Assembly (NCBI RefSeq): GCF_021631985.1
Contig: NZ_CP070225.1
Span: forward strand, 2,418,001-2,482,000
From: Sandaracinus amylolyticus
GTDB lineage: Bacteria; Myxococcota_A; Polyangia; Polyangiales; Sandaracinaceae
DNA: 64,000 nt
Reading direction: 5' to 3'
Shown: piece by piece, positions 1 to 64,000 of the stretch
Position numbering within the stretch: position 1 is the stretch's first letter
Layout of the letters: the number at the start of each line of letters is the position of its first letter
Position numbers and translations under genes: made by a program
Notes under the pieces: generated by a model
What the model was told of the DNA's origin: nothing
The model's input: the letters and a program-made list of their open reading frames with translations, nothing else
Database searches by the model: none

Positions 1-3000
1 CTCGTCGATCACCCGCGCCGCGATCGATCGCGACGCGCGGTGCTCGGGGCCGAGCGCGCCGGTGAGCCCCACCGCGCAGCGCACGGTCGTCGTGCCGCTC
101 TCGCGACGCCCGAGCACGAACGCGCGCTCCGCGCCCGCGAGCTCGAGCGCAGCGCCCGCGAGCGTCTCGAGCACGCGCGCGGGCCGTCTCTCCGCGGCCA
201 CGCGTCGCGCGAGGGTGATCACCGCGCGCGCGTCGCGCGTCGGCACGCTGGTCGCGGTCTGGGGCGCCGTCGCGAGCGCGCGCTGGTACGAGGGCACGGC
301 GCGCAGCCGCGCGCGCGCTTCGGGCGAGAGGCCCGCGGCCGCGCGATCGAGGAGCGCACGCGCGGTCCCGAGGCGCGCCGCGGCCTCGCTGCGACGTCCC
401 TCGAGCTCCGCGGCTTCGGCCCCCACCAGCGCGGCGCGCACGCGTGTCTCGAAGGTGCGCGCCGCGGCGCTCGCGTCCATCGCGCGAGCCTCGGCGATCG
501 GGCTCTCTCCTGCGGCGAGCGCGACCCGTGCCTCCGCGAGCAGGACCTCCACCTCGACCAGCGAGCCCTCGGGCGCGCTCGCCCGCGCGCTGCGTGCTCG
601 CTCGCGCGCGCGTTCGATCTCACCGAGCGCGGCGTGCGCGATCGCGAGCCGTGCGTCGACGAGACCGCGCATCGCGCCGCTCGCCTCGATGCCCTCGAGC
701 GCGCGGATCGCGCCCCTCACTCGCCCGGCGCGGAGCTCGAGATCCGCGAGGACGATCGTCGCGTGATCGGACGCGTCGCGATCGCCGCTCTCGCGCGCCG
801 CATCGCGGGCGCGCTCCGCCGCGAGCTGGGCGAGCGCGTCGTCGCCCGCGAGGAACGCGGCGTTCGCGAGGTTGAAGAGCGCACGCCCGAGCTCGTGCGG
901 TCGCCGCAAGGTCGCGAGCCGTCGCGCGCCCTCGCGCAGCGCCTCGATCGCGGGCCCCAGCCGCCCTGCATCGAGGCGCGCGAGGCCGAGGTTCACGGTC
1001 GCGCTCGCCGCGCCGTGCCGCTCGCCTGCCCGCTCGGCGAGCTCGGCCGCGCGCTCGTAGGCTTCGATCGCGAGCTCGATCGTGCCGCTCGCGAGCGCCG
1101 CCGATCCTGCGAGCGACGCAGCACGGGCGCGCGCGGCGAGCGCGATGTCACGCGGTGCACGCGCCGCGACCCGCTCGAGCTCTGCCGCGAGCGACGACGC
1201 GACGACGCGCTCGCCGCGTGACATCGCGACGAGCGTCTCCACCTCGAGCGCGCGCGCGAGCGGCGCGATGCGATCACCGGCCACGTCGCGAACCGACCGC
1301 GCGAGCACCGACGCGCGCTCGAGCTCGCCGCGGCCCCACGCGATGCGGGCCGCGGTGCAGCGCGCCGCGAGCCCTGCGACGTCGGTCTCGGAGACCAGCG
1401 CGAGCGCCTCGCGCTCCGCCGTCGCGAGATCCCCACGGAGCCGCGCGAGCTCGGCCGCGAGCGCTCGCGCGTCGCGCGTGTCGACGTCCGAGAGCGCGTC
1501 GTGTGCCGCGTTCTCCTCTCCGGCGGCGCGCAGCGCATCGGCGAGCGCGATCGCGATCGGCTCGGATGTCGACGCGAGCCGCTCGCGGGCCGTCGCGAGC
1601 ACGTCGGCGGCCGCGAGCGGATCGCCCGTGGCGCGCGCCTCGGCCGCGAGCGCGAGGAAGGCGTCGTGCGCGGCATCACGTCGATCGAGCGCGGCATCGA
1701 CGCAGGCGCGCGCGAGCCCGCTCACCGCGGCGCGATCGAGCGAGCGCGCGATCGCCTTTCGCCGCGCCGCACCCAGCTCGCGCGTGATCGAGCGAACCCG
1801 ATCGGCGCGCAGGACGAGCCCGGTCGCGTCGAACGTGGCGAGCCCGGATGCCGCGAGCAGCGCGCCCGCACGGGCGGGATCGCTCCCCAGCGCGATCCTC
1901 GCCTCGTCGGCGCGCAGCGTGCCGCCCGCCATCGCCAGCGCCTCGGCGAGCGGCCGCGCGATCTCGGGCACCGCGAGGGCCGCGCCCTCGTCGCGACCGA
2001 GGCTGCGCATCACGTCGGGCCGCGACGGATCGCGTCCCTGCGCGAACGCGCTCGCGACGATGCGACAGAGCCGCCCCGGCAGCCCCGAGCTCGCGGCGCG
2101 TGATGCGCTCTGCAGCGCCGCGCTCGCGCCGCGGATCGCCAGCACGTCGGTCAGCAGCGCGCCGAGCGACGCGTCGTCGATCGGTCCGAGCGTCACCCGC
2201 TTCATCCCGGGCGCCTCGATCACCTCGGCGCGCTCGAGGATCACCACGAGCGAGGCGCCCTCGAGCTCGGCCGCGCGCACCGCCGCGCGCGCTCTCTCGA
2301 TCGAGAGCGCGCCGCTCCCGTCGTGGACCACGCACGCGTGCCCCACGCGCGCCGGGAGCGCGCCGTCGATCCACGTCGGCACCTCCGCGCCATCGCGCGC
2401 ACGATCGGCCTGCAGCGCGCGCACCGCTTCGCGCGCGAGCCTCGTGCGTCCCGATCCCGGCGGACCGACCACCGCGACCACGCCCGGCGCATCGATCGCC
2501 GCGCGCAGCGCCGAGAGCTCGCGCGAGCGCCCCTGGAGCGGCGCGACCGAGGCACGCCGCGCGCGCTCCTCGTGGCTCGCCTCGTCGAGCAGCGTGCTCG
2601 CCGCAGCGTCGGGATCGAGCCTCCGCGCGACCTCGCGCGCGCTCGCCGGACGCTCCTCCGGCGCGTCGCGCAAGAGCTCGTCGATCAGCGTGCGCAGCGA
2701 GGGCGGCACGTCGGCCGGCAGCGCGGGCGCGCGAACGCGATGCACGCCCCGCAGCGGCTCGGAGCTGCGTGCGCCGGTGCCCGCGTCCTCGTCGTCGCCC
2801 GCGATCCATCGCGCGAGCGTCACGCCGAGCGCGAACAGATCGGACGCAGGCGAGCGCGCGCCGAGCCACGCCTCGGGCGCGAGGAAGCCCGGCGTGCCCA
2901 TCACCGGCCCCAGCCCGGGCGCGCCCGCGAGCCCGAGATCGATCAGCCGTGCGCCCGCGGGATCGCCCGCGACCACCACGTTGGCAGGCTTCACGTCGCC

Positions 3001-3417
3001 GTGGACCAGCCCGGCTGCGTGGAGCGCCGCGAGCGATCGCGCGATCGCGGCGCCGGCGATCGTCGCGAAGCGGACCCGCGCGCCCAGGCCCGCGAGCCCT
3101 CGCGCGACCTCGCTCGAGACTCGTCCTTCCGCGAGCTCCTCGACGAGCACCCACGCGCCCGCCTCGAGCGCGAACGGCTCGCCGAGCGCGCCCTCGACCC
3201 GCAGCAGCTCGTGCACCGCCGCGAGGCCGGGGTGCGAGATCGACGTGAGCAGCGCGAGCTCCCACTGGAGCCGCTCGCCGTGCGCGGCGGAGACGATCTT
3301 CGCCGCGCGCGCGCCGCCCGCGATCGTGTCCTCGACCTCGACGACGCGTCCGATCGCGCCGCGTCCGAGCTCGCGCACGTGGCGGTAGCGCCCGCCGAGC
3401 AGCGGGCCCGCTGCCAA
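1..3417 (-). CDS. Giant Ser/Thr protein kinase with NTPase, TPR and GAF-like regions (C-terminus off the window)
   Basis: About 1,139 residues are visible and the frame is still open at base 1. The kinase domain occupies roughly residues 1-260: glycine loop ELGRGAIGRVV near residues 16-26, Lys40 in RAAKI, catalytic loop HGDVKPANV near 138, DLG near 159 and a LAPEA segment near 177. A P-loop of AAA_16 type (GPPGSGRTRLA) lies near residue 316, followed by a long alpha-helical TPR-like region. The last visible residues (LELAGAERAFVLGRR) look like the start of a GAF domain. Such myxobacterial proteins often end in a histidine kinase or an activator module, but that part is not seen. The catalytic loop reads HGD rather than HRD, and DFG is DLG. 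The start chosen is TTG at 3417; an in-frame TTG at 3453 is possible. It is transcribed away from the small gene at 3592. Confidence 0.85.
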   Translation of the reverse strand, partial: MAAGPLLGGRYRHVRELGRGAIGRVVEVEDTIAGGARAAKIVSAAHGERLQWELALLTSISHPGLAAVHELLRVEGALGEPFALEAGAWVLVEELAEGRVSSEVARGLAGLGARVRFATIAGAAIARSLAALHAAGLVHGDVKPANVVVAGDPAGARLIDLGLAGAPGLGPVMGTPGFLAPEAWLGARSPASDLFALGVTLARWIAGDDEDAGTGARSSEPLRGVHRVRAPALPADVPPSLRTLIDELLRDAPEERPASAREVARRLDPDAAASTLLDEASHEERARRASVAPLQGRSRELSALRAAIDAPGVVAVVGPPGSGRTRLAREAVRALQADRARDGAEVPTWIDGALPARVGHACVVHDGSGALSIERARAAVRAAELEGASLVVILERAEVIEAPGMKRVTLGPIDDASLGALLTDVLAIRGASAALQSASRAASSGLPGRLCRIVASAFAQGRDPSRPDVMRSLGRDEGAALAVPEIARPLAEALAMAGGTLRADEARIALGSDPARAGALLAASGLATFDATGLVLRADRVRSITRELGAARRKAIARSLDRAAVSGLARACVDAALDRRDAAHDAFLALAAEARATGDPLAAADVLATARERLASTSEPIAIALADALRAAGEENAAHDALSDVDTRDARALAAELARLRGDLATAEREALALVSETDVAGLAARCTAARIAWGRGELERASVLARSVRDVAGDRIAPLARALEVETLVAMSRGERVVASSLAAELERVAARAPRDIALAARARAASLAGSAALASGTIELAIEAYERAAELAERAGERHGAASATVNLGLARLDAGRLGPAIEALREGARRLATLRRPHELGRALFNLANAAFLAGDDALAQLAAERARDAARESGDRDASDHATIVLADLELRAGRVRGAIRALEGIEASGAMRGLVDARLAIAHAALGEIERARERARSARASAPEGSLVEVEVLLAEARVALAAGESPIAEARAMDASAAARTFETRVRAALVGAEAAELEGRRSEAAARLGTARALLDRAAAGLSPEARARLRAVPSYQRALATAPQTATSVPTRDARAVITLARRVAAERRPARVLETLAGAALELAGAERAFVLGRRESGTTTVRCAVGLTGALGPEHRASRSIAARVIDE

Positions 3418-3463
3418 CGTGGTTGCGGGCGTGGTGGGCGGGACAGGTCGCAAGATGCTGGAT

Positions 3464-3492
3464 ATTCTCGCGAAATCTGCGGCGCATGACAA
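3464..3492 (-). promoter_or_regulatory. Possible sigma-70 promoter for the giant kinase gene
   Basis: Read on the minus strand, TTGTCA (3487-3492) and GAGAAT (3464-3469) are separated by 17 bp in a locally AT-richer stretch. The -35 matches 5 of 6 consensus positions and the -10 matches 4 of 6. A start site near 3457 would leave a leader of about 40 nt before the TTG at 3417. This is pattern recognition only. Confidence 0.35.
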
Positions 3493-3591
3493 CTTGGTTG
3501 GCGGTGTCGCGCCCGTCCGTCGACGGCGGGGGAGGTGGCCTCGGAGAGACGCGCGATCCCGGCTTCCGCGAATCGGTGGCAGAATCCGTGG

Positions 3592-4008
3592 ATGGCCAAG
3601 CACACGCTCCGCCAGGCGCTCGCCGACGTCGCGTGTGTGCTCACCGGCCATCGTTTCGTCGTGTGGGCCCGCACCTGCGAGCCCACCGAACGGCATCCGC
3701 ACCTCGGCGCGTGGACGCGATGCGCGCGCTGCGGCCACGAGCGCGACTGGCGCGTCGGCGGAGGCAGCCTCGACGAGCGCGTGCTCGACCTGGTGCACGG
3801 CGTGGTGCGACCGCTGCGCGACGTGCAGGCGATCGCGCGCGGCGAGCGCGCGCACGAGCTGCCCAAGCCGCTCGCCGGGGCGATCCCGCCCAAACACCCG
3901 ACGCCGCCGCTGCGCCCGATGCGCCGGCGATCGAGCGAGGGCCGCGGGTCCAGCCGTCGCTCGCCGCGGGCGCCGACGCCGCGGGATCACGATCCGCGCG
4001 ATCGCTGA
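3592..4008 (+). CDS. Small hypothetical protein with a Cys-x2-Cys knuckle
   Basis: A 138-residue protein. The first half carries LTGHRFVVWARTC, then a TRCARCGHERDW segment, a spacing of Cys and His residues like small zinc-ribbon proteins whose core is GHxW...CxxCG. The last 35 residues are Arg/Pro/Ser-rich and probably disordered. ATG 3592 is chosen because the earlier in-frame ATG at 3535 would add a low-complexity leader. Its 3' end overlaps the convergent DUF72 gene by 22 bp. No signal peptide is visible. Function is unknown; metal binding is inferred from the cysteines alone. Confidence 0.6.
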   Translation: MAKHTLRQALADVACVLTGHRFVVWARTCEPTERHPHLGAWTRCARCGHERDWRVGGGSLDERVLDLVHGVVRPLRDVQAIARGERAHELPKPLAGAIPPKHPTPPLRPMRRRSSEGRGSSRRSPRAPTPRDHDPRDR

Positions 4009-4808
4009 CGCGCGGTGCGCGCGGCGGCCTTGGTGGAGCGCGTCAGCGCGCGAGCCGGAGCGCGCGCTTCGTGCATCAGCTCGAGGAAGCGCCGCGCGTT
4101 CGTGATCGCGTGGCCGTGCCAGTCGTTGTTGAACGCGACGTACACGTCGCGCCGATCGAGCTGGGGCGCGAGGCGCGCGACCCACGGCGCGAGCTCGTCG
4201 TCGCGATAGTGGTGGTGGTACGGCTTCGCGCCGAGCCCGTGGAAGCGCAGGTACACGAGGTCGCTCGTCTCGACGATCTCGGCGGGCAGCGAAGGGTGGC
4301 TGACGCAGCAGAACGCGACGTGGTGCGTCCTCAGCAGCGCGCGCACGTCGTCGCTCCACCACCACGCATCGCGCGGCTCGAGCACGTGACGCAGGCGATG
4401 CCCCGCGTGCTCGCGCGGCAGCAGCGCGAGGAAACGATCGACACGCTCGAGATCGCGCGGCGCCGCCGCGGGGAGCTGCCAGAGCACGACCTGCATCGAC
4501 GTGAGCGGCGCGAGCGGCGCGAAGAAGCGCTCCAGCGGGCCCTCGCAATTCTTCAGCTTCAGGCGGTGCGTGATGAACTGCGATCCCTTCGCGACGAACA
4601 CGAATCCGTCGGGCACCGTCGCCTGCCACGCCGCGGCCGCCTTCTCGCTCGCGAGCCGGTAGTGCGTCGCGTTGATCTCGACCATGTCGAACTGCGACGC
4701 GTAGTGCGCGAGCCGAGCGCGCGCCGGCAGTCCCTCGGGATAGAACACGCCCTTCCAGTCGGCGTAGACCCAGCCCGACGTGCCGACCCGGAGCTCGCGA
4801 CGGCGCAT
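3987..4808 (-). CDS. DUF72 (YecE-like) family protein
   Basis: A 273-residue protein that matches the DUF72 family along most of its length. The family opening is clear (RVGTSGWVYADWKGVFYP), followed by FDMVEINATHYRL, FVFVAKGSQFITH and the C-terminal VYVAFNNDWHGHA with its conserved Asn-Asn and His. The family has a TIM-barrel fold, and its biochemical role is unsettled. The C-terminus is basic and low complexity (RSTKAAARTARQR). ATG 4808 begins directly at the conserved N-terminal strand. The gene stands alone, convergent with the small gene at 3592 and divergent from the kelch lipoprotein gene at 4874. Confidence 0.9.
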   Translation of the reverse strand: MRRRELRVGTSGWVYADWKGVFYPEGLPARARLAHYASQFDMVEINATHYRLASEKAAAAWQATVPDGFVFVAKGSQFITHRLKLKNCEGPLERFFAPLAPLTSMQVVLWQLPAAAPRDLERVDRFLALLPREHAGHRLRHVLEPRDAWWWSDDVRALLRTHHVAFCCVSHPSLPAEIVETSDLVYLRFHGLGAKPYHHHYRDDELAPWVARLAPQLDRRDVYVAFNNDWHGHAITNARRFLELMHEARAPARALTRSTKAAARTARQRSRGS

Positions 4809-4873
4809 GATCGAGAGCTAGTCCCAGCGGGCCGGCGCCCCAACGAAGGACGCGTGCGTGATAGGCTCGCGCC

Positions 4874-6676
4874 GTGCTGCGCCGGCTTGCTCTTCTCGCG
4901 ATCCTCACTTCGCTCGCCCTGGTCTCGTGTGCCGATGCCGGCGAGCCACCCGACCTGCGGATGCGCGTGCGATGGGGCCTGAGCGAGACCTCGACGCTGC
5001 CGCCCGACGTCGATCGGATCAGCATCGACGTGCTCGTCGGCGACGAGACGACGGCGGACAACTCGATCCACACCGTCGCGAACCTCGAGGACGGCGACGG
5101 CAACGGGCGCCTCGATCTGATCCGCGGCGGGCTGCCGACGAACGTGCCGATCCGCATGCGCATCGTGGGCGAGGTGGGTGGCGTGCCGACGTACGTCGGG
5201 CACGTCGGTCCGATCGTCCTGCGCGCGGGTGAGCGCCGCTACGTCGAGCCCGCGATGTACCGCGTCGGCACCTCGATCTCGGTCTCGGCGAGCGGCGTGC
5301 GAGGCCGCGTGCTCCACAGCGCGACGGCGCTGCCCGATGGGCGCGTGCTGGTCGCGGGCGGCTTCGGCGTGACCACCACGACGTGCCCCGCGGGCGAGCC
5401 CGAGGGCACGCGCTGCTTCGCGCTCGCGGCGAGCGACGAGGCGTACGTGTTCGATCCCGCCGAGGGGCGCTTCCACGCGGTCGATGGAGGTCTGCTCTCG
5501 GCGCGCGGCGGGCACACCGCGACCGCGCTCCCCGATGGTCGCGTGCTGCTCGCGGGCGGCGCGAGCGACGCGCTGCTGCGCATGACGCCGCAGGGCGCGT
5601 CGACGTCGGGCACCTACGTGCTGTCGATCGCGCCGAGCGACGACGCGGGCGAGGACACGTCGCTCGCATCGTTCGAGATCTTCGATCCCGAGCTGAGCCC
5701 GGAGGTCGAGGACGTCGACGCCGACGGCGATCCCGGGCGCGGCGCGTTCGTGGGCGCGGCGGACGCGCCGACCTCGCCGGGCCGTCTCGATCGCGCGCGC
5801 TTCCTCGCGACCGCGTCGGCGATCCCCGGCACGCGGCGCGTGCTGATCGCGGGTGGCGTCGGCGGTACCGCGGCCAGCACGAGCTTCGTGGTGTTCGACG
5901 CCGATCGCGCGGGTGGCTACGGCGTGCTCGCGGCGGACGACGCCGACGAGCTCGCGGCGTCGCGGGTCGCGGCAGGCAGCGCGGGCGTGGGCAGCGGCGC
6001 GTCGGCGTCGGTGTGGATCCTCGGCGGCAACGACGCGCGCAGTGACGCGGATCTCGCCGAGGTGTGGTCGGGCGCGGCGGACGACGCGACGGGCGCGAGC
6101 GCGCCCGCGAACGCCGAGCCGCTGCTCTTCCCGCAGGAGATGGCGGGCGTCGCGGTGTCGCGGCCCGAGTGGAGCTTCGTGCGGCCGATCGTCGAGCCGA
6201 TCGCGGACGGCGAGAACGTCGTGGTGATCGGGTGGTACGGCCCGCTCTGCGAGGCCGGCACGATGACCGCGGTCTTCGCGGGCGGGGCGGCGTCGGTCGA
6301 GCGCTGCGGGTTCGCGCGTCGCAGCTTCACGATCGACGTCGAGACCGGGCTCGCGACGCCGACGATGACCAACAACCCGCACGCCTTCGGTGCGAGCGCT
6401 CGGCTCGACGACGGACGCGTGCTGGCCACCGGCGGCATCGGCGCGCTGGTGTGGAGCGTGAACAACACGATCGACGTGCTCACCGGCGCGGTCGACGCGA
6501 TGGGCGCCGCGGTGGTGAGCCCGACGCCGCTGCAGCTCGCCGAGGGACGCGCGCTGCACACGACCACCGCGCTGCCCGACGGCGGCGCGCTCACGGTCGG
6601 CGGCCTGCGCTTCGACGCGTCGGTGATGAACGCGTCGCTGCCGCAGCCCGAGGTGATCTACCTCGCGGAGCAGTGA
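4874..6676 (+). CDS. Kelch-repeat lipoprotein
   Basis: A 600-residue exported protein. Residues 1-20 form a lipoprotein signal peptide ending in a LALVSC lipobox. An N-terminal domain of about 120 residues (RVRWGLSET, then DVDRISIDVLVGD) precedes a beta-propeller built of kelch-type units. The units are marked by repeated TALPDGRVLVAGG, TALPDGRVLLAGG, RRVLIAGG, LDDGRVLATGG and TALPDGGALTVGG. Such proteins are usually surface-exposed binding or scaffold proteins in myxobacteria; the ligand is unknown. The start is GTG 4874, immediately before the signal peptide. Its stop lies 3 bp from the stop of the convergent regulator gene, leaving no room for separate terminators. Confidence 0.85.
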   Translation: MLRRLALLAILTSLALVSCADAGEPPDLRMRVRWGLSETSTLPPDVDRISIDVLVGDETTADNSIHTVANLEDGDGNGRLDLIRGGLPTNVPIRMRIVGEVGGVPTYVGHVGPIVLRAGERRYVEPAMYRVGTSISVSASGVRGRVLHSATALPDGRVLVAGGFGVTTTTCPAGEPEGTRCFALAASDEAYVFDPAEGRFHAVDGGLLSARGGHTATALPDGRVLLAGGASDALLRMTPQGASTSGTYVLSIAPSDDAGEDTSLASFEIFDPELSPEVEDVDADGDPGRGAFVGAADAPTSPGRLDRARFLATASAIPGTRRVLIAGGVGGTAASTSFVVFDADRAGGYGVLAADDADELAASRVAAGSAGVGSGASASVWILGGNDARSDADLAEVWSGAADDATGASAPANAEPLLFPQEMAGVAVSRPEWSFVRPIVEPIADGENVVVIGWYGPLCEAGTMTAVFAGGAASVERCGFARRSFTIDVETGLATPTMTNNPHAFGASARLDDGRVLATGGIGALVWSVNNTIDVLTGAVDAMGAAVVSPTPLQLAEGRALHTTTALPDGGALTVGGLRFDASVMNASLPQPEVIYLAEQ

Positions 6677-6679
6677 GGC

Positions 6680-8449
6680 TCAGTCGGCCGCGAGGACGTA
6701 GCGCGTTCGCTTGCCGGTTCCGTCGCGGGTGATCGCGCCGGTCGCGACGAGCGCGCGGAGTCGTCGCAGCGCGGTCGCCTCGGAGACGCGGAGGCGCTCG
6801 GCGAGCTCGCTCGAGCGCAGCGGGCGCTCGGCGAGGAGCGCGAGGATCGGGTCGCGCTCCTCGGGCTCGGGCTCCGGCTCGGACGGCGTGCCCGCGATCG
6901 GCGTCTCGGCATCGAGGTGCACCACGCGCACGCCGCTCTGGAGCGCGTAGCCCAACGGGGTCGTGCGGATCCAGTCCGCGAGCGGGCCGAGCGTGCGGCG
7001 CAGCCGCGCGATCGCGGTGTGGATCACCGCGTCGTGGTGCTGCGGCGAGTACCGTGCGACGCGCCACACCTCGTTGATCAGCGCTTCCTTGGTGCGCTCA
7101 CCTGCGCTCAGCGCGGCGAGGAGCTCGCGCGCGTGGCCGGGGAGCTTCGTGATGTGCACCACGGTGCCGTGATCGGCGGCGACCAGCGAGTCGGACGCGA
7201 ACACGAGATCGCGACCGGGCTCGCGCGCGTGCGGGACGAGCAGCGGCACGAGGCCGAGCCAGCCGCGCCGCAGCGCGATCGCGATCCGCGCTGCAGGCGA
7301 CGCGTCACCGGCGAGCAGCGACCAGAGCGGTGACTCGCTCGCCGCCGTGCTGCCGAGCGCGCGCCCGCCGTCCATCGCCTCGAGGGCGCGCGCGACGAAC
7401 CCCTCGGTGAGCCGCGCCAGCGACTCGGAGCGCGCGCGATCGGGCGCGAAGAGCGCGGTGCCGAGCACACGATCCCACGCGATCAGCTCGGCGAGCAGGA
7501 TGCGATCGTGGCCCGACTCGAGCGCGCGCCGTGCGTCGTCGAGCGCGTCGCGTGCCTCGTCGAGCGATCGATCGAGCCGCGCGAGGAGCGCGAGCGTCAT
7601 CGCGAAGCGCGCGCGGCCGCGGTGATCCGACTCCGGGATCGTGTGCTCCGCGGCGCGCTCGAGGGCCTCGCGGCCGCGCTCCGCATCGCCCGAGAGCGCG
7701 CCGCGGAACGCGAGCTCGACCCATGCCGAGCGCAGCGCGTAGACGTTGCCCACGCTCGCGATCGCGACCTGCGTGAGCGCGCTCTCGACGTCGGCTTCGC
7801 GCCGTCCGTGCCGGTTCTCGTAGGCGAGCCGCGCGCACTCGATCGACACGCGATGCCCCTCGAAGCCGAGCGCTGCGGCGAGCTTCTCCGCCTGATCGAG
7901 CACCCGCAGCCCGGCGTTCACCTCGCCGCGCTGCACCAGCACGTGACCGCGCAGATCGAGCGCGAGCAGCCTTCCGTACTGGAAGCGCGCGCGCACCGCC
8001 TCGCGCAGCGCGCGTCGTGATGCGAGGCGCGCGCGCCCGATCCGACCGACGAAGTAGCGGAACAGCGCGATGCCCTGGAAGACGAAGAAGCGCGTCTTGG
8101 GATCGCTCGCGCCGGCGTAGCGGAGGTTGCTGCGGGCGCGGCTCTCGGCGTCGGCGTAGCGACCCGCATGGCAGAGCCCGACGATCGCGAAGAACTGCGC
8201 CTCGGCGACGATCGCATCGGTCGCCTCGGGATCGGCGCGCACGTCGTCGGCGAGCGCGAGCGCCTCGTCGATGCGACCGAGGAGCGCCAGCGACCCGACG
8301 ACGCACGGGGCGTCGTCGGGCTCGAACGTCGCCTCCGGAGCGTCCCACGCGCGCGCGAGCACTTCGTGGTGGAGCCCGGAGCGGAACGTCGCGCGCAAGT
8401 CGCGTCCGACCACGCGCGCAAGAGTCCGCGAGCCTCGCGCGCGACGCAA
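6680..8449 (-). CDS. TPR-like transcriptional regulator with two winged-helix domains
   Basis: A 589-residue protein. Residues 1 to about 390 are alpha-helical and TPR-like (paired helices such as EALALADDVRADPEA). A winged-helix module of OmpR/SARP type follows near residues 430-500 (LINEVWRVARYSPQHHDAVIHTAIARLRRTLG, read in two parts, with the wing GYALQSG). After an acidic EPEPEPEERD linker, a second winged helix of MarR/HTH_20 type closes the protein (SSELAERLRVSEATALRRL, then GKRTRYVL). It begins 11 bp after the stop of the lipoprotein gene at 8461, suggesting one transcript. The start shown is TTG 8449; GTG 8413 is an alternative. Targets are unknown. Confidence 0.8.
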   Translation of the reverse strand: MRRARGSRTLARVVGRDLRATFRSGLHHEVLARAWDAPEATFEPDDAPCVVGSLALLGRIDEALALADDVRADPEATDAIVAEAQFFAIVGLCHAGRYADAESRARSNLRYAGASDPKTRFFVFQGIALFRYFVGRIGRARLASRRALREAVRARFQYGRLLALDLRGHVLVQRGEVNAGLRVLDQAEKLAAALGFEGHRVSIECARLAYENRHGRREADVESALTQVAIASVGNVYALRSAWVELAFRGALSGDAERGREALERAAEHTIPESDHRGRARFAMTLALLARLDRSLDEARDALDDARRALESGHDRILLAELIAWDRVLGTALFAPDRARSESLARLTEGFVARALEAMDGGRALGSTAASESPLWSLLAGDASPAARIAIALRRGWLGLVPLLVPHAREPGRDLVFASDSLVAADHGTVVHITKLPGHARELLAALSAGERTKEALINEVWRVARYSPQHHDAVIHTAIARLRRTLGPLADWIRTTPLGYALQSGVRVVHLDAETPIAGTPSEPEPEPEERDPILALLAERPLRSSELAERLRVSEATALRRLRALVATGAITRDGTGKRTRYVLAAD

Positions 8450-8460
8450 GGCTCGTGTGA

Positions 8461-9090
8461 TCAGTCGTCGTGCTCTTCGTCGTCGTCGTCGCCACCGCTC
8501 GGCTCGAGCGCGGTCGCGAGATCGAACACGACGATGCCGATCGGATCGGACACGAACGCGTCGACCACGGCGCGGCGCGCGAGCGCTTCCTCGGCGCTCG
8601 TCGCACCGGCCTCGACCGCGGCGAGCGCTGCGGCGTAGTCGAGCGGAAGCGCCGTGAAGATCTCGGTGCAGCGCGCCACGCCCGCCGCGTCGACCGTGCA
8701 GGTGCCGGTGCCGACCGCGTCGGTCAGCGTCGTGCCCTCGATCTCGCGCCCCGCGACCGGCCCGACGGGGCCGCGCAGGGTCACGGTCTGATCGACGACG
8801 CCGCTCAGATCCGGCGGAAAATCATAGGTCAGCGTGACCTCGCCAGCGGCGACGACGACGTGCACGTCGGGCACGAAGAAGAACGCGTGCGGTGCGAGCG
8901 CGGGGTCGGTGACCGGCACTTCGTAGTAGGGCAGGGGAAGCGGCGGCGTGATCGTCGCGCCTGCGTCCGACGTCGTCGCGCTCGACGCATCCGGCGTCGC
9001 GCCGGGGCTCTCGGAGCACGCCGCGAGCGCGAGTCCCGTGCTCATCATCCACATCCACTGCTTCGTCCGCCGCACCCGAGCCTCCGACAT
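8461..9090 (-). CDS. Lipoprotein with Asp/Ala-rich linker
   Basis: A 209-residue exported lipoprotein. The signal peptide runs to a LALAAC lipobox and is followed by a linker rich in Asp, Ala and Ser (PDASSATTSDAGATI). The body has a beta-rich look (VHVVVAAGEVTLTYDFP, VTLRGPVGPVAGREI) and contains two cysteines in GTCTVDAAGVARCTE that could pair. The last residues are strongly acidic (GGDDDDEEHDD). ATG 9090 is preferred to an upstream GTG at 9111. The regulator gene follows 11 bp downstream, so the two may form a regulator-and-surface-protein unit. No family was recognised. Confidence 0.7.
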   Translation of the reverse strand: MSEARVRRTKQWMWMMSTGLALAACSESPGATPDASSATTSDAGATITPPLPLPYYEVPVTDPALAPHAFFFVPDVHVVVAAGEVTLTYDFPPDLSGVVDQTVTLRGPVGPVAGREIEGTTLTDAVGTGTCTVDAAGVARCTEIFTALPLDYAAALAAVEAGATSAEEALARRAVVDAFVSDPIGIVVFDLATALEPSGGDDDDEEHDD

Positions 9091-9146
9091 CGTTCTTGCG
9101 TGAAGAGACACCGTTGCGACCCGGCTCGCAACGGTTCAGCGATCGA

Positions 9147-9548
9147 TCAGATCCCGTCGTCGTCGCCGCCGTGCGGCTTGCAGTACGCGGTGCCGTGCTC
9201 GACCTCGCACTCCTGCCCGGACGGGCAGTCCGCGTCCGTCGTGCATGCCTCGCCCGACGGTGCGCCGTCGTCGTCGCCGCCGTGCGCCTTGCAGAACGAC
9301 GTGCCGTGCTCGAGCTCGCACTCCTCGCCGGACGGGCAGTCGGTGTCGACGGCACAGGTCACGCCGGAGCCGCTCGCGTCGCCGTGCGGGCGGCACACCG
9401 GGCCGGCGTCCTCGGGCTCGCAGGCGTGACGCGCCGGACAATCGGCGTGGGTGTCGCACGCGAGCGGCGCGACGGATCCGTCGGGGCCCTCGGGCGCACA
9501 TCCGACGAGCATCACGGCGACGAACAGAGCACGAACGAGCTGGCGCAT
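9147..9548 (-). CDS. Cys-rich lipoprotein with tandem 37-residue repeat
   Basis: A 133-residue lipoprotein with lipobox VMLVGC. The mature part is made of Cys-rich units of the form CxxDADCPSGxECExEHGT, then (F/Y)CKxHGGDDDG; two are nearly identical and a third, more diverged unit precedes them (CDTHADCPARHACEPEDAG). The two similar units lie 111 bp (37 codons) apart in the DNA. The pattern resembles Dickkopf-like Cys-rich modules common on myxobacterial surfaces, with disulfides implied. A strong ribosome site (GGAGG, 5 bases from the ATG) fixes the start at 9548 rather than at 9596. The promoter side faces the 100-bp palindrome at 9615-9714. Confidence 0.8.
   Translation of the reverse strand: MRQLVRALFVAVMLVGCAPEGPDGSVAPLACDTHADCPARHACEPEDAGPVCRPHGDASGSGVTCAVDTDCPSGEECELEHGTSFCKAHGGDDDGAPSGEACTTDADCPSGQECEVEHGTAYCKPHGGDDDGI
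9158..9373 (-). repeat. 111-bp tandem duplication inside the Cys-rich lipoprotein gene
   Basis: Two copies offset by exactly 111 bp; the segment beginning GTGCGGCTTGCAG at 9171 corresponds to GTGCGCCTTGCAG at 9282. Differences between copies are few, suggesting a recent in-frame duplication of one Cys-rich unit. The outer limits are approximate. Confidence 0.7.
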
Positions 9549-9614
9549 GGTTCCTCCGTGCGGCGCCGGGCACGTCTCCCCGGCTGCCGCTCTCACGTCG
9601 AAGGTGACCGCGCT

Positions 9615-9714
9615 TGCGCGTCACGCCGCTGACCGGCTCTGACCTGCGCTGACGGGAAAACGCGGCGGGATTCCCGTCAGAACGCGTCAGCGCTCGTCAG
9701 CGGCGTGACGCGCA
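9615..9714. promoter_or_regulatory. 100-bp symmetrical palindrome with six phased CTGAC/GTCAG boxes
   Basis: A dyad centred at 9664.5 lies between the divergent genes starting at 9548 (minus) and about 9773 (plus). The outer 19-bp arms (9615-9633 and 9696-9714) are perfect reverse complements, and the inner 10-bp arms CTGACGGGAA (9649-9658) and TTCCCGTCAG (9671-9680) are also perfect. CTGAC occurs at 9629, 9639 and 9649, and GTCAG ends at 9680, 9690 and 9700, each exactly 10 bp apart. Ten-base phasing puts all sites on one helix face, which suits cooperative protein binding. It may be a shared operator, or a cruciform; no binding protein is identified. Confidence 0.7.
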
Positions 9715-9772
9715 TCCCCACGCACGATGGCTCGGTGCGACGGCCTCGGTTCGGCCGTGCGTGGAGGTGGGA

Positions 9773-11083
9773 TTGGATCAGCGCTCGTCACAGGCTCGTC
9801 GTGCCCTCGGCTTCGTCGCGGCGGCGCTCGCGATCATCGCGTGCGACGGGACCTCGGCCGGGAGCGACATCGTCGACGCGCCCGACGCGGCGATGGCGGT
9901 CGAGGACGCGGCGACGCCCGAAGTCGCGCCCGGTCTCGCGGTGTACCCGGTGCGGCCCGTCGCGATCGTCGACACCCGCGCGCCGATCGCAGCGTGTGGT
10001 GCGCACGTCGCGCTCGACGCGGCCCACCCGCACATCGACGTCTCGCTCGACGCGTGCGCCGATCTCGAGCTTCCGCTCGGCGCCACGGCGCTCGCCGCGA
10101 CGCTCACGATCGTTCCGCGCGAGCTCGGTGCGACCGTCGAGGTGCGCGCGGGCGCGCCGGAGTCGCTCGCTGCGCAGCCGATCACACGCGCGGGCCCGCA
10201 CGACGCGTGGACGAGCGGGTTGCTCGCGTCGCTGGGCGCGGCGCGCACGCTGCGCATCGAGACGACGAACGGTGCCGCGGCCGACGTGGTGCTCGAGCTC
10301 ACCGCGGTGCTCGCGCCGCCGGGGCCCGGCGCGCGCGGCGTGCGCTTCCTCGATCGACCGGTGCGGCTCTACACGACGCGATGGGACGAAGCCGGCGTGT
10401 GGCACGGCCCGACCTCGGCCGACGTCGACGGGCGGCTCGCGCTCAACGAGATCGCCGAAGACCCGCTGGGCGCGCTGCCCAACGACGTGGTCGGTCTGAT
10501 CGGCGTGGCGCACGTCGGGCCCGACGGTCTTTGCGACGAAGGCGCGTTCGTCTCGCTGGGGCCCGCGCGCTCCGAGGGCGACACCGGCGGGCTCGCGCGC
10601 ATCGCGACGTGCGCGCCCGAGTCGACGTTCCCGAGCCGCTCGAGCACCGCGTTCGTGATCGGTGCGAGCCCCTCGCAGCAGCTCGTGCTGCGCGCCGATC
10701 GCGCCGACGCGCTCGTGTACCTCGACGTGGTCGCGTACCTCGTGCCGTACCGCGAGGGCGACGCGCTCTACCATCCGCTCGCGGCGCCGCTCGGCACCGA
10801 GGTCGAGCTCGGCCTCGCGCCGCGCCAGGTCGCGGCGTCGCTCGGTGCCGGCGTCGCGGCGTCGGGGCGCATCGCAGCGTGGGGCGCGGGCCGCGGGAGC
10901 CTCTCGGCGGGCGCTGCGCCGACCAGCGACGCGCCGAGCGGTCCGCACACGACGCTCGAGCTGCGCGACGGCACGAGCTCCGCTGCGTTCACCACGCGCC
11001 TCGATCCGACCGGCGCGTTCGTCCTCGAGGCCGACGTCGAGGCGCAGCTCGCGCTCGCCGTCGACGCGTACTGGGCGCCCTGA
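9773..11083 (+). CDS. Secreted lipoprotein, function unknown
   Basis: A 436-residue exported protein. A basic N-terminus (SSQARRA) precedes a hydrophobic core and a lipobox AIIAC, followed by an Asp/Ala linker (VDAPDAAMAVEDAATPE). The remainder is beta-rich with repeated stretches such as PVRPVAIVDTRAPIA, which resembles segments seen in actinobacterial and myxobacterial cell-surface proteins; no catalytic motif stands out. The start is TTG 9773 because GGAGG sits 5 bases upstream; the longer GTG start at 9761 would lie over that ribosome site. It is followed by a MYXO-CTERM protein gene 27 bp downstream, so the two are probably co-transcribed from the palindrome side. Confidence 0.7.
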   Translation: MDQRSSQARRALGFVAAALAIIACDGTSAGSDIVDAPDAAMAVEDAATPEVAPGLAVYPVRPVAIVDTRAPIAACGAHVALDAAHPHIDVSLDACADLELPLGATALAATLTIVPRELGATVEVRAGAPESLAAQPITRAGPHDAWTSGLLASLGAARTLRIETTNGAAADVVLELTAVLAPPGPGARGVRFLDRPVRLYTTRWDEAGVWHGPTSADVDGRLALNEIAEDPLGALPNDVVGLIGVAHVGPDGLCDEGAFVSLGPARSEGDTGGLARIATCAPESTFPSRSSTAFVIGASPSQQLVLRADRADALVYLDVVAYLVPYREGDALYHPLAAPLGTEVELGLAPRQVAASLGAGVAASGRIAAWGAGRGSLSAGAAPTSDAPSGPHTTLELRDGTSSAAFTTRLDPTGAFVLEADVEAQLALAVDAYWAP

Positions 11084-11110
11084 CGCTTCCTTCCACCGGA
11101 GACCTCCGAC

Positions 11111-12844
11111 ATGCGACATGCCTTCTCGTTCCTCGTGCTCCTGATGCTCGCGATCCCGACCCGCGCGCTCGCCGCGCCGCCGTGGATCGACAGCTTCGAC
11201 GTCCTCGAGGCCCCTCGCGGCGCGCGCGTGCGCATCGCGGGGAGCGATCTCGGGGACCCTGCGACCTCGCGCGTCGAGATCGGCGGCGCGCTCGCGCCCA
11301 CCGCGCGGTGGACGTCGACCGGGATCACCGCATACGTGCCCGCCGATGCGCGGATCGGAGAGACGTCCGTTCGCGTCGTCACGTCCGAAGGCGCCGACGC
11401 GCGTCTGATCACGATCGTGCCTCGCGCCGCGATCGACGATCGCATCGCGTGGCGCGTGCTCGGCGAGGGCCGCGGCGCGGGGCACCACGCGCCCGGCGTG
11501 CGCCGCGACGGCACCGTGATCGTCGGCGACGACGCGGGCTTCGTGTACGCGATCGATCGCGACGGAGGGATGCGCTGGATCGTCGATGCGGTGCGCACGC
11601 TCGACGTCGAGTGGGCCGCCGCGGATCGCGGCCCGATCGCGATCGGCGACGGCGACGTCGCGTACGTCGCGGTCACGTCGGGCACGCAGGAGCACGTGCT
11701 CGCGATCGATCGCGACGGCGCGATCGCCTGGGCCCGCACCTTCGAGACGGGCTTCCTCAGCGCGGGTCCGAGCATCGGCCCCGACGGCGACGTCTACGTG
11801 ATGCACGCCGCGGCGTGGATCGTCAGCACCGATCCGCCCGGTCCGAGCAGCGGCATGATGCGCCTTCGCCACGACGACGGCGCGACGGTGTGGGCGACGC
11901 GCGGCGAGCCCGTGATCACGCAGGTGCCCTACGAGGGCGCGCCGATCGTGTTCGGCGCGTCGACGCCGGGCGGCGCGATCGATCGTGCGTTCGTCTTCAC
12001 CGAGCAGGGCGCGCTCTCGACCTCGCCCGGCGATCCCCAGCGCGATGCGCTGCGCGCGTTCGCGCTCGACGACGGACGCGAGACCTTCGTCGCGCTCACG
12101 CTCGCACCGACCGGCAGCGCGTCGCCGCTCCAGGTGTGGCCCGCGGTGCGGGACGACGGTGCCGTGCTGGTCTCGAGCTTCGTCTCGTCGTCGGTGGGCC
12201 AGCGCGTGCGCTTCGTCGACGCGTCGAGCGGTGCGTTCGTCGGCATGACCAGCATGGAGGAAGCGGGCGGGCTCGGTGCGCCGCTCGCGGGCCGCGACGG
12301 ACGCACGTTCGTCATCCGCGATCAGTCGTGGCTCGACGCGTTCGACGTGGACGGGCGGCTCGTGTGGGAGCGCCGCATCGCGGGCGGCCCGCGCCCGAAC
12401 CGCCTGGTGTTCGGCGCGGATCGCATGGCGATCTGGGTCGCGTCGCCGGGTCGTGCGATGGCGGTGTCGGCGGAGGACGGCGCGCTGATCGACGACGTGT
12501 CGGTGGCGGCATCGGCCGGTACCGAGACGCCCGTCGGCTGCGCGCTGGGCACCGACGACGTGCTCCGCCGCGTCTACTACGTCGGCTGCTTCGCGGCCGA
12601 AGGCGCGAGCTGGGAGCTCTCCGCGATCACGATGCTCGCCGACGCGCCCATCGATCACGACGCGGGCATCGGCGCCGATGCGGGCGCGCCGATCGAGGCC
12701 GATGCCGGCGCGATGCGCCCGCGCGGAGCGGGCTGCAGCGTGGGCGCGCGCACCGCGCAGGCGCCGTGGGCGCTCCTCGCGATCCTCGGGCTCGTCTTCG
12801 CGCGCCGGGCTCAGCGCCCCGCGAGCCCGAGCACGCGCTTGTAG
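11111..12844 (+). CDS. Secreted beta-propeller protein with MYXO-CTERM sorting signal
   Basis: A 577-residue protein with a cleavable signal peptide (LVLLMLAIPTRALAA), an IPT/TIG-like domain (residues about 23-100: RVRIAGSDLGDP, then ARIGETSVRVVTSEG), and a PQQ/WD40-like propeller with strands such as DGTVIVGDDAGFVYAIDRDG and DGDVYVMHAAAWIV. A linker with repeated ADAG units leads to a C-terminal tripartite sorting region: GCS motif near residue 540, a hydrophobic helix (APWALLAILGLVF) and a basic tail (ARRAQR). That arrangement is the MYXO-CTERM signal known from myxobacterial surface proteins. Its 3' end overlaps rsmI by 34 bp. Confidence 0.85.
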   Translation: MRHAFSFLVLLMLAIPTRALAAPPWIDSFDVLEAPRGARVRIAGSDLGDPATSRVEIGGALAPTARWTSTGITAYVPADARIGETSVRVVTSEGADARLITIVPRAAIDDRIAWRVLGEGRGAGHHAPGVRRDGTVIVGDDAGFVYAIDRDGGMRWIVDAVRTLDVEWAAADRGPIAIGDGDVAYVAVTSGTQEHVLAIDRDGAIAWARTFETGFLSAGPSIGPDGDVYVMHAAAWIVSTDPPGPSSGMMRLRHDDGATVWATRGEPVITQVPYEGAPIVFGASTPGGAIDRAFVFTEQGALSTSPGDPQRDALRAFALDDGRETFVALTLAPTGSASPLQVWPAVRDDGAVLVSSFVSSSVGQRVRFVDASSGAFVGMTSMEEAGGLGAPLAGRDGRTFVIRDQSWLDAFDVDGRLVWERRIAGGPRPNRLVFGADRMAIWVASPGRAMAVSAEDGALIDDVSVAASAGTETPVGCALGTDDVLRRVYYVGCFAAEGASWELSAITMLADAPIDHDAGIGADAGAPIEADAGAMRPRGAGCSVGARTAQAPWALLAILGLVFARRAQRPASPSTRL

Positions 12845-13668
12845 GCGTCCTTGCGCGGAATGCCCTCGCGCTCGGCGAGGCGATCCGCGGCCTCGCGCGT
12901 GCCGAGCCCTTCGTCGTCGAGCCACGCGCGCACGGTCTCGTCGTCGACGGGCTCCTTCTCGTCCTCGGGCGCGACGTCGGGCGCGGCGACGACCAGCGTG
13001 ATCTCGCCCAGCGTTCCCTCGGCGAATTTCTCCGCGAGCGCGTCGAGCGAGCCGCGCGCGATCTCCTCGTGCAGCTTCGTCAGCTCGCGACACACCGCGG
13101 CCTGACGCGTCCCGCCGAGCACGCCCGCGAGATCGCGCAGCGTCGCGCCGATGCGGTTCGGCGCCTCGAAGAGCATCACCGCACCGCGCGCCTTCGCGAT
13201 CCCCGCGAGGGCGCGCTGTCGGCGTCCTCCACCGCGCGGCAGGAACCCCACGAACTCGAAGCTCGGCGCGGCGAGACCGCTCGCGACGAGCGCCGCGATC
13301 GGCGCGCTCGGGCCCGGGATCGCCTCGACCGTGATCCCCGCCTCCGCGCACGCGCGCACCAGCTCGGCGCCGGGGTCGCTCACCAGCGGCGTGCCCGCAT
13401 CGCTCACCAGCGCGAGCTTCGCACCGCCTCGCAGCTCCTCGACGAGCGCCTCGATGCGCGCGGCGGGCGTGTGCGCGTGGAACGAACGCAGCGGCGTGCC
13501 CACACCGTGATGACGACACAGCACCGACGTGCGCCGCGTGTCCTCGGCGAGGATCACGTCGGCCTCGCGCATCACGCGCAGCGCGCGCAGCGTGATGTCC
13601 TCGAGATTTCCGATCGGCGTGGCGACGATCGAGAGCTTTCCGCGCGTCGTTCCGGGGTCGCTCACCAC
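12811..13668 (-). CDS. rsmI: 16S rRNA (cytidine(1402)-2'-O)-methyltransferase RsmI
   Basis: A 285-residue SAM-dependent enzyme of the tetrapyrrole-methylase fold that 2'-O-methylates C1402 in the ribosomal decoding centre. Diagnostic segments are LSIVATPIGNLEDITLRAL at the N-terminus, ILAEDTRRTSVL, LALVSDAGTPLVSDPG and EAIPGPSAPIAAL, then VMLFEAPNRI and a C-terminal helical tail ending near RKDAYKRVLGL. Length is normal for the family. The start is one of two consecutive GTG codons at 13668 and 13665. It lies downstream of the sigma factor gene, separated by about 105 bp of hairpin-rich sequence, and its stop overlaps the convergent propeller gene. Confidence 0.95.
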   Translation of the reverse strand: MVSDPGTTRGKLSIVATPIGNLEDITLRALRVMREADVILAEDTRRTSVLCRHHGVGTPLRSFHAHTPAARIEALVEELRGGAKLALVSDAGTPLVSDPGAELVRACAEAGITVEAIPGPSAPIAALVASGLAAPSFEFVGFLPRGGGRRQRALAGIAKARGAVMLFEAPNRIGATLRDLAGVLGGTRQAAVCRELTKLHEEIARGSLDALAEKFAEGTLGEITLVVAAPDVAPEDEKEPVDDETVRAWLDDEGLGTREAADRLAEREGIPRKDAYKRVLGLAGR

Positions 13669-13726
13669 CGCACCAGCGAAGACGCAAGCGGGGCTGGGGC
13701 CCCGTGCGCAGTGTTCGGGGAGGGGG

Positions 13727-13776
13727 ACCCCGATCCGGCTTTGCCGGTCGGGGGGAGGGGTCTTCCAAGACCCCTC
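13727..13776 (-). terminator. Two hairpins between the sigma factor gene and rsmI
   Basis: GAGGGGTCTT (13755-13764) and AAGACCCCTC (13767-13776) form a perfect 10-bp stem with a 2-base loop that overlaps the sigma-factor stop. A second stem joins CCCCGA-T-CCGGC with GCCGG-TCGGGG (13727-13752) with one bulged base. There is no T-run, so this is attenuating or protective structure rather than a standard intrinsic terminator. Confidence 0.45.
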
Positions 13777-14872
13777 ATGAAGGGAGCGCCGAAGCTTCGA
13801 CGTGCTGCTCGAGGTACGCCCGGATCTTCCCCTGGAGGCGCTTCTCGATCTGCCGCACGCGCTCGCGGCTCACGCCGAACTGCTCGCCCAGCTCCTGCAG
13901 CGTCTTGGGCTCGTCGCTCATCAGGCGCTCTCGGAAGATCACGTCTTCCTTGCCCTTCAGCGTCTGCCCGAACTCCCGGATCTTCCCGGTGAGAAGGTCC
14001 TCCAGCTCCGCGCTCGCGAGCAGCTCGTCCGCCGGCGAGTCGAGCGCTGCCATCGTGTCGATCCGCGACGTGGGCTTGCCGTCCGCGTGGCCGATCGGCG
14101 CATCGAGCGAGAGCTCACCCGCACCGAGCCGCCGGTCCATCTGCACCACGTCGTCGGTCGTGACGTCGAGGTTCTTCGCGACCACCTCGGGCGTGGGGTC
14201 GATCCCCATCGCCGACAGCCGCGCCTTCTCCTTCTTCAAGTTGAAGAAGAGCTTGCGCTGCGCCTGCGTCGTCCCGAGCTTCACGAGACGCCAGTTGTTC
14301 AGGATGAACCGCAGGATGTACGCGCGGATCCACCACGCCGCGTACGACGAGAGCTTCACGCCGCGGTAGGGGTCGTACTTCTTCACGGCCTGCATCAGGC
14401 CGATGTTCCCCTCCTGGATCAGATCCAGGATGTTCCGGTACGCGCGCCGGTAGTCGTACGCGATCTTCACGACGAGCCGCAGGTTCGACGTGACCAGCTT
14501 GCGTGCCGCGTCGACGTCGCCGGTCTCGACGTACTTCACCGCGAGCTCGTGGGTCTGCTCGGGCGTGAGCAGCGAGTATCGCTGCACGTCGCGCATGTAC
14601 GCCTGGAGCGGGTCCTGGGTCGCGAGCGCGGAGCCGGTCTCGGCGCGCGCCGGGATCGGCTCGGCGAGATCGACGTCGTCGACGACCTCGCCCTCGACGA
14701 CCACGTCGCCCTCGAGCGCCTCGTCGTCGTCGCGCGACTCCTGCTCGGCCTCCGAGCCCTCGTCGTCGTCGTCGCGAGCCTCCTCGCGCTCGTCCACCAC
14801 CTCGCCCGCGAGGACTTCGCTCTCGTTCTCCTCCTCGGAGCGCTCCTTCGCTTTCGTTGTCTTGCGGGCCAT
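13775..14872 (-). CDS. RpoH-like alternative sigma factor with acidic N-terminus
   Basis: A 365-residue sigma-70 family protein of the RpoH branch. The first 85 residues are strongly acidic ([20 protein letters not shown]) and not part of the conserved core. Region 1.2 begins at [17 protein letters not shown]; region 2 has [18 protein letters not shown], then [20 protein letters not shown] and [16 protein letters not shown]; region 4 has [18 protein letters not shown] and [13 protein letters not shown]. It resembles Myxococcus SigB and SigC, RpoH-like factors of development. An ATG with GGAG 6 bases upstream fixes the start. Its regulon is unknown; the acidic arm could be an autoinhibitory or partner-binding region. 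Confidence 0.92.
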
Positions 14873-14954
14873 CAGGTACTCCGTCTGGGGCGCGGGCCAG
14901 TTTGGTGCAAGGGCGGGGCCGCGGACAAGCGCGTGGAACGCGCGATCCGAGGCT

Positions 14955-16835
14955 CTAACGCGCTCGCTCGTAGATCACTTCGTCGCGTTGTCCGGGCGCG
15001 AGCATCACGTACCCGGAGCCCTCGCGCCGCAGCGCGGACTCCTCGGACGTCCCGCGCCGCACCACGACCCACTCCGCGTCGATCTCGCGCAGGCGATCGA
15101 GGAACGCGCTCGAGCTCGGCGCGGGCACGAACACCACGCGGTTGCTCATGCGCTCGTTCCACAGGTTCGCGAGGAACGAGACCTCGTCGGAGAACGCGAC
15201 CACGTCTCCGTCGCCGATGCGCTCGGTGCGCAGCCGGCTCGACTCGGCCGGGAGCAGGTTGTGGCTCGCGGGCTGCTCGGCGCGCTCCCGCGGGCTCATC
15301 CGCGCGAGCTCGAGCGCGCGCGAGACCGTCACGTCCCACCCCGGCGCGGCCCAGAAGAGCGTGATCAGGTTCAGCGCGATCATCGCGCCGAGCGCGCCCT
15401 CGCCGAGCCCTCGCCGAGCGCGCCCCCCGAGCAGCCAGAGCACCACGAGCAGCGCGCCCGCCGGCATCGGCAGCGCGTAGCGACCCCACTGGTACGCGGG
15501 CGACGTGAGCAGCGTCAGCACACACACTCCGAGCACCACGCCGATGCGCACGAGCTCGAGCAGCTCGCGCCGTCGTCCGAGCCCGATCGCCGTGAACGCC
15601 GCGCCGAGCATGCGCAGCAGCCCGAGCACGAAGAACGGAAGCGCGACGAAGGTGAGCGAGTACCCGTACGCGTGGCGGCGGGTGTCGTGATAGTCCTCGC
15701 CGGGCCGCGGCGCGCCGAACATCTCGTCCAGCTGCTGCGGGAGCGGCCAGTGATCGTTCGTGAGGTCGTGGGGGCCCTCGAGCGTCACGTCGAGCAGCTC
15801 GCTGTGATAGCGGAGCGGCCAGATCGGGTTGCCGTGCCCCACGTAATTGCGCCAGTAAGGAGGCGCGACGAGCGCGATCGTGAGCGCGAGCCCGGCGATC
15901 GCATGCCCCACGATGCGCGCGCTCCGGGTGCGGATCGCGTTCGCGATCACGCCCACCAGCGCGATCGACGCGAGCACCCCCACGAAGAAGAGCCCGTTCG
16001 CCTTGGTGCCTCCGAGCAGCCCGAGCGCGAGCGAGGCCATCCACACGTCGCGCGCCGAGAGGCTCGGCCGGGTCACGAAGTGCACGCTCGCGAGGAACGT
16101 CGCGAGCACCGTGAGATCGACGTAGGTGCTGCGCAGCTGGAGCACCGCGGCGGGGATCGTGACGAGCACGCACGCGAGCCCGAGCGCGCCCATGCGCCAC
16201 GAGGTCGAGCGCGCGGCGAGCACGTAGAACGCGAGCAGCGCGATCGCCCCCATCGCGCTCGGCACCACGTCGATGAGGCGTCGATCTCCGAACACCGTGG
16301 TCCAGAGCAGGAAGTGCTCGGACGTGCGCGGATAGCCGTTCACCCACTCGAGCTGGATCGGCACCTCGACGAGGCCGAATCCGCGGTTCTGCAAGGCGAA
16401 CCCGACCATCGGCTCGTGGTACCAGACGCCGTCCCACGAGCCGCTCGGCGCGAGCCAGGCGAGCCACGCGGTCCACGCGAAGATGCCGAGCGTGAACGGC
16501 AGCGCAATCACGACGACACTGCGCGCGCGCCACGCCTCGCGGATCGCCTCGACCGGCAGCAGCACGAGCTCGCGCGTCGCGTGGAGCAGCCGGCGTGGAT
16601 CGCGCCGGAGCGTGATCACGATCGGCACGATCGAGAGGATCACGACCGAGCCCGCGAGGCTCCCGGCCGTGAGCACGTCGAGCCAGCCGAGCGCGTGGAT
16701 GCTGCCCGCGATGATCGCGAGCGCGACCACACACGCCGCGAGGGCGCGCTCGGCGCGGCTCTCCGGATACAAGCGGTCGGCGACGGCGACGCCGGAGAGG
16801 AACGCGAGCGCGGTCAGGAGGATGAGCACCAGCAC
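14955..16835 (-). CDS. Polytopic membrane protein, possible GT-C type glycosyltransferase
   Basis: About 626 residues with roughly a dozen hydrophobic segments (for example [47 protein letters not shown]). A first large loop contains [16 protein letters not shown], reminiscent of the acidic luminal loop of GT-C enzymes such as ArnT or PMT, and the C-terminus is a soluble domain ([18 protein letters not shown]). Transfer of a lipid-linked sugar is inferred from fold-like features only. The N-terminal extension beyond 16835 is low complexity and crosses into the divergent rlmM gene, so GTG 16835, just before the first membrane helix, is preferred; GTG 16871 or 16877 are possible. Confidence 0.7.
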
Positions 16836-16933
16836 TCGAGGGCCCGGAAAGCGGGCGCAAGAGTGGCCCACCCGCACACACGCGTGCAACCGCGAGTGGA
16901 CGGATTGCAGCAGCGCGGACAAAAGCAGGCCCG

Positions 16934-18046
16934 ATGTCGTTCGTGTTCGCGGTGATGCGCCCCGGGGTCGAAACGTGGGCGAAGAGCGAGGTCGCGCGGG
17001 CGCGGCCGGCGTGGCGCTTCGCATACGGGCGCGCGGGGCTCGTCACCTGGAAGCGCGACGCCTCGTCGACCGAGGACCCGGGCGACGCGTCGGGCGAGGA
17101 CGCGCTCACCGTGGTCGCGCGGGTGTGGGGCCGCGGCATCGGCGTCGCGAAGAGCGTCGACGACGTGGTGCGGATCGCGCGTGAGGAGGCGAGGGCAGGG
17201 CGGCTGCGGCTGCACGTCTTCGCGCGCGGGAAGAAAGGCGCCGAGGAGCTCGCACCGGAGGAAGAGGAGCGCGCGCGATCGATCGAGCGCGAGGTGCGCG
17301 CGCAACTGGGCGACGAGATCGAGCGTGATGCGATCGCGGAGCGTGGCGATCGCGTGCTCGACGTGATCGTCGGCGAGGACGATCTCTACGTCGGCGTGCA
17401 CGTGCATCGCGAGGGCGCGATCGCGTGGCCCGGCGGGCGCATCCCGATCGACGTGCCCACCGATTCGCCGTCCCGCGCGTATCGCAAGGTCGAGGAGATG
17501 ATCGCGTGGGGCGACGTGCCGGTGCGCGCGGGCGACGTCGCGATCGAGATCGGCGCGGCGCCCGGCGGCGCGGCGTACGCCCTCGCGCGTCGCGGCGTGA
17601 GCGTCGTCGCGATCGACCCTGCCGAGATGGACGCGCAGGTCCTCGCGTACCAGGGCCCGGGCGGCGCGCGTGTCACGCACCTCGCCAAGCCGGTCGGCGC
17701 GGTGACGCGCGACGAGCTGCCGCGCGACGCGCGATGGCTGCTCTCCGACCTCAACCTCGCGCCGCCGGTCGCGCTGCGCTACGCGGCACGCATCGCGAGC
17801 ACGACGAGCATCGAGGGCGCGATCCTCACGCTCAAGATGAACGACGCCGCGATGATCGCGTCGATCCCCGCGCTGCTCGACAGAGCACGCGCGATCGTCC
17901 CCGGCGGCGACGCGCGCGCGATCCAGCTGCCCGCGCACCGCCAGGAGATCGGCGTGCTGGTGATCAGATCGCCGAGAGGCGCGGGCGATCGAGCGGGGCG
18001 AGCGCGGCCGGGCGCAGCACCGCGACGAGCTCCTCGTACTCGCTGA
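16934..18046 (+). CDS. rlmM: 23S rRNA (cytidine(2498)-2'-O)-methyltransferase RlmM-like
   Basis: A 370-residue protein with the two-part layout of RlmM: an N-terminal THUMP-like region (FVFAVMRPGVETWAKSEV, then VWGRGIGVAKSVD) and a C-terminal RrmJ/FtsJ-type methyltransferase domain. The SAM loop is EIGAAPGGAAYALARRG. The K-D-K-E tetrad is visible as Lys in RAYRKVEEM, Asp in LLSDLNLAP, Lys in ILTLKMND and Glu in HRQEIGVLV. The last 25 residues after that strand are Arg/Pro-rich and lie inside the 83-bp overlap with the convergent gene at 17964, so they may be unimportant. ATG 16934 starts at the conserved MSFVFAV. Confidence 0.85.
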   Translation: MSFVFAVMRPGVETWAKSEVARARPAWRFAYGRAGLVTWKRDASSTEDPGDASGEDALTVVARVWGRGIGVAKSVDDVVRIAREEARAGRLRLHVFARGKKGAEELAPEEEERARSIEREVRAQLGDEIERDAIAERGDRVLDVIVGEDDLYVGVHVHREGAIAWPGGRIPIDVPTDSPSRAYRKVEEMIAWGDVPVRAGDVAIEIGAAPGGAAYALARRGVSVVAIDPAEMDAQVLAYQGPGGARVTHLAKPVGAVTRDELPRDARWLLSDLNLAPPVALRYAARIASTTSIEGAILTLKMNDAAMIASIPALLDRARAIVPGGDARAIQLPAHRQEIGVLVIRSPRGAGDRAGRARPGAAPRRAPRTR

Positions 18047-18653
18047 AGAGCGCGCACTCGATCGCGATCCGTCCGTCGGGCAGACGCTTCGACCACACGT
18101 ACGTCGGGTCGACGTGCGCGCGCTGCTTGTCGCCCTCGGGGACGCGCCACGAGAGCCCCGCGAACTCGCGCTCGCGCAGCATCGCCTCGAGACCTTCCTC
18201 GTCGACGAACCCGCTCGCGACCGTGCACTGCACGTGCTCGAGCTCGTTCAGGACCTCGAGGGGATCGACGTTGCGACCGATCCCGACGGTCTCCGCGAAG
18301 GGCAGATCCTTCATCAGCGTCGCGGGCTGCGCGCACTGCTCGACCGCGAGCGCGAGCTTGCCGCGCCCCTGCTTCTCGACGGTGCCGATCGCGACGAGCC
18401 CGTCGCGCATCGCTTCCTCGAGCAGGTCCACGTCGCCGTCGCGGAACATGTCGACAAGCTCGAGCCCGATGTCGATCGGCAGCACGAGGTACGCGTCCTC
18501 GTCGGACACGTGGAAGGGCGGATCGAGCGGCAGCATGCCCTCACCGCGCTCGCGCACCGCCGCGATCAGCTCGCCGTCGGCGAACACGACGCTCAGCGGG
18601 ACACCACGGATCAGCTCGGCGAGCGTGGGCTCGCGCGTGGAGACGGCAAACAT
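17964..18653 (-). CDS. Hypothetical protein, conserved-looking, cytosolic
   Basis: A 229-residue soluble protein with a balanced amino-acid composition and no signal peptide or membrane segment. It alternates predicted strands and helices (TLAELIRGVPLSVVFADGEL, DAYLVLPIDIGLELVDMF, VDLLEEAMRDGLVAIGTVE). A short motif PTYVWSKRLPDGRIAIECAL stands near the C-terminus. I do not recognise a family. ATG 18653 is preferred; the ORF could extend to 18689 with a basic leader. The gene is divergent from the TetR gene and overlaps the end of rlmM on the opposite strand. Confidence 0.7.
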   Translation of the reverse strand: MFAVSTREPTLAELIRGVPLSVVFADGELIAAVRERGEGMLPLDPPFHVSDEDAYLVLPIDIGLELVDMFRDGDVDLLEEAMRDGLVAIGTVEKQGRGKLALAVEQCAQPATLMKDLPFAETVGIGRNVDPLEVLNELEHVQCTVASGFVDEEGLEAMLREREFAGLSWRVPEGDKQRAHVDPTYVWSKRLPDGRIAIECALFSEYEELVAVLRPAALAPLDRPRLSAI

Positions 18654-18721
18654 GCGCCGGACGCTACGGATGCGGAGATCGCCGCGCAACTTTCTGCGCG
18701 ACGCGCGATCTCGACCCGCGC

Positions 18722-18769
18722 TTGACGCGGACTTCCACCGAGTTCATTGTTTGGTCAGCCAACCAAGAA
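18722..18769 (+). promoter_or_regulatory. Promoter and TetR-type operator before the TetR-MFS operon
   Basis: A -35-like TTGACG at 18722-18727 is followed after 17 bp by a weak -10 (CATTGT, 18745-18750). Directly overlapping it is an imperfect inverted repeat, TTGTTTGGT (18748-18756) facing ACCAAGAA (18762-18769), with a TTGGT/ACCAA core. An operator placed over the promoter of its own regulator is typical of TetR autorepression. This is a pattern-based prediction. Confidence 0.5.
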
Positions 18770-18775
18770 ACTCGC

Positions 18776-19393
18776 ATGGCACGCCCATCGAACACCGGTG
18801 CCCGCCGGGCCGAGATCGTCGACGCCCTCCTTCGTGTGCTCGCGGAGCGCGGCTGGGCCGCGGCGACCACCGCCGAGATCGCACGCGCGGCCGGCATGAC
18901 GCCGGGCCTCCTCCACTATCACTTCGCGTCGAAGCAGGAGATCCTGCTCGCGCTCGTGGAGCGCCTCACCGCGACGCTCCAGGATCGCTTCGAGCGACGC
19001 GCCGAGCGAGCCGGGGACGATCCGCGGGCGCGCCTCTTCGCGCTGCTCGACGCGCACGTCGCGCTCGACGACGACGCCGATCCCGCGGCGGTCGCGAGCT
19101 GGGCCGCCATCGCGGCCGAGGCCGGGCACCAGCCCGAGGTGCGCGAGGTCTACGCGCGCGCCATCGCGAAGCAGCTCGACGCGATCGACGACCTCGTCTC
19201 CGCGACGCTGCGCGCGGAAGGTCGCGAGGTGCGCGGCGCGCGCCGCATCGCCGCGGGGCTGCTCGCCGCGATCGAGGGCGCGTATCGCATCGCGGCGTCG
19301 GCGCCCGGCGTGCTCCCCGAGGGCTTCGCCGCGCCGACGATCACGCGCATCGCGGAAGGTCTGCTGGCTTCGCAACCGAGGGCACGACGATGA
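18776..19393 (+). CDS. TetR family transcriptional regulator
   Basis: A 205-residue repressor. The DNA-binding domain covers residues 8-60: RAEIVDALLRVLAERGW, helix-turn-helix AATTAEIARAAGMTPGLLHYHF, then the SKQEILLALVE segment. The C-terminal ligand domain is all helical (AIAKQLDAIDDLVSATLR), resembling the BetI-like TetR subgroup. ATG 18776 is chosen since the upstream extension to 18722 would run through the operator. Its stop overlaps the ATG of the MFS gene (ATGA), so regulator and transporter are translationally coupled and the transporter is the likely regulated target. Confidence 0.9.
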   Translation: MARPSNTGARRAEIVDALLRVLAERGWAAATTAEIARAAGMTPGLLHYHFASKQEILLALVERLTATLQDRFERRAERAGDDPRARLFALLDAHVALDDDADPAAVASWAAIAAEAGHQPEVREVYARAIAKQLDAIDDLVSATLRAEGREVRGARRIAAGLLAAIEGAYRIAASAPGVLPEGFAAPTITRIAEGLLASQPRARR

Positions 19394-20571
19394 CTCGCAC
19401 ACGCCGTCTCCTGGTGCTCGGTGCGCTCTACTTCGCGCAGGGCCTCCCATTCGGGTTCTTCGTGCAGGCGCTGCCCGTCGTGCTCCGCGAGCGCGGCGTG
19501 TCGCTCTCGCTCATCGGGCTCTCGTCGTTGCTCGCGATGCCGTGGGCGCTCAAGCCGCTGGTCGCGCCGCTCGTCGATCGTGCGCGCACCCGTCGCGCGT
19601 GGATCGTCCCGCTGCAGATCACGAGCGCGCTCCTGCTCGCGCTCGCTGCGCTCGCGTCGCCCGAGGCGAGCCTGCCCGCGCTCTTCGCGATCGTCGCGCT
19701 GACGAACCTCGCTGCGGCGGCGCAAGACATCGCGACCGACGCGCTCGCGGTCGATCTCCTCCCCGCGGACGAGCGCGGGCTCGGCAACGGCCTGCAGGTC
19801 GCGGGCTATCGCGTCGGCATGATCGCGGGCGGCGGCGTGGTGCTCGGCGCGATGGCCCACATCGGCTGGGCACCGGCGATGCTCGCGCTCGGTGCGACCC
19901 TCGCGGTCGCGACCATCCCGCTGCTGATCACGCACGAGCCCGCGCGCACGCCCGCGCCGCCGCGTCCCACGATCACCGCGCTGCGGGAGGCCGCGTCGCG
20001 ACCGGGTGCGCTGCGCTGGCTCCGCGTGCTCGTGCTCTTCAAGGCGGGCGAGGCGCTCGCCACCGCGATGGCGCGCCCGATGCTCGTCGATCGCGGGCTC
20101 GACGCGGGCGATCTCGCGGCGCTCCTCGGCGGCACCGGCTTCGCCGCGGGCCTCGCGGGCGCGCTGATCGGCGGCGCGCTCGTGCCGCGGCTCGGACGCC
20201 GTCGCGCCCTCGCGATCTTCGGCGCGCTGCAGATCGTAGGCATCGCGATGTGGCTCGTGCCCGCGACCGGCGTGCGCTCGCTCGTGACGCTGCACGTGGT
20301 CGTCGCGATCGAGCACGTCTTCGCCGGCATGGCCACCGCGGCGCTCTTCACGGCGATGATGGACGCGTGCCGTCCCGCGCACGCCGCGACCGACTATGCG
20401 CTTCAGGCGAGCGTCGTCGTGCTCGCGACCGGCGTCGCGTCGGCGCTCGGCGGCGTGAGCGCGGAGCACCTCGGCTACGTCGGTCACTTCGTGCTCGCGA
20501 TCGTGCTCGCGGTGATCGGCCTCGCCGACGTCGTGCGCGTGCCGGTCGCGAGGTCGCCCTCGTTCGCGTGA
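19390..20571 (+). CDS. MFS transporter, AmpG-like
   Basis: A 393-residue inner-membrane protein with about 12 transmembrane segments. The opening LYFAQGLPFGFFVQALPVVL and WALKPLVAPLVDRARTRR closely follow AmpG/PAT-type transporters, including the basic loop after TM2. Other segments include QDIATDALAVDLLP, another AmpG-like signature. AmpG imports anhydromuropeptides; the substrate here is not established. The start codon overlaps the TetR stop by 4 bp, and a ribosome site for coaD (AAAGGAG) begins just after its own stop. The gene is likely regulated by the upstream TetR protein. Confidence 0.88.
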   Translation: MTRTRRLLVLGALYFAQGLPFGFFVQALPVVLRERGVSLSLIGLSSLLAMPWALKPLVAPLVDRARTRRAWIVPLQITSALLLALAALASPEASLPALFAIVALTNLAAAAQDIATDALAVDLLPADERGLGNGLQVAGYRVGMIAGGGVVLGAMAHIGWAPAMLALGATLAVATIPLLITHEPARTPAPPRPTITALREAASRPGALRWLRVLVLFKAGEALATAMARPMLVDRGLDAGDLAALLGGTGFAAGLAGALIGGALVPRLGRRRALAIFGALQIVGIAMWLVPATGVRSLVTLHVVVAIEHVFAGMATAALFTAMMDACRPAHAATDYALQASVVVLATGVASALGGVSAEHLGYVGHFVLAIVLAVIGLADVVRVPVARSPSFA

Positions 20572-20586
20572 AAGGAGCCTTCCTCC

Positions 20587-21075
20587 ATGACGATCGCGGT
20601 CTACGCCGGCACCTTCGATCCGCTCACCGAGGGCCACGTCTCGGTGGTGCGACAGGCGGTGCGGCTCTTCGCGCACGTGCGCGTGCTCGTCGCGGTGCAT
20701 CCGACCAAGAAGCCGCTCTTCACCGCCGACGAGCGCGTCGCGATGATCCGCGAGGCGCTCGCGATGATGCCCACCGTGAGCGTCGCGTGGACGAGCTCGC
20801 TCGTGATCGATCACGCCCGCGCGATCGGCGCGACCCACCTGGTGCGCGGCCTGCGCGATGCGGCCGACGCGGCGTGGGAGACCGATCTCGCGCGGCAGAA
20901 TCGCGAGCTCGCGCCCGATCTCAGCACGATCATGCTGCCCGCCGAGGCCCACCTCGCGAAGGTCTCGTCCTCGGAGCTCAAGGCGCGCGCGGCGCGCGGC
21001 GAGGATCTCGAGCCGTGGTGCCCGCCCTCGATCGCGTCGCACCTGCGCGCGCGGCTCGCGGAGGTCGCGCGATGA
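20587..21075 (+). CDS. coaD: Phosphopantetheine adenylyltransferase (CoaD-like)
   Basis: A 162-residue nucleotidyltransferase of normal CoaD length, which would adenylylate 4'-phosphopantetheine in coenzyme A synthesis. The family T/HxGH motif is GTFDPLTEGH at residues 8-17. The substrate loop appears as VRGLRDAADAAWETDLARQ (compare RGLRxxxDFEYE) and the C-terminal ATP motif as VSSSELKARAARGEDLEPW. Position within a TetR/MFS operon is unusual for coaD. Downstream, its stop overlaps the ATG of the MBL hydrolase gene by 4 bp. Replacement of the usual DFEYE by DAAWE is a modest departure, so substrate identity is slightly less secure. Confidence 0.88.
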   Translation: MTIAVYAGTFDPLTEGHVSVVRQAVRLFAHVRVLVAVHPTKKPLFTADERVAMIREALAMMPTVSVAWTSSLVIDHARAIGATHLVRGLRDAADAAWETDLARQNRELAPDLSTIMLPAEAHLAKVSSSELKARAARGEDLEPWCPPSIASHLRARLAEVAR

Positions 21076-21806
21076 GACTCGTGCCGCTCGGCGTCGGTGA
21101 TGCGTTCTCCGAGCGCTGGTACTCGACCTCGTTCGCGATCGAGAGCGAGGGCGCGCTGATCCTCGTCGACTGCCCGCACCCGATCCGCAAGATGCTGCGC
21201 GAGGCGCGCGAGACCTCGGGGCTCGATCTGCGGCTCGAGCGCGCGTCCGCGGTCGTGCTCACGCACCTGCACGCGGATCACGCGTCGGGGCTCGAGGGAT
21301 ACGGCTACTTCTCGCACTTCGCGCTCGGCACGAAGGCGCGGATCGTCGCGCATCCCGCGGTCATCGCGCGCGCCTGGGACGGGCACCTCGCGGCGGGCAT
21401 GGAGCGGCTCGAGACCGCGTCGGGGCTGCGCGCGATGAAGTTCGACGACTACTTCGAGCACGTGCCGCTCGACACCACGCGCGCGATCACGATCGGTCCG
21501 TTCGAGATCGAGTGCCGCGGCACGCACCACCACGTGCCCACCACCGCGCTGAGGATCCGCGCCGGGGGTCGCTCGCTCGGTCTGTCCGCGGACACGTCGT
21601 TCGATCCCAAGCTGATCGCGTGGCTCGCGGAGGCGGACCTCGTCGTGCACGAGACCAACCTCGGGACCCACACGCCCTACGAGTCGCTCGCCGCCCTCGA
21701 TCCCGCGCTGCGTGCGAAGATGCGGCTCGTGCACTTCCCCGACTCGTTCGACCTCGGCGCATCGAACATCGAGTGCCTCGAGCAGGGCCGCACCTACGAG
21801 GTCTGA
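21072..21806 (+). CDS. MBL-fold metallo-hydrolase
   Basis: A 244-residue metallo-beta-lactamase fold enzyme. The metal ligands are visible as VVLTHLHADHASGLEG (HxHxDH, near residue 60), GTHHHVPT, LSADTSFDP and VHETNLGTHTPYES. The overall plan resembles ribonuclease Z-type or general MBL hydrolases, without a diagnostic substrate motif. The start overlaps the coaD stop (ATGA) and its stop shares one base with the next ATG (TGATG), so it is translationally coupled on both sides. Confidence 0.88.
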   Translation: MRLVPLGVGDAFSERWYSTSFAIESEGALILVDCPHPIRKMLREARETSGLDLRLERASAVVLTHLHADHASGLEGYGYFSHFALGTKARIVAHPAVIARAWDGHLAAGMERLETASGLRAMKFDDYFEHVPLDTTRAITIGPFEIECRGTHHHVPTTALRIRAGGRSLGLSADTSFDPKLIAWLAEADLVVHETNLGTHTPYESLAALDPALRAKMRLVHFPDSFDLGASNIECLEQGRTYEV

Positions 21807-23083
21807 TGCGACGACGCGCGACGCTCCGGACGCTCGGCCTCGCGACGCTCGCGGCGCGAACGCTCGGCGTCGCGCCGATGCTCGGCGGCTGCGGCGACGA
21901 CGAAGCGCCGCCCCGCGCGACGATCACGTTGGGCCCATGGCCGGTGATGCCGACCGCGCGATCGATCGCGATCTGGTGCGAGGCCGGTGTCGCGCCGGAC
22001 GACGTGGAGATCGTCGGTGTCGGCACCGCGCCCTTCGTGATGATCGGCGAAGGCCTCTTCCTCGCGCGCGTCGAGGGATTGATGCCCGACACCGAGCATC
22101 GCTTCGTCGTGCGCGCCGACGTGACGCACGAAGGAACGTTCCGCACGATGCCCGAGCGCGACGGCCTGGTGCGCCTCGCGATCGGCGCGGACATCCACCC
22201 GCAGAGCGCGCCCTACGTCGCGTTCGATCGCATCCGCGCGCTCTCGCCGCACCTCTATCTCGGGCTCGGTGACCAGATCTACGCCGACATCGATCCCACC
22301 GGTCCGGCGCTCCCGACGCGCGAGTCGTACGAAGAACTCTATCGGCGCACCTGGGACGACGACGCGCTGCGCGCGTGCTGGGCGAACGTTCCGACGCTGC
22401 TCGTGTGGGACGACCACGAGACGTGGAACGACTTCGACAACACCCTCGACGACGAGCGCGCCGACGTCGCGCGCGATGCCTACGAGCGCATGCAGCGCTC
22501 GCGCTCTCCGAGCGACGACGCGTGGACGATCCTCGAGGCGGGTCCCGCGAGCCTCTTCGTGCTCGACACGCGCTCGTTCCGCTCGCCCAACGTGGCGCTC
22601 GACGGACCGCGCAAGACGATGCTCGGCGACGCCCAGCTCGCCGCGCTGATCGCGTGGCTCGAGACGAGCGACGCGCCGCTGCGCGTGATCGCGTCGCCCA
22701 CGCCGCTCCATCGCTACGCCGACACCGGCCTCGACGCGTGGGCCCACGGCTTCACGTTCGAGCGCGACGTGATCCTGCGCGCGATCGAGGCGAACGATCC
22801 GAGCACGGTCCTGATCGTCAGCGGCGATCAGCACTGGCCCGCGGTCGTCGAGCTCCCGCTGCCCGGCGGCGGCACCGTGCTCGAGCTGCAGTGCACGCCG
22901 ACCGCCGCGTTCTTCCGCGCCGCGCCGATCGCCGAGACGCTCGGGCCCGACGTGCTCTTCGTCGGCCGCGATCAGCGTGGCTTCGGCTGGCTCGAGATCG
23001 ACGGCGCGACGTCGCCGCCCACGATCTCGTTCGCGTGGATCGACGAGCTCGGAACCGAGCGATTCGCCCTCGTGCGCCCGTGA
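21806..23083 (+). CDS. Alkaline phosphatase D (PhoD)-like exported phosphoesterase
   Basis: A 425-residue protein. The N-terminus has a basic stretch (MRRRATLRTLG) and a hydrophobic region ending in a lipobox-like MLGGC. A fibronectin-like N-terminal domain (SIAIWCEAG, then DTEHRFVVRADV) precedes the PhoD-type phosphoesterase domain. Metal-binding motifs are IGADIHP, LGLGDQIYADI, LLVWDDHETWNDFDN and LIVSGDQHW. Proteins of this family hydrolyse phosphodiesters or monoesters outside the cytoplasm, often with calcium and iron. The gene is coupled to the MBL gene upstream; oleA starts 53 bp downstream, so read-through into the ole genes is possible. Confidence 0.88.
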   Translation: MRRRATLRTLGLATLAARTLGVAPMLGGCGDDEAPPRATITLGPWPVMPTARSIAIWCEAGVAPDDVEIVGVGTAPFVMIGEGLFLARVEGLMPDTEHRFVVRADVTHEGTFRTMPERDGLVRLAIGADIHPQSAPYVAFDRIRALSPHLYLGLGDQIYADIDPTGPALPTRESYEELYRRTWDDDALRACWANVPTLLVWDDHETWNDFDNTLDDERADVARDAYERMQRSRSPSDDAWTILEAGPASLFVLDTRSFRSPNVALDGPRKTMLGDAQLAALIAWLETSDAPLRVIASPTPLHRYADTGLDAWAHGFTFERDVILRAIEANDPSTVLIVSGDQHWPAVVELPLPGGGTVLELQCTPTAAFFRAAPIAETLGPDVLFVGRDQRGFGWLEIDGATSPPTISFAWIDELGTERFALVRP

Positions 23084-23135
23084 TCCGCGGCCTCTTCCCC
23101 GGCTGTCGCGACGGAGCTACACCCCGCGCTTCCTC

Positions 23136-24149
23136 ATGCTCTTCTCCTCGGTCTCGGTGGCGAGCGTGGCGTACGTCGACGCGCCGCATCGCGTGAGCTC
23201 CCGCGAGCTCGAGGATCGGCTCTCGCCGCTCTTGAAACGACTCGGGCTCGCGCCCGGGATCATCGCGTCGCTCTCGGGCGTTCAAGCGCGTCGCTTCTGG
23301 GACGAGGGCGTGCAGCCGAGCGACGTCGCCGCGCGGGCGGGCGAGAAGGCGATCGCCGCGTCGGGCATCGATCGCGCGCGCATCGGCGTGCTGGTGAACA
23401 CGAGCGTCTGCCGCGACTTCGTCGAGCCCTCGACCGCGTCGATCGTGCATCGCCACCTCGCGCTCTCGCCGCGTTGTCGCAACTTCGATCTCGCGAACGC
23501 GTGCCTCGGGTTCCTCGACGGCATGGAGCTCGTCGCGGCGATGATCGAGCGCGGCGCGATCGACGCGGCGCTCGTGGTCGACGGAGAGGGCAGCCGCTTC
23601 GCGGTCGAGAAGACGATCGATCGCCTCAACGCGAGCGGCGATGCGCGGGCGCTCGGCGAGGAGTTCGCGACCCTCACGCTGGGATCGGGCGCCGCCGCGA
23701 TGGTGCTCTGCCGCCGCGATCTCGCGCCGGCGGGCCACACGTTCCGCGGCGGTGTGTCGCTCGCCGCGACCGACTGGAACCACCTCTGCCGCGGCCACGC
23801 CGATCGTATGATCACCGACGCGCAGAAGCTGCTGACGCAGGGGCTCGACCTCGCGTCCAAGACGTTCGATCTCGCGCGCACCGAGCTCGGGTGGACCCCC
23901 GACGTGCTCGACGAGGTCGTCATCCATCAGGTCAGCCGACAGCACACCGAGAAGCTCGCCGCGCAGCTCGGTGTCGCGCCCGCGAAGATCCACGCGATCT
24001 TTCCCGAGCACGGCAACGTCGGCCCGGCGTCGGTGCCGATCGTCCTCGCGAAAGCCGCGGAGATCGGGCGCCTGCGCAGCGGGATGCGCGTGGCGCTCAT
24101 GGGCATCGGCAGCGGCCTCAACTGCGCGATGGCGGAGATCGTCTGGTGA
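23136..24149 (+). CDS. oleA: OleA, thiolase-fold acyl-CoA head-to-head condensation enzyme
   Basis: A 337-residue thiolase/KAS III-fold enzyme. OleA joins two fatty acyl-CoAs to a 2-alkyl-3-ketoalkanoic acid, the first step of long-chain olefin synthesis. The nucleophile Cys lies in FDLANACLGFLDGMELV near residue 123, and the other active-site residues in DEVVIHQVSRQHTEKLA (His) and IFPEHGNVGPASVP (Asn). An upstream Glu-containing segment, VCRDFVEPSTASIVHR, matches the second-channel region of OleA. ATG 23136 is chosen over longer low-complexity starts. The stop overlaps the oleB GTG by 4 bp. Identification rests on both sequence motifs and the coupled oleB and oleC. Confidence 0.93.
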   Translation: MLFSSVSVASVAYVDAPHRVSSRELEDRLSPLLKRLGLAPGIIASLSGVQARRFWDEGVQPSDVAARAGEKAIAASGIDRARIGVLVNTSVCRDFVEPSTASIVHRHLALSPRCRNFDLANACLGFLDGMELVAAMIERGAIDAALVVDGEGSRFAVEKTIDRLNASGDARALGEEFATLTLGSGAAAMVLCRRDLAPAGHTFRGGVSLAATDWNHLCRGHADRMITDAQKLLTQGLDLASKTFDLARTELGWTPDVLDEVVIHQVSRQHTEKLAAQLGVAPAKIHAIFPEHGNVGPASVPIVLAKAAEIGRLRSGMRVALMGIGSGLNCAMAEIVW

Positions 24150-25063
24150 GCGTCTCGATCGATCGACGCATCTATCCGTTCGAGGGTCGCCGATTCGATC
24201 GCGGCGGCGGCATCCGCATGCACTACCTCGACGAGGGGCCGCGTGAGGCGCCCGTCGTGGTGATGGTGCACGGCAACCCGAGCTGGTCGATCTACTTCCG
24301 CGCGCTCGTGCTCGCGCTGCGCGACACCCATCGCTGCATCGTCCCGGATCACGTCGGGATGGGGCTCTCCGACAAACCGAGCGACGTCGACTACGAGTAC
24401 ACGCTCGGCTCGCGCATCGACGATCTCGGCAAGCTCCTCGATCACCTCGGCGTCGCTCGCGAGATCACGCTCGTCGTGCACGACTGGGGCGGCGGCATCG
24501 GCTTCGGCTGGGCCACGCGCCACGCCGATCGCGTCGCGCGCCTCGTCGTGCTCAACACCGCGGCGTTCCACCTGCCGCAGAGCAAGGCGTTCCCCGCCGC
24601 GCTGCGTCTGACGCGCACCCCGCTCGGCGCGCTGCTGGTCCGCGGCGGAAACGCGTTCGCGCGCGGCGCCGCGTACACCTGCGTGACGCGCAAGCCGATG
24701 TCGCGCGAGCTCCGCCGCGCCTATCTCGCGCCCTATTCGGACTGGGACTCGCGCATCGCGACGCTGCGCTTCGTGCAGGACATCCCGCTCCAGCCGAGTG
24801 ATCGCGCGTACGCGCGCATCGACGAGATGGCGGAGGGGCTCGCGCAGTTCCGCCGGACGCCGACGCTGATCGCGTGGGGCATGCGCGACTTCGTGTTCGA
24901 TCACCACTTCCTCGCGGAGTGGGAGAAGCGGATGCCGCACGCCGAGGTGCATCGCTTCGCCGACGCGGGCCACTACGTGCTCGAAGACGTGCCCGAGGTG
25001 ATCGTCCCGCTCGTGAAGCGCTTCCTCGCCGATCACCCGCTCGATCGCGAGCGCGCGGCGTGA
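24146..25063 (+). CDS. oleB: OleB, alpha/beta-hydrolase (beta-lactone decarboxylase)
   Basis: A 305-residue haloalkane-dehalogenase-like protein. In olefin synthesis OleB converts the cis-beta-lactone made by OleC into the cis-alkene and CO2. Signatures: MVHGNPSWSIYFR oxyanion loop, HVGMGLSDKP, the nucleophile Asp in VVHDWGGGIGFGWA near residue 113, and a C-terminal His in FADAGHYVLED. It starts with GTG 24146 inside the oleA stop (GTGA) and ends in the same way over the oleC start, implying coupled translation and a fixed stoichiometry of OleA, OleB and OleC, which form an assembly in other bacteria. Confidence 0.93.
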   Translation: MSVSIDRRIYPFEGRRFDRGGGIRMHYLDEGPREAPVVVMVHGNPSWSIYFRALVLALRDTHRCIVPDHVGMGLSDKPSDVDYEYTLGSRIDDLGKLLDHLGVAREITLVVHDWGGGIGFGWATRHADRVARLVVLNTAAFHLPQSKAFPAALRLTRTPLGALLVRGGNAFARGAAYTCVTRKPMSRELRRAYLAPYSDWDSRIATLRFVQDIPLQPSDRAYARIDEMAEGLAQFRRTPTLIAWGMRDFVFDHHFLAEWEKRMPHAEVHRFADAGHYVLEDVPEVIVPLVKRFLADHPLDRERAA

Positions 25064-26739
25064 GCGCCGACTCCGCGAACATCGCGGCGCACCTGCCGCG
25101 CGTCGCGCGCGAGCAGCCCTTCACGCCGGCGGTGTTCGCGCCCGCGGGACGCGATGCGCGCGGTCGTCCGCGGTACGTGCACTGGACCTATCGCCAGCTC
25201 GACGAGGAGAGCGATCGCCTCGCGCGCGGCCTGCGCGACGTCGGCATCGGGCCCGGGGTGCGCACCGTGCTGATGGTCCCGCCTTCGCTCGACCTCTTCG
25301 CGATGGTGTTCGCGCTGTTCAAGGTCGGCGCGCCGCTCGTGATGGTCGATCCCGGCATCGGCACCAAGCACCTCGGCGAGTGCCTCGATCGCGCCGAGCC
25401 GCGCGCGTTCGTCGGCATCCCGAAGGCGCACGCCGCGCGCGCCGTGCTCGGCTGGGCGAAGCGCACGGTCGAGATCACGGTGAACGTCGCGCCGCGCTGG
25501 GCGCGTCCGATGGCAGGCCGTCGCGCGTTCTCGATCGACGATCTGCGCGAGCGCGGCGAGCGCGCATCGCAACGATCGATCGCGGAGGTCGCGCCCGAGG
25601 ATCTCGCGGCGATCCTCTTCACGAGCGGATCGACCGGTCCCCCGAAGGGCGCGCTCTACCGTCACGCGACGTTCAGCGCGCAGGTCGAGTCGATCCGCGC
25701 GATGTACGACATTCGTCCCGGCGAGATCGACCTGCCGACGTTCCCGCTCTTCGCGCTCTTCGATCCCGCGCTCGGCATGGTCACGGTCCTGCCCGAGATG
25801 GACGCGACGCGTCCCGCCGAGGTCGATCCGCGGAACATCGTCGAGGCGATCGAGGGCTTCGGCGTGACGAACATGTTCGGCTCGCCCGCGCTGCTCGACA
25901 CCGTGTCGCGCTGGGCAGTCCCGAAGAGCATTCGTTTCCCATCGTTGCGCCGCGTGATCTCCGCGGGCGCGCCGGTTGCGCCGCGCATCCTCGAGCAGTT
26001 CTCGACGCTCCTGCCCGAGGGCGCGCGCATCCACACGCCGTACGGCGCGACCGAGTCGCTGCCGGTCGCGACGATCGCGCACGACGAGGTGCTCGGCGAG
26101 ACGCGCGTGCGCACCGAGCGCGGCGACGGAATCTGCGTCGGTCGCGCGGTGCCCTCGGCGCGCGTCGACGTGATCGCGATCACCGACGATCCGATCGCGC
26201 GATGGGACGACGCGCGCGTGCTCCGCGACGGCGAGATCGGCGAGATCGTGGTGCGCGGCCCGCAGGTCACGCACGGGTACGTCGCCGCGCCCGATCACAC
26301 CGCGCGCGCGAAGATCGACACCCCCGAGGGCATCGCCCACCGGATGGGCGATCTCGGCTGGCGCGACGAGCGCGGGCGCCTCTGGTTCTGCGGGCGCAAG
26401 TCGCACCGCGTCGCGCTCGACGACGGAACGACGCTCTTCACGATCCCGTGCGAGGGCCCGTTCAACGCGCACCCCGACGTGAAGCGCAGCGCGCTCGTCG
26501 CGGCGAAGCGCGAGGGCCGCACGGTGCCGGTGATCATCGTCGAGCCGTGGCGCGTGATGTCGACGGGCGAGCGCGCGCGCCTGCTCACCGAGCTCGCCGA
26601 GATCGCGCGCACGAACGATCGCACCAAGCGCATCGAGCACTTCCTGGTGCACGAGAAGTTCCCGGTGGACGTCCGCCACAACGCGAAGATCCGCCGCGAA
26701 GATCTCGGTCCCTGGGCGACGCAGCAGCTCGCGCGCTGA
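25060..26739 (+). CDS. oleC: OleC, beta-lactone synthetase (AMP-binding)
   Basis: A 559-residue ANL-superfamily enzyme. OleC activates the 2-alkyl-3-hydroxyacid with ATP and closes the beta-lactone. The AMP-binding P-loop is LFTSGSTGPPKGALYRH near residues 187-203, with HTPYGATESLPV (A5 motif) and MGDLGWRDERGRLWFCGR (A7/A8 motifs). A C-terminal lysine region (RHNAKIRREDL) fits the family. OleC differs from fatty acyl-CoA ligases by lacking a CoA pocket; genomic neighbours support OleC. GTG 25060 overlaps the oleB stop. It is followed by about 110 bp with no recognised signal before the STAS-like gene. Confidence 0.93.
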   Translation: MSADSANIAAHLPRVAREQPFTPAVFAPAGRDARGRPRYVHWTYRQLDEESDRLARGLRDVGIGPGVRTVLMVPPSLDLFAMVFALFKVGAPLVMVDPGIGTKHLGECLDRAEPRAFVGIPKAHAARAVLGWAKRTVEITVNVAPRWARPMAGRRAFSIDDLRERGERASQRSIAEVAPEDLAAILFTSGSTGPPKGALYRHATFSAQVESIRAMYDIRPGEIDLPTFPLFALFDPALGMVTVLPEMDATRPAEVDPRNIVEAIEGFGVTNMFGSPALLDTVSRWAVPKSIRFPSLRRVISAGAPVAPRILEQFSTLLPEGARIHTPYGATESLPVATIAHDEVLGETRVRTERGDGICVGRAVPSARVDVIAITDDPIARWDDARVLRDGEIGEIVVRGPQVTHGYVAAPDHTARAKIDTPEGIAHRMGDLGWRDERGRLWFCGRKSHRVALDDGTTLFTIPCEGPFNAHPDVKRSALVAAKREGRTVPVIIVEPWRVMSTGERARLLTELAEIARTNDRTKRIEHFLVHEKFPVDVRHNAKIRREDLGPWATQQLAR

Positions 26740-26849
26740 CGCGTCTCGCTCGCCCGCCCGTCGCCGGCGACACGCCTCTTCCGGCGCGCCGTCGAACGCG
26801 GCATCCTCGCCGAGATGCTCACTCACGCGCGTGCAGGTTGGTGCGAACG

Positions 26850-27311
26850 ATGAGCGCTCCAGGTGGGGTCCGCTGTGCTCCATCGAACAACGTGCTCGTG
26901 ATCCACTGGGGCGCCGTCTCCAGTGCCGACCAGGTACGACACGCCGCGAACGAGGCCCGCTCGCTCGCACGCGCACATCCATCCGGGATCGGCCTCTTCA
27001 GCGTGCTCCCACCCGCGACGCAGCTCAGCTCCGTCCCCGAGGACGTGCGGCGCGAGGCGCACCAATTCATGCAGCTCCCCGGCGTTCCGATCCTCGGCTC
27101 GGCCGTGGTGTACGAGAGCGACGGCTTCGGCGCGGCGCTCCTGCGCGGCGTGATCACGAGCATCGCGCTCGTGGTCCGCAACGGCGCGCCGATGCGCATG
27201 TTCGGGAGCATGGGCGAGGCCGAGGCGTGGCTGCACACGACGCTCGGCGCGGCCGGTCAGGCGCTGGGCAGGCGCGGCGATCTCGAGCGCGTCGCGCGCA
27301 CTCTCGGCTGA
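26850..27311 (+). CDS. STAS-like small protein of unknown role
   Basis: A 153-residue cytosolic protein inserted between oleC and oleD. It alternates short strands and helices (NNVLVIHWGAVSSADQ, then VRHAANEARSLARAHPS, GIGLFSVLP, ILGSAVVYESDG) and ends with a GSMGEAEAWLHTTL helix that recalls the last helix of SpoIIAA/STAS-like domains in myxobacteria. No phosphorylatable Ser was placed with confidence. ATG 26850 is preferred, with GTG 26841 in the same frame. It probably shares the ole transcript or has its own weak promoter; any link to olefin synthesis is speculation. Confidence 0.7.
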   Translation: MSAPGGVRCAPSNNVLVIHWGAVSSADQVRHAANEARSLARAHPSGIGLFSVLPPATQLSSVPEDVRREAHQFMQLPGVPILGSAVVYESDGFGAALLRGVITSIALVVRNGAPMRMFGSMGEAEAWLHTTLGAAGQALGRRGDLERVARTLG

Positions 27312-27325
27312 CGCATACTCGCGCG

Positions 27326-28036
27326 GTGCGCGCATCGATCCTCTGCGTGATCGCGATGCTCGCGGCGTGCGCGCCCGATGCGGCGCCGCTCCGCACGATC
27401 GAGCGCGGAACGGGGAACGGCCCGGTGATCGTGCTGCTGCACGGCTACGGATCGCGCCCCGAGCACCTCGTCGGGCTCGCCGAGCGCACCGACCTGCCCG
27501 CGGGCACGCGTCTCGTGCTTCCGTATGCGCCCGAGCCGACGCGCTCGAGCGACGCGGTGCAGGGCTTCGTGTGGTGGCGCTTCCCGTGCGCGCTCGGCGA
27601 TCTCCCTCGCACGTCGATCCCCGCGATGGGCGCGGCGCGCGATCGGGTGCGCGCGCTGCTCGACGACATCGAGCGGCGCATGGGCGTGCGCAGCGATCGC
27701 ATCGTGCTCGGCGGGTTCTCGCAGGGCGCGATGCTCGCGCTCGACGTCGCGCTCCACGATCCACGACCGCTCGCCGGCATCGTGCTGATGAGCGGAACGC
27801 TCGTCGACGAGGCGGCGTGGCGACCTCGCTTCGCATCGCGCCGCGGTCTGCCCGCCTACGTCTCGCACGGTCGCGAGGACGACGTGCTGCCCTTCGCGAA
27901 CGCCGAGCGCCTCGTCGAGCGGATGCGCGAGGGCGGGGTCGACGTGCGCTTCCGACCGTTCACCGGCGGGCACGTCGCGACCGCCGAGACCTCCACCGAG
28001 ATCGCCACGTTCATCCGCGAGGTGACTGCGCGCTGA
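27326..28036 (+). CDS. Lipoprotein alpha/beta-hydrolase (carboxylesterase/phospholipase type)
   Basis: A 236-residue exported hydrolase. The signal sequence MRASILCVIAMLAAC ends in a lipobox. The fold is that of small carboxylesterases such as YpfH: oxyanion segment VIVLLHGYGSRPEHL, nucleophile elbow LGGFSQGAMLALD (GxSxG) near residue 132, acid in YVSHGREDDVLPFA, and His in FTGGHVATAE near the end. The start is GTG 27326, 14 bp after the preceding stop. It sits between oleC and oleD; a role in releasing or recycling lipids is possible but only inferred from location. Confidence 0.82.
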   Translation: MRASILCVIAMLAACAPDAAPLRTIERGTGNGPVIVLLHGYGSRPEHLVGLAERTDLPAGTRLVLPYAPEPTRSSDAVQGFVWWRFPCALGDLPRTSIPAMGAARDRVRALLDDIERRMGVRSDRIVLGGFSQGAMLALDVALHDPRPLAGIVLMSGTLVDEAAWRPRFASRRGLPAYVSHGREDDVLPFANAERLVERMREGGVDVRFRPFTGGHVATAETSTEIATFIREVTAR

Positions 28037-28078
28037 TCGCTTGCGTGCGCGCGCCGCGGATGGCACGCGAGCGCGCAC

Positions 28079-29089
28079 ATGAGCGAGCCCGTCCTCGTCA
28101 CAGGCGCCGGCGGCTTCGTCGGCAGCGGCATCGTGCGCGCGCTGGTCGCGCGCGGCGTCTTCGTGCACGCGATCCAGCGCGGTCGCTACGACGCGCTCGA
28201 GGCGCTGGAGCGCGAAGGAAAGCTGCGCATCGTCCGTGGTGATCTCGGCGATCGCGACGCGGTGCTGCGCGCTGCCGAGGGCACGCGCGGCGTGTTCCAC
28301 GTCGCCGCGAAAGCGGGCGTGTGGGGCTCCTACGCCGACTACTACCGCAGCAACGTCGTCGGCACCGAGAACGTGCTCCACGCGTGTCGCGCCCACGCGA
28401 TCCCGAAGCTCGTCTTCACGAGCACGCCGAGCGTGGTGCACGCGGGCGACGACGTGGAGGGCGTCGACGAGCGCGCGCCCTACGCCGAGCGCTACGAGAC
28501 CGCGTACCCGGAGACGAAGGCGGTCGCCGAGAAGATGGTGCTCGCCGAGAACGCCGTCGCAGGGCTCTCGACGGTCGCGCTCCGGCCGCACCTCGTGTGG
28601 GGCCCGGGCGATCCGCACCTCGTCCCGCGCATCCTCGAGCGCGCGCGCCGAGGTCGTCTGGTGCTCGTCGGCGGCGGGCACAAGCGCATCGATGCGACCT
28701 ACGTCGACAGCGCGGTGCACGCGCACCTCTGCGCGTGGGATCGCCTCGCGCCGGGCGCCGCGTGCGCCGGTCGCGCGTACTTCGTCGCGCAGGGCGAGCC
28801 GATGCCGCTGCGCGAGCTGATCCTCGGGATCCTCGACGCGGCCGGTCTTCCGCCGGTGACGCGCAGCATCGATCCGCGTGTCGCGTACGCGGCGGGCGCG
28901 CTGCTCGAGGGCACCTATCGCGCGCTGCGTCTGAGGGGCGAGCCGCCGCTCACGCGCTTCGTCGCGCACCAGCTCGCGACCGCGCACTGGTTCGATCTGA
29001 GCGCCGCGAAGCGCGATCTCGGGTACGAGGCGCCGATCTCGACCGCGGAGGGCCTGCGCCGGCTCCGTGCGTCTCTTCACGCGCCCTGA
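28079..29089 (+). CDS. oleD: OleD, NAD(P)-dependent 2-alkyl-3-ketoacid reductase
   Basis: A 336-residue extended short-chain dehydrogenase/3-beta-HSD-like protein. OleD reduces the OleA product to the 2-alkyl-3-hydroxyacid used by OleC. The nucleotide loop is VTGAGGFVGSGIVRAL at residues 7-22, followed by the DLGDRDAV segment and the YxxxK catalytic pair in YPETKAVAEK. The substrate domain includes LRPHLVWGPGDPHLVPR. Its start lies 42 bp after the esterase gene, so the ole set is split as ABC, two unrelated genes, then D. Assignment as OleD rather than another 3-beta-HSD relies on that proximity. Confidence 0.88.
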   Translation: MSEPVLVTGAGGFVGSGIVRALVARGVFVHAIQRGRYDALEALEREGKLRIVRGDLGDRDAVLRAAEGTRGVFHVAAKAGVWGSYADYYRSNVVGTENVLHACRAHAIPKLVFTSTPSVVHAGDDVEGVDERAPYAERYETAYPETKAVAEKMVLAENAVAGLSTVALRPHLVWGPGDPHLVPRILERARRGRLVLVGGGHKRIDATYVDSAVHAHLCAWDRLAPGAACAGRAYFVAQGEPMPLRELILGILDAAGLPPVTRSIDPRVAYAAGALLEGTYRALRLRGEPPLTRFVAHQLATAHWFDLSAAKRDLGYEAPISTAEGLRRLRASLHAP

Positions 29090-29126
29090 CAGCGTTCGGT
29101 GTCACGAATGTGAGAGGCTCGCGACG

Positions 29127-30053
29127 ATGTCGCGACGCTTCTCTTCGTCGGTGTTGCTCCTCCTGGCGCTCGCGTGTGATCCGGCGCCGAGCGATCCGAC
29201 CGACGCGGGCCTCGACGCACCGGTCGCGATCGACGCCGGCCCACGCTGCACGCCCGCGACCGGGCTGCCCGATCCGCTCGTCTGCAACGGGCACGCGGAG
29301 CTCTGCGATCGCGCCTACGACGCCGTCGCGTTCCCCACGACGCACAACGCGATGTCGAGCGAAGAGGACGGCTGGATCGCGCCGAACCAGGGGCGGAATC
29401 TCTGGCACCAGCTCGAGGACGGCGTGCGCGCGTTCATGCTCGACACGCACCGGCCCGCGAGCGCGACGCAGGTGATGCTCTGTCACGGCGGCTGCGGCGT
29501 GCTCGGGATGCGCCCGCTGATCGACGCGATGATCGAGCTGCGGCAGTTCATGGACTGCCATCCCGGCGAGGTGCTCTCGATCATCTTCGAGCCGCACGTC
29601 GACGAGGCGCCGTTCGCCGCGGTGATCGAGGAGGCGGGCCTGCTCCCGTACCTCCACCAGCAGGCCGAGGACGCGCCGTGGCCCACGCTGCGCGAGATGA
29701 TCACGAGCGGGCGCCGCCTGGTGATCTTCACCGAGACCTCGAACGTCACGCTGCCCTGGCACCACCACGCGTACGACTACGTCTGGGACAACGACTATCG
29801 CGCCGAGAGTGCGGCGGACTTCGACTGCGACGTGCTGCGCGGCTCTCGCGACAACGCGGTCTTCGTGCTCAACCACTTCGTCACGAACCCGCTCGCGTCG
29901 CGGGAGCAGTCGGAGCTCGTGAACTTCGACGTGCTGCGCGATCATGCGCTGCGCTGTCGCACCGAGACCGGCGACTTCCCGAACCTCGTGACCGTCGACT
30001 TCTACGACGCGTCGGACCTCTTCGAGGTCGTCGACGAGCTCAACGGGCTCTGA
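29127..30053 (+). CDS. PI-PLC-like phosphodiesterase lipoprotein
   Basis: A 308-residue exported protein. Signal peptide MSRRFSSSVLLLLALAC ends in a lipobox, followed by an Asp-Ala-Gly linker (DAGLDAPVAIDAG). The body resembles the X-domain of phosphatidylinositol-specific phospholipase C with catalytic-type His in AFPTTHNAMSSEE and VMLCHGGC, and acidic residues in EDGVRAFMLDTH. The conserved WHQL segment and DCHPGEVLSIIFEPH follow. Most family members act on glycerophosphodiesters outside the cell. ATG 29127 places the signal peptide at the N-terminus; the ORF could extend 20 residues upstream. Confidence 0.82.
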   Translation: MSRRFSSSVLLLLALACDPAPSDPTDAGLDAPVAIDAGPRCTPATGLPDPLVCNGHAELCDRAYDAVAFPTTHNAMSSEEDGWIAPNQGRNLWHQLEDGVRAFMLDTHRPASATQVMLCHGGCGVLGMRPLIDAMIELRQFMDCHPGEVLSIIFEPHVDEAPFAAVIEEAGLLPYLHQQAEDAPWPTLREMITSGRRLVIFTETSNVTLPWHHHAYDYVWDNDYRAESAADFDCDVLRGSRDNAVFVLNHFVTNPLASREQSELVNFDVLRDHALRCRTETGDFPNLVTVDFYDASDLFEVVDELNGL

Positions 30054-30103
30054 TCGTCACGGGGGCGATCCGAAATCGTCACGGTCGTGGCACTCTCGCC
30101 CGC

Positions 30104-31435
30104 ATGTCTTCGGGACGGGTGGATTGGGGCGTGACGGGGAGCGGTCTGCTCGTTCCTCGTCGCAAGCTGCTCAAGGGCGGGCTCGCGGGGTTCGCGGCCG
30201 CGATGATGTCGCGCACGCTGATCGGCTGCGACGACGGAGGGCCAGCGAGCGCCCTCGACGCCGGCGGGGTCGACGCGAACGGCATCGACGCGATGATGGC
30301 CGACGCGGGCTCGTTCGAGTTCCCGCACCGCGACATTCCGACGCCGCCGCCGGTGCGCTCGCGCATCGCGGACATCGGCGCGCTCGGTGAGCCCGACGCG
30401 AACGGCGTCCGCCTCGCGCCTGGCTTCACGTCGCGCATCATCGGGCGCGCCGGCGAGCTCGTCGCAGGCACGACCTACGAGTGGCACCGCTTCCCCGACG
30501 GCGGCGCGACCTACGCGACCGAAGACGGCGGGTGGATCTACGCGTCGAACTCCGAGGTCCCGCTGATCGGCGGCGTGGGCGCGGTGCGCTTCGACGCCGA
30601 CGGCGAGATCGTCGCCGCGCATCGCATCCTCGATCGCACGAGCGTGAACTGCGCCGGCGGCAAGACGCCGTGGCACACGTGGCTGTCGTGCGAGGAGACC
30701 GGCACCGGTCAGGTCCACGAGTGCGATCCGTGGGGCGAGCACGCGGCGGTGGTCCGCCCGGCGCTCGGTCGCTTCAAGCACGAGGCTGCGGCGATCGATC
30801 CGGTGCGTGCGCACGTCTATCTCACCGAGGACGAGAGCGACGGTCGCTTCTATCGCTTCGTGCCCGATCGCCTCACGAGCCGGGGTCATCCCGATCTCTC
30901 GTCGGGCCGCCTCGAGGTCGCGGTCGTCGGCGGCGACGGGCGCGTCACCTGGGCCGAGCTGCCGGATCCGCGCTTCGAGGGCGAGGTGCCGACGCGCATG
31001 CAGATCGCGGAGAGCACCGCGTTCCGCGGCGGCGAGGGCATCTGGTACCACGAGGGGATCGTCTACTTCAGCACCAAGGGCGACAACCGCGTGTGGGCGC
31101 TCGACGTGGAGACCAACGAGCTCGACGTCCTCTACGACATCGCCGACTACACCGACCCGGTGCCGCTGCGCGGCGTCGACAACCTCACGGTGTCGTGCTG
31201 CGGCGACGTGCTCGTCGCGGAGGACGGCGGCTCGATGCAGGTCGTCGCGATCCTGCCCGACGGCCAGCTCAAGCCGCTGGTGCAGGTCGTCGGCCACGCG
31301 ATGTCCGAGATCACCGGGCCCGCGTTCGATCCGAGCGGCACGCGCCTCTACTTCAGCTCGCAGCGCGGCGTCGAAGGTGGCGGCGGCGTGGGCGTGACGT
31401 TCGAGATCACCGGCCCGTTCCACGAGCCGGTCTGA
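30104..31435 (+). CDS. PhoX-like (DUF839) exported protein
   Basis: A 443-residue protein. The N-terminus has a twin-arginine-like RRKLLKGGLAGFAAA segment and a LIGC lipobox, then an Asp/Ala linker (GGVDANGIDAMMADAG). The body belongs to the DUF839/PhoX superfamily of beta-propellers: WHTWLSCEETGTGQVHECDP, RFKHEAAAIDP, YLTEDESDGRFYRFVP, and WYHEGIVYFSTKGDNRVWAL. PhoX enzymes are calcium/iron phosphatases; the CEE and EDES segments match metal-binding positions. ATG 30104 is clear. Folding before export by the Tat pathway would fit a metal cofactor. Its 3' end is 14 bp from the convergent glycosyltransferase stop. Confidence 0.85.
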   Translation: MSSGRVDWGVTGSGLLVPRRKLLKGGLAGFAAAMMSRTLIGCDDGGPASALDAGGVDANGIDAMMADAGSFEFPHRDIPTPPPVRSRIADIGALGEPDANGVRLAPGFTSRIIGRAGELVAGTTYEWHRFPDGGATYATEDGGWIYASNSEVPLIGGVGAVRFDADGEIVAAHRILDRTSVNCAGGKTPWHTWLSCEETGTGQVHECDPWGEHAAVVRPALGRFKHEAAAIDPVRAHVYLTEDESDGRFYRFVPDRLTSRGHPDLSSGRLEVAVVGGDGRVTWAELPDPRFEGEVPTRMQIAESTAFRGGEGIWYHEGIVYFSTKGDNRVWALDVETNELDVLYDIADYTDPVPLRGVDNLTVSCCGDVLVAEDGGSMQVVAILPDGQLKPLVQVVGHAMSEITGPAFDPSGTRLYFSSQRGVEGGGGVGVTFEITGPFHEPV

Positions 31436-31448
31436 CGCTCGCGGCATC

Positions 31449-32225
31449 TCATTTCTTCGGGAAGAACTCGCTGCGCCCGCCGCTCTTCACCCGAGCGCCG
31501 AGGCGCAGCAGATCCATCCCGCCCCGCAGCGCGCCCTTCACGCCGAGCTTGCTGCCGCGCACGTCCTCCCAGACCTGCAGCGGGATCTCGAGGAAGTCGT
31601 CGACCGAGAGCCCGGGCGCGTCGGCGTTGCCGGTGGTGAGCCGTCCCAGCAGCTCGACGTCGAACACCCAGCGCGATCGGAAGGGCACGCTCATCGCGGC
31701 GCGAAGCGCGGGCGTGTCGCGAAAGAGCTTCGCGCCGCACTGCGTGTCGTAGATGCTCATGTCGAGCACCATCGACGCGGTGGTCGCGAAGAGACGACCG
31801 AGATAGTGGCGCGTCTGCTTGCGCCGCACGTGCGCGCCGAGGCGCGCGATCCGCGAGCCCATCGCGACCTTCGCGTGGCTCGCCTCGATCTTGTCGAGCA
31901 TGCGCGAGAGCTCTTCGGGCGGCGTCGCGAAGTCGGCGTCGAGATAGCCGACGAGATCGTCGCGCGACTCGCCGCGCGCGATGCGCTCGAGCGCGAGGTT
32001 CACCCCGGTGCGCACCGCCTCGGCCTTGCCGGAGTTGCGCCCCATCGAGAGCGCGGTGACGCGCGTGGGATGGCGCGCCGCGAGCGACTCGAGGAGCGCG
32101 CGTGTTCCGTCGGTCGATCCGTCGTCGACGAGGATCACGTCGATGCGTGGGTCCGCGACGAGCTGCGCCACACCGCGGGGATCGAGGCGCTTCTCCTCGT
32201 TGAAGCAAGGCAGGACGACGATCAC
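31449..32225 (-). CDS. Family 2 glycosyltransferase (dolichyl/undecaprenyl-phosphate type)
   Basis: A 258-residue GT2 enzyme. The GT-A fold starts at VIVVLPCFNEEKRLDP, with VILVDDGSTDGTRALLES, then MGRNSGKAEAVRTGV, the DxD-type YLDADFATPPEEL and MSIYDTQCGAKLFRD with the acceptor-site QCG typical of Alg5/DPM1-like enzymes. No membrane segments are present. It would transfer a hexose from a nucleotide sugar to a lipid phosphate carrier. GTG 32225 begins just before the first strand; the ORF continues upstream in a low-complexity frame and overlaps the divergent TPR gene at 32282 if extended. Confidence 0.87.
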   Translation of the reverse strand: MIVVLPCFNEEKRLDPRGVAQLVADPRIDVILVDDGSTDGTRALLESLAARHPTRVTALSMGRNSGKAEAVRTGVNLALERIARGESRDDLVGYLDADFATPPEELSRMLDKIEASHAKVAMGSRIARLGAHVRRKQTRHYLGRLFATTASMVLDMSIYDTQCGAKLFRDTPALRAAMSVPFRSRWVFDVELLGRLTTGNADAPGLSVDDFLEIPLQVWEDVRGSKLGVKGALRGGMDLLRLGARVKSGGRSEFFPKK

Positions 32226-32281
32226 GCGCAGCTGGCTCCCTGGATGCTCGAGACGCGCGAGTATGGCACGGTGGATCGACG

Positions 32282-32821
32282 ATGAGCGGCCAGAGAGACG
32301 GAGAGAAGTGGGATGCGGCGCAGGAAGGCGCGGAGCTGATCGCCGAGGGCGAGATCGACGCCGCGATCCGCGAGCTCGAAGCGGTGATCGATCGCGATCC
32401 GAAGAACGAGTACGCGTACTACTTCCTCGGCGCGGCGCACTTCGAGAAGGGCGCGTTCGACAAGGCGATGAAGGCGTCGGTGAAGGCGCTCGAGATCGCG
32501 CCGCAGTACCTCGGCGCGCTGGTCCAGCTCGGCCACGCGCTGCGCATGATGGGCCGGCACCAGGAGGCGATCCGCGTCGCACGCCAGCTCCTCGCGCAGA
32601 ACAAGGACGACGGCGACGCGCTGTACCTGCTCGGCCTCTCGCACTACGCGCGCGGCGAGCGCGCGGCGGCGGCGGAGTACCTGAATCGCTTCCTCGCGAC
32701 GAAGCCCGAGCTCGAGGTCGCGAACGAGGTGCACGGCCTCCTGCAGGTGCTGCGCGGCGACGTGGAGCCGAGCGACGAAGGCGAGGGCGGCGGTGGCGGC
32801 CCGGACCGCAGCCTGAACTGA
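32282..32821 (+). CDS. TPR protein
   Basis: A 179-residue cytosolic protein made almost wholly of tetratricopeptide repeats: AIRELEAVIDRDPKNEYAYY, KAMKASVKALEIAPQYLGAL, EAIRVARQLLAQNKDDGDAL and AAAEYLNRFLATKPELEVA. It ends in an acidic, Gly-rich tail (DEGEGGGGGPD). Likely an adaptor; no partner is evident. ATG 32282 lies 56 bp from the divergent glycosyltransferase start and its stop is 4 bp before the next gene, so the three small genes 32282-33577 are probably an operon. Confidence 0.85.
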   Translation: MSGQRDGEKWDAAQEGAELIAEGEIDAAIRELEAVIDRDPKNEYAYYFLGAAHFEKGAFDKAMKASVKALEIAPQYLGALVQLGHALRMMGRHQEAIRVARQLLAQNKDDGDALYLLGLSHYARGERAAAAEYLNRFLATKPELEVANEVHGLLQVLRGDVEPSDEGEGGGGGPDRSLN

Positions 32822-32825
32822 GCGG

Positions 32826-33167
32826 ATGCGACGTCGATCGCCGGTTCGACGGTATGCGGAGGCCGCGCGGCGGCACGCAGAGGGCACGAAGGACGACGAT
32901 CCGCGCCGCGCGAACCGGGCTGCGCGCGAGCTGACGCGCCTGTGGCAGCAGATCAGGAGCGCCGATGAGTTGCGGGTCGAGCTCGTCGATCTCCTGGTCG
33001 ACGAAGACCTCGGCGTCCGGCTCTGGGCAGCGACTCACCTGCTGCCGATCGAACCGTCGCGAGCCGAGCCAACGCTCGAGGAGCTGTGTCGAGAGCCCGG
33101 TCTCCTGGGCTTCGATGCACGCAAGGTGTTGGAGGAGTGGCGGGCCGGGCGGCTGCGCGAGCTCTGA
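32826..33167 (+). CDS. DUF2019-like helical protein
   Basis: A 113-residue alpha-helical protein that looks like the DUF2019 domain: NRAARELTRLWQQIR, LLVDEDLGVRLWAATHLLP, then the closing GFDARKVLEEWRAGRL. The first 35 residues are basic and less conserved. DUF2019 proteins are small HEAT-like units found beside toxin or unknown genes; the role is unknown. It starts 4 bp after the TPR gene stop and has its own ATG without a strong ribosome site, consistent with coupled translation. Confidence 0.7.
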   Translation: MRRRSPVRRYAEAARRHAEGTKDDDPRRANRAARELTRLWQQIRSADELRVELVDLLVDEDLGVRLWAATHLLPIEPSRAEPTLEELCREPGLLGFDARKVLEEWRAGRLREL

Positions 33168-33217
33168 CGAGCCCGTCATCGATCGGCCGAGCTCGTGATG
33201 CCGAACGCGGTGATTCG

Positions 33218-33577
33218 ATGCTGAGATACCCGAGCATGCGTCGTGAGCTGGTCGAGTGTCTCGAGATCCTCGGCAGCCCCGAGCTCCGTGATGGACGCAC
33301 GGGTGAGCCGATCCAGCTCGACGTGCCGGTGCACTTCCTGTTCGACGACAGCGTCCTCGCCGACGACGCCGAGCGCGCGATCGGTTGGTACCTCGTCGAT
33401 GCCGACGAAGCGCAGCTGGTTCGCGACGTGATCGGCGCGATCGATCGGATCTTCGTCGCGCACGGGACCGAGCATCCCGACCAGTACTTCCTGGAGCTGC
33501 CCGAGTGGACGCGAGTGCTCGGCCTCGCTCGCACAGCGGCCACGACGTTGAAGGATCGCGATCCCGGGCACTGGTGA
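33218..33577 (+). CDS. Small protein resembling the SCO4402 family
   Basis: A 119-residue cytosolic acidic protein. The pattern RELVECLEILGSPELR, DVPVHFLFDDSVLADDAERAIGWYL, then a C-terminal ELPEWTRVLGLARTAATTL follows that of the small SCO4402-type proteins, which are often scattered in actinobacteria and myxobacteria and of unknown function. The match is by eye and only moderate. ATG 33218 or ATG 33236 could start it. It is 50 bp downstream of the DUF2019 gene. Possible immunity-like behaviour is guesswork, as no toxin gene is adjacent. Confidence 0.55.
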   Translation: MLRYPSMRRELVECLEILGSPELRDGRTGEPIQLDVPVHFLFDDSVLADDAERAIGWYLVDADEAQLVRDVIGAIDRIFVAHGTEHPDQYFLELPEWTRVLGLARTAATTLKDRDPGHW

Positions 33578-33608
33578 CGTTCGGGGTCGGACCCTCGTCC
33601 GTCGTGGA

Positions 33609-34364
33609 TCAGTGCATCGGCGGCGCGAAGAGCTGCACCGGCGTCGCGCTCCACTGCGCGCCGCCTGCGGTCCCGCTCAGCGCGTCGCCGCGCTCGACCG
33701 TCGCGGTGTACTCGACTCCATCCAACGAGAACTGCAGCTGCGCGCCCTGCTGCGACCAGCGGTTGCGCTCGCTGATCGCGCCCTGATCCGTCAGCAGCGC
33801 GCCGCCCGCCTCGAAGTGGATCACGCGCTCGCCGCTCGACGTTTGCAGCGTCCACTGCGTGCCCGCGAGGTTGATGCACGTCTCGGCCTGCTGGGTCTCG
33901 TCGGGATGACAGCCGCCGCCGACCTGCATCCGATCGCCGCGCCACTGCCACGTCTCGCCGCGGACGTTCTGCGCGTCGCCGACGATCACGGTGCCGTTCG
34001 ACACGTCCGCGCGGTACTCGACGAACCGGTTCTGCAGGAACATCCGGATCGTGTTGCCGTCGACGTACCACTCGTCGGTCGCGGGCGACGCGGCCGGATG
34101 ATCGGTCGAGCGCAGTCGGTTCGCCGCGAGCAGCTCGACGTCGAACGCGTACTCGCCGCCCGGCGCCATCGCGGTGAGGTGCCAGCGACTCCCGGTCGGG
34201 TTCCAGCACACGCGACCGAGCCGCAGCTCACCCGTCGTCTGGCATGGCTCCACCGCGCGCGCCTGCGGCGTCGTCCCACCAGCACCGGCTTGAGTGCCGC
34301 CGCCACATGCGGCGAGCGCAGCAGTGAGGAGACCAGCGGCGAAAGTGCGTGTCGGTCCGCGCAT
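33609..34364 (-). CDS. Lipoprotein with two similar beta domains
   Basis: A 251-residue lipoprotein with signal MRGPTRTFAAGLLTAALAAC. Two domains of about 95 residues share a plan: each starts at Cys (CWNPTGSRWHLTAMAPGGEY and CINLAGTQWTLQTSSGERV), has a turn rich in Asn/Asp and ends in a W-rich strand (TWQWRGDRMQV; QWSATPVQLF). The repeat suggests an internal duplication of a small beta-barrel domain. A tract GGGTQAGAGGTTPQ links them to the membrane anchor. No enzymatic motif is visible. It is convergent with the SCO4402-like gene at 33218. About 120 bp separates it from the purF stop, occupied by hairpin element 34403-34471. Confidence 0.75.
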   Translation of the reverse strand: MRGPTRTFAAGLLTAALAACGGGTQAGAGGTTPQARAVEPCQTTGELRLGRVCWNPTGSRWHLTAMAPGGEYAFDVELLAANRLRSTDHPAASPATDEWYVDGNTIRMFLQNRFVEYRADVSNGTVIVGDAQNVRGETWQWRGDRMQVGGGCHPDETQQAETCINLAGTQWTLQTSSGERVIHFEAGGALLTDQGAISERNRWSQQGAQLQFSLDGVEYTATVERGDALSGTAGGAQWSATPVQLFAPPMH

Positions 34365-34402
34365 ATGCGCGCGACTCTAGCAGAACGTGATGATCAACAT
34401 CG

Positions 34403-34471
34403 GCTCGCCCGCTCCGGGCCCTCCCGTCCGCGTGCTCCGCACGCTCCCGTACGGGCCCTGCACCGGCGAGC
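34403..34471 (-). repeat. GC-rich hairpin element after purF (no T-run)
   Basis: On the minus strand the element begins a few bases after the purF stop as GCCGGAGTGCTCGCCGG, folds as a long nested stem closed by GCTCG (34467-34471) and CGAGC (34403-34407), and ends GGGCGAGCCGATG. It shares ends with the elements at 39104, 44848 and 54730 but has lost the T-run (GATGTTGAT). Confidence 0.6.
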
Positions 34472-34483
34472 ACTCCGGCTGAT

Positions 34484-35896
34484 TCAAACGCTCGCGAGCG
34501 GCAGCGAGCGCTTGCCGGTGCCGTTCTCGGTCGCGAAGGGCACGGGATAGTCGCCGCTGAAGCACGCGTCGCAGAAGCCCTCGCGACCCGGGCCCTCGCC
34601 GCGCACCGCGCGATGCAGGCCGTCGATCGAGAGATAGCCGACCGTGTCGCTCGTCACGTACTTCGCGACCTCGGCGGGGCTGTGGCTCGCCGCGATCAGC
34701 TCGTTCCGCGAGGGCGTGTCGATGCCGTAGTAACAAGGCCAGCGCGTCGGCGGCGAGCTGATGCGCAGGTGCACTTCCTTCGCGCCCGCGTCGCGCAGCA
34801 TCTTCACGATCTTGCGGCTCGTCGTGCCGCGCACGATCGAGTCGTCGATCACCGCGACGCGCTTGCCCTCGAGCACCGCGCGCACCGGCGAGAGCTTGAG
34901 CTTCACGCCGAAGTGTCGGATCGACTGGCTCGGCTCGATGAACGTGCGGCCCACGTAGTGGCTGCGGATCAGCCCGAGCTCGAACGGGATCCCGAGCCGC
35001 CCCGCGTAGCCGAGCGCCGACGCGACGCCGCTGTCGGGCACCGGGATCACCACGTCGACGTCGGCCGGGCACTCCTCCGCGAGGATCGCGCCGAGCCGCT
35101 TGCGCGTCTCGTACACGCTGATGCCGTTCAGCTTCGAGTCGGGCCGCGCGAAGTAGACGTACTCGAAGATGCACATGCGCTGCGCGCGCGTCTCGAACGG
35201 ACGCAGCGAGCGCACGCCCTCGCGATCCGCGACGATCATCTCGCCGGGCTCGAGGTCGCGCACGTACTCGGCGCCGATCAGCTCGAACGCCGAGGGCTCG
35301 CTCGCGACGACCGTCGCGCCGGGCAGGCCGGGGTACGCGCTGAGCGTGCCGAGGCAGAGCGGGCGGAACCCGTGCGGGTCGCGCACTGCGATGAGCTCGT
35401 CGGTCGTGAGGAACACGATCGAGTAGGCGCCCTGCATCTGCTTGAGCGCGTCGCTCACGCGACCGACCGTGGTGGCCTCGCGGCTGCGCGCGATGAGGTG
35501 CACCAGCACCTCGGTGTCGCTCGAGCTGTTGAAGATCGAGCCCGCGGCCTCGAGGCGCGCCCGCACTTCCTCGAAGTTCGTGAAGTTGCCGTTGTGCCCG
35601 ACCGCGAGCGAGCCCATCGCGTAGTCCACCGCGATCGGCTGCGCGTTCTTGAGCCCACCGCCGCCGGCGGTGGAGTAGCGCACGTGCCCGATCGCGCGGT
35701 CGCCCGGCAGCGCCTCGAGCACCGGCTGCGAGAACGCGTCCTGCACGAGCCCGAGCGACTTGTGCGCGAAGAGGCGCCCGCCGTCGGTGCTGACGATGCC
35801 TGCGCTCTCCTGGCCGCGATGCTGCAGGGCATGGAGCCCGAGGTAGGTCAGGTTGGACGCCTGCGGGGCGCCCCAGATGCCGACGACGCCGCACAT
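34484..35896 (-). CDS. purF: Amidophosphoribosyltransferase PurF
   Basis: A 470-residue enzyme that makes phosphoribosylamine from PRPP and glutamine, the first step of purine synthesis. The N-terminal nucleophile Cys follows Met (MCGVVGIWG), then [23 protein letters not shown] and [12 protein letters not shown] of the glutaminase domain. The PRPP-binding domain has [18 protein letters not shown] and a [10 protein letters not shown] segment; [18 protein letters not shown] is also typical. The ATG at 35896 is fixed by the catalytic Cys; a 60-residue upstream extension in frame is spurious. Hairpin element 34403-34471 lies directly downstream. Confidence 0.97.
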
Positions 35897-36060
35897 GGGC
35901 CCGGCTTGTAGCGCCGCACCTGGACCATGTCGAGGGGTGGAGCGTGGCGCGCGGAGCGCTCCGCGCTCCTTCTTTCGGAACGCCAAATGTTCTAACAATT
36001 TCGTGTGCTTCGCGTGACCCGAATCGAAATCCGCCGGCCACGTACCGCACGGAGGACCCG

Positions 36061-37788
36061 ATGCGCTTCCGCTCACCGTTGTCTCTGCTCACCGCGCTCG
36101 TGCTCGCCCTCACGACGGCGTGCACCGGCCTGCTCGGCGAGGCGGCCGCAGGGCCCGACGGCGTGGGCCCCGGGCCGGGCCCAGGCGATGGCCCGCGCGA
36201 TCCAGGGGGCAACCCGATCGACCCGAGCGATCCCGTCGATCCGGGCGAGCCCATCGTGTGCGAGGGCGAGGCGCCGGGCCGTCGCTCGCTGCGCTTGCTG
36301 ACGCGCGACGAGTACCGCGCGACGGTCGCGGATCTGCTCGGCATCGCCGCGCCCGACGTCGACTCGTTCCCGGTCGAGACCTCGGTGCGCGGCTACGACA
36401 ACGAGTCGAACGCGCAGCTCGTCACCGGACGCCACGCCGATGCGTACGCGGGCGCGGCCGAGACGCTGGTCGCGACGGTCGATCCCGCGCGCTTCGCCGC
36501 GTGCGATCTCTCGGCGACGTCGTGCCAGCGGCAGCTCGTCGAGGCGTTCGGCCGTCGCGCGTTCCGCCGTCCGCTCGCGAGCGACGAGGTCGATCGTTAC
36601 GTCGCGCTCTTCGCGAGCGAGCTGATCGTCGGTGATGCGCGCATCGGCGCGCGGCTCGCGATGGAGGCGATGCTCGCGTCGCCGTCGTTCCTCTACCGCA
36701 GCGAGGTCGGCGAGGCGCAGGCGGACGGCACGTTCGCGCTCACCTCGTGGGAGATCGCGACCGCGCTCTCCTATCTCTTCTGGGGCACGATGCCCGACGA
36801 CGCGCTCTTCGCGCTCGCGGAGAGCGACTCGCTGCGCGACACCGCGATCATCGAGCGCGAGGCGCGCCGCATGCTCGACGATCCGCGCAGCGAGGACGCG
36901 GTCGCTGCGTTCGTCTCGCGCTGGCTCGGCACCACCCGCCTGCTCGGCACGAACCGCGACGCGACGCTCTTCCCGGGGTTCACCGACACGGTGCGCGAGT
37001 CGATGCTCGCCGAGGAGCGCGCGTTCGTGCGCCACGTGATGTACGAGGGCACCGGGCGGTTCAGCGAGCTCTTCAGCGCCGACTACCTGATGGTCGACGC
37101 GAACCTGCGCACCTACTACGGGCTCGGTGCCGGCGGCAGCGCGGCGTTCGAGCGCGTGAGCGCGCCGCCGGAGCGCGTCGGCGGTCTGCTCGTGATGGGC
37201 AGCGTCATGGCGAGCCACGCGCACTCGAACGAGAGCTCGCCGATCCGTCGCGGTCTCTTCGTGCGCGATCGCCTGCTCTGCCAGGACCTCCCGCCGCCTC
37301 CCGCGAACGCCGACACCACGCCGCCGGGGCTCGATCCGACGCTCACGACGCGCGAGCGGTTCCGCCGCCACACCGACGATCCGGTGTGCTCGTCGTGCCA
37401 CCAGTTCATCGACGGCGTGGGCTTTCCCTTCGAGCGCTTCGACGCGGTCGGCGCGTATCGCGAGCAGGAGAACGGGCTCGCGATCGACACGAGCGGCGAG
37501 CTGATCGGCGTCGAGACGCTGAGCGACGGCGCGCGCCTCGCGCTGTCGAGCCCGCAGGATCTCGCGGCGCAGATCTCGGAGAGCGACACCGCGCGCGACT
37601 GCATGGCGCGCCAGTGGTGGCGCTGGGCGCGCGGCACGATCGAGCGCGACGCGGGCGATGCGTGCTCGGTGCGCGCGCTCGCGACGCGCTTCGACGAGAG
37701 CGGTGGTGACCTGCGCGAGCTGATGGTGGCGGTCGTGACCCAGCCCTCGTTCCGGATCCGTCGTGCGGCAGAGGAGGTGGCGCCGTGA
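36061..37788 (+). CDS. DUF1592/DUF1588/DUF1585 exported protein with CxxCH motif
   Basis: A 575-residue exported lipoprotein (signal [21 protein letters not shown]). A Gly/Pro-rich linker ([15 protein letters not shown]) leads to DUF1587-like [22 protein letters not shown]1595-like [29 protein letters not shown]1592-like [20 protein letters not shown]1588-like [20 protein letters not shown] and DUF1585 near the end. [16 protein letters not shown] holds a CxxCH. These domains occur in planctomycete and myxobacterial surface proteins thought to carry cytochrome-like redox functions. GGAGG lies 5 bases before the ATG. Coupled to a DUF1552 gene at 37785. Confidence 0.88.
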
Positions 37789-39089
37789 TGAAGCGTCGTT
37801 CGTTCCTGAAGGGCCTCGCGGCGGGTGCGGCGCTCGCGCCGATCGGGATCCACACGTTCGCGCGCAGCGCGCGCGCGGCGGGCGAGGGCAGGGCGCTCTT
37901 CGTGTACATCCCCGACGGCTGCATCCCGGATCGCTGGCATCCGCGCGGCAGCTCGGGGAGCAGCACGTTCACGCTGCCCGAGATGAGCGCGCCGCTCGAG
38001 CGCGTCCGGCAGCACCTCACGTTCCTCGATGGGCTCGACATGTACGCGGGCGGGCCGACGCACGAGGGCGGCTGCGCGAAGGTGCTCACCGGCACCGATC
38101 CGACGTCGCTCGACGTGTTCCTCGGCCAGACGCTGCGCGAGGGCGTGCCGCACCCGAGCGTGCACCTCGGCGTGGGCTCGAACTTCGAGAACGGCAGCGG
38201 CAGCTTCTCGCGCCTGATGGGCACCGAGGTGAAGGCCGACGACGATCCGCTCAACGCGTTCTCGCGTTTGTTCGGTGGACGCGAGATGACCGACACGAGC
38301 GCGGAGGAGCTGCGCATCCGACGTCGTCGCAGCGTGCTCGACGCGATCAGCGGCGACCTGACCGCGCTGCGCGGCAGGCTCGGGAGCGTGGAGCGCACCA
38401 AGCTCGACGTGCACACCGAGTCGCTGCGCGAGCTCGAGCGCCGACTGATGGCGCCGGTGGGCGGCAGCTGCAGCGACGTCGCGTTCAACGCGGGGGGCTA
38501 TCGCAACGTCGAGACCGACTACTACCCGAAGACCTACCACAAGGAAGACAACTTCCTGACCGTCGGGCGGCTGCAGCAGGACCTCGCGGTGCTCTCGCTG
38601 GGCTGCGGGATCACGCGGGTCGCGTCGATCATGTGGTCGCACCCGGTGAGCCCCACGCACGTGCGCGACTCCACGGCGACCCTGGGCAACCACGACGCGT
38701 CGCACTACGGCAACGCCGACAGCGACACGGCGCGCCAGTTCGTGGCACTGAAGCGCTGGTTCGCCGATCGCTTCGCGGAGCTGATCGAGAAGCTCGCGTC
38801 CACGCCCGACGGCGAAGGCACGCTGCTCGACTCGACCGTCGTGATGCTGTGCAGCGAGCTCGGCGACTCGAACGCGCACGATCACAAGCGCGTGCCCTTC
38901 GTGGTCGCGGGCGGCGCGGGCGTGCGGCTGCGCGGCAATCGCTTCATCGACTATCGCGGCGGGCACGGCGGCGAGAACGAGGCGCACTCCAAGCTGCTGG
39001 TGTCGATCGCGCAGGCGGTCGGCGTGCCGGTCGAGACCTATGGGTACTCGGGGCACGGCAGCGGCGGGCTCGAGGGGCTCTTGACCTGA
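37785..39089 (+). CDS. DUF1552 exported protein
   Basis: A 434-residue protein of the DUF1552 family. The N-terminus carries a Tat signal (KRRSFLKGLAAGAALAP), then FVYIPDGCIPDRWHPRG, LTFLDGLDMYAGGPTHEGG, NHDASHYGN and LCSELGDSNAHDHKRVPFVVAGG, a phosphatase/sulfatase-like set of metal-binding motifs. Members are usually paired with DUF1592 proteins, as here: the start (GTG 37785 or ATG 37788) overlaps the upstream stop and AGGAGG precedes it by 7 bases. The pair is exported, probably folded in the cytoplasm first. Downstream is terminator element 39104-39144. Confidence 0.9.
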   Translation: MMKRRSFLKGLAAGAALAPIGIHTFARSARAAGEGRALFVYIPDGCIPDRWHPRGSSGSSTFTLPEMSAPLERVRQHLTFLDGLDMYAGGPTHEGGCAKVLTGTDPTSLDVFLGQTLREGVPHPSVHLGVGSNFENGSGSFSRLMGTEVKADDDPLNAFSRLFGGREMTDTSAEELRIRRRRSVLDAISGDLTALRGRLGSVERTKLDVHTESLRELERRLMAPVGGSCSDVAFNAGGYRNVETDYYPKTYHKEDNFLTVGRLQQDLAVLSLGCGITRVASIMWSHPVSPTHVRDSTATLGNHDASHYGNADSDTARQFVALKRWFADRFAELIEKLASTPDGEGTLLDSTVVMLCSELGDSNAHDHKRVPFVVAGGAGVRLRGNRFIDYRGGHGGENEAHSKLLVSIAQAVGVPVETYGYSGHGSGGLEGLLT

Positions 39090-39103
39090 GTCCCTGCCGG
39101 AGT

Positions 39104-39144
39104 GCTCGTCCCGCCGGTAGGGACCGGCGGGCGAGCCGATTTTT
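39104..39144 (+). terminator. Intrinsic terminator, member of the GCTCG hairpin family
   Basis: GCTCG-T-CCCGCCGG (39104-39117) pairs with CCGGCGGG-CGAGC (39124-39136), with one bulged T and a 6-base loop, followed by CGATTTTT (T-run 39140-39144). It begins 14 bp after the DUF1552 stop. Same conserved ends as elements at 44848 and 54730. Confidence 0.8.
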
Positions 39145-39187
39145 CGACAGTCCTCGAGCCCGACGCGCGCGTGGTAGACCCGCGCGC

Positions 39188-40525
39188 GTGGGGGACGAGG
39201 AGCTCGAGATCGATCTCGCCAAGCGCCGCATCCGGCGCGGCGGCGAGGACGTCGTCGTGCAGCGGCGCGTCTTCGATCTGATCACCTATCTGATGCAGGA
39301 GCGCGGGCGCGCGGTGTCACGCGCCGAGCTCCTGCGGCACGTGTGGAACGACGTGCACGTGAGCGAGGCGTCGCTGAACCAAGCGGTGCGCGCCGCGCGG
39401 CGTGCGATCGGCGACGATCCGGTCGAACCTCGCCGCATCCTCACGCTGCGCGGGTACGGCTATCGGTGGATCGACGAGCCGCGCGAGGTGGCGCGCGCTC
39501 CGAGCTGCCACGACGAGACGGTCGAGCGCGACGACGCGCGCGGCAGCGAAGAGGGGGCGGTGCTCTTCGTGGTCGCAGGCGCGGACGGAGCCGACGTCAC
39601 GCCGAGCGCCCATGCGCTCGAGGGGATCGACGAGATCGACGTGGTGCGCACCGCGCGCTCGGGCGTCGTGCGCGAGGGACGCACGCTCGTGCTCGGGGTC
39701 GCGAGCGCGCTGCTCTCGCGACGTCACGCGCGGATCGTCCGGCGACCCGGTGGGCGCTTCGTGCTGGAGGACGGCGGATCGAAGAACGGGACGCGCCTCG
39801 ACGGTCGGCGCGTGGAGCGCGTGGAGCTCCGCGACGGCGACTGGATCGGCTGCGGCCCGCTGCTGCTGCGGTTCCGCAGCGGCATGGGCGCGCCGCTCGA
39901 GGAGCGCTCGCTCCCGACGATCTCGCCGGCGCTCGCGCGCGACGTGGATGCCGCGGCGCGCGTGCTCGAGGACGGCGTCGCGGTGCTCGTGGTGGCGAGC
40001 GAGGGGACCGACACCGCGCGGCTCGCGCGCACGCTGGCGACGCTCGCGGGACGTCGCGGCGCCTTCGTGTCGTGGCGAGCGCGCGGCGCGGACGACGACG
40101 ACGTGCAGCTCGCGGAGCGACTCGACGCGGCCCGCGGGGGCACGCTGCACGTCACGCACGTGGACGCGCTCGATCCGCGCGTGATCGCGCGCCTGGCGAG
40201 CGCGATCGAGCCTCGCTCCGAGGGCGAGCCACCGCTCGATGTCGCGGTCGTCGCGAGCGCCGCGGCGGATGACGGGCTCCTCGCCGCGGCGCTCGGCGCG
40301 CACGCGCTGCGTGTGCCTCTGCTCGCCGATCGTCGCGAGGACCTCGGCCTCTTGCTCGCGGTGCACGCACCCGGCGTCGTGTGGTCGCCCGCGGCGCTCG
40401 ATCGGCTCGCGATGCATCGCTGGCCCGGAGACGAGCGCGAGCTCGCGGCGACGATCCGCGCTGCGAGGGCGCTCGCGACGCGCGGTGTGATCGAGGTCGA
40501 CCACCTGCCCGCGTCGCTGCGGTGA
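39188..40525 (+). CDS. Hybrid regulator: winged helix, FHA and decayed NtrC-type ATPase
   Basis: A 445-residue protein. Residues 1-95 form an OmpR/PhoB-type winged helix (EIDLAKRRIRRGGEDVVVQ, VSRAELLRHVWNDVHVSEA, LNQAVRAARRAIG, TLRGYGYRW). Residues about 150-250 form an FHA domain (LLSRRHARIVRRPGGRFVLED, GGSKNGTRLDGRRVE). The rest aligns with the C-terminal half of sigma-54 activator ATPases: GGTLHVTHVDALDP, LADRREDLGLLLA, MHRWPGDERELAATIRAARALA, HLPASLR. The usual Walker A (here VVASEGTDTARLAR) and the GAFTGA loop are not seen, so nucleotide hydrolysis is doubtful. The FHA domain suggests control by Ser/Thr kinases, of which several are nearby. Confidence 0.8.
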   Translation: MGDEELEIDLAKRRIRRGGEDVVVQRRVFDLITYLMQERGRAVSRAELLRHVWNDVHVSEASLNQAVRAARRAIGDDPVEPRRILTLRGYGYRWIDEPREVARAPSCHDETVERDDARGSEEGAVLFVVAGADGADVTPSAHALEGIDEIDVVRTARSGVVREGRTLVLGVASALLSRRHARIVRRPGGRFVLEDGGSKNGTRLDGRRVERVELRDGDWIGCGPLLLRFRSGMGAPLEERSLPTISPALARDVDAAARVLEDGVAVLVVASEGTDTARLARTLATLAGRRGAFVSWRARGADDDDVQLAERLDAARGGTLHVTHVDALDPRVIARLASAIEPRSEGEPPLDVAVVASAAADDGLLAAALGAHALRVPLLADRREDLGLLLAVHAPGVVWSPAALDRLAMHRWPGDERELAATIRAARALATRGVIEVDHLPASLR

Positions 40526-40558
40526 CGAGGCCCGAGCGAGCACGTCGCTCGGGCCTCG
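40526..40558. terminator. Perfect 14-bp bidirectional hairpin
   Basis: CGAGGCCCGAGCGA (40526-40539) and TCGCTCGGGCCTCG (40545-40558) form a perfect stem with a 5-base loop between two convergent genes. It lies immediately after the plus-strand stop and 6 bp before the minus-strand stop. No T-run, but placement suits a bidirectional terminator. Confidence 0.65.
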
Positions 40559-40563
40559 GTGGA

Positions 40564-41052
40564 TCACAACGAGACGTCGGTGCAGGTGCCCTCGGGGATG
40601 AACCAGTTCGCGAAGCGCTCGTAGAAGAACTCGCCGACCTCGGTGGTCCGGCTGAGATCGACGTCGGTGACGCGCGGGCTCGTGATGCACACGCGGAACG
40701 CGCCGGGGCGCAGGGGCGTCACCGCCACGTTCCCGCGCACCTCGACCGTGCCGTGGGCGTCGCGGCGGATGTCGCGCTTCAGCGTCACGCCGAAGCGCAG
40801 CGTCGCCACGCAGCCACTCACCGAGAGCGACTCGACGCCGTGGATGACGAGGTCCTTGCGGCGCGTGAGGCGCACCTGGGTGCCCGCGACCCTCGCATCG
40901 ATCCCGCCGAGGATCAGGTCGTGGCCGATGTCGGCGATCGCTTGGATGGTCTCGCACGAGAGCGACTGGGCGGACGCGCGCTGCGCGCCGCTCGCGAGGA
41001 CGCCCGCGCAGATCGCGAGCACGAGGAAGGCCGAGCGGAAGATCGAGCTCAT
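40564..41052 (-). CDS. Secreted hypothetical protein
   Basis: A 162-residue exported protein with a signal peptide (SIFRSAFLVLAICAGVLASG, cleavage near AQRASAQ). The mature part begins SLSCETIQAIADIGHDL, has strands (VRLTRRKDLVIHGV, ATLRFGVTLKRDI) and four cysteines placed for two disulfides, ending IPEGTCTDVSL. No family is recognised. An AGGAG ribosome site stands 9 bases before ATG 41052. It faces the kinase-hydrolase gene with about 200 bp between, where GCGATCAC is repeated 11 bp apart (41135 and 41146). Confidence 0.7.
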   Translation of the reverse strand: MSSIFRSAFLVLAICAGVLASGAQRASAQSLSCETIQAIADIGHDLILGGIDARVAGTQVRLTRRKDLVIHGVESLSVSGCVATLRFGVTLKRDIRRDAHGTVEVRGNVAVTPLRPGAFRVCITSPRVTDVDLSRTTEVGEFFYERFANWFIPEGTCTDVSL

Positions 41053-41251
41053 CGGTGTTTCTCCTGTCGAGTGACGAGCGCGCTTGTACGTGCGGCGAGC
41101 GCGCCGCGGAGGTGCGCAGCGCGCGATTCACGGAGCGATCACCGGGCGATCACGCACCGCTCTGCGACCGTTCGACGTCGCCACAAAGCCACGCTCGGGA
41201 CGGTGTCGCGCATCGATCTCGCGCGGCGTGGTAACAGCGCGCGCGAGGGGC

Positions 41252-43129
41252 ATGGACATCGACCAGGCGCGGTGCGTCGCGGACTTCGCGCGCGCAGCTC
41301 GGGACGGATCGCCGATGATCGTGGGCGACTATCGCTTGCTGCGGCCGCTCGGGCGCGGGGGCATGGCGGAGGTGTGGCTGGGACGCCATTCGCTCACCGG
41401 CGGAAGCGCGGCGGTGAAGGTGTTGCGCGATGGCGCCGGCGCGACCGCGCGCGCATCGCTGGCGCGAGAGCGACGGGCGCTCGCACGCCTGCACCACCCG
41501 AGCATCGTCGCGCTGTTCGACGGAGGGCCCGATCACCTCGTCACGTCGTTCGTGGACGGGACCGATCTCGCACGACGGATGCGCGCGCCGGTGTCGGCCG
41601 CGGAGGCGCTCGGGATCGCGCGGGCGATCGCGCTCGCGCTCGATCACGCGCATCGCCGCGGCGTGGTGCATCGCGACGTGAAGCCGTCGAACGTGCTGAT
41701 CGACGTGCGCGGCGACGCGTTCCTCGGCGACTTCGGCGTCGCCTCGATCGACGGTGACCAGGCCGACGCGGTGGGCACCCCCGCGTTCGCGGCGCCCGAG
41801 CAGCGCCGGGGCGCACCGGTCGACGGCGCCGCCGATCAGTTCGCGCTCGCACGCACGGTGCTCGCAATGTGGCTCGGCGCGCCCGATGCGCTCGACGCGG
41901 TGCGCGATCGCGCGCTGCACGACGTGCTCTCGCGTGCGCTCGACGCCGATCCGCGCCGTCGTTTCTCCTCGTGCGCGGAGCTCGCCGACGCGCTGGGATC
42001 GCTGGGAGATCGCGAGCGCGAGGTCGCGACGCGCGCGCCGTCGCGTCGCGGTCTCGCGAGCTTCGCGTGGGCGAGCGCCGCGGAGCGGCGGGAGTCGTCG
42101 ATCGTCGAGCGGGTCGATCATCGCGTGCGCGCGCTCGCTGCGGCGGGGGCGCTCGATCGGGCAGCGACCGAGCGATTCCTGGCGCGCTCGGGCTACGCGG
42201 ACCTCGGGTTCTCGATCCACGCGCGCACCGAGCGGCTCGGGCCGCTCGATCGCCCCGATGCGCTCGCGCGTGTGGAGCGCATCGTGGTGCCGCTCCACGG
42301 GCTCTGGACCGATCGCGAGACCTGGCGCGAGCTCGCGCCGCGCATCGCGCGCATGAACGCGACGGGGCTCGTGATCACCCCGGATCTCCTCGGGTTCGGC
42401 GCATCGCCGCTGGTCGACGAAGCGCCGTCCGTCGAGGTGATCGGTCCCCGCGCGACGTTCGAGACGGTGCGTGCGTGGCTCGCGCTGCTGGGCCTCGGCG
42501 AGGTGCCGACGACCTACGTCGCGTACTCGTACATGTCGACCGCGATCCTCGAGCTCGGCGACGACGCGCTGCGCGCGCACGAGTCCGCGGTCGTGCTCGC
42601 GCCCAGCATCCCGTTCTTCGACGCGTCGATCCGGGCACAGCTGCGCGCGCTCCGGCTCGTGGCGCACCTCGGCGTGATCCACGTCGAGTCCTATCGCGCC
42701 CTCGTGCGATGGCTCGGTGAGAACCTTCCTGCGTACGGTGTGCTCTCGCCCGCCGATCGCGAGCGCATGATCGCGATGGCGCGCGCGGTGCCCCCGCTGC
42801 GCCAAGCGCGCTTCGCCGACGCGATGCTCGCTGCGCGCGCGCCTCGCACCCACGAGCGCGACCGCAGCGTGGTCGCGGTCACGCCCGACGACCCGGCCTT
42901 TCCGGCCGTGCGACGCGCGCCCGAGCTCGAGCGCCTCGGCTACCACGCGCCCCGCGTGGTCCACCTCACGTTCGGCGCGCACCATCCACATCTTCCGAGC
43001 GCGACGCACCCCGAGTGGAACGCGCGCAACGTGCACGAGCTCGCGGATCTCGTCGATCAGCTGCGGAGCTTCGTCGATCGCCCCGCGCCCTCGCTCTCGA
43101 CCACCCTGACCGCCCGGGGGCCGTGGTAG
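41252..43129 (+). CDS. Ser/Thr protein kinase fused to an alpha/beta-hydrolase-like domain
   Basis: A 625-residue cytosolic protein. The kinase domain (about 22-260) is complete: RPLGRGGMAEVWLG, AAVKVLRDG, GVVHRDVKPSNVLI, FLGDFGVAS, GTPAFAAPEQRRG. A linker (ERRESSIVERVDHRVRALA) leads to an alpha/beta-hydrolase-like region from about residue 340: RIVVPLHGLWTDRETWRELAP, VITPDLLGFGASP, TYVAYSYMSTAIL, LAPSIPFFDA and VVHLTFGAHHPHLPS with a late His. The nucleophile elbow reads YSYMS, without the usual Gly residues, so catalysis is uncertain. No transmembrane segment is present. A trmY-like gene follows 9 bp downstream. Confidence 0.88.
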   Translation: MDIDQARCVADFARAARDGSPMIVGDYRLLRPLGRGGMAEVWLGRHSLTGGSAAVKVLRDGAGATARASLARERRALARLHHPSIVALFDGGPDHLVTSFVDGTDLARRMRAPVSAAEALGIARAIALALDHAHRRGVVHRDVKPSNVLIDVRGDAFLGDFGVASIDGDQADAVGTPAFAAPEQRRGAPVDGAADQFALARTVLAMWLGAPDALDAVRDRALHDVLSRALDADPRRRFSSCAELADALGSLGDREREVATRAPSRRGLASFAWASAAERRESSIVERVDHRVRALAAAGALDRAATERFLARSGYADLGFSIHARTERLGPLDRPDALARVERIVVPLHGLWTDRETWRELAPRIARMNATGLVITPDLLGFGASPLVDEAPSVEVIGPRATFETVRAWLALLGLGEVPTTYVAYSYMSTAILELGDDALRAHESAVVLAPSIPFFDASIRAQLRALRLVAHLGVIHVESYRALVRWLGENLPAYGVLSPADRERMIAMARAVPPLRQARFADAMLAARAPRTHERDRSVVAVTPDDPAFPAVRRAPELERLGYHAPRVVHLTFGAHHPHLPSATHPEWNARNVHELADLVDQLRSFVDRPAPSLSTTLTARGPW

Positions 43130-43138
43130 GAACGCGCC

Positions 43139-43726
43139 GTGCGGCGCTGGGTCGTGATCGGGCGGACTGCGACGGCGTCGCCCGAGTTCTCGCTGATCGA
43201 TCTGCCGGGCTCGAGCGGGCGGCTCGACGTGCTCGTGCGCTGTGTGCGGGCGGCGCTGCTCGTCTCGAACGGAGTCCGGCGCGACACGATCGTCGATCTC
43301 GTGCTCCTCGGCGGACGGCGCGCGCCGCGCGTGGTCCGCTTCGACGGGCGCGTCGCGCGCTACGTGCGGCCGGGCGAGCGTTACGTCGCGACCGTGATCC
43401 AGAAGGCGCTCGCGCACGAGCCCGAAGGGCCCGGATTCACCGCGCTCCGCAACGGGATCTCGATCGCGAACGGCGGGCTCGACGTGGTGCTCTCGGATCT
43501 CGGCGACGTCCCGCGCGTCGTGCTCGAGCAGCACGGGACCGACGTCCGCGCCGCGCGCCTCGATAGCGGCGATCTCGCGATCTTCGTGGGCGATCACCTC
43601 GGCCTCGACGATGCGGCGCGCGCCGCGATCGAGCCCTGCACGCCGATCTCGATCGGTCCGGTGAGCGTGCACGCCGACGACGCGATCGCCGTGATGAGCA
43701 ACGAGCTCGATCGGCGCGCGGTGTGA
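43139..43726 (+). CDS. trmY: TrmY-like tRNA (pseudouridine(54)-N1)-methyltransferase
   Basis: A 195-residue SPOUT-class methyltransferase. The N-terminus RRWVVIGRTATASPEFSL, IDLPGSSGRLDVLVRCVRAA and RYVRPGERYVATVIQKAL, and the C-terminal IGPVSVHADDAIAVMSNELD, follow TrmY, a family best known in archaea that methylates pseudouridine 54 in the T-loop. The knotted fold would use FVGDHLGLDD in SAM binding. GTG 43139 starts directly at the conserved residues and the family length is matched. It sits between the kinase fusion and a HupE-like gene (15 bp downstream) with no neighbour in tRNA modification. The assignment is by motif, not search. Confidence 0.8.
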   Translation: MRRWVVIGRTATASPEFSLIDLPGSSGRLDVLVRCVRAALLVSNGVRRDTIVDLVLLGGRRAPRVVRFDGRVARYVRPGERYVATVIQKALAHEPEGPGFTALRNGISIANGGLDVVLSDLGDVPRVVLEQHGTDVRAARLDSGDLAIFVGDHLGLDDAARAAIEPCTPISIGPVSVHADDAIAVMSNELDRRAV

Positions 43727-43741
43727 TCTACCCTCCGCGCG

Positions 43742-44821
43742 ATGTGGCGGCTCGTGCTCCTCGTGATCCTGGCGTGCGCGTCGACGGCGCACGCGCACCG
43801 CGGCTCCGCGAAGTACGTCGTGGTCGAGCGCACGAGCGAGGGCGCCTCGATCGACGTGGAGCTCGAGGTCGTCGACGCCGCGATGGAGCTCGGGCTCGGC
43901 GAGGACGCGCCCGCCTCGGCGGTCCTCGCGCGCGGTGACGATCTCGGTGCGCTCCTCGCGCGTGGGATCACGATCGGCGACGGCGCGGTCGCGTGCACCG
44001 CGGGCGCCGGCGCACCGAGCGAGGTCGAGGGCGAAGACGGCCCGCCGCGCCTCGCGCTCACGATCGACTACGCGTGCCCCGAGGCCGCGGGCGATCTCGT
44101 GCTCCGCGACGACACGATCTTCCCGACCGACGCGCAGCACGAGGCGTTCGTGCGCATCCGCTTCGCCGGGGACACCGACGCGCACGTGCTCCGCGCCGGA
44201 CGCCAGGATGTCGCGCTCGGCGAGCCTCCGTCGACCGTGTCGCTGCTCGGGCGCTTCCTGGTCGAGGGCGTGCTGCACCTCGTCACCGGATACGACCATC
44301 TGCTGTTCTTGCTCTCGCTCGTGCTCACCGCCGGCGGGCTCGCGCTCCGCGAAGGGATGCGGGTCGCGCTGCGCGACGTCGCGATCGTCGTGACCGCGTT
44401 CACGCTCGGCCACAGCGTCACGCTGATCGCCGCGGCGCTCGGGGTGATCGTGCTGCCGTCGCGGCTCGTCGAGAGCGTCATCGCGGCGTCGATCGCGGTG
44501 GTCGCCCTGCTCAACGTGTGGCGGCCCGACGAGCGACGATCGATGCCGTGGCTCGCGCTGGGCTTCGGGCTCGTGCACGGCTTCGGGTTCTCGGGTGTGC
44601 TCGCCGAGCTCGGGCTCCCCGCGCAGGCGCGCGTGCTCTCGCTGCTCGCGTTCAACGTCGGGATCGAGCTCGCGCAGCTCGCGTTCGTCGCGGTGATGCT
44701 CTCGCCGCTCGCGTGGCTCGCAGGCAAGCCGGGCTATCGCACGTGGATCGTGCGCGGCGGATCCATCGCGATCGCGCTGCTCGCGCTGGTCTGGCTCGTC
44801 GAGCGCGCCACCGCACCGTAG
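43742..44821 (+). CDS. HupE/UreJ-like membrane protein
   Basis: A 359-residue protein with signal peptide MWRLVLLVILACASTAHA, a periplasmic N-terminal domain (about residues 20-165) and then six or seven transmembrane helices of HupE/UreJ_2 type. Family signatures are EGVLHLVTGYDHLLFLLSL, TAFTLGHSVTLIAAALG and GFGLVHGFGFSGVLAELGLP with conserved His residues that likely bind metal, plus a final ALLALVWLVERA helix. HupE proteins handle nickel or cobalt in other bacteria; the metal here is unknown. Hairpin terminator 44848-44900 follows. No urease or hydrogenase genes are nearby. Confidence 0.85.
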   Translation: MWRLVLLVILACASTAHAHRGSAKYVVVERTSEGASIDVELEVVDAAMELGLGEDAPASAVLARGDDLGALLARGITIGDGAVACTAGAGAPSEVEGEDGPPRLALTIDYACPEAAGDLVLRDDTIFPTDAQHEAFVRIRFAGDTDAHVLRAGRQDVALGEPPSTVSLLGRFLVEGVLHLVTGYDHLLFLLSLVLTAGGLALREGMRVALRDVAIVVTAFTLGHSVTLIAAALGVIVLPSRLVESVIAASIAVVALLNVWRPDERRSMPWLALGFGLVHGFGFSGVLAELGLPAQARVLSLLAFNVGIELAQLAFVAVMLSPLAWLAGKPGYRTWIVRGGSIAIALLALVWLVERATAP

Positions 44822-44847
44822 ACTCCGCGCGCTCGTCCAGCTGGAGT

Positions 44848-44900
44848 GCTCGCTGGGGCAGGGCTCGCACGGGAGCGTGCGGAGCACGAGCCGATTTTTT
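44848..44900 (+). terminator. Intrinsic terminator, member of the GCTCG hairpin family
   Basis: Outer stem GCTCG (44848-44852) with CGAGC (44887-44891), inner stem CTCGCACG with CGTGC-G-GAG (one bulge), and a 6-base T-run at 44895-44900. It begins 27 bp after the stop of the HupE-like gene. Less conserved than 39104 and 54730, but has the same GGAGTGCTCG start and GAGCCGATTTT end. Confidence 0.75.
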
Positions 44901-44928
44901 CTGGAGACTCTCTCAGGAGGTCGCGCGC

Positions 44929-45105
44929 ATGGCGGTCTGCAAGACGTGTGGCGAAGAGGTCGAGGAGCTCGTCGCGGTGAAGGTCGGCGGCAAGACCAAG
45001 ACGATGTGCGAGGACTGCGCCGATCGCGCGCGTGAAGAGGGCGAGGTCGCCGAGGCCAGCGAGCGCGCGGTGCAGGGCATGATGGAGTACAAGGGCCGGC
45101 GATGA
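44929..45105 (+). CDS. Small zinc-ribbon protein
   Basis: A 58-residue protein with two CxxC knuckles: MAVCKTCGEEVEELVAVKV and TMCEDCADRAREEGEV, typical of single zinc-ribbon units. The rest is an acidic helix (VAEASERAVQGMMEYKGRR). AGGAGG lies 8 bases before the ATG, one of the best ribosome sites in the window, so the gene is probably well translated. It stands alone between the HupE terminator and the short kinase gene; function is unknown. Confidence 0.8.
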   Translation: MAVCKTCGEEVEELVAVKVGGKTKTMCEDCADRAREEGEVAEASERAVQGMMEYKGRR

Positions 45106-45123
45106 CGGGGCCCGCGGCGCGTC

Positions 45124-45155
45124 ACGGTGCGCACCGTCCGTGCGGATCTGCGCAC
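45124..45155. repeat. Palindrome and small stem after the zinc-ribbon gene
   Basis: ACGGTGCGCACCGT (45124-45137) is a perfect 14-bp palindrome, followed by GTGCG (45140-45144) and CGCAC (45151-45155) around a 6-base loop. No T-run. It may be the 3' end structure of the small gene or an operator for the kinase gene at 45227; nothing decides between them. Confidence 0.35.
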
Positions 45156-45226
45156 ACGCGCCGCGATGGTCTCGCGCGATCCGCGGGTGAATCGGCGATG
45201 GCACGCGTGCTGCTGGTGCGGCGCGC

Positions 45227-46090
45227 GTGACCGACGTGATGCTCGCGGGTCGCTACCAACTGCTCGACACCCTCGGTGAGGGCTCGAACGCGGTCGTGTG
45301 GCGCGCGCTCGACAGCGCGTCGGGCAACCTGGTCGCGATCAAGCGGCTGCGTCCCGAGATCGCGCGCGTCGAGGAGTGGCGCGCCCGGCTCCGCCGCGAG
45401 GGGCGCGCGATCGTCACGCTCCGTCATCCCGGCGTCGTCCGCGTGAGCGAGCTGGGCGAGGAGGACGGCGGCGCGCCGTACCTCGTGATGGAGCTGTTCT
45501 ACGGCGAGACGCTCGCGACGCGGCTCGCGCGCGTCGCTCGCCTCGGCGTCGAGGAAGCGCTCGCCATCGCGGTGCCGCTGCTCGATGCGCTGGCGGCGGT
45601 CCACGCGCACGGCCTCGTGCATCGCGACGTGAAGCCCTCGAACGTGATGCTCGTGAAGGAGCTGCGCAGTGATCGCGTCGTGCTCCTCGACTTCGGGCTC
45701 GCGTGCCTGCTCGACGGATCGCAGCGCGTCACGCGCGAAGGCGCGCGCATCGGCACGCCGGTGTACATGAGCCCGGAGCAGGCGCGCGGCGTTCCGCTGA
45801 TCGACGCGCGCGCCGACGTGTGGGCGGTCGGAGGGCTGCTCTACGAGATGCTCGCGGGTCGCGCGCCGTTCCGCGCGAGCGGCGCGCTCGAGGTGCTGCA
45901 CTCGGTGATCGCGAAGCAGCCCGCGCCGCTGCGCGCGGTGGTGCCCGACGTGCCCGCGGCCCTCGACGAGGCGATCACGGTCGCGCTCTCGAAGCGCCCG
46001 CAGGATCGGCACGGGAGCGCGATCGCGATGGCGGTGGCGCTGCGCGCGATCGGTGGCGCGCAGCGCGGGCGCGCGGCGCGCCATCCCTAG
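45227..46090 (+). CDS. Short Ser/Thr protein kinase
   Basis: A 287-residue soluble kinase, a bare catalytic domain with no membrane or sensor part. GEGSNAVVWRA (glycine loop), AIKRLRP (Lys), LVHRDVKPSNVML, VLLDFGLACL, IGTPVYMSPEQARG and DVWAVGGLLYEMLAG are all intact. Without a sensor it is probably activated by another kinase or by an adaptor. The start is GTG 45227. It is tail to tail with a Cys-rich lipoprotein gene, sharing 4 bp (46087-46090). Confidence 0.9.
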   Translation: MTDVMLAGRYQLLDTLGEGSNAVVWRALDSASGNLVAIKRLRPEIARVEEWRARLRREGRAIVTLRHPGVVRVSELGEEDGGAPYLVMELFYGETLATRLARVARLGVEEALAIAVPLLDALAAVHAHGLVHRDVKPSNVMLVKELRSDRVVLLDFGLACLLDGSQRVTREGARIGTPVYMSPEQARGVPLIDARADVWAVGGLLYEMLAGRAPFRASGALEVLHSVIAKQPAPLRAVVPDVPAALDEAITVALSKRPQDRHGSAIAMAVALRAIGGAQRGRAARHP

Positions 46091-47130
46091 GCGCAGAAGC
46101 CGTACTGCACGCCGTCGAGGATGATCGTCGGCGAGGGCGAGACGCAGATCTCGTCGAACGCGCAGCCCTCGTCGGTCGCGACGTGACACCAGCGGCGGCA
46201 CCGCCCGCTCACGCACGCGTGGTTGCGCGCGCAGTCGCCGTCGTCGCTGCAGAGATCGTAGGAGAGCCCGGTGCCGAGCGGGCCGCTGCAATCCGTCAGG
46301 AAGCGCATCGCGCCCTCGCTCTCGCGGAACACGTGGCAGGTCGTCTGGGGCGAGCATCCGGTGCCGTCGATCGGATCACACGAGCGCGTGCACAGCCGCA
46401 CGTCGGTGCGCTCGCCGCCGCTGCCGTCGTCGAGCGTGCCGAGGCAGAGCGAGCCCACACCGCTGCAGTCCGCATCGCTCGTGCAGTAGCGGGTGCACAT
46501 CGGCAGATCGACCGCGGCCTCGCGCGAGTAGTCGATGCACGTATGGCCCGGCGCGCAGCTCGACGGAGACGTGCAGCTCGTGCCCTCGGTGCCGCTGCCC
46601 GCGGTGGCGCACACGCGCGTCGCGCCCGAGTGGTAACAGGCCTGTCCGCCCGCACATCCGCACTGCGGCCCGACGAGCCGGCACGGCGACTCCGAGCACG
46701 TCGACGTCGCGCTGCATCCCGTCGCGCTGCACGTCTGACCCGAGGGGCACATCGCGTCCTGCGGCAGGTACTCGCACGTCCCGGGCTCGACGCAGCGATC
46801 CATCGTGCACGCGACTCCGTCGTCGCACGAGGGCGGCGTGCCCGGCATGCAGCGGTTCAGCTCGCAGCGCTCGACGCCGTTGCACGCGACGCCGTCGGAG
46901 CACTCGTCCGCGGTGCTGCACGGCACCATTCCCGCGTCCTCGGGGCTCGTCGCTGCGTCGCTCGTCGTCGCCGCGTCGACGCCTTGTTGGCCGCCGTCGA
47001 GCCCTGGCGTCGACCCATCGTGGCCGTTGGGTGTCGTCCCGCCTCCTCCGGTCGCGCAGCCTGCTGCGGCGAGCACGAGCGCGATGACGATCGACGAGCA
47101 CGAGACCGAGATCGAACGCACGACGAACAT
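46087..47130 (-). CDS. Cys-rich lipoprotein with repeated disulfide modules
   Basis: A 347-residue lipoprotein with signal ending in VLAAAGC, then a Gly/Asp/Ala linker (HDGSTPGLDGGQQGVDAATT). Five to six Cys-rich modules follow: CSTADECSDGVACNGVERC, CDDGVACTMDRCVEPGTC, CSESPCRLVGPQCGC, CTSPSSCAPGHTC, CTSDADCSGVGSLC and CSDDGDCARNHACVSGRC. The spacing of cysteines resembles EGF-like or Dickkopf-like surface modules. ATG 47130 precedes the signal peptide. Divergent from the PEP-synthase-like gene by about 120 bp. Confidence 0.85.
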   Translation of the reverse strand: MFVVRSISVSCSSIVIALVLAAAGCATGGGGTTPNGHDGSTPGLDGGQQGVDAATTSDAATSPEDAGMVPCSTADECSDGVACNGVERCELNRCMPGTPPSCDDGVACTMDRCVEPGTCEYLPQDAMCPSGQTCSATGCSATSTCSESPCRLVGPQCGCAGGQACYHSGATRVCATAGSGTEGTSCTSPSSCAPGHTCIDYSREAAVDLPMCTRYCTSDADCSGVGSLCLGTLDDGSGGERTDVRLCTRSCDPIDGTGCSPQTTCHVFRESEGAMRFLTDCSGPLGTGLSYDLCSDDGDCARNHACVSGRCRRWCHVATDEGCAFDEICVSPSPTIILDGVQYGFCA

Positions 47131-47253
47131 GGGCTGCCCCCCCGGGAACGTCGATTCCGGACGGTAGTCGACGGGACCGAGGCAATGAACAGACGGCTCG
47201 CGCGAACGTGCGAGAGCACACACCCGGACGCGCGCTACACTCGCGCCTCGCGA

Positions 47254-49983
47254 ATGGGGCCGCACGTCCGACGCATCGAGTCGCTCGTCCCGCGCCGCAC
47301 GCCGGCGTTCGGTGGCAAGGCGAAGAATCTCGCGGCGCTCGCGCGCGCCGGTTTCCCCGTGCCCGCTGCGTACGCCGTCGCAGCCGAGCTCTGTGACGAC
47401 TTCCTGCGCGCGACGCTCGCGCCCGACGAGCAACCTGCCGCGCTGCTCGCTGCGCCGTCGCGCGACGTCACGCCCGAGCGGCTCGCCGACATCGCCGCGC
47501 GCGTGCGACGAGCGCCGCTCACCCGCGCGATCGCGGCCGACGTGCACGCCGCGTTCGCGACGCTGCGCAACGAGGGCGCGCGCGCGATCGCGGTGCGCTC
47601 GTCGTCGCTCCGCGAGGACGAGCAGGCGCGCTCCGCCGCGGGCCTGCACGACACCGTGCTCGGTGTCGATCACGAGGACGCGCTCGACGACGCGCTGCGC
47701 GCGGTGTGGGCCAGCTCGTTCGATCCGCGCGTGCTCGGCTATCTGCGCGCGCTCGGCAGCGCGAGCGCGGAGGCCGGGCTCGGCATGGGCGTGGTGCTGC
47801 AGGCGCTCGTGCCCGCCGACGTCGCGGGCGTGCTCTTCACGGTGAACCCGCTCTCCGCGGATCCCGGCGAGATGGTGATCAACGCGTCGTTCGGCCTCGG
47901 CAAGACCGTGGTCGACGGAAGCGTCTCGCCGGACACGTACCGCGTCGACAAGGCGAGCGGTTGGGTGCGCGATCGCGTGATCGGCGACAAGGCGCGCGCG
48001 ATCCGCTGGGACGACGAGCGAGGTGTCTTCGAGGAGGACGTGCCCGCCGAGGAGCGCGCGCAGGAGTCGCTCTCGGAAGACGTGCTCGACCGCCTGATCG
48101 AGCTCGGCGTGCGCATCGAGGATCACTTCGGCGACGCGCGCGACATCGAGTGGGCCGTCGTCGGTCGCAACGTGTACGTGCTGCAGGCGCGGCCGGTCAC
48201 CGCGATCGCGACTCCGCCCCGGCGCACCAGCTCGCGACGCGCGCGCCGCGCCGATCGTGCGCGCATCGTCTGGTCGAACGTGAACGTCGGCGAGGCGCTG
48301 CCCGGGGTCGCGACGCCGTTCACCTGGTCGGTGCTGAGCGGGTTCAGCGATCGCGGGTTCCGCCGCGCGTTCGGGGCGCTCGGGTGCAGCGTGCCCAAGG
48401 ACGCCGAGCTCGTCGGCAACTTCCGCGGTCGCATCTACCTCAACATGAGCGAGTTCACCGCGATCGCGTCGCAGGTCCCCGGCCTGCGCCCGCGCGTGCT
48501 GCTCTCGCTCGGCGGCGGCGGCGAGATCGATCGCCTCGAGCACGACGTGGAGCGCCGTGGATCCGCGGCGTTCCTCGCGCGGCTGCCGATGACCGCGTCG
48601 CGCTACGTGCGAGAGAACGCGCGGCTCGGCGAGCGCGTCGCGCAGTTCGAGAAGTGGTTCGAGGCGGAGCGCGCGCGCATCGACGGGATCGACTTCCGCG
48701 TGCTGAGCGCGACCGCGCTGCACCGCGTGCTCGGCGAGGTCGAGCGGCTCCTCGATCCCACCGGTGAGGTGCTGCTCAACGTCTACGGCAACCTGCTCGC
48801 GTGCGTGGTCGCGCTGCGCGGGCTCGTCGGCGCGGTCGCGGACAAGGAGCGCGCCGACGCGCTGATGCGCGAGCTGCTCACCGGGCTCGACGACGTCGAC
48901 AGCGCGGCACCGGGGCTGGCGCTCTATCGCATCGCGCGCATCGCGCGCGGCGATCTGCGGGCGCGCGATCACATCCTGCGCACGCCGCCCGCGGAGCTGC
49001 GCATCGCGTCGATCCCCGAGGGCCCGACGCGCCGCGCGCTGATCGACTTCTTCGCGCGCTACGGCGGACGTGGAGCCCGCGAGGCCGAGATCGCGGAACC
49101 GCGCTGGCGTGAGGATCCCACGCTGCCCTTCACGACGCTGCGCCTCCACCTGATGAGCGAGCACGACGAGGGGCCCGAGGAGGTGCAGCAGCGCCAGCAC
49201 GAGGTTCGGGATCGCGCGCAGGCGGAGCTCGAGTCCCTCCTGCCGCTCCCGGTGCGCCTCTCCGGAGGCGCGCTCGCGGTGCGCAAGCTGCTCACGCTGG
49301 TGCAGGACTTCATGCGGCTGCGCGAGCACCTCCGCGGCCACGTCGTCACGGTGCTCGGGCTCTATCGCGAGGTCGTGCTCGACGCGTCGCGACGGCTCGC
49401 GGCGATGGAGCCGGGCTGCGGACCCGACGGCGGGTTCTTCCTCACGGTCGACGAGCTGCACGCGCTGCTCAAGGGCGACGTGGGGCCGGTCTCGGTGCTC
49501 ATCCGTCGCCGTCGCCTGCAGTACGAGCGCGATCGCGCGCTGCCGCCGCCGCCCGACACGTTCGTCGGGTTCCCGCCGCCGGTCGAGGCCGAGGAGCTCC
49601 CCGACGGCGCGCTGCGCGGGCTCGGCGCGTCGACGGGTCGCGTGATCGGCATCGCGCGCGTGATCGAGACCGCGAGCGACGCGACCTCGCTCGCGCCGGG
49701 AGAGGTGCTCGTGGTGCAGCAGGCCGACGTCGGCTGGACCCCGCTCTTCCTCGCGGCGGCGGCGATCGTGACCGATCTCGGCGGGCCGCTCTCGCATGCG
49801 AGCGTGGTCGCGCGGGAGTTCGGCGTACCCGCCGTGGTGAACGTGCGACACGGCACCCGCGTGATCCGCACCGGCGATCGCATCGAGGTCGACGGCGACG
49901 CGGGCACGGTCCGCATCGTCGAGCGCGCGCACGCGACGCGCGATCGCGAGGAGCACGCCCGCGATGCGACCCCGCGGGCGTGA
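47254..49983 (+). CDS. PEP/pyruvate-binding and PEP-utilizing protein (rifampicin phosphotransferase-like)
   Basis: A 909-residue protein laid out like rifampicin phosphotransferase or a short PEP synthase. The ATP-binding domain has [39 protein letters not shown] and [21 protein letters not shown] long central region follows, then a swivelling His domain at the C-terminus with the phospho-His in [21 protein letters not shown] near residue 850. In rifampicin phosphotransferase the middle domain binds the drug and the His domain carries phosphate. Substrate is not proven; central residues diverge. ATG 47254 precedes the conserved start. The next gene overlaps its end by 20 bp. Confidence 0.85.
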
Positions 49984-50716
49984 TCGACGGTCCGCGCCGC
50001 CGCCCGAGGTGCGCATCGCGCATCGCGACGCGCACCTGCTCGTGCTGGTGAAGCCGCCCGCGCTGCCCACCACCGCGCCCGACGCGAGCACGATCACGCT
50101 CACGTCGATCGCGCGCTCGCTCGATCCGAGCGCGCCGAAGATGCATCCGAGCTCGCGCCTCGACCGCGACGTGACCGGGCTCGTCACGTTCGCGCGCACC
50201 GATCGTGCGATCGACGCGCTGCTCGAGGCGCGTCGCGCAGGGCGCTACGAGCGCACGTATCTCGCGTTGGTCGCGGGGGTGCCCGAGGAGCGCGGCCGAT
50301 GGACGTGGGGGATCGCGATCGATCCGCGCGATGCCACGCGGCGCATCGCGCTGCGCGAGGGCGAGACCGGCGAGCGCGCGCAGGACGCGAGCTCGCGCTA
50401 CGAGCGACGCGGCGTCGCGAGCGGTCACGCGGCGCTCGCGCTCTTTCCCGAGACGGGGCGCACCCACCAGCTGCGCGTGCACTGCGCGGCCGCCGGCCAT
50501 CCGATCCTCGGCGACACGACCTACGGCGGCGCGCCGCGCGTGGTGCTCGAGGACGGCCGGGTGATCGGCGCGCGCCGACCGATGCTGCACTGCGCGCGGC
50601 TCGTGCTGCCCGACGTGGCTCGCGGCGGCGCGCTCGAGCTGATCGAGGGTGCGCCCGACGATTTCGCGCGCGCCTGGAGCGGCCTCGGGGGCGATCCTGC
50701 GGCGCTGGTGATCTAG
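49964..50716 (+). CDS. RluA-family pseudouridine synthase
   Basis: A 250-residue enzyme that isomerises uridine to pseudouridine in rRNA or tRNA. The catalytic Asp is in [13 protein letters not shown] near residue 66-78 (family HRLDRxTSG). Further motifs are [29 protein letters not shown] and [25 protein letters not shown]. The first His in HRLD is replaced by Ser, as in some family members. No S4 domain is visible, so it is of the short RluA/RsuA type with an RluA-like core. The start ATG overlaps the upstream gene by 20 bp, so translation is coupled. Confidence 0.88.
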
Positions 50717-50772
50717 CTCGCGGACGTCGTGCGGCCGCGTTCACGATGCCGCGCGGCGGCCGTTCGGCCCCG

Positions 50773-51798
50773 CTAGTTCTGGATCTCCGAGTCGGTCGGG
50801 GCCGCGCCCGCGACCTCGGGGAACACGTGCTCGACCTCTTCGGTGATCGAGCGCGCGATCTCCTCTTCGAGCTCCATCGGGCCTGCGGCGATGCGCTCGA
50901 CGTTGCGCTGGTACACGAACACGCGCCCCGCGCGCGGCGGCTCGTCCTCCCCACCGAGATCGTCGAGCAGCACCGGGATGCGCGGATCCACGCCCTCGGC
51001 GACCACCTCGGCGCCCGGCACGTCGCCCACGATCACCAGCGCGCCCTCGATCACGCGCGCGACGTTCTCGCGCAGCCGACCGATCGCCGACTGGACGCGG
51101 CGCTCGAACGTGTCCGAGCTCACCATCGGCGCCGGCGCGCCGCCGCGCAGCTCCGCGTGCCGCGAGTGCAGGAACGAGAGCGCCGCCGCGCGCGCATCGC
51201 CCCGCTCCTGGAGCACGAGCCCGAGGTAGTAGTGCGCCTCGGCGTGGCGCGGCTCCTTCTCGATCGCGCGCCGCAGCCACGGCTCCGCGCCGCTCGGATC
51301 GCCGGTCTCGAAGCGCGCACGGCCGATCGAGAACGCGATGCCCGCGCTCTCGAAGGGCCCTTCCGGCAGCGCGTTCACGACGACGCTCGCACCTGCGCGA
51401 TCACCCTTGCCGAGCAGCGCGTCGATCTTGAGCAGCATCGCGTCCGCCTGCTCCTCGGGGTCCTCGATCCAGTCGAGCGCCGACTCGATGCGCGCGATCG
51501 CGCCATCCCAGTCCTGCAGCGGGTGGATGCAGACCTCGGCCGCGTTGAGCATCGCCTCGACGAAGCTCTCGTCGAGCTCGATCGCGCGCTCGTAGTGCTC
51601 GAGCGCCTCCTCGGCGTGGCCCTCCTGCGCGCGGATGTAGCCCATGAGGTTGTGCACCTCGGGCGAGTCGGGATCGATCTCGAGGGACTTCTCGGCGGAG
51701 CGCATCGCGCCCGCGAAGTCACCGCGCGAGACGAGGTCCCACGCACGGTCGAGGTGGGCACTGAGCTGGTCCATCGGACCTTTGTCGGGGGAAGCCAT
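50773..51798 (-). CDS. TPR protein with degenerate zincin-like C-terminus
   Basis: A 341-residue cytosolic protein. Residues 1 to about 215 are TPR units (GAMRSAEKSLEIDPDSPEVH, ALEHYERAIELDESFVEA, GAEPWLRRAIEKEPRHAEAHYYLG). The C-terminal part (RVFVYQRNVERIAAGPMELEEEIARS) aligns with the minimal zincin (DUF1025-like) family, whose members end in a HExxH helix. Here the corresponding segment reads EEVEH (SITEEVEHVFPE), so the first metal-binding His is missing and the enzyme is probably inactive. ATG 51798 is shown; ATG 51774 is possible and has AAAGG upstream. Downstream, minus strand, there is no gene. Confidence 0.78.
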   Translation of the reverse strand: MASPDKGPMDQLSAHLDRAWDLVSRGDFAGAMRSAEKSLEIDPDSPEVHNLMGYIRAQEGHAEEALEHYERAIELDESFVEAMLNAAEVCIHPLQDWDGAIARIESALDWIEDPEEQADAMLLKIDALLGKGDRAGASVVVNALPEGPFESAGIAFSIGRARFETGDPSGAEPWLRRAIEKEPRHAEAHYYLGLVLQERGDARAAALSFLHSRHAELRGGAPAPMVSSDTFERRVQSAIGRLRENVARVIEGALVIVGDVPGAEVVAEGVDPRIPVLLDDLGGEDEPPRAGRVFVYQRNVERIAAGPMELEEEIARSITEEVEHVFPEVAGAAPTDSEIQN

Positions 51799-51888
51799 GT
51801 GCAGCGCGGCCCCGGAACGTACGAGGACCGCGTCCTGGGTCAAGCGAGCATGCTCCAACTCCGCGGAAACGCTGCTATCCTGGCCAGC

Positions 51889-52761
51889 ATGCGACGCGTG
51901 GTGCCTGCGTTCGCGCTGCTGCTCGCGGCCGGCTGCTACGGCGCCGTGCCGGCGCCCCGCGAGGCCACGTCGATCGGCACGACGTCGTCGGGGTTCCTCG
52001 CGCACGGCGTCGCGCTGCCCGAGCGCGGGCCGGGCTTCGTGCGGGCCCGACCCGGCGAGGACACGCGCTGGGGCACGCCGGGCCTCGTCGGCGCGCTGCA
52101 GCGCGCGTTCGCGTCGGTCGCCGTGACGTTCCCGGGATCGGTGCCGGCGCGGGTCGGCGACCTCTCGGCGCCGGGGGGAGGGCGGCACACGCGGCATCGC
52201 AGCCATCGCACCGGCCGCGACGTCGACGTGATCTTCTACCTGACCGACGACGGCGGGCGCGCGACCTCGCCGCGTGGCTGGCTCGCGTTCGGCCGCTACG
52301 GCCACGCGATCGAGGAGTCGAGCGGCGATCTCTTCTTCTTCGATGACGCACGCAACTGGCACTTCGTGCGCACGCTGCTGCTCGATCCCGAGGCCGACGT
52401 GCAGTGGATCTTCGTGAGCCGCGGGCTGAAGACGAGGCTGCTCGAGTACGCGCTCGCGCACGAGACGAGCGCCGAGGCGCTGGTGCGCGCGGCGTACGTG
52501 CTGCAGCAGCCCGAGCGCGCGGCGCCGCACGACGATCACTTCCACGTGCGCGTGTTCTGCAGCGAGCAGGATCGCGCGTCGGGATGTCGCGACGTGGGCC
52601 CGCGCTGGCCCTGGCTGAGGCCCGAGGTCGAGGCGATCGCGGGTCGCGACGGCGCAGGGCTCGACGATGCGTCGCTGCTCGCGGCGCTGCTCGACGGAGA
52701 CGATCCGGCCGCGCCCGACGACGACGCGCCGCGCGCGCGACCCGCGATCTCGTCGCGCTAG
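51889..52761 (+). CDS. Penicillin-insensitive murein endopeptidase (MepA-like) lipoprotein
   Basis: A 290-residue periplasmic or outer-membrane-anchored enzyme. Signal MRRVVPAFALLLAAGC ends in a lipobox. The LAS/MepA metallopeptidase domain shows HRSHRTGRDVDVIFY (His and Asp ligands) near residue 105 and the closing RAAPHDDHFHVRVFC near residue 215. Family members cleave cross-bridges in peptidoglycan. A Cys pair (CSEQDRASGC) is near the end, followed by a disordered Asp/Pro-rich tail. ATG 51889 is chosen by the signal peptide. Divergent from the TPR gene; its stop overlaps the next minus-strand gene by 4 bp. Confidence 0.87.
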   Translation: MRRVVPAFALLLAAGCYGAVPAPREATSIGTTSSGFLAHGVALPERGPGFVRARPGEDTRWGTPGLVGALQRAFASVAVTFPGSVPARVGDLSAPGGGRHTRHRSHRTGRDVDVIFYLTDDGGRATSPRGWLAFGRYGHAIEESSGDLFFFDDARNWHFVRTLLLDPEADVQWIFVSRGLKTRLLEYALAHETSAEALVRAAYVLQQPERAAPHDDHFHVRVFCSEQDRASGCRDVGPRWPWLRPEVEAIAGRDGAGLDDASLLAALLDGDDPAAPDDDAPRARPAISSR

Positions 52762-53627
52762 ATCAGCGTTCGAGCGCAGACGTCGGCGAGCTCGTCGAGG
52801 CTGCGCGAGTGACACCGGATCCACGCGGTCGTCACGTCGCTCGGGGCGCTCGCGATCGCCGCACGATCGCCGTCGAACGCACGCCACACCACCACACGGG
52901 TGCGGCCCGCGAGCTCGGGCGCGACGGTGATCAGCGACGGGATCTGGATCGACGGATACCCGCCATCGAGGATCAGGATCCGCGCGGCGTCCGGATCCTC
53001 GTCGAGCGCATCGAGCAGCTCGAGGAGCCCCTCGACGACGCGCACCGTCGCGCGCCCACCGAGCGCATGCGCGAGCGATGCGGACGCCGACGCGTCCTGG
53101 GTCGCGAAGAACACGATCGGCAGCGGCCCGCGAGGCGCGGGATCGGTCCGCGGGCGCGCCGACACGTAGACGCCCGAGCCTGGCTCCTCCCCCAGGTCGT
53201 CCGGCGTCTGGAACTCGTCGTCGTCGAGGAAGAGCTCGAGCGGCTGCGGCGGGCTCGTGCTGCGCAGCGGCACGAACGTCGGCGTCGGCACCGGCTCCGC
53301 GACCCGCGACTGCACGGGGGCCTGGAGCTGCGCGCTGCTGATCGGCTGCCTCGAGCTGCGACGCGCCGCGCGCTCGAGCACCGGGCGCAGCTGGTCGAGC
53401 ACCTCGTCGGCGACGTCGTCGCCGATGCGCGTCGCGAGCGCCCGACGCAGCGGGCCCTCGGCGAATTCGAGGACCTCGGGGCCGCGCTCCGGGATCGCCG
53501 CGCGCCCTGCGTCGCGGAGCGCGCGGGCGATCACCGCGATCCGCACCGGCTCGGTCGCGACCGCCTCGAGGGCCTCCTCGAGCGCGCGGGCTACCGGGGT
53601 GTCGGGTGTGGGATGCGCGGACATCAT
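52758..53627 (-). CDS. Protein with possible receiver-like C-terminal domain
   Basis: A 289-residue cytosolic protein. The N-terminal half is helical (PVARALEEALEAVATEPVR, ALRDAGRAAIPERGPEVLEF, then DDVADEVLDQLRPVLERA), followed by a Pro-rich linker (PVPTPTFVPLRSTSPPQP). The C-terminal 120 residues resemble a CheY-type receiver: PIVFFATQDASASASLAHAL, then RILILDGGYPSIQIP with an Asp at the phospho-acceptor place. The acidic pair expected at the end of the first strand is not evident, so it may be a pseudo-receiver. ATG 53627 or 53624 starts it. Gene divergent from the RNase HII-like gene by 165 bp. Confidence 0.6.
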   Translation of the reverse strand: MMSAHPTPDTPVARALEEALEAVATEPVRIAVIARALRDAGRAAIPERGPEVLEFAEGPLRRALATRIGDDVADEVLDQLRPVLERAARRSSRQPISSAQLQAPVQSRVAEPVPTPTFVPLRSTSPPQPLELFLDDDEFQTPDDLGEEPGSGVYVSARPRTDPAPRGPLPIVFFATQDASASASLAHALGGRATVRVVEGLLELLDALDEDPDAARILILDGGYPSIQIPSLITVAPELAGRTRVVVWRAFDGDRAAIASAPSDVTTAWIRCHSRSLDELADVCARTLI

Positions 53628-53791
53628 CGAGCGGCGACGTCTCCTCGCCCGTCGGGGCGCACGCACGCCTGGTCGACCCGGGCATCATAGGCGCGCCGTG
53701 CGAGCGTCTCAAGCACGACCGGCATTCTTCCGCGTGGGTGGAAGTGGGCGTGATACCGCACGGCCCCGGCGGATCGGATAGATTCGCGCCC

Positions 53792-54715
53792 GTGCGAGTG
53801 GTCGGTGTCGACGAGAACGGGCTCGGGCCACGCCTCGGCCCGCTGGTGGCGACCGCGGTGACGTTCGAGCTCGACGCGCGCGGCTACGATCCAGCGCGCG
53901 TCCGGCGCATCGCGACGCGCGCGGGGATCGGCGACAGCAAGGCGACGAGCGCGTTCGGCGAGATGGCGCACGCCGAGGGCATCGCGCTCGCGCTGGTCGA
54001 GCGCGCGTGCGGCCGCGTGGTCGAGGACGTCGACGCGCTGCTCGACGCGATCGCGCTCGAGCCACCCGAGGGCATGCGCGCGCACTGCGACGAGTCGAGC
54101 CGCCCGCACTGCTGGGGCGCGGCGATGCCGCTGCCTGCGTTCGGCGGATCGATCGCGAGCGGTCGCGCGCTGCTCGCGCGCATCGAGCGCGCGGGGATGA
54201 AGCCGGTGCACGCGCGCAGCGCCATCGCGTGCGTGCGCGTCTACAACCGCGAGCTCGCGCGGCGCGGCAGCAAGCTCTGCGTCGACCTCGAGCTCTTCGA
54301 GCGCCTGCTGATCGACGCGCGCGCGATCTCCGAGGACGATCTGCTCGCGATCTGCGGGATGGTCGGGGGCATCCGGCGCTACTCGACCTATCTCGCGCGC
54401 ATCGACACGACGCGGCTCGAGGTGATCGAGGAGAGCCGCCGTCGGTCGATCTATCGCGCGCCCGAGGTGGGCGAGCTGCGCTTCGAGGTCGACTGCGACG
54501 CGCTGCATCCGCCGGTCGCGCTCGCGTCGATGCTCGGCAAGTACGTGCGCGAGCTGCTCGTCGAGCGACAGGGACGCTTCTACCGGGGGCACGAGCCCGC
54601 GCTGCCGATCGCGAGCGGCTACCACGATCCGGTCACCGCGCGCTTCGTCGAAGCGACGACGCTGCTGCGGCGCAAGCTCGCGATCGCGGACGACTGCTTC
54701 GAGCGCACCGGCTGA
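53792..54715 (+). CDS. RNase HII-like protein
   Basis: A 307-residue protein. The N-terminus VVGVDENGLGPRLGPLVATAVTF copies the RNase HII opening GxDExGRGPLAGPVV, and IGDSKATSAFGEMA recalls the DSK motif. A later segment, VALASMLGKYVRELLVERQG, resembles the RNase HII ASxxAKxxRD region. Between them an unusual insertion of about 100 residues contains CDESSRPHCWGAAMPLP. The catalytic Asp and Glu after the first strand are present; other acidic residues could not be aligned with certainty. It may cleave RNA-DNA hybrids or have a different role. GTG 53792 is the start. Terminator element 54730 follows 15 bp after the stop. Confidence 0.65.
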   Translation: MRVVGVDENGLGPRLGPLVATAVTFELDARGYDPARVRRIATRAGIGDSKATSAFGEMAHAEGIALALVERACGRVVEDVDALLDAIALEPPEGMRAHCDESSRPHCWGAAMPLPAFGGSIASGRALLARIERAGMKPVHARSAIACVRVYNRELARRGSKLCVDLELFERLLIDARAISEDDLLAICGMVGGIRRYSTYLARIDTTRLEVIEESRRRSIYRAPEVGELRFEVDCDALHPPVALASMLGKYVRELLVERQGRFYRGHEPALPIASGYHDPVTARFVEATTLLRRKLAIADDCFERTG

Positions 54716-54729
54716 GTCCTTGCCGGAGT

Positions 54730-54803
54730 GCTCGTCCCGCAGGTCCCGGACGGGAGCGCGCGAAGCGCGCGGACGGTAGGGACCGGCGGGCGAGCCGGTT
54801 TTT
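54730..54803 (+). terminator. Intrinsic terminator, longest member of the GCTCG hairpin family
   Basis: A nested stem: GCTCG-T-CCCGC (54730-54740) with GCGGG-CGAGC (54786-54795), then GGTCCC (54742-54747) with GGGACC (54779-54784), then GCGCGC (54756-54761) with GCGCGC (54765-54770) around GAA, and a T-run at 54799-54803. It starts 15 bp after the stop of the RNase HII-like gene. Compared with 39104 it carries an inserted inner hairpin of about 35 bp. Confidence 0.8.
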
Positions 54804-54856
54804 CGACAGGCTTTGAGCGCTTTGACAGCGGCCGAGCGCGCGGAAGACTCGCTCGC

Positions 54857-55765
54857 GTGCAGGACACGCTCCGGCGGCTGATCGAAGAGCTCGCAGTGGT
54901 CGGCGCGGAGCTGACGCGGGGCCCCGACGTGCACGGCACGCCGAGCCGGCTCGCGGCCGCGACCTGCATCAGCATGCGCACCGCGCTCTACGTCGGGACG
55001 TTCAAGCCGCCGCGCTCGCTCGTCGTGGCGCTGCTCGAGGGAACGAAGACCGTCGAGCAGAACGCCGAGCGCTTCGTCGCGGCGACCGGCGATCTCTTCA
55101 TCGCGCCCGCGGGGATCCTGCTGGGCGTCGACAGCCGGCCCGATCCCGACAGTGGCTGCTATCGCGCGGTGGTGATCGATCTCGATCCCGACGCGGTCGC
55201 CGCGGTCGTGCGGCGGCACCCGACGCTGCATCGCGGCTCTTCGGTGCTCGGGCCCTTCGATCCCACGCGCGCGCAGCGACTGCCCGCGTCGCCGCACGCG
55301 CTCCAGGCCGTGCTGCACTTCGTGCGCACGCTGATGCTCCCCGACGCGCACGCCGCGCTGCTGCAGCATCGGCTCGAGGATCTGGTGCTCGCGCTCGCGC
55401 TGCAGCAGGTCGGCGATCTCGAGCCCGAGCGCGCGCACGCGACCCAGGCGCGCCTCGACCTCGTGCTCGCGGTCCGCAACCTGATCCGCGGCGATCCCGC
55501 TGCGCCCTGGCCCGCCGAGCTCGTCGCGCGGCGCCTCGCGGTGAGCGCGGCGACGCTGCGACGACGGCTCGCCACCGCGGGGCTCACGCTGCGCGAGGTG
55601 CGCGCGCAGGAGCGAATGGCGCTCGCGCGCACGCTGCTCTCGCGACCCGGTGCGAACGTGAGCGAGGTCGCGCAGCGCTGCGGCTACCAGTCCGCCTCGA
55701 AGTTCGCGCGGCAGTACCGGCGCTGGACCGGCAGCACGCCCTCGCAGCGCGCGCTGCACGATTGA
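54857..55765 (+). CDS. AraC family transcriptional regulator
   Basis: A 302-residue regulator. The C-terminal 100 residues form the double helix-turn-helix: LVARRLAVSAATLRRRLATAG and VSEVAQRCGYQSASKFARQYRRW, the second being the strongly conserved AraC signature. The N-terminal half is an AraC-type cupin/sensing domain (RSLVVALLEGTKTVEQNAE, then ATGDLFIAPAGILLGVDS), with a predicted beta barrel that would bind a small effector. GTG 54857 is preferred. The likely target is the beta-propeller lipoprotein gene 68 bp downstream, whose promoter region holds a 21-bp-spaced repeat. Confidence 0.9.
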   Translation: MQDTLRRLIEELAVVGAELTRGPDVHGTPSRLAAATCISMRTALYVGTFKPPRSLVVALLEGTKTVEQNAERFVAATGDLFIAPAGILLGVDSRPDPDSGCYRAVVIDLDPDAVAAVVRRHPTLHRGSSVLGPFDPTRAQRLPASPHALQAVLHFVRTLMLPDAHAALLQHRLEDLVLALALQQVGDLEPERAHATQARLDLVLAVRNLIRGDPAAPWPAELVARRLAVSAATLRRRLATAGLTLREVRAQERMALARTLLSRPGANVSEVAQRCGYQSASKFARQYRRWTGSTPSQRALHD

Positions 55766-55769
55766 GCGG

Positions 55770-55797
55770 TTCGGGCTCGACGACGACGCGTTCGGGC
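55770..55797 (+). promoter_or_regulatory. Direct repeats 21 bp apart, candidate AraC operator
   Basis: GTTCGGGC occurs at 55769-55776 and again at 55790-55797, exactly 21 bp apart, the spacing used by AraC-type dimers on two half-sites. It lies just after the AraC-gene stop and 36 bp before the ATG of the lipoprotein gene at 55833. Inference from spacing and position only. Confidence 0.5.
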
Positions 55798-55832
55798 GAG
55801 AGCGCCGCGCGGCGCGGTGCTTCGCTGCGCGC

Positions 55833-56741
55833 ATGCACGAACGCCACGCTCTGATCTTCTCGTCCGCGCTCCTCGCGAGCGCATGTCACGCCGCACCGTC
55901 GGCCGCGGTGCCGGGGCCCGCTCCCGAGCTCGACGTCGCAGGGCTCGACGTGCCGGAGTCGGTGCTCCACGACGCGAGCGACGACGTCTATCTCGTGAGC
56001 AACATCGGAGGCTCGCCCTTCGAGCAGGACGGCAACGGGTTCGTCTCGCGCATCGCGCCCGACGGAACGGTGATCGCGCTCCGATGGATCGACGGGCTCG
56101 ACGCGCCGAAGGGCATGGCGATCGCGGGCGACGTCCTCGCGGTCGCCGATCTCACGGTGCTGCGGCGCTTCGATCGCCACACCGGCGCGCCTCGCGATGC
56201 GATCACGATCCCCGGCGCGAGCTTCCTCAACGACGTGGTCGCCGCGCCCGACGGATCGTTCTTCGTGGGCGACAGCGGGATGGCGCGCACCGACGACGGC
56301 TTCGGTCCGTCCGGTCACGACGCGCTCTTCCGCGTCGCGCCCGATGGCGCGGTCACGACCATCGCGTCGGGGCCCGAGCTCGCGCTGCCGAACGGCCTCG
56401 CCATCGCGGGCGACGAGCTCCTCGTCGTGAGCTTCGGTGCCGCGGCGCTGATGCGCTTCGCGCTCGACGGCACGCCGCGCGGGCGCGTCGAGCTCCCCGC
56501 AGGACAGCTCGACGGCCTCGTCGCGCTCGAGAGCGGCTGTCTGATCGCGTCGAGCTTCGGCGTGCCGGGCGTGATCGCGGGCACCACCGAGGGCGCGTTC
56601 GCGACGGTGATCGAAGCGCAGCTCGCGGCGGACATCGGGCTCGACGCGCGCCGCGGGCGACTGCTGCTCCCGATGATCGCGGAAGGACGCCTGCGCACGG
56701 CCTCGATCGCGTCGTTGGGCGCGTGCGAAAGGGCCCGCTGA
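55833..56741 (+). CDS. Beta-propeller lipoprotein (NHL/SMP-30-like)
   Basis: A 302-residue exported lipoprotein. Signal MHERHALIFSSALLASAC ends in a lipobox; a short Ala/Pro linker follows. The body is a beta-propeller of NHL/SMP-30 type with repeats LDVPESVLHDASDDVYLVSN, DAPKGMAIAGDVLAVADL, LNDVVAAPDGSFFVGDSGM and LPNGLAIAGDELLVVSFG. The GxxxxPxGxA strand pattern suggests a scaffold or sugar-lactonase-like fold; no complete metal site is evident. Regulation by the AraC protein upstream is inferred from position and the 21-bp repeat. Confidence 0.8.
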   Translation: MHERHALIFSSALLASACHAAPSAAVPGPAPELDVAGLDVPESVLHDASDDVYLVSNIGGSPFEQDGNGFVSRIAPDGTVIALRWIDGLDAPKGMAIAGDVLAVADLTVLRRFDRHTGAPRDAITIPGASFLNDVVAAPDGSFFVGDSGMARTDDGFGPSGHDALFRVAPDGAVTTIASGPELALPNGLAIAGDELLVVSFGAAALMRFALDGTPRGRVELPAGQLDGLVALESGCLIASSFGVPGVIAGTTEGAFATVIEAQLAADIGLDARRGRLLLPMIAEGRLRTASIASLGACERAR

Positions 56742-56762
56742 ACGCCTTGCTTTTTCAGTAGT

Positions 56763-56777
56763 CGAGAATCATTGTCA
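56763..56777 (+). promoter_or_regulatory. Fur-box-like site before feoAB
   Basis: CGAGAATCATTGTCA matches the 7-1-7 Fur consensus TGATAATnATTATCA at 12 of 14 scored positions. It lies 11 bp before the feoA ATG. The position and AT-richness stand out in an otherwise GC-rich region. Iron-dependent repression of feoAB by Fur is a strong expectation. Confidence 0.75.
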
Positions 56778-56788
56778 ACTCTGCTGGA

Positions 56789-57025
56789 ATGGTGAAAACG
56801 CTGGCAGATCTGCGGGTTGGCGACGAAGCGGTGGTCTCCGACGTGGGAGGTGATCGCGGCGTCGCGCGCCGGCTCATGGAGATGGGCGTCCTGCCCGGGA
56901 CGCGGGTGCGCATCGCGCGGGTCGCGCCGCTCGGCGATCCCATCGAGATCCGGGTGCGCAGCTATTCGCTCTCGATCCGTCGCGCCGAGGCGCGCGGCGT
57001 GTACGTGACGGCGGAAGCGTCGTGA
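56789..57025 (+). CDS. feoA: Ferrous iron transport protein FeoA
   Basis: A 78-residue SH3-like cytosolic protein that assists FeoB. The first strand is VKTLADLRVGDEAVVSDVGG, then RRLMEMGVLPGTRVRIARVAPLGDPI and EIRVRSYSLSIRRAEA. Its length and fold order are typical of FeoA. ATG 56789 follows a Fur-like box by 11 bp, with only a weak GGA before it. The stop overlaps the FeoB GTG by 4 bp, so the two are coupled. No FeoC gene is adjacent. Confidence 0.95.
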   Translation: MVKTLADLRVGDEAVVSDVGGDRGVARRLMEMGVLPGTRVRIARVAPLGDPIEIRVRSYSLSIRRAEARGVYVTAEAS

Positions 57026-59247
57026 GCGAGTCGCTGCGCACGGTCGTCCTCGCGGGGAATCCCAACGCGGGCAAGACCACGCTCTTCAACGCGCTCACCG
57101 GCGCGCGTGCGCGCACCGGCAACTATCCGGGCGTCACCGTCGAGCGCCGCGTGGGCAAGGTCGCGCTGCCGCAGGGGGCGCGCGTCGACCTCGTCGATCT
57201 GCCGGGCACCTACAGCCTCACCGCGCGCTCGCCCGAGGAGCAGGTCGCGGTCGACGCGCTGCTGCCGCTCGCGGGCCCGCCGCCCGACGCGGTGATCGTG
57301 GTGTGCGACGCGGGGGCGCTCGCGCGGCATCTCTATCTCGCGCTGCAGGTCCTCGAGACCGGCCTGCCGGTCGTGATCGCGCTCAACATGATGGACGAGG
57401 CGCGCGCCGCGGGGATCGACGTCGACGTCGCGCAGCTCGCGCGCGAGCTGGACGCCGACGTGGTGCCGGTCGTCGCGCGCAGCGGGGAAGGGCTCCCCGA
57501 GCTGCGCAGCGCGCTCGCGCGCGCGCTCACGGCGCCGGCGCGCGATGCGTACCGTGCGCCCGCGCGCGATGGGTCGGTCGCGCTCGCGCTCGAGGGCGCG
57601 ACGCTGCGTGACGTCGAGCACGTCGAGATGACGATCGCGCCGATGGTGCGACGCGACGTGGACCCCGCGCACCGCGCCTCGATGGCGCGTGCCCGCGCGC
57701 TGTGGGCCATCCTCTCGGTCGGCGACGACGAGCTGCGCGGCGTGCCCGCCGCGGTGCGCGAGGCGGTCGCCGAGGTGCGTGGTCGCGCCGACGCGGAAGG
57801 GCGCTCGATCGATCGCGAGATCATCGCGGCGCGCTACGCACGCATCGACGCGCTCGCGCGCGACGCGATCCGCGTGAAGGCGAGCGCGCCGAAGCGCAGC
57901 GTCACCGATCGCATCGACGCGGTGCTGACGCATCCGGTCGCGGGGCTCGTGGTGTTCGCGGTCGTGATGGGCGCGCTCTTCCAGGCGCTCTTCACGTGGT
58001 CGGAGCCGATGGTCGGCGCGATCGAGGCGATGGTCGCGGGCGCGCAGGACGTGCTGCGCACCTATGCGCCCGGCGGTCCGCTGCGCGATCTGCTCGTCGA
58101 CGGAGTGATCGCGGGCGTCGGCAACGTGATCGTGTTCGTGCCGCAGATCGCGCTGCTCTCGCTCTTCATCGCGGTGCTCGAGGACTCGGGCTACCTCGCG
58201 CGCGTCGCGTTCGTGATCGATCGTGTGATGAGCGGCGTGGGGCTCCACGGCCGCGCGTTCGTGCCGCTGCTCTCGGGGTTCGCGTGCGCGATCCCGGCGA
58301 TCCTCGCGACGCGCACCATCGAGAACCGCAAGGACCGGCTGGTCACGATGCTCGCGCTGCCGCTCATGTCGTGCAGCGCGCGACTGCCGGTCTACACGCT
58401 GGTGATCGCGGTCGCGTTCCCCGCGTCGGCGACGCTGCCCGGCGGGATCGCGGTGGGCGCGGTCGCGCTGCTCGCGATGTACGCGCTCTCGGTGATCACG
58501 ACGCTCGGCGCGGCCGCGGTGCTTCGCCGCACCGTGCTGCGCGGTCCGAAGCCCGCGCTGGTGCTCGAGCTCCCGCCCTACCGCGTGCCGGTGCTGCGCA
58601 ACGTGATGCTCGCGACCTGGGATCGCGCGCGCACCTTCGTGATCGACGCGGGCACGCTGATCCTCGCGATCACCATCGTGCTCTGGGGGCTGCTCTCCTA
58701 TCCGCGCGATGGCGCGCTCGAGGCGCGCTACGACGCGATGCGCGCCGAGGCCGAGGCGACGCTCGAGGGCGAGGCGCTCGACGCGCGCGTGGCGAGCATC
58801 GACGCCGAGAACGCGGCGGAGCGCATGGAGCAGAGCTTCGCCGGGCAGGTCGGGCGCGCCATCGAGCCGGTGATCGCACCGCTCGGGTTCGACTGGAAGA
58901 TCGGCGTCGGGCTCATCGCGTCGTTCGCGGCGCGCGAGGTGCTCGTGAGCACGCTCGGCATCGTCTACGGGGCGGGCGAGGACACCGACGAGGAGAACGA
59001 CACGCTGCGCGGCGAGCTGCGCGCGGCGCGACATCCCGACGGGACGCGGGTGTTCACGCCGCTCGTCGGGCTCTCGCTGATGGTGTTCTTCGTGCTCGCG
59101 GCGCAGTGCATGAGCACGTTCGCGATGGTCAAGCGCGAGTCGGGCTCGTGGAAGTGGCCGGTGCTCATGGTCGTGTACATGAACACCCTCGCGTATCTGG
59201 CGTCGCTGCTCGTCTTCCAGGTCGGACGCGCGCTCGGGTTTTCTTGA
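57022..59247 (+). CDS. feoB: Ferrous iron transporter FeoB
   Basis: A 741-residue inner-membrane protein that moves Fe(II) into the cell with the help of a G domain. G-protein motifs: GNPNAGKTTLFNALTG (G1), DLPGTYSL (G3), NMMDE (G4). The membrane domain has a first Gate region with VMSGVGLHGRAFVPLLSG, FACAIPAILATRTIENRKDR and LMSCSARLPVYTL, holding the conserved Cys residues, and a second Gate region (ASFAAREVLVSTLGI). Size matches the family. GTG 57022 overlaps feoA. Expression is probably repressed by Fur through the site at 56763. Confidence 0.97.
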   Translation: MSESLRTVVLAGNPNAGKTTLFNALTGARARTGNYPGVTVERRVGKVALPQGARVDLVDLPGTYSLTARSPEEQVAVDALLPLAGPPPDAVIVVCDAGALARHLYLALQVLETGLPVVIALNMMDEARAAGIDVDVAQLARELDADVVPVVARSGEGLPELRSALARALTAPARDAYRAPARDGSVALALEGATLRDVEHVEMTIAPMVRRDVDPAHRASMARARALWAILSVGDDELRGVPAAVREAVAEVRGRADAEGRSIDREIIAARYARIDALARDAIRVKASAPKRSVTDRIDAVLTHPVAGLVVFAVVMGALFQALFTWSEPMVGAIEAMVAGAQDVLRTYAPGGPLRDLLVDGVIAGVGNVIVFVPQIALLSLFIAVLEDSGYLARVAFVIDRVMSGVGLHGRAFVPLLSGFACAIPAILATRTIENRKDRLVTMLALPLMSCSARLPVYTLVIAVAFPASATLPGGIAVGAVALLAMYALSVITTLGAAAVLRRTVLRGPKPALVLELPPYRVPVLRNVMLATWDRARTFVIDAGTLILAITIVLWGLLSYPRDGALEARYDAMRAEAEATLEGEALDARVASIDAENAAERMEQSFAGQVGRAIEPVIAPLGFDWKIGVGLIASFAAREVLVSTLGIVYGAGEDTDEENDTLRGELRAARHPDGTRVFTPLVGLSLMVFFVLAAQCMSTFAMVKRESGSWKWPVLMVVYMNTLAYLASLLVFQVGRALGFS

Positions 59248-59262
59248 ACGACTGATCAAGAA
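59241..59262. terminator. Hairpin overlapping both stop codons between feoB and the histidine kinase
   Basis: TTCTTGA (59241-59247) and TCAAGAA (59256-59262) form a 7-bp perfect stem with an 8-base loop. Each arm contains a stop codon: TGA of feoB and, on the minus strand, TGA of the kinase gene. It is AT-rich relative to its surroundings. A bidirectional terminator between convergent genes is the simplest reading. Confidence 0.55.
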
Positions 59263-62200
59263 CCGACGAGCGAGCCCAGCGCGCGCGGGTCGACCGGCTT
59301 GGTCACGTGGCGATCGAAGCCCGCGTCGATCGCGCGGCGCTGATCTTCTTCCTGTCCGTAGCCGGTTAGCGCGACGAGGCGCGCGCCCTTCGTGATCGCG
59401 TCGCTGCGCAGCGCGCGCGCGACGTCGTAGCCGTCCATCAGGCCCGGCAGGCCGATGTCGCAGAGCACGACCTCGGGAGCGAGCGCGCGCGCCCGTGCGA
59501 GCGCCTCGCTCCCGGTGTGCGCGACCTCGACCTGATGGCCGCCGCTCTCCAGCACGAGGCGCAGCATCTCGGCGGCGTCCTCGTTGTCCTCGACGATCAA
59601 GACGCGGCGCGGGCGCGCCTCGCAGGGGGCGACCGCGGGCTCCTCGGCGGGCGCGGGCTCGCGCAGCGGGAGCGTGATGGTGAGCTCCGCGCCGTGGCCG
59701 TGCCCTTCGCTCTGCGCGCGCACGGTGCCGCCGTGGAGCTCGACGAGCCCGCGCACCAGCGCGAGCCCGAGGCCGAGCCCACCCTGGCTGCGATCGGTGC
59801 GGCGCTCGTCCTGCACGAAGGGCTCGAAGATGCGCTCGATCGCGGTGGGCGCGATGCCGATCCCGTCGTCTCGCACCGAGAGCACGGCGCGCCCGTCGTC
59901 GACGCGCAGCGCGACGTCGATGTGCCCGCCGGGGCTCGTGAACTTCGCCGCGTTGTGCAGCAGGTTCCCCAGCACCTGCGCGAGCCGCGTGGGATCACCG
60001 GCGCTCGAGATCTCCTCGCGCGGCACCTCCAGTGCGAGCGACGCGCCCGAGCGCTCGATCTCGAGGCGATGATCCTCGACGCAGTCACGGACGATCTCCC
60101 GCAGATCGACCGGCTGCAGCTCGAGCGAGAGCTTGCCGCGAGCGATGCGCGAGAGATCGAGGAGGTCGTCGAGCAGGCGCGCCATGTGGCCCACCTGCCG
60201 CACGATCACGCCGCGGGCGCGCGTCATGCGGGGCTCGGGCGGGCCGAGCAGCTCGAGCACCTGCACCGCGCTGCGGATCGCTGCGAGCGGGTTGCGCAGC
60301 TCGTGACCGAGGAGCGCGAGGAACTCGGTCTTGCGGCGATCCGCTTCCTGGATCGCGTCGCGCGCACGCACGCGCTCGGTCACGTCGATGGTGCAGCCGA
60401 CGAGGCGCACGACGCGCCCGCTCGCGTCGCGCAGCACACACCCGCGATCCCACACGTGGCGATACGAGCCGTCGCGGTGGAGCACGCGGTACTCGGTGTC
60501 GGCGACCTCGGTCTGCTCGCGCTGGAGCTGCTGCCAGCGCGCATCGGCGTGCTGCACGTCGTCGGGATGGATGCGGTCGCGCCACCACGAGGGATCGGTC
60601 GGGACCTCGTCGACGTCGAACCCGACGATGTCGCGGATGCCCGGTGATCGATGCACCGAGCCGGTGTCGAAGTCCCACTCGTAGACGAGGCCACGGACCG
60701 CCTGCGTCGCGAGGCGATGGGTCTCCTCGCTGCGTCGCAGCGCCTCGTCGCGGGCGCGCTCCGCGCTCACGTCGCGCGCGACGCCGAGCAGCTCCGCGGG
60801 GTGCCCGTCCTCGTCGCGGGTGAACACCACCGAGCGCACGTCGAGCCAGCGGTACGAGCCGTCCGCGTGGCGCATGCGGTACGACTCCTCGAGATGATCG
60901 CCGTCGCGCATCGTCGGGATGCGCGACATGCGGTCGAGCACGCCAGGCAGGTCGTCGGGGTGCACGAGCGTCGGCAGCAGCGCGGGCCCGAGGCCGCGGA
61001 TCCACTCGACGTCGTGCCCGAGGAAGCGGTTCACGTAGACGTTGCGGCCCGTCTTCGCGTCGACGAGGAAGATGGTGTCGGGGCTCGCGCTCGCCATCTG
61101 CTCGAAGAGGTGCCGCGACTTCTCGGCCTGGCGCTCGGCCGCGCGGACCTCGGCGTAGAGCGTCGCGTGCTCGAGCGCGGTGCCCGCGCGACGCGCGAGA
61201 TCGAGCGCGACCTCGACGTCGTCGTCTCCGTAGTAACGAGGCGACTCCGCCCACGCGAACGTGATCGCGCCGCGCACCTCGCCGCGCACCCGGATCGGCG
61301 CGGAGAGATACGAGCGCAGGCCGAGCTCGCGGCTGAGGCGCAGGTACTCGTCGTCGCCCCGGCCGTCATCGAGGAGCTGAGCGCCCTGCACCAGCAGCTC
61401 GTCGGTCATCTCGCGGATCAGGATCGGCTGCCCGCTCGCGACGAACGCGTCGATCTGCGCGCGCGGCGTGGGCCAGCGCTCGAACATCGTGCGCACCAGC
61501 TCGACCTTCGCGGGATCGGCGTGGTGCACCGCGACGCGCCGCACGCTGCGCTCTTCGAAGAGGTCGACCGCGGACCAGTCGGCGAAGCTCGGGATCGCGA
61601 GCTCCACCATCGCGCGCAGCGTCCGCGCGTAGTCGAGCGAGCTCGCGAGCAGATCGCTGGCGCGCGCGAGCAGGCGCTGGTGCTCGGCCTCGCGCAGCGA
61701 TCGCTCGTAGAGCGAGACCCGCTCGAGCACGGTCGCGGTCTGGCTCGCGAGCATGTCGAGCAGCGCGACGTCGTCGGCGTCGAACGTGCGCGACGCCTCG
61801 AAGCCGAGGACCATCGAGCCGATCACCCGATCGGTCGAGCGCAGCGGGACCGCAGCGACCGCGCTCACCCGCGCGACGTCGGGGTACGCGGCGAGATCGG
61901 GGTAAGCCTCGAGCATCGAGGCCGAGCTCTCGTGCAGGCGCGCGCGCCCCTCGCGGAACGCGACCGCGAGCGGCAGCGTCGCGTCGATCGGGAAGGTCTC
62001 CCAGCGTCGTCGCGTCGCCTCGTTCGCGAGCGCGCTGGACCCGACGAGCTCGAGCCAACCGGGACGCGCCGAGGGCAGGGCGAACCCCGCGCGCTGCGCG
62101 CCGAGCAGCGTGCGCGCGTGCCCCGAGATCGCGTGCAGCACGTCGTGCGCGGTCGACGCGCCGGCGATGTCGATGGCGAGCCGTCGCAGCGACTCGAGGC

Positions 62201-62804
62201 GCGTCGCGTTGCGCTCGGCGGCCTCGCGCGCGCGTCGCTCCTGGAGCTGCGCGCGCGTCGCGCCGATCGCGAGACCGGCGCGGATCGCGACCGCCATCGC
62301 GATCTCCACGTGTGCGTCGGAGAGCTCGGATCGCTCGCTGCGCCGGCCGAGCGTGAGCACGCCGAACACTTCGTCGTGGGTGCGCAGCGGCACCGCGAGC
62401 ACGGCGCGCGTGCCGATCGCGGCGTGCAGCTGCGCGCTCTCGGGCGTGGTCGCGAGCTCCGCGGGAAGATCATCACGCGCCGACGACCACAGCGGCGCGC
62501 CGGTGCGGATCGGCGCCGTGAGCGCGTCGGGCAGCGAGAGCGCGCGGAGCGCGGGCGCGAGCGCGTCGTGCGGCGCTGCGATCGCGGCCGCGTGACGGGT
62601 GATGCGCCCCTCGTCGACGAGATCGATGGTCGCGCTGTCCGCGAGCGCGGGCACGACGGTGTCGACCACCGCGCGCAGCGTCGCCTCCACACCGCCCGAG
62701 CTCGCGATGCGGCGGCTCAGATCGAGCAGCACCGCGAGCCCGCGATCGAGCGGGCGCGAGTCGTGGACGGCGGGGCTCGCCTTCGTGCCGGCTGCGTCGC
62801 TCAT
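59256..62804 (-). CDS. Hybrid sensor histidine kinase: three GAF, two PAS, HisKA, HATPase, receiver
   Basis: A 1182-residue cytosolic hybrid kinase. Three GAF-type domains lie at roughly 15-190, 195-375 and 380-570, each starting with a helix such as GLAVLLDLSRRIASSGG. PAS1 (about 580-690) has ASPDTIFLVDAKTGRNVYVN and LPTLVHPDDLPGVLDRM; PAS2 (about 700-815) has HRSPGIRDIVGFDVDEVPTD. HisKA has the phosphorylated His in FLALLGHELRNPLAAIRS; HATPase has DDGIGIAPTAIERIFEPF and GGLGLGLALVRGLVELHGG. The receiver ends the protein: RVLIVEDNEDAAEMLRL, VVLCDIGLPGLMDG. The partner regulator is unknown. The C-terminal stop sits in hairpin 59241-59262. Confidence 0.95.
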   Translation of the reverse strand: MSDAAGTKASPAVHDSRPLDRGLAVLLDLSRRIASSGGVEATLRAVVDTVVPALADSATIDLVDEGRITRHAAAIAAPHDALAPALRALSLPDALTAPIRTGAPLWSSARDDLPAELATTPESAQLHAAIGTRAVLAVPLRTHDEVFGVLTLGRRSERSELSDAHVEIAMAVAIRAGLAIGATRAQLQERRAREAAERNATRLESLRRLAIDIAGASTAHDVLHAISGHARTLLGAQRAGFALPSARPGWLELVGSSALANEATRRRWETFPIDATLPLAVAFREGRARLHESSASMLEAYPDLAAYPDVARVSAVAAVPLRSTDRVIGSMVLGFEASRTFDADDVALLDMLASQTATVLERVSLYERSLREAEHQRLLARASDLLASSLDYARTLRAMVELAIPSFADWSAVDLFEERSVRRVAVHHADPAKVELVRTMFERWPTPRAQIDAFVASGQPILIREMTDELLVQGAQLLDDGRGDDEYLRLSRELGLRSYLSAPIRVRGEVRGAITFAWAESPRYYGDDDVEVALDLARRAGTALEHATLYAEVRAAERQAEKSRHLFEQMASASPDTIFLVDAKTGRNVYVNRFLGHDVEWIRGLGPALLPTLVHPDDLPGVLDRMSRIPTMRDGDHLEESYRMRHADGSYRWLDVRSVVFTRDEDGHPAELLGVARDVSAERARDEALRRSEETHRLATQAVRGLVYEWDFDTGSVHRSPGIRDIVGFDVDEVPTDPSWWRDRIHPDDVQHADARWQQLQREQTEVADTEYRVLHRDGSYRHVWDRGCVLRDASGRVVRLVGCTIDVTERVRARDAIQEADRRKTEFLALLGHELRNPLAAIRSAVQVLELLGPPEPRMTRARGVIVRQVGHMARLLDDLLDLSRIARGKLSLELQPVDLREIVRDCVEDHRLEIERSGASLALEVPREEISSAGDPTRLAQVLGNLLHNAAKFTSPGGHIDVALRVDDGRAVLSVRDDGIGIAPTAIERIFEPFVQDERRTDRSQGGLGLGLALVRGLVELHGGTVRAQSEGHGHGAELTITLPLREPAPAEEPAVAPCEARPRRVLIVEDNEDAAEMLRLVLESGGHQVEVAHTGSEALARARALAPEVVLCDIGLPGLMDGYDVARALRSDAITKGARLVALTGYGQEEDQRRAIDAGFDRHVTKPVDPRALGSLVGS

Positions 62805-62850
62805 GCGGTGAGGCCGAAGGGGTCACCCTCGCGCTTCGGGCTCCTCCGCG

Positions 62851-63663
62851 TCAAGCGCTGCGGAACCGACCGGCACACACCTGCACGAGGGTGCGCACGC
62901 GCGACGAATCGACCGGTGCGCGCACGTCACCGCCGGCCTTCACCCACGTGCCCACGATCGCACCGTCCGCATATCGGAGCAGGTGCTCCGCATCGTCGGG
63001 CGTGAGCCCCGATCCGAGCAGCACGGCGCGCGTGCCCGCCGCGGCGCGCACACGCTCGAGCGTCGCGAGATCGACGGGCGCGCCGGTCGCGGTACCGGTC
63101 ACGACGACCGCGTCGGCCATCCCGCGATCGAGCGTGTCCTTGGTCGCCTGCGTCGCGTCGATCGGCGCGAGGGGCGTCGCGTGCTTCACCAGCACGTCGG
63201 CACAGATCGCGACGTCGTGCGCACCGAGCGCGTGGCGGTAGCGCAGCGAGCGCGCAGCCTCGCCCTCGATCACGCCCTGGTCGGTCACGTACGCGCCGAC
63301 GTGCACGTTCACGCGCACGAACGACGCGCCGGTCGCGGCCGCGATCCCGAGCGCCGCGACGACGTCGTTGCGCAGGCAGTTCACGCCGACGCGCGCGAAG
63401 CGATCTCGCAGCGCGCGCGCGACGACCGTGATCGCCGCGACCTGGTGCGGCGGAAGCGGGTCGCGCGCATCGCCCTTCACGAAGGGACGCGATCCGAAGT
63501 TCTCGACGACGACGTTCTCGATGCCGCCCGCGGCGAGCGCGTCGGCGTCGCGCATCGCGTGCGCGTAGACCGCCTCGAAGCCACCGCCCGCGTGCCCGGG
63601 ATCACCGGGCATCGCGGGCAGATGGATCACCCCGACGAGGCCGCGCGGAGCGCTTGCGCTCAT
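62851..63663 (-). CDS. BtpA/SgcQ family TIM-barrel protein
   Basis: A 270-residue cytosolic protein of the BtpA family (TIM-barrel fold): LVGVIHLPAMPGDPGHAGG, GGIENVVVENFGSRPFVKG, ARVGVNCLRNDVVAALGIA, FVRVNVHVGAYVTDQGV and VLLGSGLTPDDAEHLLRYADGAIVGTW are all present. BtpA stabilises photosystem I in cyanobacteria, but the wider family is probably enzymatic and of unknown substrate. ATG 63663 overlaps the acyl-CoA dehydrogenase stop (ATGA). 46 bp separate its stop from the start of the histidine kinase gene, so they may be co-transcribed. Confidence 0.87.
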   Translation of the reverse strand: MSASAPRGLVGVIHLPAMPGDPGHAGGGFEAVYAHAMRDADALAAGGIENVVVENFGSRPFVKGDARDPLPPHQVAAITVVARALRDRFARVGVNCLRNDVVAALGIAAATGASFVRVNVHVGAYVTDQGVIEGEAARSLRYRHALGAHDVAICADVLVKHATPLAPIDATQATKDTLDRGMADAVVVTGTATGAPVDLATLERVRAAAGTRAVLLGSGLTPDDAEHLLRYADGAIVGTWVKAGGDVRAPVDSSRVRTLVQVCAGRFRSA

Positions 63664-64000
63664 GCGTGCCGGCGCGCGCGCACGAGGTCCTTCGTCATGT
63701 TCTTCTGGTGCGCCTCGAGCGTGCCGCCGCCGATCTCGATCAGCTTCGCGTCGCGCCACAGGCGCTCGACCGGGTACTCGCGGCAGTAGCCCGCGCCGCC
63801 CATCACCTGGATCGCGTAGTCCGCGCACATCTTGCCGACCGGCGCCGCGAAGAGCTTCGCCGCGTCGGAGCCGATGCGGTTGCGGCTCTCGGCCGAGACG
63901 TCGCGCGCGACGTTGTAGACGAGGGCCTTCGCGGCCTCCATCGCGGCGTAGCCGTCCGCGATGTAGCGCTGGATCTGCCCGTACTCCGAGATCGGCTTGC
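63660..64000 (-). CDS. Acyl-CoA dehydrogenase, C-terminal part (N-terminus off the window)
   Basis: The last 112 residues of a flavin acyl-CoA dehydrogenase, read from the right edge. KPISEYGQIQRYIADGYAAM continues into the C-terminal helical bundle: AAKALVYNVARDVSAESRNR, GSDAAKLFAAPVGKMCADYA, IQVMGGAGYCREYPVERLWR and DAKLIEIGGGTLEAHQKNM. The IQVMGGAGY and the RDAK segments are the FAD-binding and dimer hallmarks of the family. The upstream end, flavin domain and substrate specificity cannot be judged. It is translationally coupled to the BtpA gene downstream. Confidence 0.9.
   Translation of the reverse strand, partial: KPISEYGQIQRYIADGYAAMEAAKALVYNVARDVSAESRNRIGSDAAKLFAAPVGKMCADYAIQVMGGAGYCREYPVERLWRDAKLIEIGGGTLEAHQKNMTKDLVRARRHA

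Follow-up and report, generated by a model that had tools for sequence, protein, structure and literature searches.

The window analysed here, a 64,000-nt stretch of Sandaracinus amylolyticus DNA, contains a 100-bp inverted repeat within a divergent promoter, where it fills nearly half of the DNA that separates the two start codons (Table 1). The three genes to its left share one strand, have just 35 and 11 nt between them and probably constitute a single operon, which comprises the genes for a Cys-rich lipoprotein, a second lipoprotein without any Pfam or NCBIfam match and a 589-aa regulator. On the right, a lipoprotein-like gene is followed by a gene for a TIG-domain repeat surface protein. 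This lipoprotein-like gene is 84% identical in a second species of the Sandaracinus group (G001) and was not found in the other relatives searched.

Table 1. Coordinates of the genes and of the putative operator elements in the window.
Feature	Position	Strand	Remarks
589-aa regulator gene	6680..8449	-	third gene of leftward operon
Second lipoprotein gene	8461..9111	-	leftward operon; conserved partner of regulator
Cys-rich lipoprotein gene	9147..9548	-	first gene of leftward operon; TIGR04201 Myxo_Cys_RPT repeats; ATG 9548 after GGAGG
Palindromic operator array (putative)	9615..9714	.	inverted repeat; single in genome; kept in second Sandaracinus-group species
Outer left box CGTCAC	9619..9624	+	inverted, in phase; GTCA core 9620
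Left CTGAC boxes	9629..9654	+	boxes 9629, 9639, 9649; TGAC cores 9630, 9640, 9650; 10-bp phase
TGACGGGAATCC (inner right box on minus strand)	9668..9679	-	12-mer exact in G020 and G237 promoters
Right GTCAG boxes	9675..9700	-	boxes 9676, 9686, 9696; 10-bp phase
Outer right box GTGACG	9705..9710	+	inverted, in phase; TGAC core 9706
Lipoprotein-like divergent gene	9761..11083	+	start GTG 9761 or TTG ~9773 after GGAGG
TIG-domain repeat surface protein gene	11111..12844	+	downstream of divergent lipoprotein-like gene

The inverted repeat is composed of two 44-nt arms (9615-9658 and 9671-9714) that are 84% complementary and flank a 12-nt centre. An earlier note on this DNA had described it as a perfectly symmetrical palindrome. 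The symmetry is real, and pairing is indeed perfect in the outer 19 bp (9615-9633/9696-9714) and the inner 10 bp (9649-9658/9671-9680) of the arms, as had been stated, but the description as a whole goes too far, given mismatches at 7 of the 44 arm positions and an unpaired centre. Similarly, the six CTGAC/GTCAG boxes reported at exact 10-bp steps are all present, but the outermost GTCA and TGAC cores had been overlooked, so that the palindrome contains a total of eight TGAC/GTCA cores on a 10-bp ruler, with the outer two inverted. A distance of 46 bp separates the cores of each of three pairs (9630/9676, 9640/9686 and 9650/9696). ATCAGCGCTCGTCAC (9777-9792), which is located close to where the rightward gene starts, repeats the right-arm sequence TCAGCGCTCGTCAG as part of a 27-nt repeat (78%); it is kept in G001 and may represent either a further box pair or a coding coincidence.

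A genome-wide search for CTGAC repeats at 10-bp spacing, as proposed in the earlier note, detected the triple CTGAC-N5-CTGAC-N5-CTGAC at the palindrome alone, making it a single occurrence in 10.96 Mb even with one mismatch allowed, and the palindrome region as a whole matches only itself in its own genome, with no second copy. When the 224-bp intergenic region was shuffled, just 17 of 2000 sequences contained any 5-mer triple at a constant spacing of 9-12 bp, whereas the real sequence contains opposed triples of CTGAC and GTCAG. The earlier assertion that such phasing is rarely seen by chance is thus borne out. The array is also conserved in G001, the one further genome that shows close conservation of the divergent genes. 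Over ~118 bp, it differs from that of the window by four substitutions and one indel, an insertion at the centre; all eight cores are intact, and the flanking non-coding DNA is more diverged than the array itself.

The regulator combines a TPR-like N-terminus with two winged helices, one resembling the PhoB/OmpR type (residues ~441-505) and one the MarR/ArsR/IclR type (~530-587). Its match to Trans_reg_C (PF00486) is weak (E 0.001) and falls below the Pfam cut-off; 8 of 15 family members match this model, the best of them at 3e-5, and a profile search matched PhoB DNA-binding structures at E ~0.006. Single-sequence structure prediction modelled the last winged helix well and the PhoB/OmpR-type domain poorly. 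Receiver domains gave no match in the family, whose N-terminal part is TPR-like instead. The regulator also departs from the SARP layout, in which an N-terminal OmpR-like winged helix precedes a BTAD/TPR region, since its winged helices are C-terminal and no BTAD match was obtained. A literature search on the regulator or the putative operator returned no matching paper.

Relatives of the regulator are found in 19 of 290 Polyangia genomes (E<=1e-10). Nearly all of their loci include a lipoprotein gene alongside and most a Cys-rich gene, which is often divergent from the regulator gene; in G003, the lipoprotein and Cys-rich parts are fused, with the Cys-rich part at the C-terminus. The regulator, lipoprotein and Cys-rich genes form a conserved module, which makes the upstream regions of the relatives comparable with the window. 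Contrary to the view in the earlier note that nothing in the neighbouring genes explains the palindrome, the leftward operon encodes a predicted DNA-binding regulator, and boxes related to those of the window occur in the promoters of its relatives.

The relatives' module promoters contain either TGACGGGAATCC or paired inverted boxes of the form TGACGCGATTA...ATCGCGTCA, for which a spacing of 45-46 bp prevails. The 12-mer TGACGGGAATCC, present in the window array, recurs exactly in the homologous-module promoters of G020 and G237 and with 11 of 12 positions in that of G250, and these three near relatives of the window regulator use TGACGGGAAT(C/G)C. TGACGSGA, a motif picked after inspection of the sequences, is ~80-fold denser in the upstream regions (13 occurrences in 2.16 kb) than in the remaining sequence of these loci (11 in 144.9 kb); an 8-mer count, which represents the unbiased version of this test, placed AATCGCGT, CGCGATTA, TCGCGTCA and TCCCGTCA among the top enriched words. 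The layout of two-box operators was compared for fifteen cases (14 from relatives plus the inner pair of the window array) in a search that allowed a range wider than 45-46 bp. A core-to-core spacing of 45-46 bp was observed in 13 of the 14 relatives' operators, which corresponds to the spacing of the three pairs in the window. Box geometries do vary, with a spacing of 24 bp in the remaining operator (L105) and of 26 bp in the inner window pair. A strict form of the operator, TGACGCGAT-N31-34-TCGCGTCA, was detected at five places in the 290 genomes and at none in the controls. Four of these places fall within modules or next to them (G175 twice, G052 and G287); the fifth (G233), a 3-kb locus without module genes, was taken as a chance match.

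Similar box pairs precede the lipoprotein gene in five genomes (G175, G060, G185, G148 and G093), and the box variants cluster along the regulator tree, albeit with few rows and one long branch. G003, which belongs to the same family as the window genome, carries three copies of CGTGA at exactly 10-bp intervals before its regulator gene. In G279 and G243, the search upstream of the regulator gene gave no TGACGSGA box. A second conserved element, CGAAACTCG/CGTAACTCG, is located between the right operator box and the Cys-rich gene, tens of bp from the box, in the upstream regions of L104, L105, L106, L108, L109, L110, L112 and L116. The word CGAAACTC, likewise near the Cys-rich gene in relatives, is also enriched in the unbiased 8-mer ranking, and these sequences probably represent a promoter element. 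In G287, an operator-like pair (L108, 10067-10116) lies ~1.4 kb past the regulator and before another lipoprotein-like gene, which is a possible extra member of the regulon.

Elsewhere in bacteria, 61 stretches contain CTGAC-N5-CTGAC palindromes. Many are simply hairpins, and being unconnected with the lipoprotein-regulator module, these stretches were dismissed as instances of the same array. In metagenome-assembled genomes of Syntrophomonadaceae (L023, L035, L045, L047 and L065), a palindromic array is present in several copies and looks like a repeated element; its CTGAC and GTCAG boxes, 3-4 of each, follow a 10-bp phase and flank an AT-rich centre. In Bacteroides genomes (L020, L030, L042, L043, L068 and L078), phased CTGACA/TGTCAG palindromes precede a common sequence that resembles AAAATTTGGATG. 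Both Sandaracinus genomes also possess a perfectly conserved TGACGCGAG...CTCGCGTCA hairpin (L151, G000:C1:8097622-8097652; L150 in G001). This second TGACGSGA palindrome of the genome was rejected as a further operator array, because it is hairpin-like and lacks an array.

We propose, with a probability of roughly 0.8, that the palindrome is an autoregulatory operator within a divergently transcribed module, bound cooperatively by the regulator encoded next to it. This proposal is based on the 46-bp pairs, the 10-bp CGTGA triple of G003 and the ability of PhoB/OmpR-type winged helices to read repeats spaced by a helical turn. As in autoregulated divergent promoters, the regulator gene lies in one of the two divergent operons, and a conserved element is situated between them. 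The regulator would dock on the palindrome by means of its PhoB/OmpR-type winged helix, with probable help from the second winged helix and from contacts of the TPR-like N-terminus. The elementary site would be an inverted pair of TGAC(G) boxes, and the half-site in Sandaracinus would comprise three TGAC boxes and one inverted outer TGAC box, arranged in 10-bp steps on one face of the DNA, so that several protomers could dock side by side from both ends. Since the window contains three 46-bp pairs, the array can be read as the two-box operator of the relatives repeated at 10-bp steps, and the operator may thus have grown from a single box on each side to three or four boxes. The predicted outcome is that the Cys-rich-lipoprotein-regulator operon and the divergent lipoprotein operon are both controlled cooperatively, in the manner of a switch. 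The identity of the binder, the stoichiometry, the cooperativity and the sign of control are all inferred from sequence; repression is slightly favoured over activation, because the array covers such a large part of the DNA between the start codons. A broader model, to which we give somewhat less than even odds, envisions a new family of regulators with TPR and double winged-helix architecture that controls a Polyangia surface-lipoprotein module via inverted TGAC operators, with protomers polymerising inward from both ends of the 4+4 array in Sandaracinus to create an ultrasensitive surface-protein switch.

Control by another protein encoded elsewhere, such as a global regulator or an ECF sigma factor or activator acting on the module, appears unlikely. 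Global factors often control both sides of a divergent promoter, and the CGAAACTC element near the relatives' Cys-rich gene suggests a dedicated promoter type. However, the array is unique in its genome and the strict operators of the relatives are almost confined to modules, as expected of a local regulator, and the variation of the boxes tracks the regulator tree. Even less probable is an origin as a mobile palindromic repeat of the MITE or REP kind, or as a chance palindrome, the least credible of the readings considered: the perfect 19-bp terminal inverted repeats would suit a mobile element, but MITE and REP sequences are dispersed in multiple copies, whereas a single copy is present here, no target duplication was seen, the position is the same in the second species and the motif is kept in homologous promoters of other families.

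The earlier note had offered cooperative binding by a multimeric protein and cruciform formation as alternatives, and the comparative evidence favours the former. It is true that the palindrome is predicted to form a very stable single-strand DNA fold (z = -9.1), as might be expected of a DNA cruciform or of an attenuator or terminator formed by an RNA hairpin in a 5' leader. This fold follows from the symmetry, however, and the relatives are devoid of it, retaining just the outer ~10-bp boxes (7-10 of 10 positions match) around unrelated interiors of 25-30 nt in which 2-7 of 14-15 positions pair. The changes between the window and G001 disrupt arm pairing in two instances and add a pair in one; none of them is compensatory, and the TGAC cores are kept. 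Moreover, a hairpin does not need an exact 10-bp phasing of boxes, and searches for an RNA-family identity in Rfam yielded only sub-threshold, microRNA-like hairpin matches. The conservation of boxes without pairing between them thus argues against a cruciform or RNA-hairpin function, which we consider highly improbable. A search for plasmid similarity gave short chance matches alone.

The autoregulatory operator proposed here links a striking palindrome to one particular, uncharacterised family of regulators and to a conserved surface-lipoprotein module of the Polyangia. The palindrome is very probably bound by a control protein encoded right beside it, and simpler versions of the site precede the same genes in distant relatives; it would represent a new regulatory switch that follows familiar principles. 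Its motif and spacing are defined and directly testable in vitro, and the range of natural forms, from a two-box site up to the 4+4 array, provides a clean system for studying how cooperativity depends on the number of boxes and on their helical phasing.

Several features of the module are reminiscent of known systems. TIGR04201 was defined on TraA, the outer-membrane exchange protein of myxobacteria (PMC3325183). Like such Cys-rich surface proteins, the first product of the operon has a Cys repeat and a lipoprotein-type signal; unlike TraA, it is short (133 aa), has no PA14 domain match and gives no sign of a role in outer-membrane exchange. SARP/TPR regulators possess both an OmpR-like winged helix and a TPR-like region and bind phased direct repeats. 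The module regulator joins the same two elements, but it has the TPR-like region first, an extra MarR/ArsR-like winged helix and a putative operator that is inverted. Boxes of the Pho/CpxR type are pentamer or heptamer direct repeats that are read by winged helices positioned side by side. The module regulator has a weakly Trans_reg_C-like domain, and its candidate operator resembles these OmpR/PhoB operators (Pho box, CpxR box) in having direct repeats about one helical turn apart, a spacing of ~10-11 bp that is seen both in the CTGAC triples on each side of the window array and in the CGTGA triple of G003. Most members of the PhoB/OmpR winged-helix subfamily bind direct repeats (PMC3960148), and the CpxR operator consists of the pentamers GTAAA(N)4-8GTAAA (PMC9603713). 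In contrast to these systems, the module regulator carries a second winged helix and has a TPR-like region instead of a receiver domain, and the boxes in the window occur in runs of three to four within an inverted array.

Follow-up and report, generated by a model that had tools for sequence, protein, structure and literature searches.

In this work, we describe a hybrid regulatory protein encoded in a 64,000-nucleotide stretch of Sandaracinus amylolyticus DNA (hereafter, the window), in which an N-terminal OmpR-type winged helix and an FHA domain precede the remnant of a sigma-54-activator ATPase. Its domains, fold, motif loss and ancestry are established by computation. Sequence, predicted fold and analogy, taken as a whole, make it fairly probable that this protein would be a transcription factor derived from an FHA-type sigma-54 activator, now independent of sigma-54 and gated by phosphothreonine. 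On a wider scale, we hold it slightly better than an even proposition that the FHA-type sigma-54 activators of Polyangiales-type bacteria have given rise, on two or more independent occasions, to regulators that are free of sigma-54 and gated by phosphothreonine. In such conversions the GAFTGA loop and the Fis-type helix-turn-helix would go, a winged helix would be gained at either end, the ATPase would erode stepwise and the FHA domain would stay, often with a Ser/Thr kinase gene adjoining, which would amount to a repeated exit from sigma-54 control. The single ingredients are known already, and the repeated conversion is the more striking point.

The original prediction, made from the sequence alone, had described the protein as a hybrid of an OmpR-type winged helix, an FHA domain and a decayed sigma-54 activator ATPase, and both Pfam and the predicted fold bear this out. 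The matches were Trans_reg_C at aa 19-93 (E 4.7e-18), FHA at aa 173-220 (E 1.1e-12) and AAA_lid_14 at aa 399-445 (E 1e-7), all three being far above chance as sequence matches, while the ATPase core gave just a sub-threshold Sigma54_activ_2 match (aa 261-359, E 0.015). The ATPase segments said to be kept were located at about aa 382 onwards (RREDLGLLL) and from aa 412 (WPGDERELAATIRAARALA). In both Pfam and the model, the winged helix is followed by a linker and then by the FHA domain, which has the core residues of a phosphothreonine reader (R154, SRRHA and SKNGT). The protein shares the winged helix with OmpR/PhoB response regulators (E as above, Z 13.9) but lacks a receiver domain, for which Pfam gave no match across the 445 aa; likewise, no BTA domain was matched by Pfam beside the winged helix at E <= 1. 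The GC content per codon position (0.825/0.52/0.904) resembles that of the adjoining genes. The coordinates of all features are collected in Table 1.

Structure prediction and comparison with the NtrC family, which had been proposed as a check, were carried out with an AlphaFold2 model built on a four-row alignment (mean pLDDT 75.1, pTM 0.52), where the AAA+ core had a pLDDT of 77-92 in most ten-residue blocks and less in a few. The top Foldseek matches in the PDB were the AAA+ domains of FlrC, FleQ, ZraR and PspF (E about 1e-10 to 1e-9), and VIA-align 2 of aa 242-445 gave Z 14-15 to NtrX, FlrC, NtrC1, FleQ and PspF, with Z about 14 for FHA domains and VicR/YycF-type winged helices over the other parts of the protein, thus indicating that the fold is that of an enhancer-binding protein.

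Table 1. Positions in the window of the hybrid regulator gene, its parts and the neighbouring features
Feature	Position	Strand	Remarks
Presence/absence block, 4.0 kb	39090..43131		missing in sister species G001, 6 bp instead
Terminator-like hairpin and T run	39108..39146	+	MFE -33.6 kcal/mol for 39086-39150, z -3.31
Hybrid regulator gene	39188..40525	+	445 aa, GTG start, 446 codons with stop
OmpR-type winged helix, aa 1-97	39188..39478	+	Pfam Trans_reg_C 4.7e-18; VIA-align Z 13.9 to VicR
FHA domain, aa 123-232, with SRRHA and SKNGT	39554..39883	+	Pfam FHA 1.1e-12; Z 14.3
Decayed sigma-54-activator AAA+ core, aa 242-375	39911..40312	+	fold match Z 14-15; motifs gone
P-loop position, ASEGTDTA	39995..40018	+	alignment to relatives
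Walker B position, GTLHVTHV, TH replacing DE	40139..40162	+	alignment and motif table
AAA+ lid, aa 376-445	40313..40522	+	Pfam AAA_lid_14 1e-7
162-aa protein gene, signal-peptide-like start (by eye)	40564..41052	-	no Pfam match; one weak partial G001 match
Ser/Thr protein kinase gene, C-terminal alpha/beta-hydrolase-like region	41252..43129	+	Pfam Pkinase 9.5e-30; start codon inferred

The state of the ATP site was judged from the alignment. At the P-loop, which aligned free of gaps, the hybrid regulator reads ASEGTDTA against GEAGVGKS, GEHGVGKS and GEAGVGKS in three relatives, and in its Walker B (LHVTH) the DE is exchanged for TH. The Arg-finger stretch FRxDLxxR has become DGLLAAA, and the sensor-II-like arginine of WPGDEREL is retained. 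No G[AS]F[ST]GA motif was found in the protein by pattern or by alignment. The claim that Walker A and the GAFTGA loop are missing is thereby confirmed: an intact ATP site was not found, the Walker A and Walker B residues being replaced, nor were homologues found that activate sigma-54, the nearest ones also lacking GAFTGA. The hybrid regulator ends after the AAA+ lid, 26 residues past WPGDEREL, and has no C-terminal Fis-type helix-turn-helix; since the next gene, on the opposite strand, ends at 40564, only 38 bp downstream, there is no space for one hidden by a frameshift. What defines a sigma-54 activator is that it remodels RNA polymerase by means of ATP, and the loss of GAFTGA and of the catalytic motifs, given what is known of the family, rules out the normal activator mechanism for this protein.

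The genome still encodes sigma-54 (PF04552, 1.6e-65) as well as FHA activators with Walker A and GAFTGA (L048 and L050), so the loss of sigma-54 cannot explain the decay, which is rather a local exit from the sigma-54 system. The same persistence of sigma-54 and of intact FHA-type activators, together with the retained AAA+ fold and lid, would suit a protein that still works within that system, as a subunit or antagonist mixing with the intact activators via AAA+ surfaces and tethering them to new DNA sites. We consider this improbable, as the query protein has neither Walker motifs nor an Arg finger (DGLLAAA), and its relatives in genomes G051, G062 and G077 retain the second arginine of the finger alone.

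These relatives came from a profile search at E <= 1e-40 that covered 183 genomes of the order and scored 8 candidates in each, and at least four full-length matches were present among the matches listed: the query itself and the proteins of G051, G062 and G077. In G150 the match is split between two contigs, one piece closing the first and the other opening the second; jointly the pieces span the model, and we infer them to be a single gene. The protein L115 of G180 (5874-6818, a 315-codon stop-to-stop frame) combines a winged helix with FHA and lacks any AAA+ domain, and is perhaps an end point or else an independent fusion. The gene had stood alone in a search of 38 relatives at E <= 1e-20, and its status as an orphan was abandoned when the wider search found these relatives. 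No full-length match to the hybrid was seen in 9 other genomes of its own family, and a sample of 282 genomes of the phylum added no further one. No relatives of the hybrid regulator came from scanning viral_contigs and genome_contigs with a single protein, and an alignment-based scan gave 33 loci, 3 of them full length.

The motif table showed a graded decay. The FHA core (SRxHA and S-x-NGT) is kept in all five hybrids, and a GAFTGA-type motif, seen in 7/7 of the intact activators shown, is present in 0/5 hybrids; the ASTTGA found in the corresponding columns of the G077 protein is not the motif, though by its sequence it may be a relic of it. Residues after the WPG motif number 26-29 in the hybrids vs. 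81-115 in the seven intact activators. Walker A is lost in the query alone of the five. The G051, G062 and G077 proteins have it in full, and their Walker B reads ET, EN and EN, respectively, so that the catalytic glutamate is gone even where the P-loop is kept; of FRxDLxxR, only the second arginine remains in them. In the G150 protein GESGTGKE is retained, as are the sensor-II arginine and both residues of the Arg finger; GAFTGA is lost and Walker B is DQ. Full Walker A sequences as in G051, G062 and G077 (GEAGVGKS, GEHGVGKS) beside a Walker B glutamate replaced by T or N are what one would expect if the AAA+ remnant were a nucleotide-gated switch without hydrolysis, the protein being opened or closed by bound ATP and just tethered by its FHA domain. 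The query, having neither the Lys nor the Ser of the P-loop, would require an unusual site for this, and we regard such a switch as very unlikely.

Still less credence is given to a functionless decaying gene whose frame has stayed open since GC-rich DNA has few stop codons. Such a gene would fit the lack of an orthologue in the 9 other genomes of the family that were searched, the long branch of the query in the FHA-AAA tree and the gap at the syntenic site of G001, but the loss is confined to the ATPase motifs, with the cores of the winged helix and the FHA domain intact. Moreover, identity to the G062 protein is 49% in the winged helix vs. 28% in the P-loop stretch, and the codon-position GC is coding-like.

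FHA-type enhancer-binding proteins of myxobacteria were reportedly described by Jelsbak, Givskov and Kaiser in 2005. The query resembles them in having FHA followed by AAA+, and it nests among them; in the examples studied in this work, unlike in the query, Walker A/B and GAFTGA are retained, a helix-turn-helix sits in a C-terminal tail and there is no winged helix. Our FHA-AAA tree had 60 rows, namely five hybrids, 53 activators (one of which, L101, shows no Walker A by a simple pattern) and two NtrC-type outgroups. Left out of it and of an earlier tree, from 64 FHA-AAA ORFs, were L088 (incomplete end, no Walker A by pattern), L103 (an odd match), L018 (a near-duplicate of L019) and L053, which lacks FHA and was then used as an outgroup; two proteins with a C-terminal winged helix were also omitted from the 60-row tree. 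The five hybrids formed one clade (100/98) within the FHA-type enhancer-binding proteins, surrounded by activators that retain the C-terminal tail and, mostly, GAFTGA, and they did so again (96/84) once proteins with a C-terminal winged helix were added. Within the clade G150 branches first, the query next (99/86) on a long branch (1.57), and then G051 with G062 and G077 (98/92). As far as the aligned motifs tell, the decay series fits this branching order, the least decayed member, G150, coming first, and the P-loop was lost late and in the query protein alone, because its close relatives keep Walker A.

Taken together, descent from an FHA-type sigma-54 activator is well supported by sequence comparison and the modelled fold. 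The suggestions that a sigma-54 activator was repurposed and that DNA binding moved to the N-terminus both draw on the same support: the fold, the better-preserved ATPase of relatives with the same architecture and the nesting within FHA-type activators. The winged helix itself may be of a separate source in the query, as judged from a tree of this domain, from which a duplicate of the query (L152) was removed along with 15 further rows that included 12 Bradyrhizobium and far outgroups. This tree puts the query apart from the other four hybrids; forcing all five into one clade takes 11 log units (p-AU 0.097), so that a single clade is neither rejected nor shown. With a separate source, the winged helix and FHA-AAA would have been joined in two fusions, one in the query lineage and one in the other four hybrids, making the architecture convergent. 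We find this doubtful: both FHA-AAA trees unite the five hybrids, and the winged-helix tree has 35 rows, 100 columns and weak forks.

Furthermore, we collected a second family by a search with an FHA-decayed AAA+ protein from G052 (E <= 1e-20), which matched 22 of the 183 genomes of the order, not all at full length. Twenty proteins were classed, by ORF reconstruction, as FHA, decayed AAA+ and C-terminal winged helix, of which 19 belong to the order and the last (L110, G365) to a different order of the class; among them are L168, L169, L170, L055, L173, L188, L197, L184, L171, L190, L199 and L196. The same winged helix occurs on L191, L192, L194, L175 and L193, where the alignment is limited to that domain; L191 has no FHA or AAA+ motifs and, lacking FHA, is not counted in the 20. 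As in the hybrids, FHA is kept, GAFTGA is lost, the AAA+ domain is eroded and a winged helix is gained, one related to the N-terminal winged helix (hhalign probability 92, E 5e-7). The second family differs in having it at the opposite end and in forming a separate clade. In the motif table, both GAFTGA and the Walker B glutamate are absent from 15/15 of its proteins, and Walker A ranges across these 15 from GETGVGKG to unrecognisable.

The combined tree included 14 of the 20 second-family proteins, 20 of the 53 activators, L189 and L198, and carries a long-branch warning among the second-family proteins. The 14 proteins made one group (98/98), with intact activators between this group and the query clade. 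A shared origin of the query and the second family had been indicated (97/84) by the earlier tree with two such proteins, but this grouping vanished with 14 of them, the separating branches having 100/99, 98/91 and 100/100; the earlier joining was probably long-branch attraction. The tested second-family proteins lie outside the query clade, and thus the swap looks convergent, two separate conversions being the simplest reading of these trees. The result is a graded natural series of proteins that combine a retained phosphothreonine reader with a new DNA-binding domain as the ATP motor is dismantled, and it opens the question of what use a transcription factor may have for a dead AAA+ domain. 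It also points to a possible route by which Ser/Thr kinases could gain direct control of ordinary promoters in kinase-rich bacteria.

No description of the hybrid architecture was found in the titles and abstract starts of the open-licence PubMed Central literature, and neither PMC7159879, examined for FHA and winged-helix text, nor PMC10482370 proved relevant. Activators of the NtrC/TyrR type that lack GAFTGA keep a C-terminal Fis-type helix-turn-helix, unlike the query, and are not known to have an FHA domain or a winged helix. PMC10274813 and PMC6375630 report that enhancer-binding proteins without GAFTGA, exemplified by the NtrC of Caulobacter and Rhodobacter and the TyrR of E. coli, work at sigma-70 promoters, and PMC10274813 adds that Caulobacter NtrC requires ATP binding and hydrolysis. 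So far as these texts describe them, the query is like these proteins in having the AAA+ fold of a sigma-54 activator and no sigma-54 contact loop. In mycobacteria, EmbR contains both an OmpR-type domain and an FHA domain, the latter being required for the interaction with the kinase PknH, a precedent for coupling a Ser/Thr kinase to promoters through these two domains (PMC4601284). According to the same paper, EmbR differs from the query by the BTA domain between the winged helix and FHA, by the C-terminal position of FHA and by having no AAA+ domain.

In view of the GAFTGA-less activators at sigma-70 promoters and of EmbR, we propose a phosphothreonine-gated, sigma-54-independent regulator. 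Its ancestor would have gained the OmpR-type winged helix at the N-terminus. The Fis-type helix-turn-helix at the C-terminus would have been lost, as would the GAFTGA loop and with it the means to remodel the sigma-54 RNA polymerase. Later decay of the P-loop in the query lineage would have turned the AAA+ remnant into a pseudo-ATPase, which would most likely serve as a scaffold through which the protein associates with itself or one domain inhibits another. The FHA domain, itself intact, would dock to a phosphothreonine of a Ser/Thr kinase or of a kinase-phosphorylated partner, thereby switching the binding of the winged helix to DNA at ordinary, presumably sigma-70-type, promoters. The first candidate partner would be the kinase encoded at 41252-43129, which shares a presence/absence block with the hybrid regulator.

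This block was delimited by comparison with G001, whose matches to window positions 33834-39089 (94.7%) and 43132-48359 (89.8%) lie next to each other, just 6 bp apart, thus indicating that 39090-43131 is one presence/absence block. It holds the hybrid regulator, the 162-aa gene on the other strand and the kinase gene, which has HRDVKPSNV at 41669; the alpha/beta-hydrolase-like region of the kinase was seen by eye and had no Pfam match. Homologues of the kinase-hydrolase (E <= 1e-40, 38-40% identity) occur in 4 other genomes of the 183 (G016, G056, G083 and G159). These genomes lack the hybrid, and a conserved kinase partner is therefore not supported; a regex scan, which is a crude test, found no FHA-core motif around the homologues. 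A second catalytic loop of a Ser/Thr kinase lies at 45620 (+) in a 299-codon frame, about 4 kb past the first.

A kinase catalytic loop lies within 2.5 kb of the hybrid in 3/5 cases (the query, G051 and G150), and no kinase motif was found in the flanks covered for the G062 and G077 hybrids, the G077 flank being short on one side. The query genome has at least 153 Pkinase matches, and the chance of such proximity is 0.003 to 0.011 at a density of 153 to 253 kinases a genome, a post hoc figure that assumes the density of this genome to be equal elsewhere. In the second family, a kinase loop on the same strand follows within 1.5 kb for 8/20 genes vs. 5/54 for the activators (Fisher p 0.004, with 7 of the 8 from one genus and the rows not independent).

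Upstream of the hybrid regulator lies a DUF1552 gene, and the terminator-like hairpin stands between the two. Positions 39086-39169 and 44826-44888 are dispersed terminator-like elements with many copies in both genomes of the genus, and both elements carry, by eye, GGAGTGCTCG and GAGCCGATTTTT flanking variable hairpins.
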